NCBI RefSeq assembly: GCF_002998435.1
Contig: NZ_CP027231.1
Location: 3,297,795 to 3,361,794, forward strand
Length of the DNA: 64,000 nt
Reading direction: 5' to 3'
Origin: Bacteroides zoogleoformans
Lineage (GTDB): Bacteria; Bacteroidota; Bacteroidia; Bacteroidales; Bacteroidaceae
A model generated the notes under the pieces. The model was not told the origin of the DNA and made no database searches. It worked only from the letters and a program-made list of their open reading frames with translations. Below, piece after piece: positions 1 through 64,000 of this stretch. Made by a program: the position numbers and the translations under genes. Numbering within the stretch: the stretch's first letter is position 1; every line of letters begins with the position of its first letter.

Positions 1-587
1 TCGGACGCAAGCGTGAATATGCTTTGGGCAAGAACAGCGGCAAGGCTAATATCCGGAAGAATCTGGAAGACTTGGGTTTGCAATTGGATGAAGAAGCAAT
101 GCGTAAGGTCACAGAGCGTATCATTGAGCTGGGCGACAAGAAAGAGTTGGTGACACAGGAAGACTTGCCTTACATTGTTTCGGATGTCTTGAAGCATGGA
201 GTGGTGGAAGAGCGTGTCAGCCTGAAGAGTTATATCGTGAATCTGGCTTATGGATTGAAACCGATGGCTACGCTGAAGATAGAAATCAATGGTAAGGAAT
301 ACGAGGAGAGCTCCAGCGGAGACGGACAATACGACGCTTTTGTGCGTGCCCTGCGCAAGATATATAAGCTGACGCTGGGGCGTAAATTCCCGATGTTGAC
401 AAACTATGCGGTGACCATTCCTCCCGGCGGACGTACCGATGCCTTTGTGCAGACTGTCATCACATGGAGCTTTGAAGATAAAATGTTTCGCACGCGCGGC
501 CTTGATGCCGACCAGACGGAAGCCGCCATCAAAGCAACGGTGAAGATGCTTAATATCATAGAGGGCGAGTATGAAAAGATGGGGTAG
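1..587 (+). CDS. 2-isopropylmalate synthase family protein, C-terminal part (5' truncated by window)
   Basis: The open frame enters from the window edge (first full codon at base 3) and ends at a TAG at 587. The visible ~195 residues cover the end of the HMGL-like catalytic region (ALGKNSGKANIRKNLEDLG) and a complete LeuA dimer/allosteric domain with the SSGDGQYDAFVRAL segment. Such enzymes condense acetyl-CoA with a 2-oxoacid in leucine or citramalate pathways. leuB follows after 74 bp, so it belongs to a leucine operon. Bacteroides usually carry a second LeuA-like gene just before leuB; whether this copy makes isopropylmalate or citramalate cannot be told from the C-terminus. Confidence 0.85.
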   Translation, partial: GRKREYALGKNSGKANIRKNLEDLGLQLDEEAMRKVTERIIELGDKKELVTQEDLPYIVSDVLKHGVVEERVSLKSYIVNLAYGLKPMATLKIEINGKEYEESSSGDGQYDAFVRALRKIYKLTLGRKFPMLTNYAVTIPPGGRTDAFVQTVITWSFEDKMFRTRGLDADQTEAAIKATVKMLNIIEGEYEKMG

Positions 588-661
588 GAGCCGGCTGCTG
601 TGTTCACCCCGGAAGCAAGATTTATTATAAGGAATAGAAAACGATTTAGACAGAAGAAATT

Positions 662-1723
662 ATGGATTTTAAAATTGCCGTATTGGCCGGTGATGGTATC
701 GGCCCTGAGATTTCTGCCGTAGGTGTGGATGTAATGACTGCCGTGTGCGAGAAGTTCGGACACAAAGTGACTTATGAATATGCTATTTGCGGTGCCGATG
801 CCATAGACAAAGTGGGTGATCCTTTTCCCGAAGCCACCTATGAGGTTTGCAAGCATGCGGATGCTGTACTCTTCTCGGCTGTGGGCGACCCTAAGTTCGA
901 CAATGACCCTACGGCAAAAGTGCGTCCCGAACAGGGGTTGCTGGCCATGCGCAAGAGATTGGGATTGTTCGCTAATCTTCGTCCGGTGCAGACTTTCAAG
1001 TGCCTGCTTCATAAATCCCCGCTTCGTGCGGAATTGGTAGCCGGGGCGGATTTTCTGTGTATCCGCGAGCTGACAGGCGGCATGTATTTCGGTCAGAAGT
1101 ATCAGGACAACGACAAGGCGTATGACACGAACATGTACACCCGTCCTGAAATTGAGCGTATTTTGAAGGTAGGGTTTGAGTATGCCATGAAGCGCCGCAA
1201 GCACCTTACCGTGGTAGACAAGGCCAACGTGCTGGCTTCTTCCCGGTTGTGGCGACAGATTGCTCAGGAAATGGCTCCCCTTTATCCGGAAGTGACCACC
1301 GACTATATGTATGTGGACAATGCCGCCATGCGCATGATTCAGGAACCTAAGTTTTTTGACGTGATGGTAACGGAGAACACTTTTGGCGATATCCTGACGG
1401 ACGAAGGTTCTTGTATCAGCGGTTCCATGGGGTTGCTCCCTTCCGCCTCTACCGGTGAAAGCACACCGGTGTTCGAACCGATTCATGGTTCTTGGCCGCA
1501 AGCCAAAGGGCTGAACATCGCCAATCCGTTGGCGCAGATTCTTTCGGTAGCCATGTTGTTCGAGTACTTTGACCTGAAAGCAGAAGGTGCATTGATTCGT
1601 AAGGTTGTCGATGCTTCTCTTGAGGCCACTGTCCGCACTCCGGAGATTCAGGTGGAGGGTGGTGCGAAATATGGCACGAAGGAAGTAGGGGCATGGATTG
1701 TCAATGCCATCAATGCTTTCTGA
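662..1723 (+). CDS. leuB: 3-isopropylmalate dehydrogenase
   Basis: 353 residues, the normal length. It oxidatively decarboxylates 3-isopropylmalate to 2-oxoisocaproate with NAD, in the cytoplasm. Visible family signatures: GDGIGPEI near the start, [10 protein letters not shown], the [10 protein letters not shown] segment, [16 protein letters not shown], the metal-binding YVDNAAM and GDILTDE stretches, and [12 protein letters not shown] near the C-terminus. The ATG follows a purine-rich AGAAGAAATT. It lies 74 bp downstream of the LeuA-like gene on the same strand, which fits the terminal genes of a leucine operon. No hairpin terminator is obvious downstream. Confidence 0.95.
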
Positions 1724-1772
1724 TAAAAAAAGTTTTTTCTTTTCGGTTTATCCGATGTTGCCCTAATTGCAA

Positions 1773-1780
1773 TATCTTTG
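1773..1780 (+). promoter_or_regulatory. Bacteroides -7 box upstream of the TIGR02757 gene
   Basis: TATCTTTG fits the TAnnTTTG -7 consensus and lies 33 bp before the ATG at 1814. No clean TTTG is present at the right distance for a -33 box, so this is a one-box call. Confidence 0.45.
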
Positions 1781-1813
1781 CAATCCGGATGAAGAAGATA
1801 ATTGTCTTGAACG

Positions 1814-2521
1814 ATGATTGAAGATACTAAAAGACAACTTTTGGGGTGGGCGGAAACGTATCATTGTGCCGGTTTTATCCCGCACGACCCCGTACAGTTT
1901 CCACACCGCTACTTGCAGAAGCAGGATATTGAAATCAGTGGTCTGCTGACGGCCATCATGAGTTTCGGAAACCGCAGGCAAATATTGAAGAAAGCCGATG
2001 AGATTCATGGGCTGATGGGAGCATCTCCTTACGAGTACGTGTTGGCCCGTCAGTGGGAAGTCGATTTTCTTGCTTCAGATCGGAGGAGTTTTTATCGCAT
2101 GCTTTCTTACTCGGATTTTCATGCTTATTTCAGGAGGCTGCACAAGGCGTATTCTGCTTTTGAGAGTTTGGAAGATGCGTTGCACGTGTATTCGGGCATT
2201 CCGATGGAGAGGTTGTGTGCTTTTCTGGATGTCTCCGCCAAGAGTCCGCAGAAGAAGCTGAACATGTTTTTACGCTGGATGATACGGAAAAATTCCGAAG
2301 TGGATTTCGGCATCTGGAAGAGTTTTGATTGCAAGGATTTAATTGTTCCTTTGGATACGCATGTTTGTCGGGTGGCTTGTGCCTTGGGGCTGACCGAGAC
2401 CGAGACTTTCTCTTTGAAAAATGCCCGTCGCATTACGGCGGCTTTGGCGGAAGTTTTCCCCGGTGACCCTTGCCTCGGCGATTTTGCATTGTTTGGCTAT
2501 GGAGTAAATCACCCAAAATGA
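1814..2521 (+). CDS. TIGR02757/DUF2400 family protein
   Basis: 235 residues, close to the family's usual size. The fold is related to helix-hairpin-helix DNA glycosylases, but no activity has been established for the family. Typical features are the early PHRY..KQDIEISGLLTAI segment, the MFLRWMIRKN stretch and PLDTHVCRVACALGLT, ending with DPCLGDFALFGYGV. It has its own -7 box 33 bp upstream, so it is probably transcribed separately from leuB. Function is not assigned beyond a likely nucleic-acid role. Confidence 0.8.
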   Translation: MIEDTKRQLLGWAETYHCAGFIPHDPVQFPHRYLQKQDIEISGLLTAIMSFGNRRQILKKADEIHGLMGASPYEYVLARQWEVDFLASDRRSFYRMLSYSDFHAYFRRLHKAYSAFESLEDALHVYSGIPMERLCAFLDVSAKSPQKKLNMFLRWMIRKNSEVDFGIWKSFDCKDLIVPLDTHVCRVACALGLTETETFSLKNARRITAALAEVFPGDPCLGDFALFGYGVNHPK

Positions 2522-2953
2522 CCCTGTCTTGCGAACAAACAGACGCGGGGTTGCAATTCCGGCAAGACGGGACAACAGAATCAGGGTAACTCACTTAGGA
2601 GTGTCTATTCTATCAGTAGAACTTCAAAAAAGTGACTATCGGTTCGAGACACGATGCCAAAGAAGTGACTACCAAGATTGTCTATTAACAGAAAAAGCAT
2701 CTGTCTAAATCAGGGAATATGCTGATAATTACTCCTTTACACTTGTACAAGTGTAAGGCCACGCTTGTGCAAGTGTAAAACGTTGAATTCCTTTGCGTTA
2801 TAAATGAAGTTCAATGTGCAAAACTCATAAATGTGTAGAGCGGATGGCACATGTTTTGAGGAATAATTGCTCAAATGTGATTTATTCTGTTTAAATTTGC
2901 AGTACTCTAAAAAATAGATTTTCCATATCTTTATACCATAAGAGCTTTTGTTT
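2522..2953. other. Intergenic region (432 bp), no gene seen
   Basis: No convincing reading frame. It contains the perfect palindrome at 2737-2756 and a degenerate second copy just after it. A TATCTTTA close to the SLC13 start (about 2925) resembles a -7 box. Confidence 0.6.
2737..2778. repeat. Perfect 20-bp palindrome with degenerate second copy
   Basis: TTACACTTGTACAAGTGTAA at 2737-2756 is fully self-complementary. At 2761-2778 a related sequence, ACGCTTGTGCAAGTGTAA, repeats the same core. It could be a paired operator for a dimeric regulator or a small hairpin pair. It lies about 180 bp before the SLC13 transporter. Confidence 0.75.
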
Positions 2954-4813
2954 ATGCTGATAACTCTGATTATTCTTATTCTTTCGGCTGCTTTCTTTGT
3001 GGCTGGTAAAGTCCGTTCGGATATTGTGGCACTTTGTGCGTTGCTGGGACTGTTGATCTTTCAAATCCTTACGCCCGAAGAGGCATTGTCGGGGTTCTCA
3101 AACTCGGTGGTTATCATGATGGTGGGCTTGTTTGTTGTGGGGGGAGCCATCTTTCAGACCGGGTTGGCAAAGATGATCAGCTCGCATATACTGAAGCTGG
3201 CAGGCAAGAGTGAGTTAAGATTATTTCTGCTGGTTATGCTGGTTACTTCGGGCATCGGGGCTTTTGTCAGCAATACAGGTACTGTGGCTCTGATGCTTCC
3301 CATAGTGGTCAGTCTGGCTGTGAGTGCGGAGATGAACCCCGGCAGATTGCTGATGCCTTTGGCCTTTGCAAGTAGCATGGGAGGTATGATGACGCTTATC
3401 GGTACTCCCCCGAACCTGGTTATTCAGAATACATTGACCGGAGCCGGATACGAGCCCTTGTCTTTCTTTTCCTTTCTGCCGGTGGGCATTGTATGTGTGG
3501 TGGTGGGTACGTTGGTATTGTTGCCTCTCACCAAATGGTTTCTTTCCAAGAAAGGGAAGAAGAGTGACGGCTCGTTGGCTGGCAAATCGCTCAACCAGCT
3601 GGTAAAGGAGTACGGATTGTCCAGCAATCTGTTCAGGTTGCGGGTCAACAGCGGATCCCGCTTGATAGGCAAAACGATTATTGAGCTGGATGTGCGTCGC
3701 AAGTTTGATTTGAACATCATCGAAGTGCGCAGTGCCGATTCTTCTCAACACCGTTTTCTGAAGACTGTGACCCAGAAACTGGCTTCTCCTGATACATCCT
3801 TGAGCTCGGGCGACGTGCTTTACGTCACGGGCGACATTTCCAACGTGAATCGTTTTTCCGAGGAGTTTCTGCTTGAGATGCTCGACGGGCATACTACGGA
3901 AGAGGCGGCCAAAGTCGATAAGTCACTTGATTTCTACGACATAGGCATTGCTGAAATAGTCTTGATGCCTTCGTCCAATATTGTGAACCAGACTGTGAAG
4001 GATGCGGGATTTCGTGATAAGTTCAATGTGAACGTGTTGGGGATACGGCGTAAGCAAGAATATATCCTGCACGATTTGGGGGTGGAACGTATGCATAGTG
4101 GTGACGTGCTGTTGGTGCAGGGCGCATGGCAAGATATTGCCCGTTTAAGCAAGGAAGACTCCGAATGGGTGGTGTTGGGTCAGCCTTTGGCTGAGGCCGC
4201 TAAAGTGACTTTAGACTATAAGGCACCGGTAGCGGCCGCTATCATGTTGCTGATGGTTGTAATGATGGTATTCGACTTCATTCCCGTAGCTCCGGTGACT
4301 GCCGTGATGATAGCCGGGTTGTTGATGGTACTGACAGGCTGTTTCCGTAATGTGGAGGCTGCCTATAAGACCATAAACTGGGAAACGATTGTGCTTTTCG
4401 CTGCCATGCTTCCCATGTCGCTTGCCCTTGAAAAGACGGGTGCTTCGGCATATATATCCAATACGCTGGTGAGTGGATTGGGAAGCTATGGCCCCATTGT
4501 GCTGTTGGCAGGCATTTATTTCACTACCTCTTTGATGACCATGTTTATCAGCAATACGGTGACAGCTGTGCTCATGGCGCCTATTGCCCTTCACAGTGCC
4601 ATTCAGATTGGCGTGAGTCCCGTTCCTTTCCTGTTTGCGGTGACGGTTGCTGCGAGCATGTGTTTTGCTTCTCCATTCTCCACTCCGCCCAATGCTTTGG
4701 TCATGCCGGCAGGCCAATACACTTTTATGGACTATATAAAAGTGGGGCTCCCATTGCAGATTATTATGGGGGTGGTGATGGTATTGGTATTACCGCTACT
4801 GTTCCCATTCTAA
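2954..4813 (+). CDS. SLC13/DASS-type anion transporter with two RCK_C domains
   Basis: 619 residues from the ATG at 2954; a TTG at 2948 would add two. The N-terminal and C-terminal thirds are strongly hydrophobic with the family's paired motifs: SNTGTVALMLPI and IGTPPNLVIQN in the first half, MFISNTVTAVLMAPIA and FSTPPNALVMPAGQY in the second. Between them (about residues 215-400) are two TrkA_C/RCK_C-like modules, each ending in a SGDVLYVTG or SGDVLLVQG pattern. Members carry dicarboxylate, sulfate or similar anions across the inner membrane with sodium. The substrate cannot be read from the sequence. The neighbour on the other side is convergent. Confidence 0.85.
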   Translation: MLITLIILILSAAFFVAGKVRSDIVALCALLGLLIFQILTPEEALSGFSNSVVIMMVGLFVVGGAIFQTGLAKMISSHILKLAGKSELRLFLLVMLVTSGIGAFVSNTGTVALMLPIVVSLAVSAEMNPGRLLMPLAFASSMGGMMTLIGTPPNLVIQNTLTGAGYEPLSFFSFLPVGIVCVVVGTLVLLPLTKWFLSKKGKKSDGSLAGKSLNQLVKEYGLSSNLFRLRVNSGSRLIGKTIIELDVRRKFDLNIIEVRSADSSQHRFLKTVTQKLASPDTSLSSGDVLYVTGDISNVNRFSEEFLLEMLDGHTTEEAAKVDKSLDFYDIGIAEIVLMPSSNIVNQTVKDAGFRDKFNVNVLGIRRKQEYILHDLGVERMHSGDVLLVQGAWQDIARLSKEDSEWVVLGQPLAEAAKVTLDYKAPVAAAIMLLMVVMMVFDFIPVAPVTAVMIAGLLMVLTGCFRNVEAAYKTINWETIVLFAAMLPMSLALEKTGASAYISNTLVSGLGSYGPIVLLAGIYFTTSLMTMFISNTVTAVLMAPIALHSAIQIGVSPVPFLFAVTVAASMCFASPFSTPPNALVMPAGQYTFMDYIKVGLPLQIIMGVVMVLVLPLLFPF

Positions 4814-4951
4814 ATGCATTCCTATCACCCCAATAGGGAAAAAACGGAAGCTGTTTGGGATTATTGAATAATCTGATTATCATTTAAAATAATGCTATTC
4901 GCTTCACTTTTCAGTGATGGTTTTGATGGATTCCATGCGTCGTATTCCTTC

Positions 4952-6283
4952 TCATTCGATAGCTTTCCCTTTGTAGAAATCCAATATTTTGGTACGGAAC
5001 AGATAGTCATATTTGGCTTGCAGTTCGTCTGATTGTACTTTCATCAGATTTTGTTTGGCTTCATTGTATTCCACGGCATTGGCTTTCCCGTTTTCATACT
5101 TCTCGCTCATCAGCTTGAACGATTCTTCGCCGGCAATGGTAGCTGCATGGCTGCTGCCATACTTGCTTTCTGCCGCTGTCGCATTATACCACGCTTGCTG
5201 AATCTCTTTGTAAAGCACTTTTTTGGCATTGTCCAGTTGCAAAGCATAGTTTTCGTGTTCCAAACGTGCTGTGCGCACACGGTTGCGGGTAGCCAGACGA
5301 TTGAAGATAGGGATGTTGAAGCTGAGCCCCACATATTTGTTGAAGTTGTCGTTCATCTGCTGTTTGAATGTACGGTCTATGGTAGAGTAATAGTTCGTAC
5401 CGAGGCTGCCGTTCAGACTCAGTTGCGGGTAGTAATTGCTTTGGGCTATGCGTATGCTGTGCTTACTGCCTTCCAGACGGAACTGTGCGGCTTGAATGGA
5501 AGCTTTGCTCGCCATGGCTGTCTGAAATATTTCGTCAGGCGGAGTGAGCGGTATCAAATCCGGATTCACGGTTGGAGACTCCAGTCTGAAACCTTCCGGA
5601 GTTTCCAGCTCGATAAGTTGGCTTAGGTCGAGCAGTGCCAATTTAGAGCTATTGTCGGTCTGCACCACATTCATCTCATCTTGTGCCACACGTGCCTTGG
5701 CTTCGGCCAGTTCGGCAGGAGAGGCTTTGCCCAGTTCTGCCAGCCGACCGATGCGGGCATACTGTTCTTTGCTTAGTTGGGCCTGCCCCAAAGCAATCTG
5801 ATGCAACTCCTCGTTGAACAACACTTGCAGATAGGCCGAGGCTATGTTGATTGCGATATCTTCTTTGGCCTTGTCCAAATCGGCCATAGCGGCTTTGAGG
5901 TTCAGTTTCGCCAGTGCATACCTGTTGGGAATTTCCAAGCCGGTGAAGATGGGAATATTGGTGCTGACAGAGAAGTTGGTACCGTGGCTGCTGGTATTTA
6001 CGTACACGGTGGAATAATTTCCGGTGTCTTCGTTCTTGATGGCCGTTTGTGTGCGTCCCCAGTTCCAGCTTTGGCCGGCATTGGCATTCAGGTTCGGCAG
6101 TCGTGCCCATTTGGCCGTATTTACTTCGACGGCACTTTGTTTGGCGGCATTGGCCGTTTGGCGGATGCCGATGTTATGTTCGATGGCATAGTCTATGCAT
6201 TGGCGCAAAGTCCACCGTTCTTGCGCTTGCATGGCGACACAACTCAATATCACGAAGGATAAGAATATCTTTTTACGTTTCAT
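4952..6283 (-). CDS. TolC-family outer membrane efflux protein
   Basis: 443 residues with a signal peptide (MKRKKIFLSFVILSCVAMQA, cleavage near residue 20). Two repeats of the outer membrane efflux pattern are visible: WTLRQCIDYAIEHNIGI at the start and the long helical segments around residues 170-230 and 340-430 (ENGKANAVEYNEAKQNL). It forms the outer membrane and periplasmic duct of a tripartite pump. It is the last gene of the ATPase-permease-permease-adaptor operon, 28 bp after the adaptor gene. Confidence 0.9.
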   Translation of the reverse strand: MKRKKIFLSFVILSCVAMQAQERWTLRQCIDYAIEHNIGIRQTANAAKQSAVEVNTAKWARLPNLNANAGQSWNWGRTQTAIKNEDTGNYSTVYVNTSSHGTNFSVSTNIPIFTGLEIPNRYALAKLNLKAAMADLDKAKEDIAINIASAYLQVLFNEELHQIALGQAQLSKEQYARIGRLAELGKASPAELAEAKARVAQDEMNVVQTDNSSKLALLDLSQLIELETPEGFRLESPTVNPDLIPLTPPDEIFQTAMASKASIQAAQFRLEGSKHSIRIAQSNYYPQLSLNGSLGTNYYSTIDRTFKQQMNDNFNKYVGLSFNIPIFNRLATRNRVRTARLEHENYALQLDNAKKVLYKEIQQAWYNATAAESKYGSSHAATIAGEESFKLMSEKYENGKANAVEYNEAKQNLMKVQSDELQAKYDYLFRTKILDFYKGKAIE

Positions 6284-6311
6284 ATTATATCTGTTGTTAG
6301 GCTGTTACGTT

Positions 6312-7418
6312 TTATTTTTCCTTTTTCTCTGCTCCGCGAATTTTGTCCTTGGCGGTGATTCCACTCTTGATGGCGATTTTGATGCCGTCGCTCATACCCA
6401 CTTTGATGGGGCGACGTTCAAACTTTTGTGCCGGTATGCTATCCGTCATTACATATACAAACGTACTGTCGCCGCTGAATTCCACTGTGCTTTCTGGCAG
6501 GGTCAGTACCTTCTGCGCACGTTCCAACACGATTTCGGCATTAGCCGAATACCCCGAGCGTATCTGCACGCTGTCCGGAGCCGAGATGGCAGCTTTGATT
6601 TCAAACTGATTGGCGCCGTTCTGTTCCACGCCTTTCGGGGATATATATTCCAATATAGCACCGAATGAGAGGTTCTGCAAAGCGCCGATGGTAAGTTTCA
6701 CCGGCATGCCTTCGTGCACACGTCCCACTTCCGTCTCGTCAATGTTGCCGCGGAAAATCAAGTCGTTCATGTTGGCTACGGTAGCTATCGTGGTTCCGTC
6801 GTTGAAGGTGTTGCTCATAATAACCGAGTTTCCTACTTTGATGGGTACATCCAAAATCAGTCCGTCAATCGTGGAGCGGATGAGCGTGCTGCTGAAAGAG
6901 GCGCTGTTCTTGGTGATGCCTTCCTTCACGATTTCCAGGTTGTCTTTGGCTGTTTGCAACTCCTCGCGTGCCTGCTTTACGGCCATTTCACCTTTTTCGT
7001 ATTCTTCGGAACTGATAAGTTTGTCCTTGTATAACTTCTGTGTACGGGCAAAATCCGTTTCGGCTTGTGCCGCATTGATTTCTGCCAGCCGCACGCGGCT
7101 TTCGGCGGAGTTCAATGTTCCCAATTCCGGAATCACTTTCACTTTGGCTATGACCTCGTTCTTTTTGACGGTCTGCCCGGCCTCCTTATATACCTCCGAA
7201 ACGATACCGGAGATCTGTGGTTTGATTAGAACCTCGTCTCTCGGTTCTACCTTGCCGGTAGCCACGGTGGTTTTTTCAAGGTCTGTCACTTCCGGAATTA
7301 CGGTTTCGTAAACCATAACCTTAGGACGGGACTTTTGGTATAGGAATACAAATGTCCAGATAAACAAGGCAGCTACTACTACCAACAATGCGATTTTCAG
7401 ATACTTTTTAGTTTTCAT
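6312..7418 (-). CDS. HlyD/MacA-type periplasmic adaptor protein
   Basis: 368 residues. There is one N-terminal membrane anchor (about residues 8-27), then a lipoyl-like half (VATGKVEPRDEVLIKPQISG), a helical hairpin (about 90-180), the second lipoyl half (STIDGLILDVPIKVGNSV) and beta-barrel domains. It bridges the inner-membrane ABC permeases to the TolC channel. Position between the permease and tolC genes fits that job. Confidence 0.9.
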   Translation of the reverse strand: MKTKKYLKIALLVVVAALFIWTFVFLYQKSRPKVMVYETVIPEVTDLEKTTVATGKVEPRDEVLIKPQISGIVSEVYKEAGQTVKKNEVIAKVKVIPELGTLNSAESRVRLAEINAAQAETDFARTQKLYKDKLISSEEYEKGEMAVKQAREELQTAKDNLEIVKEGITKNSASFSSTLIRSTIDGLILDVPIKVGNSVIMSNTFNDGTTIATVANMNDLIFRGNIDETEVGRVHEGMPVKLTIGALQNLSFGAILEYISPKGVEQNGANQFEIKAAISAPDSVQIRSGYSANAEIVLERAQKVLTLPESTVEFSGDSTFVYVMTDSIPAQKFERRPIKVGMSDGIKIAIKSGITAKDKIRGAEKKEK

Positions 7419-7519
7419 CTTATTCTTATGTTATTGTTTTATTCTACGATATTGTGATTCTACTGCATCGGGAGTCTTGTTTTTTGTTATATGAGAACCA
7501 ATCACTCCGTGTAAGGCAT

Positions 7520-8764
7520 TTACTCGTCCCTTATTGCTTCGATGGGCTTGATATTCATGGCTCGATAGGCCGGTGCTATTCCGGCGGTAATTCCTAATAC
7601 CATTACCATGATGGCAGCACCTATCGCCAATCCGAAACTTACTTGGAAATCGGCCGGCAAATCAGAGGATTCCATGCCCATATTCATCATTTGCAATATA
7701 AATACGGAGAACGAGATGCCTGCCATACCGGCAATCAGTGTCAGCACCATGCTTTCGGTCAGAATCTGCTCCATGATGGTACGCGGTGTGGCTCCAATGG
7801 CGCGGCGGATACCTATCTCCGTGGTGCGTTCCTTTACGGTCACCATCATGATGTTCGACACGCCGATGACTCCGCTTATCAGCGTGCCCAAACCAATCAT
7901 CCATATCAGCAGGTTGATGCTCTTGAATAGTGAATCGACCATTGAGAACAGAGCTTCGGCATTTAGAAACTGCATGCACTGTGTGTCGTCCGGATGCAGC
8001 AGATGGTATTGCTTGACGATACTTTCTATGTGCGGTTGAACTTCCGTCACTTTATATCCCGGTTTCATGGTGAGGCACATCAGCCCGATGTCACTTCCGA
8101 TGTTGTAGGCTGCGGCAAAGGTACTGAAAGGAATGGCGATGCTCTCGTCCGCACTGCCGCTTATATGTATGTTGCCGCTTGTATCGTCTGCCATGCCAAT
8201 CACTTGATAGTAGATTCCGTCTGCTTTTATCAGTTTTCCGCAAGGGTCGATGTCTTTTCCGAATAATTCTTCGCTGACTTTTTTTCCGATGAAGCACACT
8301 TTACGTTTCTCCAGAATGTCAATATCGTTGATGAATCGTCCGTATTTTGCCTTTTGCTTCTCTATAAAGTCGTATTCGGGATAAAGCCCTTTGATAACCA
8401 CACTTTCACTCTTCTTGTCTTGATAGACGGCAGTCGCATCCCATCGGTTCTGTAAGCAGGTTACGATGTCGATACCTTCTATCTGACGCACTCGCTGTAT
8501 GTCTGTCTGTTCCAGATTCCACCAGCGACCTTTGCGGAATCCTTTGTAGGCTTCTCCGGAGCGTTGCGGCCAGACGAAAGCCGAGTTTTGTGCGAATCCC
8601 TCGAAGTTGCTGCTCATCAATGCTTTGAATCCGTTTCCTCCACCCATCAGGGTCACCAGCATGAAAATGCCCCAGAATACGCCGAAAGCAGTCAGTAAAC
8701 TGCGCGTTTTATTACGCGTGATGGTAAGCAGGATTTCGTTGAATGTATCTAAGTCGAATTTCAT
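7520..8764 (-). CDS. MacB-like ABC transporter permease
   Basis: 414 residues. One membrane segment near the N-terminus (TRSLLTAFGVFWGIFMLVTL), a large periplasmic MacB_PCD region (about 45-260), then an FtsX domain with three membrane segments and the GVIGVSNIMMVTVKERTTEI stretch. It ends in APAYRAMNIKPIEAIRDE, typical of the family. It is paired with the similar permease just upstream, so the pump is probably a heterodimer served by the ATPase at 10151-10867. Confidence 0.9.
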   Translation of the reverse strand: MKFDLDTFNEILLTITRNKTRSLLTAFGVFWGIFMLVTLMGGGNGFKALMSSNFEGFAQNSAFVWPQRSGEAYKGFRKGRWWNLEQTDIQRVRQIEGIDIVTCLQNRWDATAVYQDKKSESVVIKGLYPEYDFIEKQKAKYGRFINDIDILEKRKVCFIGKKVSEELFGKDIDPCGKLIKADGIYYQVIGMADDTSGNIHISGSADESIAIPFSTFAAAYNIGSDIGLMCLTMKPGYKVTEVQPHIESIVKQYHLLHPDDTQCMQFLNAEALFSMVDSLFKSINLLIWMIGLGTLISGVIGVSNIMMVTVKERTTEIGIRRAIGATPRTIMEQILTESMVLTLIAGMAGISFSVFILQMMNMGMESSDLPADFQVSFGLAIGAAIMVMVLGITAGIAPAYRAMNIKPIEAIRDE

Positions 8765-8804
8765 AATTTTCCGTATAGTCTATATTTTTTTAGGATGCGG
8801 CTTT

Positions 8805-10058
8805 TTAATCGGCTCTCAGTGCCTCTATCGGGCGGGTCTTTACAGCCTTTAGCGCAGGAAACAGGCCCGCCAGAGTGCCTGCCACAATCAAGGTCATTGT
8901 AGCGCGGATAGCAATCCCTAAGTCCACGGTAGGGTTCAGGAACATGGTTTGCTGTTCTATTCCTATATCCATCACGGCTTTTCCTGCCGTCATATTCATA
9001 TATTCCGTCACTCCTACTCCCGCCACCATTCCTATGTAGCCGAAAAAAGCCGTAATGCCCACACTCTCCACGATGACCAGCTTCAGGATAGACCAAGGAC
9101 GTGCTCCCAAGGCTTTGCGTATGCCGAACTCTCTTGTCCGTTCCTTTACGGTAATCAGCATGATGTTCGATACGCCGACAATGCCGCTCAACAATGTGAA
9201 GAGCCCGATAATCCAGATGGCTGTCCGCATGTAGTCGGCCCCCTTGTTCATCTGCGTCATTTGGGTGAAGCGGTTCCATATCCAGATGGCGCCGTCATCG
9301 GTCTTGTCGAAACGCTGGTGAGCGCCGATGGCAGCCCGGTAGTCCGCTTCGAAAGCCTTGTTTTCTTCTTTCGTATTCAGGTCTTTAATACTCATCAGGA
9401 TATTGTTCAACTTGTCTCCCTTGTTATATACTATCTGCAAGGTACTGAAGGGAACGAATACGTCTTGTCCGCTACTGTTTCCCTTATCCTTATAGACGCC
9501 TACCACTTGAAACATCACACCTCCTATATTCAGCATTTTTCCAAGCGGCTTTGCTCCATGTTTGAAAAGAGTTTTCACCGAACGTTGGTTGAGGATGGCT
9601 ACTTTTCTTTTCTCTTTGATATCCAGTTGATTGATAAACCGCCCTTCGACTACGGTAGGGCGTTCTATCTCCAGGTAGTTGGGATGTACGCCCATCAATC
9701 GCTCGTTGACGTACTCGTTGCCATAGCTGATGTTCATGCCACTTTGGTATATCACAGCCCCTGCATTTTCCACGTTCTTCCGCATGTTTCGGGTGATGGC
9801 GAGGTCAGCGTTGTTAAGTTGGACTCTTCTTCCCTGACTCAATCCGTCATAGGGTTTGCTGGTCCATCCGGCCCCCACTTTTATCGAATTCATGGCCAAT
9901 GAAGCCATTTGTTCGTTTTGTGCATTCATCACCCCGTTGCCTGTTCCCAACAGCAGAATAAGAATAAAGATGCCCCATGCCACAGCAAAGCCTGTGAGGG
10001 CGGTACGCAGTTTGTTGCGCTTAATGGTTCCGTATATTTCCTGCCAAAGGTCTATCAT
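8805..10058 (-). CDS. MacB-like ABC transporter permease
   Basis: 417 residues, same architecture as its neighbour: N-terminal membrane segment (LTGFAVAWGIFILILLLGTG), periplasmic core, FtsX domain (LSGIVGVSNIMLITVKERTR) and the C-terminal FPALKAVKTRPIEALRAD. It lies 40 bp upstream of the second permease gene. Two different permeases beside a single ATPase suggest a heterodimeric exporter; the cargo is unknown. Confidence 0.9.
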   Translation of the reverse strand: MIDLWQEIYGTIKRNKLRTALTGFAVAWGIFILILLLGTGNGVMNAQNEQMASLAMNSIKVGAGWTSKPYDGLSQGRRVQLNNADLAITRNMRKNVENAGAVIYQSGMNISYGNEYVNERLMGVHPNYLEIERPTVVEGRFINQLDIKEKRKVAILNQRSVKTLFKHGAKPLGKMLNIGGVMFQVVGVYKDKGNSSGQDVFVPFSTLQIVYNKGDKLNNILMSIKDLNTKEENKAFEADYRAAIGAHQRFDKTDDGAIWIWNRFTQMTQMNKGADYMRTAIWIIGLFTLLSGIVGVSNIMLITVKERTREFGIRKALGARPWSILKLVIVESVGITAFFGYIGMVAGVGVTEYMNMTAGKAVMDIGIEQQTMFLNPTVDLGIAIRATMTLIVAGTLAGLFPALKAVKTRPIEALRAD

Positions 10059-10150
10059 CTGTTCAATTTATTAGTTCCTTATTTGCAATTTTCTATTTAC
10101 CTGACAATGCTGCAAACCGCCAGATTGTGGTTGTGTCTTCTGCCTTTCGG

Positions 10151-10867
10151 TTATTTCATAAATCCGTCTTTTCCGAAGGGCGAGGCGTTATGGTTCAGAT
10201 TTTCCTCGATGTTTCCTATGACTCCGTCCTTGATATGAATGATTTTGTCTGTCTGATTGGATACGCCGCTTTCGTGAGTCACCACGACGATGGTCATGCC
10301 GGCTTTATGCAGGTCTTTCAGAATCTGCATCACTTCAACGGACGTCTTGCTGTCCAGTGCACCGGTAGGTTCATCGGCCAAGATTATCTGCGGTTGGGTG
10401 ATGAGGGCACGGGCAATGGCCACACGTTGCTTCTGTCCGCCGGACATCTCGTTCGGCATGTGGTGCGCCCACTCTTTCAGTCCCAGACGATCCAGATACT
10501 CCATGGCCAGCGCATTGCGTTTGCGGCGGCTCACCCCTTGGTAGAAGAGGGGAAGCGCCACGTTCTCCATGGCATTCTTAAAGGAGATCAGGTTGAATGA
10601 TTGGAAAATGAAGCCAATCATGCGGTTGCGATATTCGGCGGCTTTCGTCTCACTGAGTTTTTTGATGAGCGTACCATTCAGATAATATTCTCCGGTGTCA
10701 TAATTGTCGAGAATACCCAATATGTTCAGCAAAGTGGACTTTCCCGAACCGGATGCTCCCATGATGGAAACAAACTCTCCTTTTTCGATGTTAAGATCAA
10801 TGCCTTTGAGCACATGCAGAGGTGCTCCGTTGTTGTAGGTCTTGTTGATTTCTTTTAGCTGTATCAC
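10151..10867 (-). CDS. ABC transporter ATPase (MacB/LolD class)
   Basis: 238 residues with all ABC motifs: Walker A GASGSGKST, Q-loop FQSFN, signature MSGGQKQRVAIARAL, Walker B IILADEPTGALD and the switch His in VVVTHE. It powers the two FtsX-type permeases encoded downstream. It is the first gene of the operon, with a -7 box 53 bp or so upstream on the minus strand. Confidence 0.93.
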   Translation of the reverse strand: MIQLKEINKTYNNGAPLHVLKGIDLNIEKGEFVSIMGASGSGKSTLLNILGILDNYDTGEYYLNGTLIKKLSETKAAEYRNRMIGFIFQSFNLISFKNAMENVALPLFYQGVSRRKRNALAMEYLDRLGLKEWAHHMPNEMSGGQKQRVAIARALITQPQIILADEPTGALDSKTSVEVMQILKDLHKAGMTIVVVTHESGVSNQTDKIIHIKDGVIGNIEENLNHNASPFGKDGFMK

Positions 10868-10919
10868 GACTTCACTGTTTATTGCTTGTTTTGTTTACGC
10901 TGTTTTTCATAATTAGACG

Positions 10920-10927
10920 CAAAGATA
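10920..10927 (-). promoter_or_regulatory. -7 box for the efflux operon
   Basis: On the minus strand this reads TATCTTTG, matching TAnnTTTG. A weak -33 candidate (GTTT) sits 19 bp upstream. It lies in the 179-bp divergent region between the ABC ATPase gene and the ROK kinase gene. Confidence 0.5.
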
Positions 10928-11046
10928 GTGTCAAAAGTTGCACTATAAACACACTTTTTTTAGGAAAGATTTTGAAGTGTCATTTTTCTTTGTGTAATTT
11001 GTAACCATAAATACATTAACTAACCCTTTAAACAATAAGAAATATC

Positions 11047-12027
11047 ATGAATTCAAACATGGAGAAACCCTATGTAGTGGGTATTGACATTGGCGGTACA
11101 AATACGGTCTTTGGCATTGTGGATGCACGTGGGACAATTGTCACAAGTGGTTCTATTAAGACCGCCTCTTTTGAGAAGGTTGACGACTATGTAGATGAAG
11201 TATGCAAGAATCTGCTCCCTCTGATTATAGCCAATGGAGGGGTGGAGAAGATAAAGGGAATCGGCATCGGTGCTCCTAATGGCAATTACTACAGTGGTAC
11301 CATCGAGTTTGCCCCTAATCTTCCCTGGAAGGGTGTAATTCCTTTGGCTGCTATGTTTGAAGAGCGCTTGGGCATCCCCACCGCATTGACCAACGATGCC
11401 AATGCGGCCGGTGTAGGCGAAATGACTTACGGTGCGGCACGTGGCATGAAAGATTTCATTATGATTACGCTGGGTACAGGCGTGGGCAGCGGTATTGTCA
11501 TCAATGGACAGATGGTTTACGGGCACGATGGCTTTGCCGGAGAATTAGGCCATACCATTATCCGTCGCGAAAACGGGCGTCTTTGCGGATGCGGACGGCA
11601 TGGCTGTCTTGAAACTTATTGCTCGGCCACAGGTGTGGCTCGCTCGGCACGCGAGTTTTTGGCTGCGCGCACGGAACCCAGTTTGTTGCGTTCTATTCCG
11701 GCCGAGAACATCACTTCCAAAGATGTGTATGATGCGGCTGTCAAGGGTGATAAGTTGGCTCAGGACATTTTCGAGTTTACCGGTACTATTTTGGGTGAGG
11801 CTTTAGCAGATTTCATAGCTTTCTCTAGTCCGGAAGCCATCGTGCTGTTCGGCGGTTTGGCAAAAGCGGGTGATTATATTTTCAAGCCCATCCAGAAGGC
11901 TATTGATGCCAATGTGCTGAATATCTACAAAGGCAAAACGAAGTTGCTGGCTTCCGAGTTGAAAGACTCTGACGCAGCAGTGCTGGGTGCCAGTGCATTA
12001 GGTTGGGAACTGCGAGAAATCAAATAG
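11047..12027 (+). CDS. ROK-family sugar kinase (glucokinase-like)
   Basis: 326 residues. The phosphate-binding GIDIGGTNTVFGIVD is at the N-terminus, followed by NDANAAGVGE, the GTGVGSGIVING segment and the ROK zinc-binding motif CGCGRHGCLETYC with its preceding His. The protein would phosphorylate glucose or a related hexose with ATP in the cytoplasm. MEKPY at 11059 is an alternative start; the first ATG at 11047 is kept because it follows the AATAAGAAATATC stretch. It is transcribed away from the efflux operon and ends in a strong palindromic terminator. Confidence 0.88.
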   Translation: MNSNMEKPYVVGIDIGGTNTVFGIVDARGTIVTSGSIKTASFEKVDDYVDEVCKNLLPLIIANGGVEKIKGIGIGAPNGNYYSGTIEFAPNLPWKGVIPLAAMFEERLGIPTALTNDANAAGVGEMTYGAARGMKDFIMITLGTGVGSGIVINGQMVYGHDGFAGELGHTIIRRENGRLCGCGRHGCLETYCSATGVARSAREFLAARTEPSLLRSIPAENITSKDVYDAAVKGDKLAQDIFEFTGTILGEALADFIAFSSPEAIVLFGGLAKAGDYIFKPIQKAIDANVLNIYKGKTKLLASELKDSDAAVLGASALGWELREIK

Positions 12028-12044
12028 TATTCCTCTAAAATTGT

Positions 12045-12090
12045 AAATTAGCGAAGCGTTGATTGTTAACAATCAACGCTTCGCTAATTT
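12045..12090. terminator. 46-bp perfect palindrome, bidirectional terminator
   Basis: Two 23-base arms are exactly complementary (AAATTAGCGAAGCGTTGATT and so on) and the right arm ends in a T run. It lies 18 bp after the ROK kinase stop, between convergent genes, so it can stop transcripts from both sides. Confidence 0.85.
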
Positions 12091-12289
12091 TTCTAAGCAC
12101 AGAAAGGAGTACATAACTTGTGGATTTACGCTCGCACGGTGCGGATAGACTTCTGCTTAGACAGAGATAACTCCTCGAAAACTTATACCACAGAAACAGT
12201 GTCTGCCGGTACGGTCTCACAATTTCGATATCGTAATTTTTAGAACTTACCTTGACTTACCTTGCTCTGTTCTTATATAGAAAGCGAGG

Positions 12290-13951
12290 CTACATCATTG
12301 CCAGCAGAATCATCTGCCCTGCCAAGATGCGCAGGAACATGGTCAACGGATAAACCGTTGAATAGCCTACTGCCGGTGCGTCATTGCCTGCTGTCTGATT
12401 AGAATAGGCCAATGCGGGAGGGTCGGTGTTGCTACCTGCAATCAGTCCCATCAGAGTGAAGTAATTCACTTTGAAATAAAGATGGGCTACGATGCCGACA
12501 ATGAGCAGTGGAATGACGGTTATCAGGAATCCGTATCCTACGTATGACAATCCGTTACCTTCTACCACCGTCTGGACGAAATGCTCTCCGGCCTCTATGC
12601 CTACGCTGGCAAGGAAAAGCACGATACCTATTTCACGTAGCATCAAGTTGGCACTCATGGTGGTATAAGTGACGAGGTGTATCTTGTGCCCGAAGCGGCC
12701 GATAAGGATGGCTACCACAAGCGGACCGCCCGCTAAACCGAGCTTTACAGGTGTAGGCATGCCGGGGAAAGCTATAGGAAGGCTGCCCAGCAGGATTCCA
12801 AGGAAGATACCTACGAAGATGGTCACGATGTTCGGAGTGTCCAGACGCTTCAATTGGTTGCCTAATACGCCGGCCACACGTTCTACGGCATCTTGCTGTC
12901 CCACTACCATGACGCGGTCGCCCACTTGAAGCACCAGATCAGGGTCGGCGAACAAATCCATGCCCGAACGGTTGATGCGAGTCACATTTACTCCATACAT
13001 ATTGCGGAAGTGAAGGCTTCCCAGTTTTTTGCCGTTGATTTCGGATTTGGTGACCAAAATGCGCCGTGAAACCATCGGGGTATCTTGTCTTTCCCAGTCC
13101 ACCTCTATTTCCTTGCCGATAAAAGCAATCACTGCCTCGGCATCTTCTTCGGAGCAGACAATGAAAAGCTGGTCGCCTATATGAAACTCCGTGTCTTGAT
13201 TGGGGATGCTGACATGTCCTTCGTGGCGAATGCGGGAACAGACGAAGGGGCGTCCCAGAAAGTCTTTGATTTGAATCAGCTTCTTGCCGTCGATGGACTC
13301 GTTGCGCACTTCCAGATGGAGCATGTGGGGCTGATGCTTGGAGTCGGCCTCCTGTGTATGCAGTTCTTCCTCTTCCTTTTTGAGATTGACACGGCAGATG
13401 TAGCGCACGGCAATGATGGAACCTATGATGCCTACCACACCGAGCGGATAGGCACAGGCATAGCCCAGGGCAATCGGGTCTCCCGTATAGTGGAGCTGGC
13501 TTAGAGCTTCATTGGCGGCACCCAAACCGGGAGTGTTTGTAACAGCTCCGTAGAGGATACCCACAATCATAGGCAGTTCTATGTTGCCGTCAATGAAATA
13601 AATGCTCATGGCCACTGCAATGTTCAGTGCCACAATGCACACGGCAAGCATGTTCAGCGTCATGCCCCCTTTCTTGAAGGAAGAGAAAAAGGCCGGCCCT
13701 ACTTGCAAACCGATGCAGAATACAAATAGAATCAAACCGAACTCGCGGATGAAGTGCAGAATGTGCGTCTCTCCCGTGAAGCCGAAATGACCCATCAGAA
13801 TGCCGGTAAAGAGAACGAACGTTACCCCCAATGATACGCCGAAAATTTTGATTTTACCTAATAATACGCCCACAGAAATGACGAATGCATATAAGCAGAC
13901 GATGTGTGCTACGGATGAAGGATCCCATAGCAAAGTCTCTAACCAATTCAT
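12290..13951 (-). CDS. AspT/YidE-type transporter with two RCK_C domains
   Basis: 553 residues. Membrane segments fill roughly residues 15-190 and 385-553; the two halves are related to each other as in the Asp-Al exchanger family. Between them lie two RCK_C modules, one starting [19 protein letters not shown] and one starting [18 protein letters not shown]. Conserved membrane stretches include [20 protein letters not shown] and [17 protein letters not shown]. These proteins are inner-membrane antiporters or uncharacterised relatives; the substrate is unknown. Confidence 0.85.
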
Positions 13952-14080
13952 AGTTACCTTGAAATAATAATGATTTTAAATTTTGCGCAAAAGTAGTCAA
14001 TAAAGAAGAGGTGGCAAAGGCTTTGTTGCTATTTTTGTCTTTTTGTCATGTGGATAAGTTTTGTTGGGTTGAAAATGAAG

Positions 14081-14088
14081 TATTTTTG
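14081..14088 (+). promoter_or_regulatory. -7 box immediately before mutY
   Basis: TATTTTTG matches TAnnTTTG and is only 5 bp from the preferred mutY ATG at 14093. If active, the mRNA would have almost no leader. A TTTG lies 17 bp upstream, slightly closer than usual. Confidence 0.5.
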
Positions 14089-14092
14089 CAGC

Positions 14093-15133
14093 ATGATTTT
14101 CTTTAGTGAGATAATATTGAATTGGTACGCAGAGAATAAGCGCCCTCTTCCATGGAGGAGTACGGCAGACCCTTATGTGATATGGATTTCTGAGATTATA
14201 CTACAACAGACAAGGGTGGCGCAAGGGTATGATTATTTTCTTCGTTTTGTGAAGCGTTTTCCCAATGTAGTGGCATTAGCTTCGGCTTCGGAGGATGAGG
14301 TAATGAAGTATTGGCAGGGCTTGGGCTATTATTCCCGTGCAAGAAACTTGCATGTAGCGGCTCAAACTATGGGTGGAGTATTTCCAAGAACATACGAAGA
14401 AGTGCTCTCCTTGAAAGGGGTGGGTGAGTATACGGCAGCTGCAATTTGTTCATTTGCTTATGGAATGCCCTATGCGGTAGTTGACGGTAATGTGTATCGG
14501 GTACTTGCCCGTTATTGGGGTATAGATACGCCTATTGATTCTACTGAAGGGAAGAAACTTTTTAAGAACTTGGCAGAAGAATTATTGGATAAAACGAGAC
14601 CGGCTGATTACAATCAAGCTATTATGGACTTTGGAGCATTGCAGTGTGTACCGCAATTTCCTGATTGCAGGGCATGTCCGTTGGCTGTCGGCTGTCGGGC
14701 ATTGGCAAAAGGACAAGTGATGCGGCTGCCGGTGAAACAGCATAAGACGAAGACCATTGACCGTTACTTTAATTATATATATGTACGCATGGGAGAATTC
14801 ACATTGATACGTAAGCGTACGGAAAATGATATCTGGAAAAACTTATTTGAGTTACCGTTGGTTGAGGCAGATAAAGATTTGCCGGAGGAGGAGTTACTGG
14901 CATGCCCACAATTCCAGGCTTTTTTTGTAGAAGGGGAGACCCCTGTGATTCGTCCGGTTTTGCGTAATGTAAAGCATATACTATCACATCGGGTGATTTA
15001 TACGAATTTCTATGAAGTGATTTTACCTGTTACCTCGCATTCTTTTCCCGATTACCGGCGGATTAAAATAGAAGAGTTGGGTGATTATGCAGTGCCGCGA
15101 TTGATTCATGCCTTTCTGGAGAAATATGTATAA
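14093..15133 (+). CDS. mutY: A/G-specific adenine glycosylase
   Basis: 346 residues from the ATG at 14093; an upstream ATG at 14048 in the same frame would lie before the -7 box. Visible: LPWRSTADPYVIWISEIILQ with the catalytic Glu, the helix-hairpin-helix LKGVGEYTAAAICSFAYG followed by VVDGNVYRVLARY (catalytic Asp), the iron-sulfur cysteines spaced C-x6-C-x2-C-x5-C in CVPQFPDCRACPLAVGC, and a NUDIX-like C-terminal domain with the LRNVKHILSHRVIY segment. It removes adenine mispaired with 8-oxoguanine. ssb follows. Confidence 0.93.
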   Translation: MIFFSEIILNWYAENKRPLPWRSTADPYVIWISEIILQQTRVAQGYDYFLRFVKRFPNVVALASASEDEVMKYWQGLGYYSRARNLHVAAQTMGGVFPRTYEEVLSLKGVGEYTAAAICSFAYGMPYAVVDGNVYRVLARYWGIDTPIDSTEGKKLFKNLAEELLDKTRPADYNQAIMDFGALQCVPQFPDCRACPLAVGCRALAKGQVMRLPVKQHKTKTIDRYFNYIYVRMGEFTLIRKRTENDIWKNLFELPLVEADKDLPEEELLACPQFQAFFVEGETPVIRPVLRNVKHILSHRVIYTNFYEVILPVTSHSFPDYRRIKIEELGDYAVPRLIHAFLEKYV

Positions 15134-15147
15134 AAGTTAGTCTTATT

Positions 15148-15179
15148 CTTGCATGATGTGAATATTCTCGTTAATTTTG
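15148..15179 (+). promoter_or_regulatory. Promoter of ssb
   Basis: CTTG, then 20 bp, then TAATTTTG. This fits the Bacteroides -33/-7 pattern with one mismatch in the -33 box and lies 30 bp before the ssb ATG. Confidence 0.6.
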
Positions 15180-15208
15180 GCAGCAAATAATTAAAAATAG
15201 AGAGGCTT

Positions 15209-15664
15209 ATGTCAGTAAATAAAGTGATATTAATAGGAAATGTAGGCAAAGCTCCGGAAGTCAGATACCTTGATAGCGGTATTGCCGTGGCTACTTTGCC
15301 TTTGGCTACCTCAGACCGGGCTTATACTTTGGCTAATGGGACACAGGTTCCGGAACGCACAGAGTGGCATAATCTTGTATTCTGGCGCGGACTGGCAGAA
15401 ACCGTAGAAAAATATGTGCATAAAGGCGATAAACTTTATGTGGAGGGGAAAATACGTACTCGGTCATACGATGATCAGGCGGGTGTAAAGCGCTATGTGA
15501 CAGAAATCTTTGTTGATAACATGGAAATGCTGACAGCAAAAGCATCGGGTGCGGGTGTTGCTTCTTATGTTCCTCAAGGTGGAGGACCTGCTGAACCGCA
15601 ACAACCGATGCAGCCACAAGTTGTCCCGACACAAGATAATTCGGCAGGCGACCTGCCCTTCTAA
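15209..15664 (+). CDS. ssb: Single-stranded DNA-binding protein
   Basis: 151 residues. OB-fold begins NKVILIGNVGKAPEVRYLDS, and the family's TEWHNLVFWRGLAE and GDKLYVEGKIRTRSY are present. The tail is low complexity (PQQPMQPQVVPTQ) and ends in the acidic tip SAGDLPF that binds partner proteins. It protects single-stranded DNA in replication and repair. It has its own promoter and is followed by gldE after 25 bp. Confidence 0.95.
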   Translation: MSVNKVILIGNVGKAPEVRYLDSGIAVATLPLATSDRAYTLANGTQVPERTEWHNLVFWRGLAETVEKYVHKGDKLYVEGKIRTRSYDDQAGVKRYVTEIFVDNMEMLTAKASGAGVASYVPQGGGPAEPQQPMQPQVVPTQDNSAGDLPF

Positions 15665-15689
15665 ATTTGTTTAACGAAAACCTGAATCT

Positions 15690-17039
15690 TTGGACCCAGA
15701 TGCTTATTTTAGCCAGTTGGCAGATGTATTTAATGGCATATCAGTGCAAGCTCCTTCTGTTTCGGCCATTATAGCCATAGTGTTGGCTGGTTTGCTTTTG
15801 CTTGTTTCCGGTTTTGCATCAGCTTCCGAAATTGCTTTCTTCTCACTTTCTCCATCAGATTTAAATGCTATAGCCGAGAAAAAACATCCTTCGGATGATA
15901 AAATCAGTAATCTGTTGGAGAATAGTGAGCGTTTGTTGGCTACGATTTTAATTACGAACAACTTTGTGAATGTAACTATAATCATGCTCTGCAATTTCTT
16001 TTTTATGAATGTATTTCTATTCCATTCTCCTGTTGCGGAGTTCGTAATCCTGACGGTTGTTCTTTCATTTTTACTATTGCTTTTTGGCGAAATAATGCCT
16101 AAAATATATTCGGCACAGAAGACATTGGCTTTTTGTCGTATTGCTGCTCCCGGCATCATGCTGTGTCGTTCTTTCTTTTACCCCTTGGCGTCTATGCTGG
16201 TGCATTCCACCTCTTTTTTAAACAAACATGTTGTTCGTAGAAATCATAACATATCGGTCGATGAACTTTCTCAAGCTTTGGAATTGACGGATAAGACTGA
16301 ATTATCAGAAGAGAACAATATATTGGAAGGTATTATTCGTTTCGGTGGGGAAACCGCTAAGGAGGTTATGACATCTCGTTTGGATGTGGTCGATTTGGAT
16401 ATTCGTACCCCTTTCAAAGAAGTGTTGAGGTGTATTGTGGAAAATGCCTACTCCCGTATTCCTGTTTATGCGAATACTCGTGATAATATCAAAGGTATTT
16501 TATATATAAAGGATTTGCTTCCGCATTTGAATAAAGGTGATAATTTTCGTTGGCAGTCGCTCATTCGTCCGGCATATTTTGTTCCTGAAACCAAGATGAT
16601 TGATGACTTGTTGCGCGATTTTCAGGCTAATAAGATACATATAGCCATTGTTGTTGATGAGTTTGGCGGAACGTCGGGCATTGTGACCATGGAAGATATC
16701 ATAGAAGAAATAGTAGGTGAAATACACGATGAATACGATGACGAAGAGCGTACATTCGCTATTCTGAATGATCATACATGGGTGTTTGAAGCCAAAACAC
16801 AATTGACGGATTTTTACAAAATAACCAAGCTGAACGAAGATACTTTCGACGAGGTGGCGGGAGATGCAGATACGCTTGCCGGACTTTTGCTTGAACTGAA
16901 AGGTGAATTTCCGGCACTGCATGAAAAAGTCGCTTACGACCGCTATGAGTTCGAAGTGTTGGAGATGAACAACCGTCGTATCTTGAAGGTGAAGTTTACG
17001 ATAATCCCCTCTATAGCGATGCCGGCAGAAAAATCCTGA
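15690..17039 (+). CDS. gldE: Gliding motility-associated GldE-like CBS/transporter-associated protein
   Basis: 449 residues. It is membrane-bound in the N-terminal DUF21/CNNM region (about 22-180, LLLLVSGFASASEIAFFSLS), then has a CBS pair (about 215-325, SRIPVYANTRDNIKGILYIK and IAIVVDEFGGTSGIVTMEDI) and a CorC/HlyC C-terminal domain. GldE is conserved even in non-gliding Bacteroides and a magnesium or cobalt transport role is inferred from the CNNM family. The start is a TTG at 15690: the MDPDAYFSQL beginning matches family starts and no ATG is available before the first membrane segment. Confidence 0.88.
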   Translation: MDPDAYFSQLADVFNGISVQAPSVSAIIAIVLAGLLLLVSGFASASEIAFFSLSPSDLNAIAEKKHPSDDKISNLLENSERLLATILITNNFVNVTIIMLCNFFFMNVFLFHSPVAEFVILTVVLSFLLLLFGEIMPKIYSAQKTLAFCRIAAPGIMLCRSFFYPLASMLVHSTSFLNKHVVRRNHNISVDELSQALELTDKTELSEENNILEGIIRFGGETAKEVMTSRLDVVDLDIRTPFKEVLRCIVENAYSRIPVYANTRDNIKGILYIKDLLPHLNKGDNFRWQSLIRPAYFVPETKMIDDLLRDFQANKIHIAIVVDEFGGTSGIVTMEDIIEEIVGEIHDEYDDEERTFAILNDHTWVFEAKTQLTDFYKITKLNEDTFDEVAGDADTLAGLLLELKGEFPALHEKVAYDRYEFEVLEMNNRRILKVKFTIIPSIAMPAEKS

Positions 17040-17081
17040 TTAGTAATCATTCGTTTCTTTATTTTTAATATCTGATATCAA

Positions 17082-17711
17082 GTGCCTCTTTTTTTGAAAG
17101 ATAGAACCTCGTCCTGTCAATGGGGAGTTTGGAAAACAGATGAAACTCCGGAAGATTTATTGACCATGTTACCTCAGGAAAAAAAGTACCGGGAGGTTGT
17201 GCAAAGCTTTAGGTCGGAACATCGTCGTGTGGAGTGGATGGCTGTGCGCGTATTGTTGTATACGTTATTGGGTGAAGAAAAAGAAATAGCTTACTATTCC
17301 GGTGGAAAACCTTATTTGGCAGACGCTTCTGCCTCGCTCAGTATTTCTCACACCAAAGGCTATGTCGCAGTGGCTCTGGGGCCATGGGGGAAAGACGTTG
17401 GAGTGGATGTGGAGCAATATGCAGAAAGAGTCAGGAAAGTGGCTCATAGATATATGCGCGAGGATGAAGAAACGAGTGTTTTTCAAGGAACCGACACTTG
17501 GTCATTGCTGCTTCATTGGTCGGCAAAAGAGACAATATTTAAATGTCTGAATACTTCGGAGGTGGATTTTCGCAATCACCTGCGTATAATGCCTTTCACT
17601 ATTGCTAAAGAGGGTACATTCTCCGCCGAAGAATATCGTACGCTGGAGAAACGTTGCTTTACCATTCGTTATTTTATATTCGCAGACTTTGTGCTAACAT
17701 TAAGTTTGTAG
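17082..17711 (+). CDS. 4'-phosphopantetheinyl transferase superfamily protein
   Basis: 209 residues from a GTG start. Core motifs of Sfp-type enzymes are present: SISHTKGYVAVAL, VGVDVEQYAERVRKVAHRYM with the metal-binding Asp, and LLHWSAKETIFKC. It transfers phosphopantetheine from CoA to acyl or peptidyl carrier proteins. The gene sits 42 bp after gldE, the common Bacteroides order. Its stop codon directly abuts the left inverted repeat of an IS66 remnant, so the final residues could have been altered by that insertion. Confidence 0.88.
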   Translation: MPLFLKDRTSSCQWGVWKTDETPEDLLTMLPQEKKYREVVQSFRSEHRRVEWMAVRVLLYTLLGEEKEIAYYSGGKPYLADASASLSISHTKGYVAVALGPWGKDVGVDVEQYAERVRKVAHRYMREDEETSVFQGTDTWSLLLHWSAKETIFKCLNTSEVDFRNHLRIMPFTIAKEGTFSAEEYRTLEKRCFTIRYFIFADFVLTLSL

Positions 17712-18439
17712 GTAACTACTCAGCAATAATATGCTGATTTCTTTTTAGGCCATGTTTAGGTGTTACAACAATAAGAGGCTGGACTGGGCATGGATAGCCC
17801 AGACGCTATATGTCATCTTATGCTTTCGTGCCACAGGGCGTGGCGCCAAGGTCCTTGAGGAACGGTTCGGAGACTCGTTGGGCAACATGGTGGCTGTGAC
17901 AGACCGTCATAGTGCCTATTTCGCGATAGACTTCCTTGACCATCAGGTATGCCTGGCACATCTGTTCAGAGAGCTGGAGTATCTCTCGCAGCTTGACAAG
18001 GAACAGCAATGGCCTGTGCAAATGCGAGACCTGCTTCGCCAAGCCATACATGAACGCGATGAAAAGCCCGGGGAAATAATCTGCAAAGAAACCTGGCTTG
18101 AAAGACTTGACAAGCTGTTGCAGAAAAATCTCACTCACCTTAAAAGTGACTTTGAGAGGTTCCGCAAAGGACTTGTAAAGGTTAGGGATTACATCTTCAA
18201 TTTCTTGGAGAACCTGGTGATACCATCCGACAACAACGGCAGCGAACGGGGAATAAGGAAACAGAAAGTCAAGCAGAAAATATCCGGGACTTTCAGAGCG
18301 GACATGGGAGCTGACGCATTCTTTGCCATTCCATTGCAGACACTGCGTGGAAGAACAAGCAATCACAACTTGGAGCCATTGAGACCATCCTGTCATTATA
18401 GGATGGGAACAACGCCTTGTCTTATTGCCGAGTAGTTAC
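17712..18439 (+). mobile_element. Internally deleted IS66-family derivative with both end repeats
   Basis: The unit begins with GTAACTACTCAGCAATAA and ends with its inverted complement TTATTGCCGAGTAGTTAC (one mismatch over 19 bp when the flanking G/C pair is counted). Inside is only the C-terminal ~215 codons of an IS66 transposase; tnpA, tnpB and the front of tnpC are missing. The 8-bp flanks do not match, so no target duplication is seen. Confidence 0.75.
17752..18401 (+). pseudogene. IS66-family transposase (TnpC) C-terminal fragment, frameshifted
   Basis: The frame reads VTDRHSAYFAIDFLDHQVCL and then the IS66 signature IPSDNNGSERGIRKQKVKQK. Around 18330 the frame shifts: the expected ending SIADTAWKNKQSQLGAIETI is in another frame and stops at 18399-18401. 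If the shift is ignored the frame runs on to 18435. It lacks the N-terminal half, so it is not an active transposase. Confidence 0.85.
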
Positions 18440-18519
18440 CACTGATACAAATATATAATAAATTTCATTAATCGAATAATTAGGTAAACATCTGATTTAT
18501 AACCCTATGGACTTGGCGA

Positions 18520-18684
18520 CTATATACTGCCTTACAGCAAAGTCCCCTATAAACAATTATAATGCTTATAGGGGACTTATCTTTTAATATGCTCTACTAC
18601 TTAACAAGGATTCACACTGTAAGGCAATATATAGTTACCCTTGGTTTAATTGCTGGTTTAATTTCGACCATTAAACTAAGGTAA
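18520..18684. repeat. Nested inverted-repeat cluster downstream of the tRNA
   Basis: Outer arms 18520-18537 and 18617-18634 pair over 18 bp with one G-T wobble. Inside them is a perfect 12-bp hairpin, 18541-18552 with 18566-18577 (AGTCCCCTATAA). Directly after comes a third hairpin, 18635-18650 with 18670-18684. No gene is seen between the IS66 remnant and the tRNA terminator. Confidence 0.75.
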
Positions 18685-18708
18685 ACAGGGTATTACCATT
18701 AAAAGCAA

Positions 18709-18742
18709 AAAGCATCGATAATCTTTCGATTATCAATGCTTT
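18709..18742 (-). terminator. Rho-independent terminator of tRNA-Pro
   Basis: On the minus strand two 15-base arms (AAAGCATTGATAATC and its complement, one wobble) close a GAAA tetraloop and are followed by a T-rich run. It starts 9 bp after the tRNA 3' end. Confidence 0.85.
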
Positions 18743-18750
18743 ATTGGTAG

Positions 18751-18825
18751 TCGGGGTGACTGGATTCGAACCAGCGACCACACGCCCCCCAGACGCGTAC
18801 TCTAACCGGGCTGAGCTACACCCCG
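18751..18825 (-). tRNA. tRNA-Pro, anticodon GGG
   Basis: 75 nt on the minus strand. The acceptor stem CGGGGTG pairs with CACCCCG with discriminator A, and the T-arm contains GGTTCGAATCC. The anticodon loop CTGGGGG sets anticodon GGG (proline). CCA is not encoded. The 5' 40 nt and 31 bp upstream lie in the direct repeat that bounds the integrated element, so the present 5' half and promoter may have come from the element. Confidence 0.95.
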
Positions 18826-18856
18826 AATTGCGGATGCAAAAGTAATGCTTTATTTT
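18786..18856. repeat. Left 71-bp attachment repeat
   Basis: It is identical to 34644-34714 except for one base (C at 18796, T at 34654). It covers tRNA-Pro positions 1-40, through the anticodon loop, and 31 bp of upstream sequence including the -7 box. The differing base is in the tRNA anticodon stem; the left version keeps the pair and the right version breaks it. Confidence 0.88.
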
Positions 18857-18867
18857 TAATCTGCAAA
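18837..18867 (-). promoter_or_regulatory. Promoter of tRNA-Pro
   Basis: On the minus strand: TTTG, 19 bp, TACTTTTG, exactly the Bacteroides consensus. The -7 box lies inside the 71-bp repeat and the -33 box lies just outside it, on the element side. Confidence 0.8.
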
Positions 18868-19515
18868 TAAATCGCTGTAAAAATATATGTTAGTATCTAT
18901 TACAAGTATTGTATCTTGCTTATTATTAGTGTTATATATTTATACTATCAAGTTCTATTTAGATAAAATTCTAAATAGTGATGAGGTAACTTCGGTGGCT
19001 GTTTTGCATTCTATACAGTGCAAAATAGATGCAAAAAGCCTCGACTTATAGCAATAAAGAGCGTCTAATCATCCCGAAACCTTAATCGAACCTTAATCGA
19101 AAAACAGGACGAACATTTGGGATGCAAACAAGTTGTAGGGTTAATGTAGGTTAAAGTCTGTCCCAATTTCGCAATGTTTTAGGGAGCCTTCCTTGTTGAG
19201 CCATTGCAATGATGTAGTTTTAATCATCGGAATTATCTACCTTTCCTCTAAAAAGAAAAATCTCCATCTATTATATATCCATATTTAACCGATTCGTATT
19301 CCTTTGGTTATATTATAGCTTGTAAACTTTTCCCATAAGTCTCTTTAGACGACAAGTATTTTGTCGTCTGTACTAATAAAGTTTTTTACTTTCCTCTTCA
19401 GCCTGGAAGGACTACGCCGGTGTCCAATCCCTCTATGGATGCAATAATTTTGTAAACGTGCTCATGTGGCGGCACAAAGATAATTATGTTGTCAATAGAG
19501 GTCTATCGGAATGGT
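18868..19515. other. Left arm of the element, no gene seen
   Basis: It contains a short tandem repeat at about 19078-19099 (ACCTTAATCGA twice) and a 9-bp perfect hairpin at 19347-19369 (AGACGACAA, loop GTATT). Part of this stretch must be the 3' end of the IS110-family element, whose exact border is not visible. Confidence 0.5.
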
Positions 19516-20718
19516 CTATCCGACCAATAACGATTCTAATTCCCGGATTTTATTTTGCCATTCCGCCTCCTTTTCAAGACGCTTGAGATAAACATCCATA
19601 AAATCCTCTTCTTTTGTCAGCATGTGCCATACCGCGACTAATAACTTTCGGGCGATGGCTACTTGTATCTTCATCTTGTTCTTATGCCGTTGGGTGCATT
19701 GCACGTAGCTGAAGTTTGAGAAAAAGCAGTTTCGGGTTCTTGATGCGCCCCAGGATATTTCAACCAATATCTGACGCAGGAATCGGTTCCCATGCGTCGT
19801 CCTATTGCTCTTGACTTTATTGTTGCTTATATCATTGCGTGGTTTCAATCCACACCATCCAACAAGATTTGTTGCTTTTTCAAACGGTTTCATGTCAGCC
19901 CCGGTCTCCGCAATTATAGCTGAAGCTGCGCGTTCTTTAACACCGGGGATGCTCTGTAGACGTTTGAATTGTTTCGGGAAATGTTCCTGACACATGGCAA
20001 TGAGAGCTTGCCTGCATTCTTCGATTTGTCGCCCGATTACGTCTATAAGCTCTGCGTATTGCTTTAATAAACAGATGTCTGCCTGGTGAAAGTCACCCGT
20101 TACGGCATCCTTTATGATGTTAAGTTCGTATTTACGTAGAGTTTTTCCATGAATGAGTTTCACCAACTCCTCAGGGGCTGTTATCCCGGTTATTATCGCA
20201 CGGACGCACTTCTGATAACTTTTTCCATTGACGCGGGATACATAGTTACTTAACCGGAAACCACATCGCTGTAAAGCAGCGTCCAATTTATTGGTGTTAT
20301 ACGTCAGGTCTTCATTCAGGTCGAAGATGCGACGGTTATACTTGCGCATATCCTGCACGGTCTTCTCCGGCACAAAACTTCCCCGAATCAGATGCTTCAA
20401 CAGACACTCCGCTATCCATTGGGCATCTTTCACATCACTCTTGCGACCGGGAAGCTGCTTTATAAAATAAGGATTTACCAATTTGAGCGACATGCTATCG
20501 CACAAGGCATTCCACACCGGAACCCAATAGGTCGAGGTGCTTTCCATTGCCGCCTCTGTCACCCCATGAGAAACCATATCCGAACACATAAGTTGCAAAT
20601 CCGGAGTTAATGTGCCATAAACATTTGCAAAAATAACGGTCTCTGCAGTGTCCAACACACAGAGATAAACTGTATCTTTGTGCACATCGAGGCCGGCCAC
20701 GATTCTGTCTTTGTCCAT
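19516..20718 (-). CDS. IS110-family transposase
   Basis: 400 residues, full length. It starts GLDVHKDTVYLCVLD, with the first acidic residue of the DEDD catalytic set, and has the GRKSDVKDAQWIAECL segment. The C-terminal Transposase_20 region carries IPGVKERAASAIIAETGADM with the conserved Ser, and LVGWCGLKP. IS110 enzymes are guided by a bridge RNA transcribed from the non-coding end next to the gene. The gene appears intact, so it may still be active. Confidence 0.92.
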   Translation of the reverse strand: MDKDRIVAGLDVHKDTVYLCVLDTAETVIFANVYGTLTPDLQLMCSDMVSHGVTEAAMESTSTYWVPVWNALCDSMSLKLVNPYFIKQLPGRKSDVKDAQWIAECLLKHLIRGSFVPEKTVQDMRKYNRRIFDLNEDLTYNTNKLDAALQRCGFRLSNYVSRVNGKSYQKCVRAIITGITAPEELVKLIHGKTLRKYELNIIKDAVTGDFHQADICLLKQYAELIDVIGRQIEECRQALIAMCQEHFPKQFKRLQSIPGVKERAASAIIAETGADMKPFEKATNLVGWCGLKPRNDISNNKVKSNRTTHGNRFLRQILVEISWGASRTRNCFFSNFSYVQCTQRHKNKMKIQVAIARKLLVAVWHMLTKEEDFMDVYLKRLEKEAEWQNKIRELESLLVG

Positions 20719-20880
20719 ATTTGAGATTTTTTAGTTACACTCCTTAAATATAGGACATTCGTAACAATTAAACAAAGCATGAAGCTGAGTTTGTGGCCCG
20801 GCCTCGGTTTTTATTACGCCGGTATAGAAAAACTCGATTTTTCTATATAATTTTGCATTGAGCGAGAGTGAAGCTCTATA
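20719..20880 (-). ncRNA. Candidate bridge RNA of the IS110 element
   Basis: In the IS110 group the guide RNA comes from the end upstream of the transposase, which here is this stretch on the minus strand. It holds a hairpin near its start (TAGAAAAA pairing with TTTTTCTA) and a second GC-rich stem region (CCGGCG...GAGGCCGGG). The exact boundaries and the target loops were not derived. Confidence 0.4.
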
Positions 20881-22051
20881 CTTTAGTCTTATGTAAAGTA
20901 TAAAATAATTTCGTCGGCCATATAACTAAAAAAAGAACGAAATCATGGCAAGGACAAAAATTGTGCTTTTCAAAAGCAATATTAGAAGAGACGGAAGCGC
21001 TGCCCCGTCTGTTTAAGGGTAGCAAAAGAGGACAAAACAAAGTACATCGACTTGCAACTGTCGGCAACGAAAGGGCAATGGGACGAACAGACATCCCGAT
21101 TTAAAAAAGACAAGCGTGTCAATCCTAACTACGAAAATTACAATGCGTTGCTGAACCGTTATGAAGTCCGAAAAGATGAAATCCTGCAAAAGTTCATGGA
21201 GGAACGGGTAAACTGGACGCTTAACCAGTTCGAGGAAGAGTTTCTTGGTATGTCAAAGCAGGGTAAAGTTTATGACTACTTCATGCAACAGGTGGAAAAC
21301 CTAAAAGCCACAAGGCATATCGGTAATGCAAAGGTCTATGAACGTACCTTGCACATGCTGGTAAAGTACGATGACAAGATTGAGGAACGGCTGTTTTCGG
21401 AGTTGGATGTAAGGTACATCAATCGGTTTAATCTTGAGATGGAAAAAGACGGCTGTTGCGGAAACACCCGTAAATACTACCTCAAAACATTGAGGGCGGT
21501 TATAAACAAGGCGATAAAAGAGCGTGAAGCCTCATCAAACACCTATCCTTTCGGTAAGGGTGGCTTTGAAATCGGTAAGCTGGCAGAAGAAACAGCCAAA
21601 CGCTACCTTTCACCACATGATTTGGAGCTGATAAAAAACTCGCCTCAACAAAATCCTGTGTTGGAGTTGTCCCGTAGGGTGTTCCTGTTTTCCTATTTAT
21701 GTTTCGGTATGAGTTTTATAGATGAAGCCATGCTGACTAAAAACAATATTGACACGTTTGGGACAGAGGAGCATATCGTTTATAAAAGGCAAAAGACACA
21801 GAACGCTAAAAATGCAAAGCCTATAACAATACCCGTAACCCCTGCCATAAGAGAACAGTTGGAGTGGTTTAAGGCAAATACTACTTTGACAGGCAACTAT
21901 TTGCTTCCAATAATAACAAGGGATTATGAGGGGGAACAACTGTATGACCATATCCGTAGTCGTTACAAACGTATAAATGACGGTTTAAAGCAATTAGGCA
22001 AGTTGCTTCGTATCCGTATGAGCCTGACCACCTATGTCAGCCGTCATACAA

Positions 22052-22057
22052 TGGCCA
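22052..22057. repeat. Target duplication of the IS982 element, left copy
   Basis: TGGCCA here and at 23086-23091. The original target ATGGCCAT is itself palindromic, so 4-6 bp of duplication fit equally well. Confidence 0.65.
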
Positions 22058-23085
22058 ACCCGTTGGCGGAATTAAATCAGTGCGTACTTAATCCTACCTA
22101 TGGGTTTGTTGTTAATGTAATTGATGTATTGTAATGCAGTCAGGGCACTGACTTTGCCCACTATTCGGGCAAAAAGGCCGCATGTTTCTTTTGCGTAGTT
22201 CCTGATGACGAGGAACTGGTCTGTAAGTTGTGAGAACAGAGTTTCAATCCTCTTTCTTGCCTTTGCAAAAGGAATGAAGGCCGGCTTCCAGTTCTTTTGG
22301 TTGAGCCTGTAGGGACACTCAAGCCTGATGTTGGCCGTCTCGAAGAGGTCAAGCTGGATTTCCGCTCCGATATATCCCTTGTCACCGAATATGCTACAAT
22401 CGTGGTAAAGCGGCTTGATGTCATTCAGATAGTTGATGTCGTGAACACTCGCCTTGGACAGGTCGTATGAATGTATGACACCGCTTAAGCCACAGAGTGC
22501 GTGAAGTTTATATCCGAAGAAGTAACTGCCTTGGGATGCACAATAACCGAAGTCAGGGGCTTTGTGGAAATCACCAATACGTCCCATCTTACATCTCTTA
22601 CCACGAGCCACACGGCACACTTCTATTGGCTTTGAGTCTATGCAGAAGTAATCCTCGCCACCATCTATATGATTGGCCATGCGGCTGCGTATCTGCTCAC
22701 AAAGACCACTAACCAACTTGCGGCGGTCGTTGAACTGACGGCGGGAGATAAGGTTGGGGATGGAAGAACGGCACTCCTTCAACTTCGCTTCAAACAGCCA
22801 GTTCTCGCTGTCTATCTCCTCAGCCTCGGCAGCCATGCTCAATGCGATGACTTCCAAATCGGAGAAACGAGGCACAGGGCCTGGACGACGAACATTTCCA
22901 GCTTCAGTAACTAAATCTTCGGAGAATTCCTTGCATATCTCCAGAATTTTGACGAACTTTGTATACAAGTTGCACATAACGAGATTATATAACTTAAATA
23001 TTGAATACTCTAAGTTACTAAAAATCTGCGATATATGCAACTTTTTCTTATACATTTTGCCAACTATTTAATTCCGCCAACGGGT
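22058..23085 (-). mobile_element. IS982-family insertion sequence (1028 bp)
   Basis: Perfect 20-bp terminal inverted repeats, ACCCGTTGGCGGAATTAAAT at 22058-22077 and its complement at 23066-23085. It carries one transposase gene on the minus strand whose stop codon lies inside the left repeat. It is inserted in the integrase gene between the RHT and GH/Tyr motifs, removing integrase function. Removal of the unit with one target copy restores a continuous reading frame. Confidence 0.9.
22072..22977 (-). CDS. IS982-family transposase
   Basis: 301 residues from the ATG at 22977 (an in-frame ATG at 23055 would add 26 residues). DDE-type features of the family are visible: YFCIDSKPIEVCRVARGKRC, FGYKLHALCGLSGVIHSY with VHDINYLND, and IFGDKGYIGAEIQLDLFET, then the Glu in RKRIETLFSQLTDQF. 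It appears intact and may be active. Confidence 0.88.
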   Translation of the reverse strand: MCNLYTKFVKILEICKEFSEDLVTEAGNVRRPGPVPRFSDLEVIALSMAAEAEEIDSENWLFEAKLKECRSSIPNLISRRQFNDRRKLVSGLCEQIRSRMANHIDGGEDYFCIDSKPIEVCRVARGKRCKMGRIGDFHKAPDFGYCASQGSYFFGYKLHALCGLSGVIHSYDLSKASVHDINYLNDIKPLYHDCSIFGDKGYIGAEIQLDLFETANIRLECPYRLNQKNWKPAFIPFAKARKRIETLFSQLTDQFLVIRNYAKETCGLFARIVGKVSALTALQYINYINNKPIGRIKYALI

Positions 23086-23227
23086 TGGCCATGACCTTAC
23101 AAGGCAATGAAGTTCCCCGTGAAATTATCAGCCAAGCGTTGGGGCATCGTAATCTTACAACGACAAACGTATATCTTGACAGTTTTTCAACAAGCGTATT
23201 AGACAGAATAGCTAAAATCCTTTAATT

Positions 23228-24019
23228 ATGAGTATGGCAATAAATATGCCTTTGGGCGGCTTGATAGACAAGTCGCTCAAAGGGGAAGCCCGTTTTGCGC
23301 ATGAGGAATGGTTGCGCACCTATGTAAAAAGACTGACGAATGGTAATAAGACAAAGCTAAAACAGGCTTTAAATGAGGTGGATGAGGCTATAAACCAATG
23401 GCGGGACGGCTTCTTCATATCCACTTATGATGAAAAGTTATCAGCCGTCCGACAAGGCAAACTAAACATGGACAGCCAAGAGTTGGAAGATGTCTATAAC
23501 GAGGAAACCTATTTGCAAAAAGAGGGCAAAACAGGTTTGGTTGCAGATTTCCTGTATAATTCCATAGCTCAATACGGCTTTATTAATGAACACCACCGTG
23601 ATGCAATAGAGAGCGCATGGCTGTTTCACGACATGGAGTTTTTGCAACAGCAATGGGAGTATTACGCTTTGGCTCAAATAAGGTCGTTACGGGCAGTCAT
23701 TGTTTCCATGCTGGGGACAGTACCAACGACATCCGAAACCGAACAACAGAACTCCAAAAGAGAGCCAAAACGGATAGAGGATTATCCCGAAGTGTTTGAC
23801 ATTACGCTTTGTTGTGAACTTACGAACTATGCAAAGGACACTATTTACAAGTGGACCCGTACCCGTGAAATACCTTGTCATCGTTCCGGGACAAACGGGC
23901 GCAAACTCGTGTTCAAGCGTGACGAAATCGTAGCGTGGATGACTGCCCGAAAGCAGGAAACCAAGGAGGAATTTATAAAACGAATGGAAAGCCAGTTGGC
24001 TGCACGGCTCCGTAAATAG
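23228..24019 (+). CDS. Excisionase-like HTH protein of the integrated element
   Basis: 263 residues; MAINMP at 23234 is an alternative start. The N-terminal ~170 residues are helical with no recognised domain. The C-terminal part (about 190-250) is an HTH_17/excisionase-type winged helix: FDITLCCELTNYAKDTIYKW followed by IPCHRSGTNGRKLVFKRDEI. It starts 2 bp after the integrase stop, so the two were one operon. A role in excision or in regulating the next gene is inferred from position and fold. Confidence 0.65.
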   Translation: MSMAINMPLGGLIDKSLKGEARFAHEEWLRTYVKRLTNGNKTKLKQALNEVDEAINQWRDGFFISTYDEKLSAVRQGKLNMDSQELEDVYNEETYLQKEGKTGLVADFLYNSIAQYGFINEHHRDAIESAWLFHDMEFLQQQWEYYALAQIRSLRAVIVSMLGTVPTTSETEQQNSKREPKRIEDYPEVFDITLCCELTNYAKDTIYKWTRTREIPCHRSGTNGRKLVFKRDEIVAWMTARKQETKEEFIKRMESQLAARLRK

Positions 24020-24071
24020 TTAATATGCTTTATTATGTATAACTTTCTATATACATTCCAATCTCACAGCC

Positions 24072-25067
24072 ATGTATGACAAAATCAAATTAATGCTATA
24101 TGACCTGCCAACGGGGTACGACTGGCAAACAGTCCTGCAACGCATAGTTGTGCAGTCCTACTTTGCTGATGGTACAGGAGGTAGTGGGTTATGGCTTGGA
24201 CGTAGGGTCATAGCCACTGAAACGTATGTGTCATTCGAGGGCAGTCTTCCTAAATGTCTATGGGGACATAACCTAAATACCTTATCATTAAAGGAAGTAG
24301 AGGGACTTATTATGAGGTTAAGTAAGGATTTGGGTGTACCCATGTATAAGGCAGTGGTGGAGTCTGCGGAGTTTGCACATAACATTAGCATGGCAGAGCC
24401 TCCTATTATGTATATGCAGAAGTTGGATGCTATGAAAGCATTTAGACCTAATGGTTGGAGTGGTACTAAGTATATGGATAATGGGGAAGTGCGTTGCAAG
24501 TTTTATGACAAGATGCAAGAAGCGAAGAAGAAACGTGAACTGCCTAAATATGGAAGAGAGAACTTGCCAAAGAACTTATTGAGGTACGAGGTGACATTTA
24601 GCACCAAAGGACTGAGTAGATTGTTTGGCAGGGATATAGTGGCAGAGGAACTTTGGAGTAAACAGGTATTTTGGACACTGGTTGCAGAGTGGTTTGGATA
24701 TTATGAGGATATGGTGAAACTACCTAATGACTGTTGGGATGTGGATTACCGTATTTTTGAGAGCGCCAAGGACTTTGCCAAGTGGTGCATTTGTATAGCA
24801 AATGCCGACCAAAACCTGTCTTATTATGTGAAGCATATCCTTTTTAAACTTCGGGCAAATCCGCAACCCCAAGACCGTGTCCTGCATGGGCAAATACAAA
24901 AGAAAATCCAAGAAGCGTTGGAGTGGGGCAAAAAACATCTGGCTCTCCCTAACCTGACCTTGGAACTGACAGGCAAAATAGAACAGTATCTTGCTTGGCT
25001 GTTGGAGCAGTCGGCAGACGGTATGAGCATTGCAGAGGAACGACGAATATTCAATACAGCCTGTTAG
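24072..25067 (+). CDS. Phage_CRI / gene II-like replication initiation protein
   Basis: 331 residues. The start MYDKIKLML, the segment VSFEGSLPKCLWGHNLNTLS with KEVEGLIMRLSKDL, the stretch VVESAEFAHNISM and the later LLRYEVTFSTKGLSRLFG match the pattern of phage or plasmid replication proteins of filamentous phages (Phage_CRI and Phage_X). Such proteins nick a double-strand origin and start rolling-circle replication. The catalytic Tyr cannot be singled out by eye. No capsid or ZOT-like gene is nearby, so this is a replication module of the element, not a complete phage. Family call is by pattern recognition. Confidence 0.6.
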   Translation: MYDKIKLMLYDLPTGYDWQTVLQRIVVQSYFADGTGGSGLWLGRRVIATETYVSFEGSLPKCLWGHNLNTLSLKEVEGLIMRLSKDLGVPMYKAVVESAEFAHNISMAEPPIMYMQKLDAMKAFRPNGWSGTKYMDNGEVRCKFYDKMQEAKKKRELPKYGRENLPKNLLRYEVTFSTKGLSRLFGRDIVAEELWSKQVFWTLVAEWFGYYEDMVKLPNDCWDVDYRIFESAKDFAKWCICIANADQNLSYYVKHILFKLRANPQPQDRVLHGQIQKKIQEALEWGKKHLALPNLTLELTGKIEQYLAWLLEQSADGMSIAEERRIFNTAC

Positions 25068-25084
25068 TCCTCTCCCTAATCAAG

Positions 25085-25158
25085 TAAGGCTTGGTAATCA
25101 TCAAAGGGTGTAAACTTCACTTTCCTAAGTTTACTCTTCGGGTGATTATCAAGCCTTA
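25085..25158. repeat. Nested hairpin downstream of the replication gene
   Basis: Outer arms 25085-25100 and 25143-25158 pair over 16 bp with one G-T wobble. In the 42-nt loop is a second perfect stem, 25110-25117 with 25127-25134 (GTAAACTT/AAGTTTAC). It starts 18 bp after the stop codon. It is either a large terminator or a nick-site/origin structure for the replication protein. Confidence 0.75.
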
Positions 25159-25631
25159 TCTTTTAAATGAGGTGTCTGTTAGTCGTGCATAGTCAAAAAC
25201 TTATCAGATACAATTAAACGTACTCGGTGGAGTATAATAATGGCTTAAACGCTCTAATACGAGGCTGCTTAACTCTATGTGATAAGGCGGTTATGCTCGG
25301 TCGATAGAATGAATACAGGTTGTAAGTAAAGGGGAGGCAACACTCTTAAATCTTCACTGTATGATGATAAACTTATGTAATGACAGGATATTACGTCATA
25401 GAGGGCTTGCAATGTGGGGGACAGGAATGTCATGCAGCATCTAAAAACGAATGGAATGTAATCGAATGGTAAGGTCTGTTTGAGGTCGTGGGTATGATGA
25501 TGAGGCTGTTTCGAGGCATCCATAAAAGATACGACATTCTGAAATGTAACAGTCTCATCGGAGTTCCCTTCCTAAAATCTTGTGAACTATCAATAAATGA
25601 GTAAATTTGTTCCACGACATCCCTAAAAACG

Positions 25632-25662
25632 TTTGTAGAACGCTGGATTTTAGTTATATTTG
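25632..25662 (+). promoter_or_regulatory. Canonical promoter with no reading frame behind it
   Basis: TTTG (25632-25635), 19 bp, TATATTTG (25655-25662). A hairpin, AACAGGT-TAAAG-ACCTGTT at 25670-25688, follows where transcription should begin. The next gene starts 375 bp later. Confidence 0.65.
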
Positions 25663-25806
25663 TCCCGCTAACAGGTTAAAGACCTGTTGGTGACATATTA
25701 ATTAAAGTAATTAGCTCCTTATAATCAACCATAACTACTTATAACTAACTACGTCTAATACTCTGATTTTCAACGCTATTTGATTTTTAACACTTTCCGA
25801 GTGCTT

Positions 25807-25838
25807 TTTGGCAGTTCCCGATTTTCCACATATTTTTG
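25807..25838 (+). promoter_or_regulatory. Second canonical promoter before the zinc-finger/HTH gene
   Basis: TTTG (25807-25810), 20 bp, TATTTTTG (25831-25838). The leader to the ATG at 26063 would be about 220 nt. Confidence 0.6.
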
Positions 25839-25977
25839 CAGCGTATTTCTACCGTGGAGAATTTGCGGAGCTTTTATTTTGTCATGCCGTGAACATAGTT
25901 GACATGAATTTACAACTGGTTACAATGGATGACAAATTTGAGGTTGATATGCAGAAAGCGTAATATCGTGGACTAAG

Positions 25978-25994
25978 TTGACAAAAGTTGTCAA
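25978..25994. promoter_or_regulatory. Palindromic operator-like site
   Basis: TTGACAA-AAG-TTGTCAA, 7-bp arms around 3 bp, 69 bp before the start of the HTH gene. Related TTGACA/TGACAA words occur at about 25899 and 25930. It could be an autoregulatory site for the adjacent DNA-binding protein. Confidence 0.45.
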
Positions 25995-26062
25995 TGGTTC
26001 ACTTCCGTTTACTTCCTCGGTGGAATACTCAAATGATGTAGAACAAAACAATATCAAAGAGT

Positions 26063-26827
26063 ATGAGACCAACAAGAAAATGTGAATTTTGCGGCAAGCC
26101 ATTTGTACCACGGAGCGGTATGCAGAAATACTGCTCCGAGGAATGTCAGGCAGAGGCAAAACGTCTTAGGAAGAAAAGACAGCAGGAATTGATTAACGGC
26201 ATTGAACCTATCATGGATCTGCAACATCAGGAGTATCTTACATTCTCAAAGGCAGCTGTGCTGATGGGATGCACCCGACAGTATATCTACAAACTTGTGG
26301 CTAACAGCAAGTTGAAGGCTTCCCGATTGAGCAGCAGAATGGCTTTTGTCAGAAAGTCGGATATTGAGAAGATGTTTGAGAACAACCCTTACAAGCGTGT
26401 TATTCCATATAGCAAGAGCAAACCAAAGGGCAAATCAAAGGCTGCAAAGAAAGCCGAGAAGCAAGAACCTACAATAGGGAAAAAGGAGAATGAAGTGCTT
26501 GACTATTATTCGGGTGAGGAAGTTATGTCCATTTATAAGGTCAAGAAGTCTTGGCTCTACACTTCCGCCAAGCGCAACCAGATACCGATGTGCCGTATCG
26601 CTGGCAAGAACTATTACAGCAAACGGCATATTGACGAGTTTTTCGGTACTGGCGTTGACCTCAACAGCATTACGGAATGGGTGACGGCTGATGAGGTGGA
26701 GACAACCTTTTCTATGAGCAAGTCTGCACTTCGGGCATATACCTATCGTCATAAGATAGCGACCAAGCGAGAGTACGGACGCACTTATTACTCCAAGTAT
26801 TATTCGTTGTTCTATCTTGAAGAATAG
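26063..26827 (+). CDS. Zinc-finger protein with three excisionase-type HTH segments
   Basis: 254 residues. It starts with a Cys cluster (CEFCGKPFVP, then YCSEEC; C-x2-C and C-x3-C). Three helix-turn-helix segments of the HTH_17 type follow: LTFSKAAVLMGCTRQYIYKL (about 53), YSGEEVMSIYKVKKSWLY (about 150) and VTADEVETTFSMSKSALRAY (about 207), each followed by a basic wing. A Lys-rich linker lies near 115-135. Such proteins occur in Bacteroides mobile elements; control of excision or transcription is inferred. Its 3' end overlaps the convergent His-Xaa-Ser peptide gene by 16 bp. Confidence 0.75.
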   Translation: MRPTRKCEFCGKPFVPRSGMQKYCSEECQAEAKRLRKKRQQELINGIEPIMDLQHQEYLTFSKAAVLMGCTRQYIYKLVANSKLKASRLSSRMAFVRKSDIEKMFENNPYKRVIPYSKSKPKGKSKAAKKAEKQEPTIGKKENEVLDYYSGEEVMSIYKVKKSWLYTSAKRNQIPMCRIAGKNYYSKRHIDEFFGTGVDLNSITEWVTADEVETTFSMSKSALRAYTYRHKIATKREYGRTYYSKYYSLFYLEE

Positions 26828-27060
26828 TGAGACCTATGTGAAACGTGTGAACTATGCGACCGATGGGAGTAGTGAGAAGAATGGCATGATTTCAATAGTG
26901 GCGTAAAGGGAAATGACGCTTTTTGAAGTACTAAAGGGCGTTTTGCCATTTCTTTTATATCATGCTCACTTTTATCTGTAGGTACTACAGTTTCAGACTT
27001 GTCATTGTAAGAGAGTGACGTTAGTAGAAATGTCACAAAGAAAATCCAAAAATGTCTCAT
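26812..27060 (-). CDS. His-Xaa-Ser repeat peptide (HxsA-like precursor)
   Basis: 82 residues. The N-terminus has a hydrophobic segment (FWIFFVTFLLTSL, residues 4-16) that looks like a signal or membrane sequence. The middle is polar. The C-terminus, right after a Cys, consists of His-any-Ser units: HSSHYSHRSHSSHVSHRSHY and so on, seven in a row. This is the hallmark of HxsA-type peptides, which are modified by radical SAM enzymes HxsB and HxsC with HxsD. The ATG overlaps the stop of the upstream HxsD-like gene (ATGA), so they are translationally coupled. No radical SAM gene is in the window. Not a homology search result. Confidence 0.6.
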   Translation of the reverse strand: MRHFWIFFVTFLLTSLSYNDKSETVVPTDKSEHDIKEMAKRPLVLQKASFPFTPLLKSCHSSHYSHRSHSSHVSHRSHYSSR

Positions 27061-27383
27061 TGGCTAACAGGCTTAAATGCTTCTTCTACTATCAAATCAC
27101 GAATATGACCATACTTCTCTGTTGTAATTTCACGAAGTTGTTGGTCAATTAAGTCATTACAGAACTGCTTGACTATATTCTCGTCAAGCGCACCGTCTTT
27201 CGATTCAAAAATCACACAGACCTGTTTATCATTACTTGGCATTGTATTCTGATAAACAAAGTACTTGTCTGTATATCTGTAAATCGTAGCAGTTATAGCC
27301 TTTTCACTATATAAGTTCAAGTCAATGATTACTTGAAAACCACCTTTGTCTGTTTTTGTAATTGGAACTTTAATACAACTCAT
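27057..27383 (-). CDS. HxsD-like protein
   Basis: 108 residues from the ATG at 27383 (a TTG at 27407 in frame would add 8). The pattern DLNLYSEKAITATIYRYTDK, a beta-rich middle, LIDQQLREITTEKYGHIRDL and IVEEAF agrees with HxsD of the His-Xaa-Ser system, a small protein of unknown mechanism. It is followed with a 4-base overlap by the His-Xaa-Ser repeat peptide gene, which strongly supports the call. A purine-rich AAAAAGAAGAAT lies before the start. HxsB and HxsC are missing here. Confidence 0.62.
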   Translation of the reverse strand: MSCIKVPITKTDKGGFQVIIDLNLYSEKAITATIYRYTDKYFVYQNTMPSNDKQVCVIFESKDGALDENIVKQFCNDLIDQQLREITTEKYGHIRDLIVEEAFKPVSQ

Positions 27384-27477
27384 ACCAACTATTCTTCTTT
27401 TTGCCAACGGCTACCATATTGGCATGATTAACAAATGGTTGGTATATATACATGAAAACGTGGAGCCAGTCCTGTCA

Positions 27478-27541
27478 CTCGTTCCACAGTGTAAAGGCTC
27501 TGGCATCGCCCAAGTTGTCGAAACGAGCAACGCCGAAAGCC
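27478..27541 (+). ncRNA. Candidate H-type pseudoknot RNA (copy 1)
   Basis: Order of paired blocks: CTCGTT (27478-27483), GGCT (27496-27499) plus GGC (27502-27504), then AACGAG (27522-27527), GCC (27532-27534) and AGCC (27538-27541). The second stem crosses the first, giving an H-type pseudoknot like that before abiF. It is followed by a TACGTATATAG tail. No consensus promoter was found, so the transcribed strand is uncertain. Confidence 0.4.
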
Positions 27542-27730
27542 CCACGCCTGTGTACGTATATAGAAAGCACTCTCGACAATGAACGATAAATCGTCCAAAG
27601 CCAATGAGGGCTGTATACAATACACCTCATGAGGCGTTCCCGTTGCTTTGTTCTTGACAACTTTTGCTCGAACTGCCAGATTCTTACACTGTCAAAACCA
27701 AAGCGTACAGTTACGCCTTATATGTATATA

Positions 27731-27778
27731 TGTCTGCCCAACCTCTGCCCATCGGGGCTTTCGGTATGGGTATAGACA
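27731..27778 (-). ncRNA. Candidate pseudoknot leader RNA facing the HxsD-like gene
   Basis: On the minus strand TGTCT pairs with AGACA (top 27774-27778 and 27731-27735); inside, CCCAT pairs with ATGGG (27766-27770, 27748-27752) and GCCC with GGGC (27755-27758, 27736-27739) in crossing order. The -7 box TACCTTTG at 27782-27789 would start transcription right here. It is followed by an ATATATACATA tail. Confidence 0.42.
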
Positions 27779-27781
27779 ACA

Positions 27782-27789
27782 CAAAGGTA
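27782..27789 (-). promoter_or_regulatory. -7 box directed towards the Hxs-like genes
   Basis: TACCTTTG on the minus strand fits TAnnTTTG. No TTTG is found at the correct -33 distance. The HxsD-like start is about 390 nt downstream. Confidence 0.4.
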
Positions 27790-27913
27790 ACAATTTTACA
27801 TCAGAATCTGTTTTGTTTGGCTGACAAAACGTGATTTTACCACCTGATTTAACATTATTAAATATAAATATGTCAAAGAATTCCACTTTTGCATGATTTT
27901 TCTCGTTAAAAAG

Positions 27914-27944
27914 TTTGTATTCTCAATGATTATTCGTATCTTTG
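27914..27944 (+). promoter_or_regulatory. Promoter of the abiF RNA and abiF-TOTE genes
   Basis: TTTG (27914-27917), exactly 19 bp, TATCTTTG (27937-27944): a perfect match to the Bacteroides promoter pattern. It is directly followed by the pseudoknot RNA. Confidence 0.75.
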
Positions 27945-27999
27945 CATCGTCAGTTCCCACCAAGCCTCTCAACGATGCTCAAATGCGTGGGGCTTTTTT
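27945..27999 (+). ncRNA. abiF-associated H-type pseudoknot RNA
   Basis: CATCGT (27945-27950) pairs with ACGATG (27972-27977) and CCCAC (27956-27960) pairs with GTGGG (27987-27991); the stems cross. A T run follows (27994-27999). An alternative stem, AAGCC (27962-27966) with GGCTT (27991-27995), would form a terminator-like hairpin using one of the same bases. A conserved abiF RNA motif upstream of AbiF-family genes has been described from comparative genomics; this one is in the same position. Whether it acts as antitoxin RNA or cis leader is not shown here. Confidence 0.62.
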
Positions 28000-28030
28000 G
28001 TATATATACGTTCACTCTCAAAATACGCTA

Positions 28031-28942
28031 ATGGAAAGATTACCGCACTTTACGAAACATTATATGGCAGAGACAGACTTGGTGGCTCTGTTGGAAAGTC
28101 GTGGACTTGTCATTTCTGATGAGACTAAAGCGGTGCGGTATTTGGAGAGCATTGGGTATTATCGTCTTTCCGCTTATATGTACCCATTCTTGAAAGTTCC
28201 AAAGGAATCCCATCAATATAAAGAGGGGGCAACTTTTCAGCAAGTGCTGAATCTCTATCGCTTCGACAAAAAGTTGCGTATGCTTCTTCTCAATGAGATT
28301 GAGAAAGTAGAGATAGCTATTCGTCGTGCCATTATGAATATTCCAGTGCAGATGACAGGAGACATTTATTGGCTGACAAATTCCATTCACTTTGCCAACC
28401 AACGAACTTTTCAAGAGACCACGAACACCATTGACAGAGAATACGCTAAATCAACAGAAGAGTTCATCAAGCATTTCAAGAACAGCTATTGCGACCCATA
28501 TCCTCCATCATGGATTTTGGGAGAGTTGCTGACAATGGGCAATGTGAACATGGTTTATCGTAATATGAAAGCAGATAAGATACGTAAGCGCATCTCGCAT
28601 TACTTCGGTTTGCAGCCAATTGTCTTGGAATCTTGGATAACATCTTTGACCTTGTTGCGAAATGCCTGTTGCCATCATTCAAGGGTGTGGAACAAGGTAA
28701 GTTCAATCATGCCTGTTTCTCCAAGAAGAATTGCACATCTTTGGATTACCCTGCCATCAAACCCTCAAAGAGTATATTTCACAATCTGCATCATCAAGTA
28801 TTTCCTTGACATCATATCACCTAACAATGATATGTTGGGAAAGATGCACACGCTATTTTCCAATTATCCAGAGATAGATCTGGCAGCTCTTGGATTTCCG
28901 AATGGATGGGAGAACGAACCGTTATGGACACAACGGATGTAA
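28031..28942 (+). CDS. AbiF/AbiD (Abi_2) family HEPN protein
   Basis: 303 residues from the ATG at 28031. An upstream in-frame start at 27893 is rejected because promoter and RNA lie after it. The N-terminal half has VALLESRGLVISDETKAVRY and IGYYRLSAYMYPFL, typical of Abi_2. The C-terminal half carries the HEPN ribonuclease motif R-x4-H in LRNACCHHSRVWN. Members block phage growth, probably by RNA cleavage. The gene overlaps the next one by 19 bp or more, so the two are likely co-translated. Confidence 0.85.
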   Translation: MERLPHFTKHYMAETDLVALLESRGLVISDETKAVRYLESIGYYRLSAYMYPFLKVPKESHQYKEGATFQQVLNLYRFDKKLRMLLLNEIEKVEIAIRRAIMNIPVQMTGDIYWLTNSIHFANQRTFQETTNTIDREYAKSTEEFIKHFKNSYCDPYPPSWILGELLTMGNVNMVYRNMKADKIRKRISHYFGLQPIVLESWITSLTLLRNACCHHSRVWNKVSSIMPVSPRRIAHLWITLPSNPQRVYFTICIIKYFLDIISPNNDMLGKMHTLFSNYPEIDLAALGFPNGWENEPLWTQRM

Positions 28943-31809
28943 GTGTTCTTGCCCAAAGAATTCAAGAATTGGAAAAGGAAAACGCCAGACTTAAAGCGAT
29001 TCTTGACAAGAATGGGATAGAATATAAATATTTAGAACACAGAACCTGTGAAACTAATCAGACGGAAGTAACACCTGTTTCCACTTGTCAATTCACTTTA
29101 CAAGAAAAGGTAGCCATATTCCAAAACTTGTTCCAAGGTCGAGATGATGTTTTTGCCAGGCGTTGGTATAGCAGTACAACTCAAAAGTCTGGCTATCAAC
29201 CATTATGCAAGAGAGAATGGAATCGTGAGTTTTGCGACAAGCGAAAATACAAGTGTGCGGATTGTCCCAACAGGCAGTTCGCTCCTTTGACATATAACGA
29301 CTATTTCAATCATCTTGCAGGAAAGGATGCTTGGGGGCGTGATGTTATCGGACTTTATCCAATACGAAAAGACAACACTTGTCGTTTCCTTTGTACAGAT
29401 TTTGATGACAAGAGCTGTGAGCATGGTTACAAGAATGATGTGCTCGCTTTTGTAAATGTTTGCAAAACTTGGAATGTACCATGCTATATCGAACGTTCAC
29501 GTTCTGGTAATGGTGCTCATGTGTGGATATTCTTTGGAACGCCAATTACAGCTTTCAAAGCACGCAAGTTGGGAAATGCTATTCTTACAGAGGCAATGAA
29601 TAATGATGTCCATTTGTCTCTCAAATCATACGACCGTTTCTTTCCTAACCAAGACACCTTACCCGAAGGAGGACTTGGCAATCTTGTTGCCTTGCCACTG
29701 CAAGGTATGGCAAGGCGCAAAAGAAACAGCGTGTTTGTTGATGAAGATTTCAATGCGTATGCTGACCAATGGGATGTGTTATCACAAATACATAAGTTGT
29801 CGGAAGGAGAGCTTGATTGGTTGTTACGGAAGCATACTGTACCAACATTGGGTGAACTTTCAAAGACCAGCGAAGCAAAGCCTTGGGAAACACCTCAAAT
29901 AGATGCGACGCAAACAGACAACTATCCAAAGCAAATAGTTCTGACAAGAGCGAACATGCTTTATATTCCTTTGGCAAACCTATCTGCAAAATGTGTGAAC
30001 GTATTCAAACGTATAGCAGCGTTTCGCAACCCCGAATTTTACGAGAAGCAAGGAATGCGCCTTTCTACTTACAATATTCCACGCATTATTTCGTGTTCGG
30101 ATATGAAAGACGACTACCTTGTCCTTCCTCGTGGTTGCGAGGATGCGGTTTGTGACATCCTAACACAGCATGATGTCAAGATTACAATCTCCGACAGAAC
30201 AAATCATGGACGTAGTATCAATGTTACGTTCAGGGGAGAACTTCGAGAAGAACAGCAAAAGGCAATGGAAGCCTTTGATGAGCATAATATCGGCACTTTG
30301 TCTGCAACAACTGCGTTTGGAAAGACTGTGTTTGCCATAGGAATGATTGCAAAGAGAAAGGTCAACACACTAATATTGGTTCACAACAAGGCATTGCTTG
30401 AACAATGGAAAGAGCGGTTGGAAACGTTCCTCAAAATAGACGAAACAATAGAAGAACCAGAAACAAAACGAGGCAGGAGAAAAAAGAAGTCTTCCGCCAT
30501 TGGCTGCTTACACGCAGGCAAGAACTCGCTGCATGGCATAATTGATATTGCTTTGATACAATCTTGTTTGAACGATGGCGAAGCAAAGCCATTTGTCAAA
30601 GATTACGGCATGGTTATAGTCGATGAATGTCATCATGTTTCCTCTGTCAGTTTTGAGCAAGTGCTTCGACAAGTAACAGCTACCTATGTCTATGGTTTGA
30701 CTGCGACTCCAATCAGAAAAGACGGTCATCAACCTATCATCTTTATGCAATGTGGAAAGATTAGATTCATATCTGATGCCAAGAGCCAAATGGAAAACCA
30801 AGGTTTCAAACGCTTGTTGATTCCGAGATTCACAACATTCAGAAATATTACATCAGATAGTAAGACTTACGTTCAAATTACACAAGACCTGTCTGAAGAT
30901 GAAGTTAGAAATGAATTCATTATAGAGGATGTGAAGACTGCCATTCAAAATGGACGAACTCCGTTAGTGCTTACAACTCGTACTGCCCATGTAAGAGTGT
31001 TAGCGCAAATGCTAATTCCATTTGCCGACCATGTAATCCAACTCGTTGGTGCAGACTCTGCTAAAGAAAAACGTCTTGCACTACAAAATCTACAATCAAT
31101 GTCCACATCAGAATCACTTGTGATTGTGGCAACAGGAAAGTATGTAGGTGAAGGTTTCGATTATCCTCGCCTTGATACTTTATTCCTTACTATGCCTATA
31201 GCCTGGAAAGGAAACGTGGAGCAATATGCTGGGCGTTTACATAGAGAATATGCAGGAAAGACCGAAGTGCGTATTTATGATTATGTGGATATTCATGTTC
31301 CTCTTTGCGACTCTATGTATCGTAAACGTTTGAAAGGGTATTCAAAAGCTGGATACGGAAAGAATGTGGCATCATCCACATTTGACAAAAATCCCCAAGA
31401 ACTTATATATGAACGAAACAATTACGAAGCGCCATTCCGTAATGATTTGTCAAAAGCCCAGCACTCTGTTGTTATTGCTGTTCCAAAAGTGAAGTTTAAA
31501 TACAAACCTGCCATTATATCAGCTCTTACAAATCTTCTTCATGAAGGTGTAGCTGTGGCTGTACATATCAAAGAGGAAGGGGCTAATGAGATGGAACTGG
31601 CAAAAGCAGGAATAGATGTGGTGTGCAACAAGGTACAAACCTTACAATGCGCTATCATAGACAAATCTATTGTTTGGTATGGGAATATAAACTTCTTTGG
31701 CTGCAACTCTGAAACAAACAATGTCATGCGAATTGTTGACTACAAAATAGCCAACGAAATGATAGATATTCTATACTCTGACTCGGGAAATGATGTAAAT
31801 GGAAGTTAA
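28924..31809 (+). CDS. TOTE-type conflict protein: primase, SF2 helicase and PLD-like domain
   Basis: 961 residues from the ATG at 28924; MGERTV at 28906 is an alternative. Order: short coiled coil (5-35), archaeo-eukaryotic-type primase (about 60-310) with the metal pair D159/D161 in CTDFDDK and H199 in SGNGAHVWIFF, SF2 helicase with Walker A TTAFGKT (K467), DECHH (D567), GLTATP and QYAGRLHR (767), then a PLD-like C-terminus ending CAIIDKSIVWYGNINFFG. The usual H-x-K of PLD nucleases is absent. This matches proteins described as TOTE conflict systems. The start overlaps the abiF stop. Substrate and trigger are unknown. Confidence 0.8.
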   Translation: MDTTDVSVLAQRIQELEKENARLKAILDKNGIEYKYLEHRTCETNQTEVTPVSTCQFTLQEKVAIFQNLFQGRDDVFARRWYSSTTQKSGYQPLCKREWNREFCDKRKYKCADCPNRQFAPLTYNDYFNHLAGKDAWGRDVIGLYPIRKDNTCRFLCTDFDDKSCEHGYKNDVLAFVNVCKTWNVPCYIERSRSGNGAHVWIFFGTPITAFKARKLGNAILTEAMNNDVHLSLKSYDRFFPNQDTLPEGGLGNLVALPLQGMARRKRNSVFVDEDFNAYADQWDVLSQIHKLSEGELDWLLRKHTVPTLGELSKTSEAKPWETPQIDATQTDNYPKQIVLTRANMLYIPLANLSAKCVNVFKRIAAFRNPEFYEKQGMRLSTYNIPRIISCSDMKDDYLVLPRGCEDAVCDILTQHDVKITISDRTNHGRSINVTFRGELREEQQKAMEAFDEHNIGTLSATTAFGKTVFAIGMIAKRKVNTLILVHNKALLEQWKERLETFLKIDETIEEPETKRGRRKKKSSAIGCLHAGKNSLHGIIDIALIQSCLNDGEAKPFVKDYGMVIVDECHHVSSVSFEQVLRQVTATYVYGLTATPIRKDGHQPIIFMQCGKIRFISDAKSQMENQGFKRLLIPRFTTFRNITSDSKTYVQITQDLSEDEVRNEFIIEDVKTAIQNGRTPLVLTTRTAHVRVLAQMLIPFADHVIQLVGADSAKEKRLALQNLQSMSTSESLVIVATGKYVGEGFDYPRLDTLFLTMPIAWKGNVEQYAGRLHREYAGKTEVRIYDYVDIHVPLCDSMYRKRLKGYSKAGYGKNVASSTFDKNPQELIYERNNYEAPFRNDLSKAQHSVVIAVPKVKFKYKPAIISALTNLLHEGVAVAVHIKEEGANEMELAKAGIDVVCNKVQTLQCAIIDKSIVWYGNINFFGCNSETNNVMRIVDYKIANEMIDILYSDSGNDVNGS

Positions 31810-32164
31810 ATACGTTAAATATCACCCATTTCGTATCTATATAGAATCCACATTGTCACTTTTTCTACCGTTTAGAGCGTAGAATACTGATAATCAATCA
31901 GTAATAGATACTACTCCTGGAAGCGTTTAGCTTTATCCCGTTTTAGAAATTCTGGTAAAATTTCATGTGGTACAGGGATAGACGATACAAACGTTCATGC
32001 TAATCTTTTATATATCAGTGATATATATGGCTTGGCGTGGGGTGTCGTTTTATCTTGTACCACGGGTTTACCAGAGCCTCTAAAACAGATAATTCTAACA
32101 GCCTCACGCTTTCTTTTTATATAAACCTTTCCTATTGGGGCTGTGGGGAGCAAATCACAGTATT
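31810..32164. other. Intergenic region (355 bp) with a long interrupted inverted repeat
   Basis: No gene is seen. Apart from the structure at 31940-32086 there is a short hairpin-like stretch near 31865-31885 (TTCTACCGTTTAGAGCGTAGAA). Confidence 0.6.
31940..32086. repeat. 147-bp multi-helix inverted repeat (candidate RNA or MITE)
   Basis: Nested pairs in order: GTTTTAGA (31940-31947) with 32079-32086; CTGGTAAA (31952-31959) with 32067-32074; GTGGTACA (31967-31974) with 32056-32063; GATA (31977-31980) with 32051-32054; ACGA (31982-31985) with 32045-32048. At the tip TATATATCA (32009-32017) pairs with 32019-32027. Bulges between the helices are unequal, as in a folded RNA. Confidence 0.72.
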
Positions 32165-32782
32165 ATGAAAAAGTTTCTTGTGATATGGATTGTTGCTGCT
32201 GTGTTAATAAGCTGTAATAGTAAGAATGTTCATCAAGAACCTGTACCAACAAGTGGAGAACTTATTGATATAGGAGTAAGATTGATTAATGCATACTCCA
32301 CTTTAGTTAATTTAGGGGGTGAAGCAAATGTCAGCCTTGACAATCTTGAGGCTGTCTTAAAGCATTACGAAAACAAATATCCCTATTTCAAAAAGAATGA
32401 TTCGATACCTTTAGGACAAGGAATAAGGTGTGAAGCTATGACAGCAGATTCAATATCATTTAGTTATTGGGCATATCATGTAAAAGATTCCATTCAGTTC
32501 TCAATTACAATCCAAGCTCCTCTATTTATAGGGAAAGGTGAGCCAATGGCTTTACTGGATACTTTAATCGACAAATCATTAGATTTGAGCTTAATAGGAA
32601 CATATAAAGACCTATACGAACTTCCTGACCTTATGTATTATATCAAGGGAAGCAAATCACACCCGTTACATGGGAAATTTTGGGGTACAGGCTGTATGAT
32701 AACAGCGTTTTACAATAAGGATATGGAAAAGACTTACAGCGAGTTAAGAGAGTATTGTAAACGATATAATCGTATGAGATAA
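32165..32782 (+). CDS. Predicted lipoprotein of unknown function
   Basis: 205 residues from the ATG at 32165. The N-terminus MKKFLVIWIVAAVLISCNSK is a lipoprotein signal with a cysteine at residue 17. The mature part is mixed alpha/beta with GVRLINAYSTLVNLGGEAN and a later GKFWGTGCMITAFYN stretch. No domain is recognised. It is A+T rich and sits in the cargo region behind the structured inverted repeat, 34 bp before another exported protein, so the two may form a unit. Confidence 0.7.
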   Translation: MKKFLVIWIVAAVLISCNSKNVHQEPVPTSGELIDIGVRLINAYSTLVNLGGEANVSLDNLEAVLKHYENKYPYFKKNDSIPLGQGIRCEAMTADSISFSYWAYHVKDSIQFSITIQAPLFIGKGEPMALLDTLIDKSLDLSLIGTYKDLYELPDLMYYIKGSKSHPLHGKFWGTGCMITAFYNKDMEKTYSELREYCKRYNRMR

Positions 32783-32816
32783 TTAGGGCTTCTGACATTT
32801 CAATTATAAATCCATA

Positions 32817-33569
32817 ATGTTTATGAATAGAATATTTATTATTTATGTATCATTACTCTCCAGCTCTCTTTGTGCTCAAAATGTACTTCCACGTCAAGCC
32901 CCTATTGATAAAAGATTGAAATCTTCACAGGAAAAAATGTTTAAGCCTAATGAAAAGCTATCAGAAGATACGATTTTTCTAAATAGGTCTAAATATGACC
33001 AACGTAATAATGAGGAAGGAATTTGCTATGGTAGAGATGAATTGGGAGCAATTCTTTCAGAAGATATTTTTTATGATATAGACATTGAAAATAGACGCTT
33101 GACACCTCTTTTAAAAAAAACTTATCAAAATTCAGATGAGGGAAAAATGCGGCTCGTTGAAATTAAGGCTAAAAAGCGGCAGGTATTTGAGTCAATCATC
33201 TGTTGGGAAATGTCTCCTTCGAAAATTGTTTATGATTTGAATCGAAAGGCTCTTAAGCTGACGTTTGCGAATTTGAAATATGGTCATAGTAGATTTATTC
33301 CTAAGAAGAATGAAGTATATCAATCAGTACTAAAACTTGGTGAAAATTATGTGATGTATATTCCATGTTCTGAAGATTTAGCCTTAATAGCTGAAGAGAA
33401 ACAACCGATTGTTCAACTTTGTTTCAAACTGTCTCAAAATGATATTATAGGATATAATATAGGAGAATCCCCTATTATGGTAAATACTAAGTTACCGTCT
33501 TTGCGTGTGAAAGTTCAGAATGTCATCTTTTACGATTTACTATCTAATAAGCCTTTGTTTGTTTATTGA
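32817..33569 (+). CDS. Predicted secreted protein of unknown function
   Basis: 250 residues; the second ATG (32823, MNRIF) is an equally good start. The N-terminus is a signal peptide (IFIIYVSLLSSSLCAQ). The mature region is polar with several Lys-rich stretches and no recognised domain. Strongly A+T rich, like the preceding lipoprotein gene 34 bp upstream. Function unknown. Confidence 0.65.
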   Translation: MFMNRIFIIYVSLLSSSLCAQNVLPRQAPIDKRLKSSQEKMFKPNEKLSEDTIFLNRSKYDQRNNEEGICYGRDELGAILSEDIFYDIDIENRRLTPLLKKTYQNSDEGKMRLVEIKAKKRQVFESIICWEMSPSKIVYDLNRKALKLTFANLKYGHSRFIPKKNEVYQSVLKLGENYVMYIPCSEDLALIAEEKQPIVQLCFKLSQNDIIGYNIGESPIMVNTKLPSLRVKVQNVIFYDLLSNKPLFVY

Positions 33570-33725
33570 TACAAAATATAGGTATTCAAAGGGGGCTTAA
33601 GGCTTCTAATGGAGCGTATAAGATAGGGGTAGGGCAATAGTTGTCCTACCCTGTTTGTTATAATAGGTTTGCTTCTATTAGAAGAGCAAAAGAACTAATA
33701 TCCATTCAGTGTATTGGTGAAAAAC

Positions 33726-33768
33726 AATTCGCTAATATTGCGAATTTTACAATTATATGTTACCTTTG
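33726..33768 (+). promoter_or_regulatory. higBA promoter with palindromic operator
   Basis: Operator arms AATTCGC (33726-33732) and GCGAATT (33740-33746) are perfect complements. The -7 box TACCTTTG is at 33761-33768, and the -33 position (ATTG, 33737-33740) overlaps the right arm, so a repressor bound here would block the promoter. Autorepression by HigA is the expected mode. Confidence 0.65.
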
Positions 33769-33788
33769 TATTATTAAAGAACAAATGC

Positions 33789-34109
33789 ATGAATGTAGAA
33801 TTTGAAAAAGAGTATTTGGTAGAACTTTACGAAAAAGGAAAGACTGATGATAAGAAACATCGATTTCAGCCTCAAATTATCAATGGCTATTTGAAGTGTG
33901 TTAAGGCTCTATTGAATGCTTCCCGAATGGAAGATTTATATCAATATAGAGCTTTGAACTATGAAAAGTTGAAAGGTGATAAAAAAGGCCTTTCTTCTTT
34001 GCGTATCAATGACCAATATAGGTTGGAATTTCGGGAAATTACCAATGCAGGCAATCAAACAGTTGTAGAAATATGTTCTTTGGTAGATATTACGAATCAT
34101 TATAAATAG
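33789..34109 (+). CDS. higB: HigB-type (RelE superfamily) toxin
   Basis: 106 residues from ATG at 33789; the longer frame from 33714 would begin before the promoter. The core LNYEKLKGDKKGLSSLRIND and QYRLEFREI is typical of HigB/RelE ribosome-dependent mRNA endonucleases. The toxin gene precedes the antitoxin gene by 5 bp, the HigBA order. Close to the right end of the element, it may stabilise it. Confidence 0.85.
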   Translation: MNVEFEKEYLVELYEKGKTDDKKHRFQPQIINGYLKCVKALLNASRMEDLYQYRALNYEKLKGDKKGLSSLRINDQYRLEFREITNAGNQTVVEICSLVDITNHYK

Positions 34110-34114
34110 GAACT

Positions 34115-34435
34115 ATGAGTATAACAGCGAACAATTTACAATCATTCCGTCCCTACCATCCGGGAGAACTGGTTAAGGAAGAATTGGAATGCAGAGGCAT
34201 AAAACAAAAAGACTTTGCAAAGAAGTTTGGTTTGTCTTATTCCGCTTTAAATGAGACGTTAAATGCAAAACGACCAATAACCACTGAGTTTGCTTTGCTC
34301 TTAGAGGCGGCTTTAGGTATCAATGCCGATTTGCTTGTAAGGATGCAAACAGACTATAATATACAAGTGGCACGAGAAAATAATTCTTTACTTGAAAAGT
34401 TGAATAAAATAAAGAAGATAGCTGCTGTATTTTAA
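34115..34435 (+). CDS. higA: HigA-type antitoxin (XRE family)
   Basis: 106 residues. It begins with the HigA pattern FRPYHPGELVKEELECRGIK, then an XRE helix-turn-helix KDFAKKFGLSYSALNETLNA and PITTEFALLLEAALGINADL. It should bind and neutralise the HigB toxin encoded just upstream and repress the shared promoter through the palindrome at 33726-33746. Confidence 0.88.
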   Translation: MSITANNLQSFRPYHPGELVKEELECRGIKQKDFAKKFGLSYSALNETLNAKRPITTEFALLLEAALGINADLLVRMQTDYNIQVARENNSLLEKLNKIKKIAAVF

Positions 34436-34643
34436 AGTGGATTCAGAAAACGCACTTGTAAACTCTTAAATGCAATAATGCAAACCGCACCTAACAAACC
34501 GCAATAATAGGATTAAATAAGCCAAGTTTCCCGAAAGCCTTATTCGTAGGATATTCGCAGGTAAAAAATAAGGAGTTAAGCAAATGCTTAACTCCTTGAT
34601 TTATATATTGTTGTATTTTTATTATCGGTAATCTTATTCAATT
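34436..34643. other. Right arm of the element, no gene seen
   Basis: A+T rich; contains the hairpin at 34570-34597 and nothing else recognised. Confidence 0.55.
34570..34597. terminator. Hairpin terminator near the right end
   Basis: AAGGAGTTAAGC and GCTTAACTCCTT form a perfect 12-bp stem with a 4-nt loop. A T-rich stretch follows on the plus strand and an A/T-rich one on the minus strand. It would stop higBA transcripts and also any transcript from the tRNA fragment promoter. Confidence 0.7.
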
Positions 34644-34683
34644 CCCCCAGACGTGTACTCTAACCGGGCTGAGCTACACCCCG
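34644..34683 (-). pseudogene. 5' tRNA-Pro fragment (40 nt)
   Basis: Matches positions 1-40 of tRNA-Pro(GGG) with one change in the anticodon stem (position 30). The 3' half is missing and element sequence follows. It keeps an intact promoter upstream. Confidence 0.9.
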
Positions 34684-34714
34684 AATTGCGGATGCAAAAG
34701 TAATGCTTTATTTT
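34644..34714. repeat. Right 71-bp attachment repeat
   Basis: 70 of 71 bases equal to 18786-18856. It marks the right border of the integrated element. Confidence 0.88.
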
Positions 34715-34725
34715 GAAACAGCAAA
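34695..34725 (-). promoter_or_regulatory. Promoter in front of the tRNA fragment
   Basis: On the minus strand: TTTG, 19 bp, TACTTTTG. The -33 box is outside the repeat and differs in its surroundings from the left copy, so both copies have kept a full promoter independently. Confidence 0.75.
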
Positions 34726-35051
34726 TATTTTATCCATTTTTTAATGAGGATAAAATTTGTAGCTCGTTGATGAATAGCTTGCCTACTTATGCCGCTTGTT
34801 CAAAATAAACCTATTGAAAGACTGATGGCTGATAATCATCGGCACATCGTACATAAAAATAAATTCGGCAGTAAAACGAGTTTATTGCCGAATTTGTATT
34901 CCGTATAAAGTCACTACGCTTCTACTTCTTAATGATTGTGGTTGTTCTACACATCCGATTTTTACCTTACGTTTGATGATAAGTTGTTCCACTTGTTCTA
35001 TCTTTTTCTTTTCATGGCGTAGCCCTTTATCAGTTAGTTTATTTTGCGTTG
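34715..35051. other. Region between the element and yidC, no gene seen
   Basis: 337 bp. It contains the terminator at 34861-34895. A Lys-rich minus-strand frame near 34900-35040 lacks a start and was not called. Confidence 0.5.
34861..34895 (-). terminator. Terminator of the pyrG-yidC operon
   Basis: AAATTCGGCAATAAA and its complement (one wobble) form a 15-bp stem with a 5-nt loop, followed on the minus strand by TATTTTTATG. It lies about 155 bp after the yidC stop. Confidence 0.7.
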
Positions 35052-36905
35052 TTATTTCCTATTCTGTTTTTCTTTCATCATTTCCGCTTGCTGTTTCTGC
35101 ATGGCTTCCAACCGAGCTGCAAAACCGGTTTTTTTCATCTTTTTAGGGTCTTTCTTATTGGCTTCCAATTGTGCAAGGAGGGCTCCCTCATTAGTCATCT
35201 TACGCATAACGAGAGTCGTCGCCACACTGATCAATGTGGATAGGAAGTAATAATAGTTCAATCCCGAAGGATAATCATTCAAGATGAAAAGGAACATGAT
35301 GGGCATTAAATAGGACATCCACTTCATGGCCGCCATTTGCGGGTTAGCTCCGGTGTCTTGCTGCTGCATCATATACTTCGTGTTCAGGATGTTGGTAATT
35401 GTCATCAGCAGACAGAACAGACTGAGGTGACTTCCCATGAATGGAATGTGGAAGGGAAAGTTTATCACCGCATCGTAAGTGGAAAGGTCGTCTGCCCACA
35501 AAAAGCTTTGCTGACGGAGCTCTATGGCACTTGGTACAAACATGAACAGGGCCATCAGAATGGGGAACTGTATCAGCATGGGCAAACATCCTCCCATCGG
35601 ACTGACGCCATACTGACTATAAAGCGCCATGACTTCCTGTTGCTTTTTCATGGCATCTTCCTGCTTGGGGTATTTCCGGTTTATCTCGTCAATCTTTGGT
35701 TTCAGAACGCGCATCTTGGCAGATGAAATGTAAGTTTTCCAAGTTGTGGGAAATACCACGATTTTTACAATCAACGTCATCAGTAGCAGCACGATACCCA
35801 TACTCAGTCCCCAACCGGACAACCAGTCAAAGATATTGATGGTAAACCACTTGTTTATCCAACGAATGAGAGGCCAGCCCAGATAAACCAATCGATTCAA
35901 TTCCCATTGCTTGTCCAGTTTTTCATCTACAGCGCTGAGTGTCTTGTAGTGATTGGGCCCGAAGTAAAAGTAGAGTTTTGTGGGCTCTTGTCCGCTTGGG
36001 TCGAACTTGGTACTCATCTCGGCAGAATAATCTTTTATATAGCCACTGCCTTGCGCATCCATTTGCGAAGACAATTTTGTCTTTTCAAAATGAGTATCGG
36101 CAAGGAAAACAGAAGAGAAGAACTGGTTTTTGAAGGCTATCCATTCCAGCTGTTCGGGCACCTCCTTACTGTCATCCTTGTTGGCAGAGAGATAGTCGGT
36201 TCCATCGTTGCTTATTTTGTAGGTCAGCTCGGACAGCCGGTTCTCATATGTATATCCTTTCTCAATCTGACGAGCACGTTGCCACCATTCTATGTCCACA
36301 GAGTTGTGCGTAGAAGCCAGCTTATCGCTCAAATTAATGGCTTGAATGGTGAAGTCCACTAAGTAAGAGTCGTGACGCATGGCATAGGTGAAATCTATGT
36401 ACCCGACACTATCGGCGGACAGACGCATGGTGACACTGCTATCTGTGCGTTGTACTGCCGTAAAGTAATAGTCCTTTGTTTGAATGGTTTCTTTTTTGTT
36501 ATAAAACAAAAAGTTCATGGAGGCATCATTGCCGCTGAATAGAGTGACAGGAGTAGTTTTGTCTTGTCCCATATACTCTTTCAGGGTGACCGAGGCAATG
36601 CGTCCACCCTTGGCGTCTATGGCAATCTCTGCCAATTTGTTGCTAATGACGACTTGCGAGTCAGTGCCTTGGCGGGCATTAAAGAAGAGGGCTGTGGAGT
36701 CGATGCTTGCCGTTGTTTCTTTTTCATTAGCCAGCGCAGCTTCCGACTTGGCTTTAAGTGCCTCCTGACGCTGCTGCACTTGAGCAATGGAGTCATAATA
36801 GCGTTGCTGTGCTTCTAACTGCTCCTGACTCGGACGACTCAGGAAGCTGAATCCCACTAATAAAATCGCTATCAGTACAAGACCTGTGATGGTATTTTTA
36901 TCCAT
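35052..36905 (-). CDS. yidC: Membrane protein insertase YidC
   Basis: 617 residues, the long Gram-negative form. N-terminal membrane anchor ([18 protein letters not shown]), a large periplasmic beta domain (about 60-340), then the conserved insertase core with five membrane segments ([40 protein letters not shown]) and a basic C-terminal tail that contacts the ribosome. It inserts and folds inner membrane proteins. It follows pyrG after 28 bp in one operon. Confidence 0.95.
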
Positions 36906-36933
36906 ATTATAGATTCTACTGTTTGACTATAAA

Positions 36934-38580
<1,647 letters not shown>

Positions 38581-38679
38581 TTAATTCATCAAGCATATTG
38601 ATTAAAGTAGATGGGCTTGTAAAAATACGCCTTTCTAATAATGGATTCTCACTTGAGCCACCCTCTTGCTTAAAAAGCG

Positions 38680-38710
38680 CAAAATTAAGAAAAAAAGAAG
38701 AAGTAAGAAA
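38680..38710 (-). promoter_or_regulatory. Promoter of pyrG-yidC
   Basis: On the minus strand: TTTC, 19 bp, TAATTTTG, one mismatch to the consensus. The leader to the pyrG start would be about 110 nt. Confidence 0.5.
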
Positions 38711-38807
38711 GTTTCGATGAAACAATTCTAAAAAAATGCGATTTGAACCGAACTGCTGCTCACGACTTTTTCTTGTGGGTTTTCTATGCATTCTAAAGTT
38801 TTTAGGC

Positions 38808-38815
38808 TATTTTTG
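38808..38815 (+). promoter_or_regulatory. -7 box of the DUF3078 gene
   Basis: TATTTTTG matches TAnnTTTG, 28 bp before the ATG at 38844; no clear -33 box. Confidence 0.45.
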
Positions 38816-38843
38816 CGCACAAATTTAGAGAATTAAGAGACTT

Positions 38844-40283
38844 ATGAAGAATAGACATATCACTGCTTGGGTGATTGCCGCCTTGTTTTCATCGCCGATA
38901 GCGGCTTACAATACTTGGGATGCTACTCCGAAAAATATGCAGTCAGAAATGAGTGTTCCGGTTGATACGTTGACAGGAATCATGAAGGATTACATGATAT
39001 TAAAGCTGAAACCGCAAGAAGAATATTACACGATGGATACAGTATCTCTCTTATACGAGAAATACATCGGTGTGTTGGACTACTTGAACGACCCTTCCAC
39101 ACCGGAACGCTATATAGCTGTCAATCCCGACTATTATCGGCTGTTCATCCCTCTTACCTATTATAGTGCTCCCATGAAACGCCTTTCCAAAGTAGAGTGG
39201 AAGCCGGATGTGACAGATGCGGAGCGTCAAATGGCTTCCGATTGGCTTCCGTTCGATACGTTAAGCTTCACTTCAAAGGAGCGTGTCAACCGGTTGGTAG
39301 ACGGCACGTTGCTGAATACCTATGTGAACTATCCCCAATTTGTGCTCAATACCGAACAGGAGATAATGAAAGGACGTGTTTTTCGGGATAACATAGAAAA
39401 GGAGGTGTCTTCAAAACCTTCGGTGCTGAAACTCTTTGCGCAAGAAGATGCGGCAGGAGTGAAGGAGGAGGCAGATGTGATTATACGTAAACCCAATTGG
39501 TGGCTGTTCGGCGGAAACGGTTCTTTGCAATTCACTCAGAACTATATTTCCGAGAATTGGTACAAAGGCGGTGAAAGCACGAATGCACTGTTCGCCAATC
39601 TGCAACTTTTTGCCAACTACAACGACAAGGAAATGGTGCAATGGGAAAACCTGCTGGATGTGAAAGTGGGCTTCAGTTCAGCTCCTTCGGATACATGCCA
39701 TAACTATATGGTGAGCACTGACCAGATTCGTCTTTACAGTAAATTAGGCATTCAGGCCGCACATAATTGGTACTACACCATTTCTACGGACATGCGTACG
39801 CAGCTTTTCCGTAGTTACAAGAAGAACACCAACGACCTCGTAGCGTCTTTTCTTGCACCGCTCGATTGGTCTACCAGTGTGGGTATGGATTATAAATTGA
39901 AAAAGAAACGATTCAATCTTTCTGTATTCATGGGCCCTTTGACCTATATGCTGCGCTATGTGGGCAACGACGAGGTCAATGAGGAAAGCTTTGGTTTGAA
40001 TAAAGGACGGCGAATGAAGCACAACTTCGGTTCGCAAGTACAGCCCACATTCTCGTGGATTATCGTTCCGTCTATCGTACTGAATTCTCGTGTCGATTTC
40101 CAGACCAGTTACGAATGGACACGCGTGGAGTGGGAGAACACCCTGAACTTTGTATTGAACCGTTATTTATCTACCAAACTCTATGTGCATGCTCGCTATG
40201 ATGATAGTTCCAAACCGAAATCAGGAAACAGTTATTTTCAAGTAAAAGAACTGCTCAGCTTTGGAATAAACTACAAATGGTAA
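38844..40283 (+). CDS. DUF3078 domain-containing outer-membrane-type protein
   Basis: 479 residues with a signal peptide (MKNRHITAWVIAALFSSPIAA). The second half is beta-rich with alternating hydrophobic residues and segments such as SLQFTQNYISENWYKGGEST and FGSQVQPTFSWIIVPSIVLN, ending LSFGINYKW, a terminal aromatic as in outer-membrane beta-barrels. The DUF3078 family is widespread in Bacteroidetes and uncharacterised. Location in the outer membrane is an inference. Confidence 0.75.
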   Translation: MKNRHITAWVIAALFSSPIAAYNTWDATPKNMQSEMSVPVDTLTGIMKDYMILKLKPQEEYYTMDTVSLLYEKYIGVLDYLNDPSTPERYIAVNPDYYRLFIPLTYYSAPMKRLSKVEWKPDVTDAERQMASDWLPFDTLSFTSKERVNRLVDGTLLNTYVNYPQFVLNTEQEIMKGRVFRDNIEKEVSSKPSVLKLFAQEDAAGVKEEADVIIRKPNWWLFGGNGSLQFTQNYISENWYKGGESTNALFANLQLFANYNDKEMVQWENLLDVKVGFSSAPSDTCHNYMVSTDQIRLYSKLGIQAAHNWYYTISTDMRTQLFRSYKKNTNDLVASFLAPLDWSTSVGMDYKLKKKRFNLSVFMGPLTYMLRYVGNDEVNEESFGLNKGRRMKHNFGSQVQPTFSWIIVPSIVLNSRVDFQTSYEWTRVEWENTLNFVLNRYLSTKLYVHARYDDSSKPKSGNSYFQVKELLSFGINYKW

Positions 40284-40373
40284 TGTGATAAAATAGGAAA
40301 ATAATTTTATAAATAATATCTCTGTTTTCATTCTTTTTACAACGTAAAAGCGTTATCTTTTCTCACTCCTATA

Positions 40374-40450
40374 CAGAGGGTAGATCAGTATACGACTGAT
40401 GTACCCTCTGTCGTATACTGATGTGGCATCAGTCGTATACTTGATCTACC
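40374..40450. repeat. Overlapping, mutually exclusive inverted repeats
   Basis: Long pairing: 40379-40401 with 40427-40450, 23 bp with a single inserted base. Competing pairings: CAGAGGGTA (40374-40382) with TACCCTCTG (40402-40410), and CAGTATACGA (40386-40395) with TCGTATACTG (40411-40420). The same segment cannot take part in all of these at once. Confidence 0.8.
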
Positions 40451-40743
40451 ACTTGCCGAAAGGTATTCTGGCAAAGGCTTTCGGTTCATGCCCCAATGGT
40501 TGGATAGGGAGGATTTCTTACTTGGAAATGTTATTACATACCCATCGTTTTGCTTTACAATTTTATCATGGATATCTATGGGGATTATTAAAAGGGAAGA
40601 GGTGGTGGGAGAAGCTTTGAAGCAAAATTCATTCACTCGCGTACCAGGGCTGTCTTTCATTATTCCCGAATGGAAATATGATAGAAAAAACATGCAAAAA
40701 TGGAAAAAGAACGTTATCGCACCCATAAAAAAGCCCTTTCTCC

Positions 40744-40773
40744 CTTGTAGTTCATAAATTATATGTAAATTTG
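40744..40773 (+). promoter_or_regulatory. Promoter of rseC-rnf
   Basis: CTTG, 18 bp, TAAATTTG; the -7 box fits TAnnTTTG and lies 28 bp before the rseC ATG. Confidence 0.55.
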
Positions 40774-40801
40774 CCGCGATTTGTAATGCACACTTTGCAA
40801 A

Positions 40802-41224
40802 ATGGCGAATACTATCATAAGACATCAAGGTATTGTGGAAAACATAAGCGACTCTCATCTTCAAGTGAGAATTGTTCAAGCTTCAGTATGTGCGTCGTGC
40901 AGCGTAAAGGGACAGTGTAGCTCTGCTGATACGAAAGAGAAGCTGATCGATGTGTTTGACATGAATGCCGCTCGCTATTGTCCCGGCGACCAAGTATGGG
41001 TGATAGGGCAGCTTTCTATGGGAGCAATGGCCGTTTTGCTGGCTTTTGTCCTTCCTTTTCTCGTTTTAATTATCTCGTTATTTGTCCTTATGGCTGTTTG
41101 GAATGACGAATTATTCGCGGCTATTGGTTCGTTAGGGCTTCTTATACCTTATTATTATATCTTATGGCTGAACAAGTCGCGCATGGGGAAGAAGTTCTCA
41201 TTCTCAATACTACCGATGAACTAA
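40802..41224 (+). CDS. rseC: SoxR-reducing system protein RseC family
   Basis: 140 residues. The N-terminal part carries a Cys cluster (ASVCASCSVKGQCSSAD) followed by two membrane segments (about 78-100 and 104-122). It belongs to the RseC/MucC family, which in enterobacteria works with Rnf-type complexes to reduce SoxR. Here it is the first gene of the rnf operon, 34 bp before rnfB. Confidence 0.88.
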   Translation: MANTIIRHQGIVENISDSHLQVRIVQASVCASCSVKGQCSSADTKEKLIDVFDMNAARYCPGDQVWVIGQLSMGAMAVLLAFVLPFLVLIISLFVLMAVWNDELFAAIGSLGLLIPYYYILWLNKSRMGKKFSFSILPMN

Positions 41225-41258
41225 CTAATAAAACAAATAATTAATAAATGACTAATTT

Positions 41259-42203
41259 ATGAATGTAATTCTGATTGCAGTGATTTCGCTGGGAGCCATA
41301 GCGCTGGTGTCAGCCGCTATCCTTTACGTTGCTTCCAAGAAATTCGCCGTGTATGAAGATCCGCGAATTGCTCAGGTAGGCGAAGTACTTCCTCAGGCGA
41401 ACTGCGGTGGATGTGGTTACCCCGGTTGTAGCGGATTTGCAGATGCCTGCGTGAAGGCCGGTTCTTTGGAAGGTAAATTCTGTCCGGTGGGTGGACAACC
41501 TGTCATGGACAAGATTGCCGGTATCCTGGGATTGGATGCCGCAGCTGCCGACCCTCTGGTTGCAGTGGTGAGATGTAATGGAACATGCGCCAATCGTCCC
41601 CGGCTGAACCAATACGACGGTGCCATGAGTTGTGCCATCGCCGCTTCGCTCTATGGTGGTGAAACAGGTTGTAGTTATGGCTGTTTGGGATGTGGTGATT
41701 GTGTGGCTGCTTGTAAGTTCGATGCCATACACATGAACTCCGAAACCGGACTTCCGGAGGTGGATGAATCCAAATGTACGGCTTGCGGAGCATGCGTCAA
41801 GGCATGTCCCAAAACTATCATAGAACTGCGTCCGCAAGGTAAAAAGTCGCGCCGTGTCTATGTGCAGTGTGTGAACAAGGATAAGGGTGCTGTGGCCCGT
41901 AAAGCCTGTACCGTGGCATGTATCGGTTGCGGCAAGTGCGTCAAGGCATGTGCATTCGATGCCATTACACTGGAAAACAATCTTGCTTACATTGACCCTT
42001 ACAAGTGCAAGCTGTGCCGCAAGTGCGAAGAGGCATGCCCGCAAGACACTATCATTGCCCTGAACTTCCCACCGCGCAAGCCGAAAGCTGAAACGGTAGC
42101 CGCTCCTGCCACAGAAAAGAAAGTGGAAGCTGCTCCCGTAGCCGCCGAATCTCCCAAGACAATCGAAGCTCTTGCCCAAGAGGCTCCTAAGTCAGAGGCA
42201 TAA
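41259..42203 (+). CDS. rnfB: Rnf electron transport complex subunit B
   Basis: 314 residues. N-terminal membrane anchor (AVISLGAIALVSAAILYVAS), a four-iron cluster domain with NCGGCGYPGCSGFADACV, then several ferredoxin-type CxxCxxCxxxC sets (for example CTACGACVKACP, CIGCGKCVKACA, CKLCRKCEEACP). The C-terminal tail is Ala/Lys/Glu rich. It passes electrons from ferredoxin into the complex at the inner membrane. Confidence 0.95.
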   Translation: MNVILIAVISLGAIALVSAAILYVASKKFAVYEDPRIAQVGEVLPQANCGGCGYPGCSGFADACVKAGSLEGKFCPVGGQPVMDKIAGILGLDAAAADPLVAVVRCNGTCANRPRLNQYDGAMSCAIAASLYGGETGCSYGCLGCGDCVAACKFDAIHMNSETGLPEVDESKCTACGACVKACPKTIIELRPQGKKSRRVYVQCVNKDKGAVARKACTVACIGCGKCVKACAFDAITLENNLAYIDPYKCKLCRKCEEACPQDTIIALNFPPRKPKAETVAAPATEKKVEAAPVAAESPKTIEALAQEAPKSEA

Positions 42204-42239
42204 ATAAACGAATAAAAAACGATTAAAATACAGAATTGT

Positions 42240-43577
42240 ATGTTGAAGACATTTTCAATCGGTGGAGTTCATCCACACGAAAATAAACTTTCAGCTCATC
42301 AACCCATTGTCAAGGCAGATGTTCCGGCAAAGGCTGTCATCTTGCTGGGACAGCATATTGGTGCCCCTGCCAAGCCCATAGTGGCCAAAGGCGATGTAGT
42401 GAAAGTAGGTACAAAAATTGCCGAACCCGGTGGTTTTGTATCGGCTGCCATTCACTCTTCGGTCAGCGGGAAGGTGGCTAAGATTGACACAATTATAGAT
42501 GCCAGCGGTTATGCGAAACCTGCTGTTTTTATTGATGTAGAAGGGGATGAGTGGGAAGAGTCCATTGACCGTAGCGAGACGTTGGTGAAAGAGTGCACCC
42601 TCAGCGCAGAGGAAATCGTGAAGAAGATAACTGAAGCAGGTATTGTGGGATTGGGCGGAGCCTGTTTCCCCACACAGGTTAAATTGTGCCCTCCTCCCGC
42701 ATTCAAAGCCGAATGCGTCATCATTAACGCTGTGGAATGCGAACCTTATCTGACAGCTGACCATCAGTTGATGCTGGAGCATACAGAGGAAATTATGGTA
42801 GGGGTATCCATATTAATGAAAGCGGTGAAAGTAAACAAAGCTTTCATCGGCATTGAGAATAACAAGCCCGATGCTATTCAATTGATGAGCAAAGTGGCAT
42901 CTACCTATGCAGGTATCGAAGTCGTGCCTTTGAAAGTGCAATATCCGCAAGGAGGTGAAAAGCAGCTGATTGATGCAGTTATCAGCCGTCAGGTGGCGGC
43001 AGGTGCACTGCCCATCTCGACCGGAGCAGTTGTGCAGAATGTCGGTACGGCATTTGCCGTATATCAGGCGGTTCAAAAGAACAAGCCTTTATTTGAGCGC
43101 GTCATCACCGTTACCGGAAAGTCGCTGTCCAGACCTTCCAATTTCCTTGCCCGAATCGGCACACCTATGCAACAGCTCATTGAAGCTTGTGGTGGCCTGC
43201 CCGAAGATACGGGGAAAATCATTGGCGGTGGTCCCATGATGGGTAAAGCGCTGGTAAATACCGACGTGCCCACAGCAAAAGGAAGCTCCGGCATTCTCAT
43301 CATGAATGCCAAGGAAGCCAAACGAGGCGAAGTGCAACCTTGTATCCGTTGCGCCAAGTGTGTATCGGCCTGCCCTATGGGGTTGGAGCCATACCTGCTT
43401 GCCACCGTGTCGGCTCACGGCGATTTTGAAAAAGTAGAGAAAGAAGACGTAATGTCGTGCATAGAATGTGGTTCATGCCAGTTCACATGCCCTTCCAACC
43501 GTCCGCTATTGGACTACATTAGGTTGGGTAAAGGTAAGGTAGGAGCCATGATTCGTGCGCGTCAAGTAAAAAAATGA
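42240..43577 (+). CDS. rnfC: Rnf complex subunit C
   Basis: 445 residues. N-terminal barrel-sandwich part, then GLGGACFPTQVKLCPP with the NADH/FMN-binding fold and NAVECEPYLTADHQ, and two 4Fe-4S motifs near the end (CIRCAKCVSACPMGL, CIECGSCQFTCPSNRP). It is the NADH-reacting subunit, on the cytoplasmic face. Confidence 0.95.
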   Translation: MLKTFSIGGVHPHENKLSAHQPIVKADVPAKAVILLGQHIGAPAKPIVAKGDVVKVGTKIAEPGGFVSAAIHSSVSGKVAKIDTIIDASGYAKPAVFIDVEGDEWEESIDRSETLVKECTLSAEEIVKKITEAGIVGLGGACFPTQVKLCPPPAFKAECVIINAVECEPYLTADHQLMLEHTEEIMVGVSILMKAVKVNKAFIGIENNKPDAIQLMSKVASTYAGIEVVPLKVQYPQGGEKQLIDAVISRQVAAGALPISTGAVVQNVGTAFAVYQAVQKNKPLFERVITVTGKSLSRPSNFLARIGTPMQQLIEACGGLPEDTGKIIGGGPMMGKALVNTDVPTAKGSSGILIMNAKEAKRGEVQPCIRCAKCVSACPMGLEPYLLATVSAHGDFEKVEKEDVMSCIECGSCQFTCPSNRPLLDYIRLGKGKVGAMIRARQVKK

Positions 43578-43595
43578 AAGTAGAATTTTATCCTT

Positions 43596-44588
43596 ATGAA
43601 TAAATTAATCGTATCCCTTTCGCCCCACGTTCACGGAGGTGACAGCGTGAAGAAGAACATGTACGGCGTGCTCATTGCATTGATTCCGGCCTTCCTCGTG
43701 TCACTCTACTTTTTCGGACTGGGTGCGCTGATTGTTACGGTCACTTCCGTAGCTGCCTGCTTGTTCTTTGAATGGGCCATCGGCAAATATCTTTTAAAGA
43801 AGGAAACCACAACCATTACCGACGGTTCTGCCGTAATCACCGGTGTTTTGCTGGCATTCAATCTTCCTTCTAATCTTCCTGTCTGGATCATTGTTCTGGG
43901 GGCACTGTTCGCTATCGGTGTAGGAAAGATGTCTTTTGGCGGTCTGGGAGCCAATCCATTCAATCCTGCATTGGCGGGACGTGTGTTCCTCTTACTCTCG
44001 TTTCCCGTACAGATGACTACTTGGCCGGCAGTGGGACAACTCACGGCATACACCGATGCCACTACCGCCGCTACACCATTGGCCGTAATGAAAGGGATTA
44101 TTAATGGTGCCCCGGGCATGTCATTGAGCAATCTTCCTGACGCGTTCGACATCCTTATCGGCAACAATGGTGGTTGCTTAGGCGAAGTAAGTGCGTTGGC
44201 TTTGTTGTTGGGACTGTTTTATATGTTGTGGAGAAAAATCATCTCATGGCATATTCCCATATCCATTCTCGCAACGGTATTTGTGTTTAGCGGTATCATG
44301 CACTTGGTGAATCCCGCCCTCTATGTATCGCCATTGTTACAATTGTTTTCTGGTGGATTGATGTTGGGGGCCATTTTCATGGCAACGGACTATGTCACAT
44401 CTCCGATGAGTCACAAAGGTATGTTATTGTATGGCGTTTGCATTGGCTTGCTGACTGTCATCATCCGTCTCTTTGGTGCCTATCCGGAAGGTGTGTCATT
44501 CGCCATTCTCATCATGAATGCGTTTACTCCGCTAATCAATGCCTATGTTAAACCTAAACGCTTTGGGGAGGTAGCGAAGAAAAAATGA
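43596..44588 (+). CDS. rnfD: Rnf complex subunit D
   Basis: 330 residues, polytopic. Conserved stretches are SPHVHGGDSVKKNMYGVLIA, GGLGANPFNPALAGRVFLLL and ATDYVTSPMSHKG, where the Thr carries covalent FMN in the family. It overlaps rnfG by four bases (ATGA), so translation is coupled. Confidence 0.95.
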   Translation: MNKLIVSLSPHVHGGDSVKKNMYGVLIALIPAFLVSLYFFGLGALIVTVTSVAACLFFEWAIGKYLLKKETTTITDGSAVITGVLLAFNLPSNLPVWIIVLGALFAIGVGKMSFGGLGANPFNPALAGRVFLLLSFPVQMTTWPAVGQLTAYTDATTAATPLAVMKGIINGAPGMSLSNLPDAFDILIGNNGGCLGEVSALALLLGLFYMLWRKIISWHIPISILATVFVFSGIMHLVNPALYVSPLLQLFSGGLMLGAIFMATDYVTSPMSHKGMLLYGVCIGLLTVIIRLFGAYPEGVSFAILIMNAFTPLINAYVKPKRFGEVAKKK

Positions 44589-45250
44589 AAAAGTTAGAAT
44601 CATCTTTAAAGAATATGTTGCTGGTACTTACAGGTGTTACCGCTATCTCTGTAGCGCTGCTGGCTTATGTGAACGAGTTGACCAGAGAACCGATTGAAAA
44701 AGCCAATGCTAAAACTCTGAGCGATGCGGTCAATGCGGTAGTGCCGGGATTTGACAATGACCCCATTGCCGAAAAGAAGATACAGGAAGTGGATGGAGTG
44801 GAATATGCCGTATATCCGGCCACTAAAGCAGGCCGGCATATTGGCGCAGCCATCGAAGCTACAAACATGGGATTCGGTGGCGAATTTAAAGTACTGGTAG
44901 GTTTCGACGCCGATGGGAAGATAATCGATTATTCCTTGCTGTCGCATGCGGAGACACCGGGACTGGGTTCTAAAGCAGCAGATTGGTTTAAGAAAGGTAA
45001 TAAGGGCAATATTGTCGGCTTGAATCCGGGTGAAGCTCCACTGATAGTCAGCAAAGACGGCGGTAAGGTAGATGCCATCACTGCTTCCACCATTACCTCA
45101 CGCGCTTTTCTCAATGCTGTAAATGCCGCCTATGCCGCCTATGCCGGACAAAATTCGGCCGACGGTGCTACGAGTGCCACTCAAAAGAATGTTGAACAAA
45201 CTGCCGATACTGTGGCCGTTCAAGCCATGGATACACTCAAGGTTAAATAA
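44585..45250 (+). CDS. rnfG: Rnf complex subunit G
   Basis: 221 residues. One N-terminal membrane segment (MLLVLTGVTAISVALLAYV), then the FMN-binding domain with SHAETPGLGSKAADWFK and the flavinylation site in DAITASTITSRAF. The C-terminal tail is Ala/Thr rich. Located on the periplasmic side of the membrane in known complexes. Confidence 0.95.
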   Translation: MKKLESSLKNMLLVLTGVTAISVALLAYVNELTREPIEKANAKTLSDAVNAVVPGFDNDPIAEKKIQEVDGVEYAVYPATKAGRHIGAAIEATNMGFGGEFKVLVGFDADGKIIDYSLLSHAETPGLGSKAADWFKKGNKGNIVGLNPGEAPLIVSKDGGKVDAITASTITSRAFLNAVNAAYAAYAGQNSADGATSATQKNVEQTADTVAVQAMDTLKVK

Positions 45251-45265
45251 GAAAGGGGTAGAGAT

Positions 45266-45853
45266 ATGAATAATTTTAAAGTGATGATGAATGGGATTGT
45301 GAAAGAAAATCCCACATTTGTGCTCTTGCTGGGCATGTGTCCCACATTGGGCACCACTTCCTCGGCCATCAACGGTATGGGGATGGGACTGGCCACTATG
45401 TTCGTTCTGATTTGTTCTAATATGGTGATTTCGGCCATAAAGAACCTGATTCCGGATATGGTGCGCATTCCATCTTTTATCGTAGTGATAGCCTCATTCG
45501 TAACATTGCTTCAGATGGTAATGCAAGCCTATGTGCCGGCATTGTATGCCACATTGGGACTCTTTATTCCATTGATTGTGGTGAACTGCATCGTGCTGGG
45601 ACGTGCCGAAGCTTTTGCTGCTAAGAACGGTCCGGTAGCTTCCATGTTCGATGGTTTGGGCATGGGGCTTGGGTTTACGCTGGCACTGACACTGCTGGGA
45701 ACTGTCCGTGAGTTTCTTGGTACCGGGAAAATCTTCAATTTCTCCATTCTGCCCGAAGAATATGGTATGTTGATTTTTGTTCTTGCTCCCGGCGCATTTA
45801 TTGCGTTGGGGTATCTGATAGCCCTGATTAATGGCTTGAAGAAAAACAATTAA
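45266..45853 (+). CDS. rnfE: Rnf complex subunit E
   Basis: 195 residues, six membrane segments. Begins with the subunit E pattern GIVKENPTFVLLLGMCPTLG and contains PLIVVNCIVLGRAEAFAAKN. Homologous to rnfA; the pair forms the ion-conducting membrane core with an iron-sulfur centre between them. Confidence 0.94.
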   Translation: MNNFKVMMNGIVKENPTFVLLLGMCPTLGTTSSAINGMGMGLATMFVLICSNMVISAIKNLIPDMVRIPSFIVVIASFVTLLQMVMQAYVPALYATLGLFIPLIVVNCIVLGRAEAFAAKNGPVASMFDGLGMGLGFTLALTLLGTVREFLGTGKIFNFSILPEEYGMLIFVLAPGAFIALGYLIALINGLKKNN

Positions 45854-45893
45854 AAAAGAGATGCTGAAAAGAACTAAATAAACAATTAGAACT

Positions 45894-46472
45894 ATGGAAT
45901 ATATATTGATATTTATCTCGGCAATATTTGTAAACAACATTGTATTGTCACAATTCTTGGGAATTTGTCCGTTCCTTGGCGTTTCCAAGAAAGTAGAGAC
46001 TGCGCTGGGTATGTCGGCGGCAGTGGCGTTCGTGCTTACTATCGCCACCATTGTTACATTCCTTATTCAGAAGTATGTACTCGATGCTTTTGGCTTAGGC
46101 TATTTGCAGACAATCACTTTCATTTTGGTGATTGCGGCTTTAGTGCAAATGGTTGAAATCATTCTGAAGAAAGTCTCTCCGGCATTATATCAGGCATTGG
46201 GGGTATTCCTTCCGTTAATTACGACCAACTGCTGTATCCTTGGTGTAGCCATTCTGGTTATCCAGAAAGATTATGACTTGCTGACCGGAGTGGTTTATGC
46301 CTTCTCCACAGCAATCGGTTTTGGCCTGGCGTTGACCCTTTTTGCCGGGCTGCGCGAGCAAATGAGTCTGGTAGATGTACCCAAAGGCATGCGAGGCACT
46401 CCTATAGCTTTGATAACAGCCGGCTTGCTGGCCATGGCATTCATGGGCTTTTCCGGTGTCGTAAAAATCTGA
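45894..46472 (+). CDS. rnfA: Rnf complex subunit A
   Basis: 192 residues, six membrane segments. Contains NNIVLSQFLGICPFLGVSKK, PLITTNCCILGVAILV and the C-terminal RGTPIALITAGLLAMAFMGF. Last gene of the rnf operon, followed by a strong terminator. Confidence 0.95.
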   Translation: MEYILIFISAIFVNNIVLSQFLGICPFLGVSKKVETALGMSAAVAFVLTIATIVTFLIQKYVLDAFGLGYLQTITFILVIAALVQMVEIILKKVSPALYQALGVFLPLITTNCCILGVAILVIQKDYDLLTGVVYAFSTAIGFGLALTLFAGLREQMSLVDVPKGMRGTPIALITAGLLAMAFMGFSGVVKI

Positions 46473-46486
46473 AGCAAGGAAATCAT

Positions 46487-46535
46487 AAAACAGAGAAGAG
46501 AGGATAAGTCTTTTTTATCTTCTCTTCTCTGTTTT
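46487..46535 (+). terminator. Terminator of the rnf operon
   Basis: Arms 46487-46507 and 46515-46535 pair over 21 bp with one wobble, with T residues in the loop and after the stem. Confidence 0.85.
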
Positions 46536-46552
46536 ATATTAAAATAATTCTG

Positions 46553-46560
46553 TACATTTG
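46553..46560 (+). promoter_or_regulatory. -7 box of galE
   Basis: TACATTTG fits TAnnTTTG and lies 42 bp before the ATG at 46603, directly after the rnf terminator. Confidence 0.5.
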
Positions 46561-46602
46561 CGCCATGTTATAACCCCAAAGGCTAAATCGCTTAATTTGA
46601 AT

Positions 46603-47637
46603 ATGAAAGAAAAAATATTAGTTACGGGAGGAACCGGATACATTGGCTCTCACACTGTGGTAGAGCTTCAGAATGCAGGTTACGAAGTGGTAATCATTGA
46701 TAACCTCTCCAATTCCTCCGCGGATATTGTAGATAATATAGAAAAAGTTTCCGGAATACGTCCTGTATTTGAAAAGCTGGATTGTTTGGACTTTGAAGGC
46801 CTTGATGCGTTGTTTGCAAAGCACAAGGGAGTTAAAGCTATCATTCATTTTGCAGCCAGCAAAGCTGTGGGAGAGTCTGTTCAGAAGCCGCTGATGTATT
46901 ATCGGAACAATCTGGTTTCATTGATAAACCTTTTGGAATTGATGCCGAAGCATGGAGTAGAGGGTATTGTTTTCTCTTCCTCTTGCACGGTATATGGACA
47001 GCCTGACGAGCTTCCGGTAACCGAAAAAGCTCCTATAAAGAAGGCCGAGTCTCCCTATGGAAATACGAAGCAAATAAACGAAGAGATAGTTTGTGATACG
47101 GTTGCTTCCGGTGCTCCTATTAATGCGATATTATTGCGCTATTTCAACCCGATTGGTGCGCATCCTACCGCATTATTAGGCGAGTTACCCAACGGTGTGC
47201 CGCAAAACCTTATTCCATATCTGACCCAAACAGCTATAGGTATTCGCGAAAAACTGAGTGTGTTTGGTGATGATTATAATACTCCTGACGGATCTTGCAT
47301 ACGCGACTTTATCAATGTGGTGGATTTGGCAAAAGCGCATGTGGTGGCTATTCGTCGGATTTTAGAGAACAAACAAAAAGAAAAAGTGGAAGTATTTAAT
47401 ATCGGAACAGGACGTGGACTTTCGGTATTGGAATTGATAAATGCTTTTGAAAAAGCTACCGGTGTTAAACTTAACTATCAAATAGTGGGTCGTCGTGCCG
47501 GTGATATTGAGAAAGTATGGGCAAATCCGGAACTTGCCAATAACGAGTTGGGATGGAAAGCTGAAACGAGCATTGAAGATACACTGCTTTCCGCATGGAA
47601 GTGGCAGTTGAAACTTCGTGAAAGAGGAATACAATAA
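46603..47637 (+). CDS. galE: UDP-glucose 4-epimerase
   Basis: 344 residues from the ATG at 46603; the longer frame from 46558 starts at the promoter and is rejected. NAD-binding GGTGYIGSH at the N-terminus, SSSCTVYG and the catalytic Tyr/Lys in SPYGNTK, then RYFNPIGAH and GDDYNTPDGSCIRDFI. It interconverts UDP-glucose and UDP-galactose. It is transcribed alone between the rnf operon and a convergent amylase gene. Confidence 0.95.
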   Translation: MKEKILVTGGTGYIGSHTVVELQNAGYEVVIIDNLSNSSADIVDNIEKVSGIRPVFEKLDCLDFEGLDALFAKHKGVKAIIHFAASKAVGESVQKPLMYYRNNLVSLINLLELMPKHGVEGIVFSSSCTVYGQPDELPVTEKAPIKKAESPYGNTKQINEEIVCDTVASGAPINAILLRYFNPIGAHPTALLGELPNGVPQNLIPYLTQTAIGIREKLSVFGDDYNTPDGSCIRDFINVVDLAKAHVVAIRRILENKQKEKVEVFNIGTGRGLSVLELINAFEKATGVKLNYQIVGRRAGDIEKVWANPELANNELGWKAETSIEDTLLSAWKWQLKLRERGIQ

Positions 47638-47813
47638 ATATTTTAGAAACAGATATTAAACAAATGTTCTCCACATTTGTTTATAAGGAACAATCCATCC
47701 GGAGCAATTAATGCATATGTGAATATCCACGGATTGTATGTATGTCTCCCCGACGTGCATGGATGTGATTGCATAGTAGTTTTGTCGTGTTTTATTTTGT
47801 GTTTGTGTTGTGA

Positions 47814-47841
47814 ATGGGCCTTATCGAGAGATAGGGCCCAT
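47814..47841 (+). terminator. Terminator between galE and the amylase gene
   Basis: ATGGGCCTTATC and GATAGGGCCCAT (one wobble) close a GAGA tetraloop, followed by TTTTC. About 180 bp after the galE stop and 34 bp beyond the amylase stop, so it can serve either direction. Confidence 0.7.
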
Positions 47842-47874
47842 TTTCTGGCATGCTCGGCATGAATTTCAGTCTGT

Positions 47875-49737
47875 TTATTCTGACTTCAACAGCTCGATGA
47901 CCAATGATTCTCTGGCTGCCATGTTTAATTCTTCACCGAACGTGATGGTCTTGCCGCTGAGGATGTCTTTTCCATGTTTACAGTCTTTCAATACCTCTTT
48001 ATAGAACTTCAGCGGTACGCTTGTTTCAGCGTCCGTGCCATTGAGCATTACCAACACGGTTTTCCCTTCGTACTGGCGGGCGTAGGCATATACGCCGTTC
48101 TGTACCATGAACTGCACCATATTGCCTTTGGCTATCACCTCGTTTCCTTTGCGCCAGTTCAGGATGGTTTTGTAGAAATCGTGGCACTCGTTTTGTAGTT
48201 TACTGCGTCCGTCGGCAGTAAATGCCGTTGCTTTATCGTCGGGCCATCCGCCGGGAAAATCCGTGCGGACGTAGCCGTCGCTCTTATCTTTTACGCCGGT
48301 CATCATGACCTCCGTCCCGTAATAAAGTTGCGGAATGCGGCGGGTGGTGAGCAGCAGCGTGGAGGCCTGTTTCAGCATCGGCAGGTTATTTCCTTCGGCC
48401 AGAAAGCGGTCGGTGTCATGATTCTCGATGAATGCGAGTACGGATGCCGGGGCGGGATAAAGAAAATCGTAGACAAAGTTGTTGTAGATGCGGTCCAATC
48501 CTTTGAACCACGTCTCCGTTTGTTCGTTCTTGGCAATGTTTATTTTATCGAAGAAGCTGAAGTCCATGACCGTTTTCAGGTTGCTGTTTTTCGGTGCGGA
48601 AAGTTTGGAATCTTTCTGCCACCATGCCGTGTAGGCAGGTTCGGTGACCCAGGTTTCTCCTACCGTGTTGTAGTTGGGGTATGCTTCGTTCAACTCTTTC
48701 ATCCAGCGGCTCATGGCGTCATAGTCGGCATACGGATAGGTGTCCATGCGTATGCCGTCGATGCCGGCATATTCAATCCACCAGAAGCTGTTCTGAACCA
48801 GATAGCGGTAAACGTGCGGATTCTTTTGATTAAGGTCGGGCATGGTGGGGACAAACCAGCCATCGTTCATCTGGTGTGTATCGAATTTGGAAGCATAGAG
48901 GTCTACATGAGGAGTCAACTTAAACGAGGTTTGTACGAAGTTCTTTTCATGGTCGGGGTTGTTGAACCAGTCTTTGGACGGCATATCTTTCACCCAAACA
49001 TGCTCCACGCCGCAATGGTTGAAAATCATATCCATCACAATCTTGATGCCGCGGGCATGACATTTCTCAATCAGCAGTTTGTATTCTTCGTTGCTGCCGA
49101 AACGAGGGTCTACTTTATAATAATCGGTGGTGGCATATCCGTGGTACGAGCCTCCGGTCATGTTGTTCTCCAATATCGGGGTGAACCATAAGGCTGTCAC
49201 GCCGAGGTCGGAGAAGTAATCGAGGTGCTGCTCTATGCCGGCAAGGTCGCCTCCGTGACGGGCATTCGGGTCGTTTCGGTCTACTTTATATTCGGCCATC
49301 CCTGCTATGCGGTCATTGTCCGGATTTCCATTGGCAAAGCGGTCGGGCATCAGCAGGTATAGCGCGTCCGAAGCATCAAAACCCTTGTGTTCGCAGCCTT
49401 TCTTGGCACGGGCTTTCAGCTCGTATTCCTTGGTGAGTTTCTTTTTTCCTTCGGAGAAAGTGAGTGTCATCTTGCCGGGTTTCACGTCTTTGTCCAGTTT
49501 CAGATAGACCAGCAGATAATTGTTGCTTTCCTGCTTGACGGTGCTGCTCAGTGAAACGCCGGGATAATGGACTGATACGGATGAGTTTCCGATATTCTCT
49601 CCGTAAACCATCAGTTGAAGTTCAGGGCTTTGCATTCCGGCAAACCAGAAGGGAGGGTCGATTTTGTTTACATTCATAGCTGCATATGTGCAGAGCGAGA
49701 GCAGAGATGCTCCGAGGATAGAGAAAACTTTTTTCAT
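47875..49737 (-). CDS. GH13 alpha-amylase / neopullulanase (SusA-like)
   Basis: 620 residues from the ATG at 49737 (signal peptide MKKVFSILGASLLSLCTYA). An N-terminal cyclomaltodextrinase-type beta domain precedes the barrel. GH13 motifs: MDMIFNHCG, GIRMDTYPYAD (nucleophile Asp), VGETWVTEP (acid/base Glu) and IENHDTDR (third Asp). It should cleave maltodextrins or pullulan in the periplasm or at the surface. No susC/susD genes are nearby. Confidence 0.9.
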   Translation of the reverse strand: MKKVFSILGASLLSLCTYAAMNVNKIDPPFWFAGMQSPELQLMVYGENIGNSSVSVHYPGVSLSSTVKQESNNYLLVYLKLDKDVKPGKMTLTFSEGKKKLTKEYELKARAKKGCEHKGFDASDALYLLMPDRFANGNPDNDRIAGMAEYKVDRNDPNARHGGDLAGIEQHLDYFSDLGVTALWFTPILENNMTGGSYHGYATTDYYKVDPRFGSNEEYKLLIEKCHARGIKIVMDMIFNHCGVEHVWVKDMPSKDWFNNPDHEKNFVQTSFKLTPHVDLYASKFDTHQMNDGWFVPTMPDLNQKNPHVYRYLVQNSFWWIEYAGIDGIRMDTYPYADYDAMSRWMKELNEAYPNYNTVGETWVTEPAYTAWWQKDSKLSAPKNSNLKTVMDFSFFDKINIAKNEQTETWFKGLDRIYNNFVYDFLYPAPASVLAFIENHDTDRFLAEGNNLPMLKQASTLLLTTRRIPQLYYGTEVMMTGVKDKSDGYVRTDFPGGWPDDKATAFTADGRSKLQNECHDFYKTILNWRKGNEVIAKGNMVQFMVQNGVYAYARQYEGKTVLVMLNGTDAETSVPLKFYKEVLKDCKHGKDILSGKTITFGEELNMAARESLVIELLKSE

Positions 49738-49845
49738 GATAGTAACGGTTAATTTTCGTGCTAATTTAAAATAAATAACGGAGAAAGCAGCACTTTCTCC
49801 GTCCTCATGCCTCATCATAGTTATGCAAACGTTTTCTGTAATCGC

Positions 49846-51198
49846 CTATCCGACGGGAATAACTTTTGCAACATCTATCTTTCCTTTGAAGAAATCTTCT
49901 TTCTTGCGACGTTCTCTGATGTCTTTCAGCCATTTTTCGGCAGCGTTATATCGGTTGTCTTCTCCAAGAATGGGTGATTCATCGCTGTCAACCTCCTGTG
50001 GGTCTTCTTTGGGGTTCTTAGGACGGGTTTTCAGATAAGCTTCCAGGCACTGTTCGGCTCTGACTGCATCCTTCAACAAATAATAATGGACATAGGCCGC
50101 ATTGTACAGCAATTTGTGGTTGTTCGTATCATATTTTTTATATTGTTCCATGATAGTATTGACTTGTTCTCTATATCGGGCAGCCATTTTATAGCAATCT
50201 GCCAGTCCCACATAAAGGCGTATCATGGCGCTATCGCCGGGCAGACTGAGTGCGACGGCTTGTTCCAGATAGGCCACGCCTTCTTTTTTCCACGAAGTTT
50301 TGGAGCAGGCTCGCCCCAAGTAGTAGAGCACGTTGATGTTGGCGCGGTCTTCTTTCAGCGCCCGCTCTAACAGGTCGTGTGCCGGATAGAAGTTCTCGAG
50401 GGCGTAGTAGCTGATTCCTGCATAGAAGCAAGTTTGGAAGCTGCTGTCTTTTTCCTGTAACAGTTGCTCGTATCTCTGTATGGCTTTCGGATAGTCCTGA
50501 TTCAAGCAGTAAGCCTGTGCATTCACCCGATTGACAACTACATTCGTTGAGTCTATGGTGCGATATTTCTCTGTTATGCTGATGGCTTCTTCCATTTGCT
50601 GACCGGCGATATAAATGTTTCCCAGCTTGGCTGCCGACAGATAGTCTTCAGGGTATTGTCTTTGTATGTCCTGATAAGCTTCTATTACTTGGCCTACATT
50701 GGAGTTGTCGCAGATTCGCTCCATGCTTTCGGCTCTTAGGTGAAGAACGAAAGCCGAACTGTCTTTCATTGCCAGCCGGTTGCTCTCCTGCAAAGATTCA
50801 TGATACCTCTTCATGCTCATCAGCATACTGATGTATTGAAGATGTGCGTATTTATTGTCGGGATTCAGTTTAAGTGCGCTTTGATAGTAACCCAATGCTT
50901 CGCCGTAGCGGGCCAAAGTCCTGCAACATTCAGCCGTCTCGATGTAGGCTCGTGGATTGAGCGAATCTTGCAGTACTACTTCCTGAAAAACGGCTAAAGC
51001 CTTGTTGTTCTCTCCCAATCCTTTCAGCGCCTTTCCTTTTTGATAGAGCAACGGAACGGTTGCCTTCTCTTGATTGATGAGCAATAAGGCAGTCTCATAG
51101 TCATAATTGGCCATTGCCTCCTGAATGGGACTGATGTTTTGTGCCGGCAGCAGGGCACCGCAGGCTAAGAGGTAAAAGCAGAGCAATTGTTTTCGCAT
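49846..51198 (-). CDS. Secreted tetratricopeptide-repeat protein
   Basis: 450 residues with signal peptide MRKQLLCFYLLACGALLPAQ. TPR units cover most of the chain (for example KALAVFQEVVLQDSLNPRAY, YGEALGYYQSALKLNPDNKY and NVLYYLGRACSKTSWKKEGV). It is a periplasmic scaffold with unknown partners. The C-terminal end is charged. Confidence 0.82.
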   Translation of the reverse strand: MRKQLLCFYLLACGALLPAQNISPIQEAMANYDYETALLLINQEKATVPLLYQKGKALKGLGENNKALAVFQEVVLQDSLNPRAYIETAECCRTLARYGEALGYYQSALKLNPDNKYAHLQYISMLMSMKRYHESLQESNRLAMKDSSAFVLHLRAESMERICDNSNVGQVIEAYQDIQRQYPEDYLSAAKLGNIYIAGQQMEEAISITEKYRTIDSTNVVVNRVNAQAYCLNQDYPKAIQRYEQLLQEKDSSFQTCFYAGISYYALENFYPAHDLLERALKEDRANINVLYYLGRACSKTSWKKEGVAYLEQAVALSLPGDSAMIRLYVGLADCYKMAARYREQVNTIMEQYKKYDTNNHKLLYNAAYVHYYLLKDAVRAEQCLEAYLKTRPKNPKEDPQEVDSDESPILGEDNRYNAAEKWLKDIRERRKKEDFFKGKIDVAKVIPVG

Positions 51199-51298
51199 GT
51201 CTTTTGGCTTTAAGGGATTATGTAATTGCCTGCAAGTTAATAAAAAGAACGGTTTCTACGAATTTATCGTAGTATTGTTTTGAATAGATTAACAAAAG

Positions 51299-51337
51299 AA
51301 TAAGGCTGCCTCGCCTTCATCGGGAGACAGCCTTATT
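51299..51337 (-). terminator. Terminator of the methylmalonyl-CoA decarboxylase operon
   Basis: AATAAGGCTGTCTC pairs with its complement on the other arm (51299-51312, 51324-51337; one mismatch). It lies 27 bp after the stop of the membrane beta subunit. Confidence 0.8.
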
Positions 51338-51364
51338 ACAAGTAAAAAATGAAAAAGAAAATTT

Positions 51365-52525
51365 TTACATCAAGAAGCCCAGCAAGATACCGGCCGCTAC
51401 GGCAGAACCGATTACACCCGCAACGTTCGGACCCATGGCGTGCATCAGCAAGTAGTTGGTAGGATCGTATTCCAAACCTACTACTTGAGAAATACGGGCA
51501 GAGTCCGGTACGGCAGATACGCCGGCGTTGCCAATCAGCGGATTGATTTTATTGCCTTTCTTCAAGAACAGATTGAAAATCTTGACAAAGAGTACTCCGG
51601 AGGCTGTGGCGATGACGAACGACAAAGCACCCAGACCGAAAATCCACAATGAATCGGTAGTCAGGAACTCGGATGCTTGTGTAGAAGCACCTACAGTCAG
51701 ACCTAACAAAATCGTAATGGTATCAATCAGCGGTCCGCTGGCCGTGTTGGCCAAACGACGGGTAACGCCGCTTTCCTTCAGCAAATTGCCGAAGAACAGC
51801 ATTCCCAGCAAAGGCAAACCGGATGGCACAAGGAACGTGGTCAGCAACAAACCGATGATCGGGAACATTACCTTTTCCGTATGCGAAACCGCGCGGGGAG
51901 GTTTCATCCGGATAAGGCGTTCGTGCTTGTTGGTCAACAGACGCATGATGGGCGGTTGTATCACCGGCACCAGCGCCATGTACGAATAAGCAGACACAGC
52001 AATGGCACCCATCAAGTTAGGAGCCAATTTGGAGGAGAGGAAGATGGCTGTCGGACCATCGGCACCGCCAATGATACCGATGGCACCGGCTTGCATAGGG
52101 TCGAACCCGATTTCAAGAGCAATCATGTATGCGCCGAAGATACCGAACTGAGCAGCAGCACCGACCAACATCAGCTTAGGATTCGATATCAAGGCCGAAA
52201 AGTCCGTCATGGCTCCGATGCCCAAGAAGATGAGCGGCGGATACCAACCCGAGGTTACTCCCTGATACAGAATGTTAAGTACCGAACCTTCCTCATAGAT
52301 GCCGACTTTCAGTCCGGCTTCCATATTGAAAGGGATATTGCCCACCAATATACCGAAACCGATGGGAATCAATAACATTGGCTCAAATTCCTTGGCTACG
52401 GCCAAGTATATGAAAAACAAGCCTACCAGAAGCATGACTACGTGTCCGCCCGTCGCATTGGCAAAACCCGTGTATGTCCAGAAGTCGGCAAGGTTGTTTC
52501 CTAAGAAAGTAATAAATTCTCCCAT
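51365..52525 (-). CDS. Sodium-translocating decarboxylase beta subunit
   Basis: 386 residues from the ATG at 52525, two bases after the stop of the biotin-carrier gene; a TTG at 52534 would add three. Strongly hydrophobic, with family segments GGADGPTAIFLSSKLAPNLM (Asp involved in sodium transport), PIMRLLTNKHERLIRMKPPR and NPLIGNAGVSAVPDSARI, ending HAMGPNVAGVIGSAVAAGIL. It couples carboxybiotin decarboxylation to sodium export. Confidence 0.93.
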   Translation of the reverse strand: MGEFITFLGNNLADFWTYTGFANATGGHVVMLLVGLFFIYLAVAKEFEPMLLIPIGFGILVGNIPFNMEAGLKVGIYEEGSVLNILYQGVTSGWYPPLIFLGIGAMTDFSALISNPKLMLVGAAAQFGIFGAYMIALEIGFDPMQAGAIGIIGGADGPTAIFLSSKLAPNLMGAIAVSAYSYMALVPVIQPPIMRLLTNKHERLIRMKPPRAVSHTEKVMFPIIGLLLTTFLVPSGLPLLGMLFFGNLLKESGVTRRLANTASGPLIDTITILLGLTVGASTQASEFLTTDSLWIFGLGALSFVIATASGVLFVKIFNLFLKKGNKINPLIGNAGVSAVPDSARISQVVGLEYDPTNYLLMHAMGPNVAGVIGSAVAAGILLGFLM

Positions 52526-52526
52526 A

Positions 52527-52973
52527 TTATTCAATGATTACGAGGTCAGTACCTTCGAGAACGGAGTCCCCTTTACTAACATTGATAGCGGTAATCTTTC
52601 CGTCGCGGTCGGCGTTGATGCTGTTTTCCATCTTCATGGCTTCCAGAATGATGATGAGCTGGCCTTTCTTCACCGTGTCGCCTACGTTTACCTTGATGTC
52701 GAGGATGACACCCGGCAACGGAGATTTCACTCCCGATTTGCCTGCGGAAGCAGCGACCGGTTTGCTTACCTGTGCCGGAGCGGCAGCCGGTGCGGTTGTT
52801 GCGGTTGTTGCTGCCGGACGAACTACAGGCTTAACAGGAGCTGCTTTTACCTTCTGCTCCATTTCTACGTTGTAAGAAGTACCGTTCACTTCTACGTGAG
52901 CGATGTTCTCTTCGATGTCTCCAATGGTAACATTGTATACATTACCGTTTATTTTATACTTATATTCTTTCAT
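52527..52973 (-). CDS. Biotin carboxyl carrier protein of the decarboxylase
   Basis: 148 residues from the ATG at 52973 (the frame is open to 53021). N-terminal short beta domain, an Ala/Pro/Thr-rich flexible linker (about 55-80), then the biotinyl domain with the modified Lys in ILEAMKMENSINADRDGK. It carries CO2 between the carboxyltransferase and the membrane beta subunit. Confidence 0.93.
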   Translation of the reverse strand: MKEYKYKINGNVYNVTIGDIEENIAHVEVNGTSYNVEMEQKVKAAPVKPVVRPAATTATTAPAAAPAQVSKPVAASAGKSGVKSPLPGVILDIKVNVGDTVKKGQLIIILEAMKMENSINADRDGKITAINVSKGDSVLEGTDLVIIE

Positions 52974-52998
52974 CGTTTTATTGTTTTTCGAAGTGACT

Positions 52999-53931
52999 TT
53001 ACTTTCTGTGAGGCGTCTCACGCAATGTGTAGATTTTGGAACTCCATGGCGAATAGCTGCGTTTTACGCGCGTGATGGTCAGCACGGTGTCTTCCACGTC
53101 GTGCACATCGCTTTGCATTTCGTGCATAGCCATGGCTATGGCGGCAAAGACTTCGCCGGGAGCTTCTCCGAGTTGTTTCTCTTTGGCTTCCTGCTTGTCG
53201 GTGATGCCTTTCGCTCTCATGGCGTTGCGGGCGCTCAGATTGACGGATATTCTGCCCACAATCTTGAATGAGAGATAAAGCAGAACCAAACCGAAGAATA
53301 CCACACTCATGGCAGAAATAGCCATGCCGATACCTGCACTGTCGTGTTCCTCGAACTTCTCCATCTTGGCATTGCTGTCCAGGGTTTTGTTGTTGGTACT
53401 CGGAGTCACATATTTGTCTGCGCTTTCTCCTTTCACTTCCCATTCGGATGAAGCGTCGCTGACGCGTGCATACGATTGGTTGGCTTTAAGAGCATTGCCC
53501 GGCACAAGGATTTCATCCAGCAATTTCTTCCCGGAATCGTATAAACCAATCCAGTTGGTATTCAATGTGTCCAACTTGAAATTGGTATGGAATGTTCCTC
53601 GCCTCGGTTCTCCGTCGGCCCAGAAAAGTGCATGCTGACGTGGCTTTACCAGAGTCAGGATGTCACCCTTGGGGATGAAATAGGTAGTGGTGTCATGGCC
53701 CGGGCTCCAGTGTTTCAGATAGCAACCGGCCAAGTCGGCACTGCCGTATGATTTGTTGAATATTTCAATCCATGCGCTGTGTACGCCATAATCGTCCTGA
53801 AAGTTGCTCTCGTTGTTGACCAGCACTTCGTTCAGCAACAGCTTGTTGTTCGAAATCTTCTTCCCACAAGAGGAACAGAGGCTTATCGTCAGCAGCAATG
53901 AAAGGAATATTCCGATTTTTGTTTTATTCAT
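52999..53931 (-). CDS. OadG-type gamma subunit fused to an N-terminal lamin-tail-like domain
   Basis: 310 residues from the ATG at 53931. A lipoprotein-type signal (ISLCSSCGKK) comes first, then a lamin-tail-like beta domain (about 30-150, VHSAWIEIFNKSYGSADLAG and RRGTFHTNFKLDTLNTNWIG), then one membrane helix (MAISAMSVVFFGLVLLYLSF) and an OadG-like cytoplasmic tail. The classic gamma subunit is only about 80 residues, so the extra domain is notable. It anchors the decarboxylase complex at the membrane. Confidence 0.82.
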   Translation of the reverse strand: MNKTKIGIFLSLLLTISLCSSCGKKISNNKLLLNEVLVNNESNFQDDYGVHSAWIEIFNKSYGSADLAGCYLKHWSPGHDTTTYFIPKGDILTLVKPRQHALFWADGEPRRGTFHTNFKLDTLNTNWIGLYDSGKKLLDEILVPGNALKANQSYARVSDASSEWEVKGESADKYVTPSTNNKTLDSNAKMEKFEEHDSAGIGMAISAMSVVFFGLVLLYLSFKIVGRISVNLSARNAMRAKGITDKQEAKEKQLGEAPGEVFAAIAMAMHEMQSDVHDVEDTVLTITRVKRSYSPWSSKIYTLRETPHRK

Positions 53932-53962
53932 AATCGTTCTTGTTTTAATGTAAAAAGCCTGA

Positions 53963-55516
53963 TTACAAAGGAATATTACCATGCTTCTTGGCCGGGTTGG
54001 ACAATTTCTTGGTTTGCAGCTGCTGCAAAGCGCGGATGATGCGGAAGCGCGTGTTGCGCGGTTCGATGACGTCATCGATGTAGCCGTACTTGGCCGCATT
54101 ATAAGGATTGGCAAACAGCTTGGTGTATTCAGCCTCTTTTTCTGCCAGGAACTGTGTCGGATTTTCTTGTTCTTTGGCTTCGCGGGCATACAAAACTTCT
54201 ACGGCGCCTGCGCCACCCATGACGGCAATCTCGGCAGTGGGCCAAGCATAGTTCATGTCGCCGCGGAGCTGCTTGCAGCTCATCACGATGTGCGAACCTC
54301 CATAAGATTTACGTAGGGTGATGGTCACTTTGGGCACAGTAGCTTCACCGTACGCATACAGCAACTTGGCACCGTGCAGAATGACACCGTTATATTCCTG
54401 TCCTGTGCCGGGAAGGAAGCCCGGTACGTCTACCAACGACACGATGGGGATATTGAAAGCATCGCAGAAGCGGACAAAGCGGGCGCCTTTGCGAGAAGCG
54501 TTGCTGTCGAGCACACCTGCCAGATACTTGGGCTGGTTGGCCACAATACCTACCGACTGTCCGTTGAAGCGGGCAAAGCCGATGATGATATTCTTGGAAT
54601 AGTCTTTCTGAATTTCGAGGAACTCGCCGTTATCTACGATGGCGCCGATGACTTCGTACATGTCGTAGGGCTTGTTCGGATTGTCGGGGATGATGTCGTT
54701 CAGAGAGTCTTCCAGGCGGTCTATCGGATCGGTGCAATCCACATAGGGAGCCTCTTCCAAATTGTTCTGCGGAATGTAGCTCAAGAGTTTGCGAATCAGA
54801 GCCAGTGCTTCTTCTTCAGTCTTGGCTGTGAAGTGCGTCACACCCGATTTGGTAGAGTGAACGCTGGCACCACCCAGATTTTCCTGACTGACATCCTCGC
54901 CCGTCACCGTCTTGACAACCTTCGGGCCGGTAAGGAACATATAAGAGGTACCTTCCATCATCAGCGTGAAGTCTGTCAGGGCAGGAGAATAAACCGCACC
55001 ACCGGCGCACGGGCCGAAGATGCCGGATATCTGTGGAATAACCCCGGAAGCAAGGATGTTGCGCTGGAAGATTTCGGCGTAACCGGCCAATGCGTTGATG
55101 CCTTCCTGGATGCGCGCGCCACCCGAGTCGTTGATGCCGATACACGGTGCGCCCATCTTCATGGCTTGATCCATAATCTTGCAGATTTTCAGCGACATGG
55201 TTTCGGACAATGAGCCGGCAGAAACGGTAAAGTCTTGTGCAAAGATATAAACCAGACGGCCTTCGATGGTTCCGCAACCGGTCACTACACCGTCGCCCGG
55301 ATAATGTTTCTTCTCCATACCGAAGTTGGTGCACCGATGCTCTACAAACATATCCATCTCTTCGAAACTGCCTTCGTCCAGGAGCATGGCTATGCGTTCG
55401 CGGGCTGTGAATTTACCTTTCTCGTGCTGCTTCTCAATCGCTTTTTCGCCACCACCCATGCGTGCGGCGGCGCGGCGGTCTATAAGCTCTTTAATCTTTT
55501 CAAGTTGATTACTCAT
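53963..55516 (-). CDS. Methylmalonyl-CoA decarboxylase / propionyl-CoA carboxylase carboxyltransferase subunit
   Basis: 517 residues, the usual size. Two crotonase-like halves with the oxyanion segments [15 protein letters not shown] and [14 protein letters not shown] in the first, and [16 protein letters not shown] and [16 protein letters not shown] in the second. It moves CO2 from methylmalonyl-CoA to biotin. The neighbouring beta and gamma subunits show that it works in the sodium pump of the succinate-to-propionate pathway. Confidence 0.93.
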
Positions 55517-55567
55517 ATTCTTAGTTATTATGATTTATAATCTATGATTTGGACGATGGCGCTTGCA

Positions 55568-55987
55568 TCAATCTTGTCCTTTCTCGCAAAGTTCGGTCAG
55601 CACGCCGAGCGTTGACTTCGGATGCAGGAAGGCGATGTTCAGACCTTCCGCGCCTTTGCGAGGCGCCTTGTCGATGAGGCGGATGTCTTTCCCCTCGCAT
55701 TCGGCAAGGGCATTGGCCACACCGTCTTCCACGGCAAAAGCCAAGTGGTGCATACCACCGTTTCCGTTGTTCTTCTCAATGAATTTGGCGATGGTACTTT
55801 CGGGAGAAGTGGGTTCCAGTAACTCGATTTTTACGTCGCCTATGCGCAGAAAGGCTGTTCTAACTTTCTGGTCTTCTACGGTTTCGATGTTGTAGCACTT
55901 CAGGCCAAGAACGTTTTCATAATACGGAAGGGCTTCCTCGATACTTTTAACGGCGATGCCCAAATGTTCAATGTGTGAAATCTTCAT
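55568..55987 (-). CDS. mce: Methylmalonyl-CoA epimerase
   Basis: 139 residues. Glyoxalase-type fold with metal ligands in MKISHIEHLGIAV, the MHHLAFAV segment and the C-terminal GVLTELCEK. It converts the R and S forms of methylmalonyl-CoA. First gene of the operon, 51 bp before the carboxyltransferase gene. Confidence 0.94.
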   Translation of the reverse strand: MKISHIEHLGIAVKSIEEALPYYENVLGLKCYNIETVEDQKVRTAFLRIGDVKIELLEPTSPESTIAKFIEKNNGNGGMHHLAFAVEDGVANALAECEGKDIRLIDKAPRKGAEGLNIAFLHPKSTLGVLTELCEKGQD

Positions 55988-56491
55988 AACTATACTATTT
56001 AATGTTACTTATAGCATTTCTCAAGGTGTAAAACAGCACAAAGAAAGAAAAATCTTCCTTAATAAAGAAATTTTTCGACAAATAATTAGTGAAGAACAAA
56101 TATCATTTTGCTCTTTGCCGATTTATGGTATAATCCCGAAAGAGAACTGTAGCATATCTGCTTCGCATTAAGTCCGCATATGCTTTGTATCTGCTCCGTA
56201 CCAAGACCGTGTCAAGCCCGTACCAAGTCCGTATCTGCTCCGTATAAAGGTACCCTTATGCGGAGCAGATACGGACTTGGTACGGAGCAGATACGGAGGA
56301 GGCCGGTTCGGAAGGAGTATGTGATTATGATTTCTCACTTTCTGAATCTGAGAGAAATGAAAAAAAGTGAATGGCGTCCGTTTACGAACAGTCACACTGT
56401 CCGTAAACGAACACTTATACCGTTCATCCGCTCTCTTTATCGCTTGGCATGGTCTTTGTCTTTCTGTCAACGATTATTTTTAAGACTCGAC
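55988..56491. other. Divergent intergenic region (504 bp) with overlapping inverted repeats
   Basis: No gene is seen; the open frame running through it is only an upstream extension of the TolC-like gene. It holds the repeat at 56187-56294 and a shorter palindromic stretch near 56377-56410 (CGTTTACGAACAGTC...TGTCCGTAAACG). Confidence 0.6.
56187..56294. repeat. Overlapping inverted and direct repeats
   Basis: GTATCTGCTCCGTACCAAG at 56187-56205 pairs perfectly with 56276-56294 (19 bp). A second pair, 56218-56242 with 56261-56285, is perfect over 25 bp and shares CTTGGTACGG with the first. The two foldings exclude each other. Confidence 0.82.
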
Positions 56492-57979
56492 ATGAAAAGA
56501 AAATTTTTACTTGCAGTTTGCCTTTGGACGCCGTTGGCAATCATGGCGCGGAACGATACGACGAGACACGACCGCAGCATAACGCTGACGGAAGCGGTTG
56601 CTTTGGCACGTTTGCAGTCCGTGGATGCTGCCGTGGCGTTGAATGAGTTGAAAACAGCCTATTGGGAATATCGCACCTTTCGGGCAGACTTGTTGCCGGA
56701 AATGAACTTAACCGGTACATTGCCGAACTATAATAAGTCGTACAGTACCTACCAGAATTCTGATGGCTCTTATCGTTTTGTGCGTAACAATACGCTGGGC
56801 TTGTCGGGAAAACTTTCCATCGATCAGAATATTTGGGTTACGGGAGGTCGGTTGTCGTTGACTTCGTCTCTTGATTATATCAGGCAGTTGGGTTCCGAAG
56901 GAGCCAAACAGTTCATGTCCGTTCCTGTGAACCTCGAACTGAGGCAGCCTATTTTCGGGGTGAACAGTCTGAAATGGAACCGCCGTATCGAGCCGGTGCG
57001 TTATGCCGAAGCCAAAGCTGCTTTCGTTACGGCTACGGAAGAGGTGACGATGAAAACCATCACCTACTTCTTCCAGTTACTTCTGGCCAAGGAGTCGCTC
57101 GCTACGGCAAGGCAGAACAAAACAAATGCCGACCGCCTTTACGAAGTGGCTATAGCCAAGCGAAAGATGGGGCAGATTTCGGAAAACGATTTGCTCCAAC
57201 TCCGGCTGAATGCCCTGCAGGGTAAAGCGGACGTGACGGAAGCCGAGAGTAATCTGAATGCGGAAATGTTTCGGCTCCGCTCTTTCCTCGGTGTGTCCGA
57301 ACAGGAAGTTTTAAATCCGCTATTGCCAGCCTCCGTTCCTGACATTAAAATGGAGTACGACCGTGTATTAAATAAAGCATTGGCGCGTAACTCGTTTGCT
57401 CAGAACATTCGTCGCCGGCAGCTGGAGGCCGATTACGCAGTGGCCGCGGCACGGGGAAATTTGCGGAGCGTTGATTTGTTTGCCAGTGTGGGATATACCG
57501 GACAGAATCAGAGGATGTCGGCTGCCTATCGGGATTTGCTTGATAATCAAATAGTTCAGGTGGGGCTTAAAATCCCTATTCTCGACTGGGGCAAGCGGCG
57601 TGGCAAGGTGAAGGTGGCGAAGAGCAACCGGGAAGTTGTGCTGTCAAAGATTCGTCAGGAACAAATGGATTTCAATCAGGATATTTTTTTGCTGGTGGCT
57701 AAGTTCAATAATCAGGCGGAGCAGCTAAGTATAGCAGAAGAAGCGGACGTCATTGCCGAAAAACGTTATCGAACAAGTGTGGAGACTTTTATGATTGGCA
57801 AAATCAGCACGCTTGACCTGAACGATGCGCAGAACTCCAAAGATGAAGCCCGTCAAAAACATATCTCCGAGCTATACTATTATTGGTATTATTTTTATCA
57901 ACTCCGCAGCCTGACGTTGTGGGATTTTGAACGGAATATGGAACTGGAAGCCGATTTTGATGATATCGTAAGAAAATAG
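56492..57979 (+). CDS. TolC-family outer membrane protein
   Basis: 495 residues from the ATG at 56492 (signal peptide MKRKFLLAVCLWTPLAIMA). Early SITLTEAVALARLQSVDAAV and the long helices of two efflux repeats (ALARNSFAQNIRRRQLEADY, ETFMIGKISTLDLNDAQNSK) fit TolC. It is transcribed with the two-component genes that follow; adaptor and pump genes are not in the window on this side. Confidence 0.85.
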   Translation: MKRKFLLAVCLWTPLAIMARNDTTRHDRSITLTEAVALARLQSVDAAVALNELKTAYWEYRTFRADLLPEMNLTGTLPNYNKSYSTYQNSDGSYRFVRNNTLGLSGKLSIDQNIWVTGGRLSLTSSLDYIRQLGSEGAKQFMSVPVNLELRQPIFGVNSLKWNRRIEPVRYAEAKAAFVTATEEVTMKTITYFFQLLLAKESLATARQNKTNADRLYEVAIAKRKMGQISENDLLQLRLNALQGKADVTEAESNLNAEMFRLRSFLGVSEQEVLNPLLPASVPDIKMEYDRVLNKALARNSFAQNIRRRQLEADYAVAAARGNLRSVDLFASVGYTGQNQRMSAAYRDLLDNQIVQVGLKIPILDWGKRRGKVKVAKSNREVVLSKIRQEQMDFNQDIFLLVAKFNNQAEQLSIAEEADVIAEKRYRTSVETFMIGKISTLDLNDAQNSKDEARQKHISELYYYWYYFYQLRSLTLWDFERNMELEADFDDIVRK

Positions 57980-58081
57980 GCTAGGTTGTCCGTATTCTTC
58001 TTCCTGTAAAACTTACTCTTGTCTTTATGGTGATAATCATAAAAAAACATATAATTTTGTAGAAAACAAACTGTAGGCTTT

Positions 58082-59437
58082 ATGATATTGATTGTAGATG
58101 ACGACAGCGCCGTGCGTTCTTCTCTCAGTTTTATGCTGAAACGTGCCGGTTATGAGGTGAAGGCTGTCCCGAATCCTCGCGAGGCTATGGAGATAGTAAG
58201 GAGTGAGACTCCTGCATTGATTTTGATGGATATGAATTTCACCCTTTCCACTACGGGTGAAGAGGGGCTTACATTGTTGAAGCAAGTAAAAGTGTTCCGT
58301 CCTGATGTGCCTGTTATTCTGATGACGGCGTGGGGAAGTATTCAGCTTGCCGTGCAGGGGATGCAGGCCGGTGCATTTGACTTCATCACCAAGCCTTGGA
58401 ACAATGCGGCTCTTTTGCAACGCATCGAGACGGCTCTTGCGCTTTCTTCTCCCCTCGAAGAGGGGAAAGGGGAGCAGTCCGCCTCGTTGAACCGCAGCCA
58501 TATAATAGGCAAATCCAAAGGGTTGATGGATGTGTTGAATACCGTGGCCCGCATTGCTCCTACCAATGCTTCCGTGCTGATTACGGGCGAAAGCGGGACG
58601 GGAAAGGAGCTGATTGCCGAAGCCATCCATATCAATAGCCGGCGTGCGAAACAACCTTTCGTGAAAGTGAATCTTGGAGGAATTTCACAAAGTTTGTTTG
58701 AAAGCGAAATGTTTGGTCATAAAAAAGGAGCGTTTACCGATGCCGGCGCCGACCGTATAGGACGTTTTGAGATGGCGAATAAAGGCACCATCTTTTTGGA
58801 TGAAATAGGTGACCTTGATTTGTCCTGCCAAGTGAAGTTGCTGCGCGTGTTGCAGGACCAGACGTTCGAGGTACTGGGCGACAGTCGTCCGCGTAGGGCT
58901 GACGTGCGTGTGGTGTCGGCCACTAATGCCGATTTGTCCGCGATGGTTTCCGAACGTACGTTTCGCGAAGACCTTTTTTATCGCATCAACCTGATAACCG
59001 TAAAGTTGCCTGCCTTAAGGGAGCGGCGCGAAGATATTCCTCTGTTGGCGCGTCACTTTGCCGATCGGCAGGCAGAGGTCAACAATTTGCCGCATACGGA
59101 CTTTTCGGCAGACGCTTTGAACTTCCTGTCACGCCTGCCTTATCCGGGTAATATACGCGAACTGAAGAATCTGGTGGAACGTACCATCCTTATCAGTGGG
59201 AAAGCGGTGCTTGATGCCTCCGACTTCGACACTCAATGTCTGCGGCATGACGAACCGGCAAAAACTCCGGGAAAAACGTCGTTTGCGGGTATGACGCTGG
59301 ACGAGATAGAGCGGCAGACTATTTTGCAGGCGTTGGAGCAACATAAAGGTAACCTCAGCCAAGTGGCGGTGGCATTGGGCATCAGCCGTGCGGCACTTTA
59401 TCGGAGACTGGAAAAATATAATATAAATTATGAATGA
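58082..59437 (+). CDS. Sigma-54-dependent response regulator (NtrC family)
   Basis: 451 residues. Receiver domain with acidic pocket (VDDD at 5-8), phospho-acceptor Asp at about residue 50 in LILMDMNF; AAA+ domain with GESGTGKE, the sigma-54 loop GAFTDA (instead of the common GAFTGA), and GTIFLDEIGDL; C-terminal Fis-type HTH (GNLSQVAVALGISRAALYRR). It activates sigma-54 promoters after phosphorylation by the kinase encoded downstream. Confidence 0.94.
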   Translation: MILIVDDDSAVRSSLSFMLKRAGYEVKAVPNPREAMEIVRSETPALILMDMNFTLSTTGEEGLTLLKQVKVFRPDVPVILMTAWGSIQLAVQGMQAGAFDFITKPWNNAALLQRIETALALSSPLEEGKGEQSASLNRSHIIGKSKGLMDVLNTVARIAPTNASVLITGESGTGKELIAEAIHINSRRAKQPFVKVNLGGISQSLFESEMFGHKKGAFTDAGADRIGRFEMANKGTIFLDEIGDLDLSCQVKLLRVLQDQTFEVLGDSRPRRADVRVVSATNADLSAMVSERTFREDLFYRINLITVKLPALRERREDIPLLARHFADRQAEVNNLPHTDFSADALNFLSRLPYPGNIRELKNLVERTILISGKAVLDASDFDTQCLRHDEPAKTPGKTSFAGMTLDEIERQTILQALEQHKGNLSQVAVALGISRAALYRRLEKYNINYE

Positions 59438-59480
59438 TGAATGAACGCCATGCATCATTTGTGCTTAATCATCACGAGCC

Positions 59481-60794
59481 GTGCGTATTAAATTTTTCTT
59501 TTTCATCCTTGCCTTGTTTTTACTGGCCCTGGGCGGAGTGCTGGTTTATATCGGAGACGGAAAACAATCTTTGCACCTTTATCTGTCGGAGGGTTTTATT
59601 GTTTTTATCCTGCTCTATTTGATTGTGTTCTATAATAAGATTGTGAAACCGATGAACACGATTGGAAGTGGAATGGAGTTGCTGCGCGAACAAGACTTCA
59701 GCAGTCGGCTTAGCAGGGTGGGGCAGTATGAGGCCGACCGCATTGTGAACATCTTCAATCGAATGATGGCCCAACTGAAGAATGAGCGTCTCAGGTTGCG
59801 TGAACAGAATCATTTTCTGGATTTGTTGATTCAGGCTTCGCCGATGGGAGTAATCATTACGACGCTCGACGGTGATGTATCGCAATTGAATCCGATGGCT
59901 GTGAAAATGCTGGGAGTCCGGTCGGAAGAGGCCGTAAACAGGCCGTTGGGGAAGATAGATTCTCCTTTGGCTGCGGAGTTGTCTGTGATACCTAAGGATA
60001 AGACATGGGTGGTGCGCCTCAATGATGCCAATATCTACAAATGTACTCATTCATCGTTTATCGACAGAGGATTTAAACATCCTTTTTTCTTGATAGAACG
60101 CATGACGGAGGAAGTGATGCGTGCCGAGAAGCGTGCTTATGAGAAGGTAATCCGAATGATAGCACACGAAGTGAATAATACCACCGCGGGCATCACCTCT
60201 ACGCTCGATACCGTAGAACAGGCGCTTTCCGAAGAGGGCGGAATGGGAGACATCTGCGATGTAATGCGCGTTTGTACCGACCGTTGCTTTGCCATGAGCC
60301 GTTTCATTACCCGTTTTGCCGATGTCGTAAAGATTCCCGACCCTACACTCTCGTCTGTCCGGCTGAACGAACCGGTGTCTATGTGCAAGCGTTTTATGGA
60401 GGGAATGTGCAATGATTGCCATATCTCTTTGCGGCTGGAGTGCGATCCGGAGGTTGGTATGGTTCGTCTTGATGTTTCTCTCTTCGAGCAGGTGCTGGTA
60501 AATATCATCAAGAATGCGGTGGAGAGCATAGAAAGCGCTTCCGGTGAAATGAAGAAGCCGGGAGAGATAATTGTGCGAACTGCCGTGCCCGCTTCCGTAG
60601 AAATCATAGACAACGGTCCCGGTATAAGTAAAGAGGTGGAAGCCAAGCTCTTCAGCCCCTTCTTCTCCACTAAACCCCATGGGCAGGGAATCGGCTTGGT
60701 GTTTATCAGGGAAGTGTTGAGCCGGCATGGGTGCACGTTTTCCCTGCGTACTTACAATGACGGGTTGACCCGTTTCCGGATATTGTTCCCCTGA
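59481..60794 (+). CDS. Sensor histidine kinase
   Basis: 437 residues from a GTG start. Two N-terminal membrane segments (about 4-23 and 32-52) with almost no periplasmic loop, a HAMP-like linker, a PAS-like region (about 110-200), the phospho-His box MIAHEVNNTTAGITSTLDTV, and ATPase motifs NIIKNAVESI, DNGPGI and HGQGIGLVFIREVLSRHG. It is the likely partner of the preceding sigma-54 activator, 43 bp upstream. Confidence 0.93.
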   Translation: MRIKFFFFILALFLLALGGVLVYIGDGKQSLHLYLSEGFIVFILLYLIVFYNKIVKPMNTIGSGMELLREQDFSSRLSRVGQYEADRIVNIFNRMMAQLKNERLRLREQNHFLDLLIQASPMGVIITTLDGDVSQLNPMAVKMLGVRSEEAVNRPLGKIDSPLAAELSVIPKDKTWVVRLNDANIYKCTHSSFIDRGFKHPFFLIERMTEEVMRAEKRAYEKVIRMIAHEVNNTTAGITSTLDTVEQALSEEGGMGDICDVMRVCTDRCFAMSRFITRFADVVKIPDPTLSSVRLNEPVSMCKRFMEGMCNDCHISLRLECDPEVGMVRLDVSLFEQVLVNIIKNAVESIESASGEMKKPGEIIVRTAVPASVEIIDNGPGISKEVEAKLFSPFFSTKPHGQGIGLVFIREVLSRHGCTFSLRTYNDGLTRFRILFP

Positions 60795-60859
60795 TGTTGT
60801 TCGGCCCTGTGGCAAGCGCGGCTTTATCTTCAAGATGCCTTGACGCTTTATGCTTATAA

Positions 60860-60899
60860 AAGTGTGGGCTTACATTGGAGTAAACGTAAGCCCGCACTT
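60860..60899. terminator. Bidirectional terminator
   Basis: AAGTGTGGGCTTAC pairs with GTAAGCCCGCACTT (14 bp, one mismatch). It lies between the convergent kinase and phenylacetate-CoA ligase genes. Confidence 0.75.
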
Positions 60900-60919
60900 G
60901 ACACAGGCGTGGCATAAAC

Positions 60920-62227
60920 TTATTTGTTGTCTCGCAAATCCTTTACTCTCACAGCCTTTCCTTCGCTTTGGGGCAGAGACCCTTTCTTGACAAGCTTCAG
61001 TTTGGGAGTGACCAAGATTTCATCTTTCAATTGGCGGGTGATTTCTTTACGGACCTTTTCCAGTTCAATGTAGTTATCGGTAGAAAGGTCGCTGATTTCT
61101 ACTTCCACAATCATCTCATCTTGATTGTCCACCGTTTCGAGTGTAATGAGATAATTGCTGCCTAATTCGGGGAATTGTACCAATACTTTTTCCACTTGCA
61201 TGGGGAAGATGTTGACTCCTTTGATGATAAACATGTCATCACTGCGGCCTTTGATGCGGTCGATGCGGAGGTGTGTACGCCCACAAGGGCATTGTCCGGA
61301 CAGGATGCGCGTGAGGTCGCGTGTGCGATAGCGTATAAGCGGCATCATTTCACGGTCCAGAGTAGTCAACACCAATTCGCCGATTTCTCCTTCCGGCACC
61401 GGTTCGCCTGTTTCGGGGTCGATGATTTCAACAAGGAAACAATCTTCCCAAAAGTGCATTCCGTTCTGTTCGGTACATTCAAAGGCTACTCCCGGCCCGT
61501 TCATTTCTGTCATGCCAAAGCTGTTGTAGGCCTTGACACCAAGCATGTGTTCAATCTTTTTCCGTTGTTCGTCGGTATGGGGTTCGGCACCTATCAAGAG
61601 AGTCTTTAAGCTTGTTGTGGATGGGTCTATTCCTTCTTCTTGAAATACTTCGGCCAGGCGTATGGCATAGCTGGGGATGGCATGGAGCGCTGTGGTCTTG
61701 AAGTCGGTGATGAACTTTACCTGACGTTTGCTGTTACCGGCTGCTGCGGGAACTGTCAATGCGCCCAGACGTTCGGCCCCATATTGAAAGCCTAATCCGC
61801 CGGTGAACATTCCATAACCGGAACTATTCTGAAACACATCGGTCTTTCGTAGTCCCACCATGTAGAGGCAACGAGCCACCAAGTTTGCCCACGAGTCCAA
61901 ATCGTGTTGCGAATGTACGATGACGGTAGGAGTTCCTGTCGTTCCGCTGGAAGAGTGGATGCGTACACCGTCTTCGCGCATATTGCCTGCTACCAGTCCG
62001 AAAGGATAATTGGCGCGCATATCGGCTTTAGTGGTAAAGGGGAGTTTGCGTATATCTTCTACGGACCGAAAGCTGTCGGCTGTGATGTCGTGTTGTTGGA
62101 AAACGTTTTTGTAGAAGGGAGAGTTGGCGGCTATCGTGATTGTTTTCTTTAACCGCTGAAGTTGTAACTCTCGTAATTTCTCACGAGACATCGTTTCAAT
62201 TTCCTCTTCCCAGTATTTGTTGTTCAT
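60920..62227 (-). CDS. paaK: Phenylacetate-CoA ligase
   Basis: 435 residues. Adenylate-forming signatures: HSSSGTTGTPTVIVHS, SFGMTEMNGPGVAFEC, GEIGELVLTTLDREMMPLIR and the C-terminal GRSDDMFIIKGVNIFPMQVE. It makes aryl-acetyl-CoA from arylacetate, CoA and ATP. Next to indolepyruvate:ferredoxin oxidoreductase it probably works in the aryl-acid branch of aromatic amino acid metabolism, in either direction. Confidence 0.93.
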   Translation of the reverse strand: MNNKYWEEEIETMSREKLRELQLQRLKKTITIAANSPFYKNVFQQHDITADSFRSVEDIRKLPFTTKADMRANYPFGLVAGNMREDGVRIHSSSGTTGTPTVIVHSQHDLDSWANLVARCLYMVGLRKTDVFQNSSGYGMFTGGLGFQYGAERLGALTVPAAAGNSKRQVKFITDFKTTALHAIPSYAIRLAEVFQEEGIDPSTTSLKTLLIGAEPHTDEQRKKIEHMLGVKAYNSFGMTEMNGPGVAFECTEQNGMHFWEDCFLVEIIDPETGEPVPEGEIGELVLTTLDREMMPLIRYRTRDLTRILSGQCPCGRTHLRIDRIKGRSDDMFIIKGVNIFPMQVEKVLVQFPELGSNYLITLETVDNQDEMIVEVEISDLSTDNYIELEKVRKEITRQLKDEILVTPKLKLVKKGSLPQSEGKAVRVKDLRDNK

Positions 62228-62271
62228 GACCTTTTTATTGGAATGGTTGGAGTAGATGACTTGTCAATGGC

Positions 62272-62853
62272 TTATATCAATTTTTCCGTAATCTCTTTGC
62301 CGGCAGCCAATGCTTTGAGATTCATTTCGACAATGGTTTCTCCTTTGCGTAGGAATATTCCGCGAATGCTTTCCTGTACTTTCGCATAGTCAATGCCGAG
62401 GAAAGGAATGGTAGCGCCCAGCAAAACAATGTTGGCCACTCGTGTGGAACCGATTTCTTTTGCTATTTCATTCACGTTCAGCACAACTTTGTGCGGTAGT
62501 TTGTCAAACTCCGCCCTTATCGCTTTTTCATCCGGATAATGAGGAATATTGATAAAAGGCACTTCGTTGGTGACCACCCAACCGTCGGGGCTGAGATAAG
62601 GAAGATAGCGCAGTGCTTCCATCGGCTCCAGCGAAATGATAAGATCGCATTTGCCCATGGGTATTAAGTCGGAGGCTATGGGACGGTCGCTGATGCGCAG
62701 ATTGGATTGCACATCGCCGCCTCTTTGGCTCATGCCGTGAACTTCTGCCTGCTTCATGTATAATCCTTCTTGAAGGACGGCTTGGCCTATTACGGTGGCG
62801 ATGGATAGAATGCCTTGTCCTCCTACGCCGGAAAGTATGATGTCTTTTTTCAT
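62272..62853 (-). CDS. iorB: Indolepyruvate:ferredoxin oxidoreductase beta subunit
   Basis: 193 residues. Gamma-type 2-oxoacid oxidoreductase fold: SGVGGQGILSIATVIGQAVL, EVHGMSQRGGDVQSNLRISD and the later NIVLLGATIPFLGIDYAKVQ. It starts 4 bp after the alpha-subunit gene and 44 bp before paaK. Confidence 0.94.
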   Translation of the reverse strand: MKKDIILSGVGGQGILSIATVIGQAVLQEGLYMKQAEVHGMSQRGGDVQSNLRISDRPIASDLIPMGKCDLIISLEPMEALRYLPYLSPDGWVVTNEVPFINIPHYPDEKAIRAEFDKLPHKVVLNVNEIAKEIGSTRVANIVLLGATIPFLGIDYAKVQESIRGIFLRKGETIVEMNLKALAAGKEITEKLI

Positions 62854-62857
62854 GGTA

Positions 62858-64000
62858 TTACTTATTTCGTTTCTTACGTGCTAATGTTTGGATACATTCT
62901 CTGCGAGGAATAATGACGGACACTCCATGGTGTTCGATTTCTTCGCGGATGACTTGCTTCATCTCTTCGTAGTTTTTCTTCAAGGGGATTACAACGCGTA
63001 TATGTTCCGGGGCTACTCCGAGACCTGTACAGATGGCCTCCAAACGTCCTGTGCCGGCAGAGTCCTGCCCTCCGGTCATGGCAGTGGTCTCGTTGTCGGA
63101 AATAACGATGGTTACGTTGGCATTCTCGTTGACGCAGTCCAACAGTCCCGTCATACCCGAATGAGTGAAAGTGGAGTCGCCGATGACTGCCACTGCCGGA
63201 TGCAGACCTGCGTCGGAAGCTCCTTTTGCCATCGTTATGGAAGCCCCCATGTCTACGCAGGAATTGATGGCATTGAACGGGGCGCCAGCGCCCAAAGTAT
63301 AGCAACCGATATCGCTGAAGACTTTATGATTGGGATACTCCTCGCGCAAGACTTGCGTGAGTACTGTATACATGTCTCGATGGCCGCATCCTTCGCACAG
63401 TGCTGGTGGTCTCATCTCGACCAGTGAAGGTATGCCGAACTCGGGCTTGTTCCGTTTACCCAGAGCTTGTGCAACATTGTCCGGATTTAACTCCCCGTCT
63501 TGTGGCAGAGTACCGTCTAAACGTCCTTTCACTTTTATCCCGATGCCCAAGTAGCCTTTCAGTTGTTTCTCTACAAAGGGTTGTCCGTCTTCCAATACCA
63601 GAATCTCATCGCATGCCTCTACCAGTTGCGCCAGTTGTTTCTTGGGAAGCGGATACTGACCGATTTTCAGTACCGGAAATTCACAACCGTCGGGATAATT
63701 CTCCATCAGATAATTATAACCGATGCCGCATGCCACGATACCCAGTTTTTTGTTGGGGCCGTCCGTGTATTTATTATATACGGAATTTTCAGAGGCTTTG
63801 ATAAATTCATCTTGGCGTTGCAGCAAAGCTTTATAACGTTTGCGTGCGATTCCGGGCAGCAGAATGAATTGACGTGGATCTTCGCTGAACGAGAGCTCGT
63901 TTTGAGGCTGTTGCGCCTTGCGCTCTACACCTGAGCGTGAGTGAGCCAAACGGGTGACGATACGCATCAGCAGGGGCTCGCCCGTTTGTTCCGAGAAATG
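62858..64000 (-). CDS. iorA: Indolepyruvate:ferredoxin oxidoreductase alpha subunit, partial
   Basis: The frame is open to the window edge and its N-terminal half is outside. About 380 residues are visible, with CEGCGHRDMYTVL, FSDIGCYTLGAGAPFNAINS and GDSTFTHSGMTGLLDCVNEN (thiamine-diphosphate binding). It oxidatively decarboxylates arylpyruvates to aryl-acyl-CoA with ferredoxin as acceptor. The expected C-terminal ferredoxin domain is absent; the chain ends in IPRRECIQTLARKKRNK. Confidence 0.92.
   Translation of the reverse strand, partial: HFSEQTGEPLLMRIVTRLAHSRSGVERKAQQPQNELSFSEDPRQFILLPGIARKRYKALLQRQDEFIKASENSVYNKYTDGPNKKLGIVACGIGYNYLMENYPDGCEFPVLKIGQYPLPKKQLAQLVEACDEILVLEDGQPFVEKQLKGYLGIGIKVKGRLDGTLPQDGELNPDNVAQALGKRNKPEFGIPSLVEMRPPALCEGCGHRDMYTVLTQVLREEYPNHKVFSDIGCYTLGAGAPFNAINSCVDMGASITMAKGASDAGLHPAVAVIGDSTFTHSGMTGLLDCVNENANVTIVISDNETTAMTGGQDSAGTGRLEAICTGLGVAPEHIRVVIPLKKNYEEMKQVIREEIEHHGVSVIIPRRECIQTLARKKRNK

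Follow-up and report, generated by a model that had tools for sequence, protein, structure and literature searches.

An AbiF Gene Joined to a Primase-Helicase Gene in Bacteroides zoogleoformans: An Apparent Case of Partner Exchange in Bacteroidales

Introduction

Does an AbiF gene that runs into a primase-helicase gene form a conserved defense system with it, or is AbiF one of several partners that such a helicase gene can take? The question is raised by a locus on contig NZ_CP027231.1 of Bacteroides zoogleoformans, analyzed here within a stretch of 64,000 nucleotides (the window), to whose positions all coordinates refer. The original prediction placed a promoter, an RNA, AbiF and a TOTE-type primase-helicase–PLD protein in one transcription unit, with the RNA as a possible AbiF antitoxin and the primase-helicase as a possible sensor of phage DNA or R-loops. 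The antitoxin role is predicted here as well, and for relatives such an RNA has been published (PMC12373285, PMC12737573). Among the titles and abstract openings listed from an open-access collection, none showed an AbiF with a TOTE-type protein or such a helicase with varied partners.

Organization of the Locus

The elements follow one another on the plus strand in the order promoter-like site, abiF RNA, AbiF gene, primase-helicase gene:

27914–27944, + strand: promoter-like sequence TTTG-N19-TATCTTTG, 11 nt 5′ of the abiF RNA
27956–27992, + strand: abiF RNA, a nested hairpin with a bulge and the predicted antitoxin for AbiF (RF03085, covariation)
27993–27999, + strand: C followed by six T, 3′ of the hairpin, possible terminator (read from the sequence by eye)
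28031–28942, + strand: AbiF, Abi_2 HEPN protein of 303 aa, predicted RNase toxin (PF07751, PADLOC AbiD model, PDB 8vz6)
28658–28675, + strand: HEPN motif R210-x4-H215 of AbiF (translation)
28924–31809, + strand: AEP primase–SF2 helicase–PLD-like protein of 961 aa (PF22548, PF04851)
29104–29817, + strand: AEP-TOTE primase domain, residues 61–298 (PF22548, alignment)
30238–30717, + strand: ResIII helicase domain, residues 439–598 (PF04851)
31369–31788, + strand: C-terminal PLD-like domain without HxK (profile matches, alignment)
31805–31911, + strand: downstream flank of the abiF cassette, common to loci L008, L014, L016, and L017 (sequence comparison)

The gene order and the overlap of the primase-helicase start with the abiF stop are as originally described; the two reading frames share 19 nt, and a start at the in-frame ATG at 28906 would extend this to 37 nt. 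Because of this arrangement, co-expression of the two proteins, also part of the original prediction, is likely. Integrase and transposase genes lie near the pair.

The abiF RNA and Its Promoter

The RNA matches Rfam family RF03085 at 27956–27992 on the plus strand with 52.9 bits (gathering threshold, 37; E = 5.5e-7). The TTTG-N19-TATCTTTG form, which we take to be the promoter form of Bacteroidota, occurs five times in the window, where chance alone would give 0.25. A relaxed form with a spacer of 18–20 nt, located 10–12 nt 5′ of the RNA, is present at 21 of the 28 distinct abiF RNA loci that were matched by the RNA pattern (window included), and this recurrent spacing, together with the site at 27914–27944, bears out the proposed promoter.

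Covariation was assessed on 15 distinct abiF RNAs (identical sequences collapsed; L011 added; L129, L130, L135, L144, and L154 left out for their unreadable register and L006 as falling below the Rfam cut-off). In the nested hairpin, five pairs are changed on both sides (as high in 1 of 500 shuffles), and the double changes fall in 13 cells (0/500 shuffles as high). The H-type pseudoknot originally proposed came without coordinates and was tested as a single stem (columns 18–21 with 28–31): it has no compensating pair, and its pair 19–30 is broken in 11 of the 15 RNAs. Covariation therefore backs the nested hairpin and not the one pseudoknot tested. The 53-nt stretch of RNA plus flanks shows no folding advantage over chance (z = −1.00). 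The C-T6 run at 27993–27999 after the hairpin was seen by eye and is absent from the list of the terminator scan.

AbiF and the Primase-Helicase Protein

AbiF matches PF07751 with 192.5 bits and is also matched by the PADLOC AbiD model; in the PDB, only 8vz6 matches it at E ≤ 1 (E = 9e-114). The translation contains R210 and H215 in the R-x4-H spacing, a name given to the HEPN motif in PMC3710099. The assignment as an AbiF HEPN protein thus holds. The locus resembles those of C. difficile AbiF–RCd22 and PbAbiF (8vz6) in having Abi_2, R-x4-H, an RF03085 hairpin RNA directly upstream, and one promoter found. Two features of the AbiF/abiF RNA group, an Abi_2 protein with HEPN R-x4-H and an upstream RF03085 RNA with a covarying hairpin, are present. 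RCd22 comprises two motifs (PMC12373285), whereas the window holds one RF03085 match. The window also departs from known AbiF and abiF RNA loci in that a primase-helicase gene overlaps the 3′ end of AbiF.

The second gene product matches PF22548 (AEP-TOTE) with 324 bits and also PF04851 (ResIII); judged from sequence, the active residues look intact in both AbiF and the primase-helicase. Its C-terminal domain has a PLD fold according to profile matches (4ggj, E = 2.4e-4; 1byr, E = 4e-4). The HKD motif of phospholipase D is HxK(x4)D; of the 17 aligned members, 16 have no catalytic His, the window's among them, and the window domain lacks both His and Lys. With the HxK residues missing, an HKD-active PLD nuclease was rejected.

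PDB entries 7nqd and 7nqf, presumably a CRISPR-associated primase-polymerase, are labeled TPR_REGION domain-containing protein; they share AEP homology with the window protein, and their active-site residues align with it. Unlike them, the window AEP shares its polypeptide with an SF2 helicase and a PLD-like domain, and no CRISPR-like repeat array was found in 19000–35000. Ten proteins between 21052 and 34435 were scanned (the pair and eight neighbors, some ORFs such as 32135–32782 being left out), and no Cas domains were recognized among them.

TOTE stands for TPR, OB, TBP, and Effector (PMC12458937). The AEP-TOTE primase domain PF22548 is common to TOTE conflict systems and the window protein, whereas the TPR, OB, and TBP parts of those systems have no match among the same ten proteins; membership in TOTE systems proper was therefore rejected, PF22548 being the only element found. 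The original label, TOTE-type primase-helicase–PLD, holds for the AEP-TOTE domain, ResIII, and the PLD fold, "TOTE-type" being a Pfam domain name only.

Pairing of AbiF and the Primase-Helicase Across Genomes

A conserved AbiF–TOTE system is not supported: the two genes are largely unlinked elsewhere, which the original prediction had named as its own condition for refutation. AbiF was found at none of the other primase-helicase loci read (0/41), and a full primase-helicase gene follows AbiF at none of the other distinct AbiF loci (0/25); a conserved system was rejected on these counts. Several primase-helicase contigs stop a few hundred nt 5′ of the gene (e.g., L094, L168), so that the absence of AbiF is less telling there. 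In the 19 other genomes of the family that carry both, the places listed (RNA places of genome G978 and one of G968 not being among them) are on separate contigs or separated by 19 kb or more. The abiF RNA is present in 20/41 genomes with the primase-helicase versus 109/358 others (Fisher p = 0.02), as read off tables by eye and with a statistic that ignores relatedness and completeness.

The table of AbiF loci has 29 rows, three loci being entered twice and AbiF being incomplete in L012, L179, and L186, among others; an ORF of at least 80 aa starts near the abiF stop in nine of these rows, and several are doubtful as real ORFs. Five of 20 newly fetched abiF RNA loci (L178, L180, L181, L191, and L194) have no AbiF match. 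In viral contigs, five stretches matched the primase-helicase, none of which was confirmed, and neither AbiF nor the junction was found. In phage records, no match covers 80% of the primase-helicase query, and the matches in the listed records, 20 of 1111, start no earlier than residue 306.

Among the loci read, the window holds the only intact join. The same junction is kept at L012 with the primase-helicase gene decayed, and at L009 about 15 of its codons are probably left after AbiF; selection for the pair therefore looks weak in these places. The remnants at L012 and, probably, L009 indicate that the join is real and older than this one genome.

Upstream Partners of the Primase-Helicase in Bacteroidales

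In Bacteroidales, the TOTE-type primase-helicase gene usually stands at the end of a short operon. Its start lies at or near the stop of a same-strand upstream ORF at 32 of 41 loci, the other nine having no coupled upstream ORF, and a coupled downstream ORF occurs at 1 of 35, a count unchanged when any start codon is allowed. The 41 loci include the window, exclude L158 (too little upstream sequence), and hold the near-copies L162/L163 and L092/L093/L169. For long ORFs of the same loci, this one included, upstream coupling is 85/174, and the excess is moderate (binomial p = 1e-4).

Upstream partners include ATPases (AAA_14–DUF4143; ATPase_2 with or without DUF234), AbiEii toxin, HATPase_c_4, AlbA_2–Fic_C, DUF3307, DUF2971, Metallophos, and an XRE-type HTH regulator that stands behind SLFN_AlbA_2. 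These families are unrelated to each other, and the AbiF join is one case of this wider partner-swapping pattern. At nine plasmid loci of Pseudomonadota, shorter relatives often stand apart, with close upstream genes at L104 (HigA), L105 (TniQ), and L198 (a 47-aa ORF).

Origin of the Junction

In a tree of 38 proteins (on which the labels AAA14a to f were split by eye), the window primase-helicase belongs to a clade of eight (support 100/99), with L157 as its sister at 79% identity. All seven other members have an XRE gene directly upstream, preceded in five by an AlbA_2 gene; L087 has no AlbA_2 match beside its XRE gene, and the L158 contig stops short of the AlbA_2 position. Because the window protein nests among members that all stand behind XRE, AbiF would most simply have replaced an XRE-type partner. 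BLASTN similarity between the window and L157 is confined to the primase-helicase gene (29097–31781), directly 3′ of which the flank of the abiF cassette resumes.

A Model for the AbiF–Primase-Helicase Operon

The reading tentatively preferred, at somewhat below even probability, is a two-layer, guard-type phage defense. Against it weigh the 25 other AbiF loci without a full primase-helicase, the decay at L012 and probably L009, the nine loci with no coupled upstream ORF, and the merely moderate excess of upstream coupling. The helicase would be the first layer, directed at invading nucleic acid; AbiF, which the abiF RNA is predicted to restrain, would stop growth if the helicase layer or host transcription were blocked. 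Most transcription may end after the short abiF RNA, and read-through on the one transcript would yield AbiF and the helicase together, with translational coupling at the overlap. RNA antitoxin, read-through transcript, and toxicity are all reported for C. difficile AbiF (PMC12373285). On this view, AbiF would be an exchangeable module that guards and drives expression rather than an obligate subunit of the helicase. HEPN RNases joined to restriction systems are interpreted as a suicide backup in PMC3710099; the window resembles such joins in that a member of the HEPN RNase family lies next to a protein with a helicase domain, and differs in that AbiF is a separate, overlapping gene with an abiF RNA upstream and no methylase or HKD-active nuclease domain is recognized in the pair.

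A direct route from sensor to effector, in which the primase-helicase recognizes phage replication structures and itself frees AbiF, the effector of one joint system, from the RNA, is unlikely: the overlapping frames, the intact-looking active residues of both proteins, and the presence of toxins such as AbiEii among the other partners speak for it, whereas most AbiF loci have no primase-helicase, and its partners resemble each other in neither fold nor sequence, so that one direct contact would be hard to keep. It is also rather improbable that defense genes of a mobile region were joined by chance and share a transcript and no function. The single intact case, the repeated decay beside AbiF, and the integrase and transposase genes close by would fit such an accident; coupling at 32/41 loci upstream versus 1/35 downstream, a helicase start codon within the AbiF frame, and junction traces in one, probably two, other genomes argue against it. 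More doubtful still is a broad extension in which the Bacteroidales primase-helicase is a universal nucleic-acid-sensing plug-in whose start codon attaches to an upstream toxin, ATPase, or regulator and gives it a phage trigger, here to an RNA-guarded HEPN toxin of Cas13 ancestry.

Significance

A helicase gene fixed at the operon end, with an upstream partner that varies between unrelated ATPases, regulators, and toxins, is a natural experiment on the assembly of defense operons. Should the enzyme trigger its partners, many effectors could be examined with a single protein, and the join to AbiF would tie this helicase to the RNA-controlled toxins that are said to be the ancestors of Cas13 (PMC12737573). 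If it does not, these operons would be a clear example of guard modules attached to a defense enzyme.

Organization of the AbiF–TOTE Locus

The window spans positions 3297795–3361794 of a 3.36 Mb single-contig genome. The gene order RNA, AbiF, TOTE, with the TOTE start located inside abiF, is as originally predicted:

27914–27944: promoter-like site TTTG-N19-TATCTTTG, 11 nt upstream of the abiF RNA
27956–27992: abiF RNA (RF03085)
28031–28942: AbiF, an Abi_2 protein
28924–31809: TOTE gene, encoding AEP-TOTE primase, SF2 helicase and C-terminal PLD-like domains

A relaxed version of the promoter-like site, its spacing preserved, recurs in 21 of the 28 distinct abiF RNA loci at which the RNA pattern matched. 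The TOTE start at 28924 falls within the codons of AbiF EPLW. Window AbiF is closely similar to PDB chain 8vz6, which is described as PbAbiF in complex with its own RNA (PMC12373285).

Fold of the abiF RNA

An H-type pseudoknot had been proposed for the abiF RNA. Across 15 distinct abiF RNAs, the stem tested for it (18–21/28–31) has no compensating change; covariation instead supports a nested hairpin (columns 1–6/31–36, 8–10/22–24, 14–15/19–20). Standard pairs occupy 98.8% of the hairpin cells, and five pairs are changed on both sides, a number reached by 1 of 500 shuffles; these two-sided changes span 13 cells (0 of 500 shuffles had as many). The window RNA deviates at pair 6–31 only. Its 37 nt fold as a bulged hairpin (−11.6 kcal/mol, z −2.15); the z-score weakens to −1.00 when flanks are included (53 nt). 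A C followed by six T lies directly 3′ of the RNA and may be a terminator; it is absent from the terminator scan listing.

Domains of the TOTE Protein

The predicted catalytic residues D159, D161, H199 and D273 align with the primase–polymerase chain 7nqd, and on visual inspection the helicase motifs appear intact. The PLD label is apt for the presence of a PLD-like C-terminal domain, and fails for its catalytic residues. The D of HxK(x4)D and G-x-x-N are retained in 17 of 17 aligned members; the His is missing in 16 of 17 and, in the window, the Lys as well, so nuclease activity is unlikely.

The AEP-TOTE domain (PF22548), named for TOTE systems (TPR, OB, TBP, Effector; PMC12458937), is common to the window protein and those systems; "TOTE-type" is in this sense a domain name only. 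The TPR, OB and TBP parts were absent from the ten proteins scanned at the locus, which is therefore not classed as a TOTE system.

Neighboring Features

Just upstream of the abiF promoter lies a further element:

27445–27795, minus strand: non-coding element predicted as a single long hairpin

The hairpin has z −6.47 (0 of 100 shuffles), with compensated change in 24 of 110 predicted pairs in a four-sequence alignment. No Rfam family matches the element itself at E ≤ 1. Of 41 genomes in the genus, 20 contain matches, mostly partial; B. zoogleoformans is among them and has a second copy. In five compared loci, copies or parts adjoin genes that are defence-like in appearance (named by eye): VWA–phosphatase–kinase triads (L215 4110–4385; L216 4027–4274), a methylase-like gene (L219 3568–3830), a Cas9-like fragment (L218 3767–3831) and a decayed AlbA_2–TOTE locus (L165 2457–2770). 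Copies in L217 and L220 have no such neighbors.

Elsewhere in the window (21052–23092), a transposase-like gene flanked by perfect 27-nt inverted repeats (22051–22077, 23066–23092) appears to interrupt an integrase gene starting at 21052. Downstream of TOTE, the genes for a HigB-like toxin and an HTH_3 protein (33774–34435) are likely a toxin–antitoxin pair.

AbiF Is One of Many Upstream Partners of TOTE

AbiF–TOTE is not a conserved pair. In the family, 41 of 399 genomes encode a TOTE protein (E 1e-40 or better) and 129 carry the abiF RNA. With flanks read as far as the contigs reach, AbiF was found at 0 of 41 TOTE loci besides the window, and a full TOTE follows AbiF in the window alone among 26 distinct AbiF loci (29 rows in which the abiF end is intact and followed by 400 nt or more of sequence).

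TOTE starts at or near the stop of a same-strand upstream ORF in 32 of 41 Bacteroidales loci, window counted (ORF of at least 80 aa whose end lies between 130 nt upstream and 30 nt downstream of the residue 9 position). This is a moderate excess, because an upstream ORF also ends in that interval for 85 of 174 long ORFs at these loci (TOTE counted among them) and for 2439 of 16400 random positions. The near-lack of a coupled downstream ORF (1 of 35 loci, unchanged when any start codon is allowed) is the sharper signal.

The upstream partners are unrelated: AAA_14–DUF4143 ATPases, ATPase_2 or DUF234 ATPases, AbiEii nucleotidyltransferase toxins, an XRE-type HTH protein (often preceded by an SLFN_AlbA_2 protein), a HATPase_c_4 protein, AlbA_2–Fic_C, DUF3307, DUF2971, a metallophosphoesterase and one unknown. 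Sequence similarity was used to assign additional cases of AAA_14 and XRE partners.

In a 38-protein TOTE tree, the window and L157, a locus from another record, are sisters (100/100) nested in a clade of eight (100/99). In each of the other seven, an XRE gene lies directly upstream, and five of them have an AlbA_2 gene ahead of it; none was seen in L087, and the L158 contig ends before the position where it would show. BLASTN similarity between the window and L157 is confined to TOTE (29097–31781). AbiF is thus most simply read from these sequences as a replacement partner. Over the whole tree, the 16 partner labels ("none" counted) require 16 changes against a possible minimum of 15, a figure inflated by our splitting of AAA_14 forms.

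Nine Pseudomonadota plasmid loci, one of them (L103) without annotation, carry shorter TOTE relatives, which are often isolated. Close upstream neighbors are HigA in L104, TniQ in L105 and a 47-aa ORF in L198; in L200 the relative lies 143 nt after TniQ. TniB and TniQ transposition genes precede the helicase on the alphaproteobacterial plasmids L105 and L200. Because the shorter relatives often stand apart, upstream coupling is, as far as examined, a trait of the long Bacteroidales form.

Age and Decay of the Join

A Prevotella MAG (L012) retains the AbiF–TOTE junction of the window, with the first 26 codons of TOTE, beside a damaged abiF, and in Bacteroides sp. Marseille-P3684 (L009) 16 of 25 nt past the abiF stop match (3 of 20000 random placements were as good). 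These traces suggest that the join predates the B. zoogleoformans genome. The match in L007 (12 of 25 nt; 224 of 20000) is only suggestive, and L011 (5 of 25 nt) has no trace of the junction. In L008, an abiF cassette without TOTE, the post-TOTE flank of the window begins ~70 nt after abiF. Incomplete abiF copies occur in L014–L017; the three in L015–L017 share a single Hallella multisaccharivorax scaffold, and the cassette therefore seems mobile and decay-prone.

Possible Role of the Proposed AbiF–TOTE Operon

AbiF and TOTE are both known families; among the titles and abstracts matched in a literature search, no report was found of their join or of upstream-partner exchange with the start-at-stop position retained. 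That TOTE has been lost next to AbiF, and that its partners are unrelated to one another, argues against an obligate complex. TOTE and AbiF could instead act as a sensor–effector pair, or could be neighbors by chance; we regard each of these readings as possible but rather improbable.

We favor, by analogy, a two-layer operon, because C. difficile AbiF is described as controlled by an RNA antitoxin with premature termination and read-through, and as causing growth arrest (PMC12373285), and because HEPN RNases attached to restriction systems have been interpreted as a suicide backup (PMC3710099). In such an operon, AbiF and the helicase would both be made by read-through from the abiF RNA promoter; the helicase would act on invader nucleic acid as the first layer, and AbiF would serve as an interchangeable guard, forming the second.
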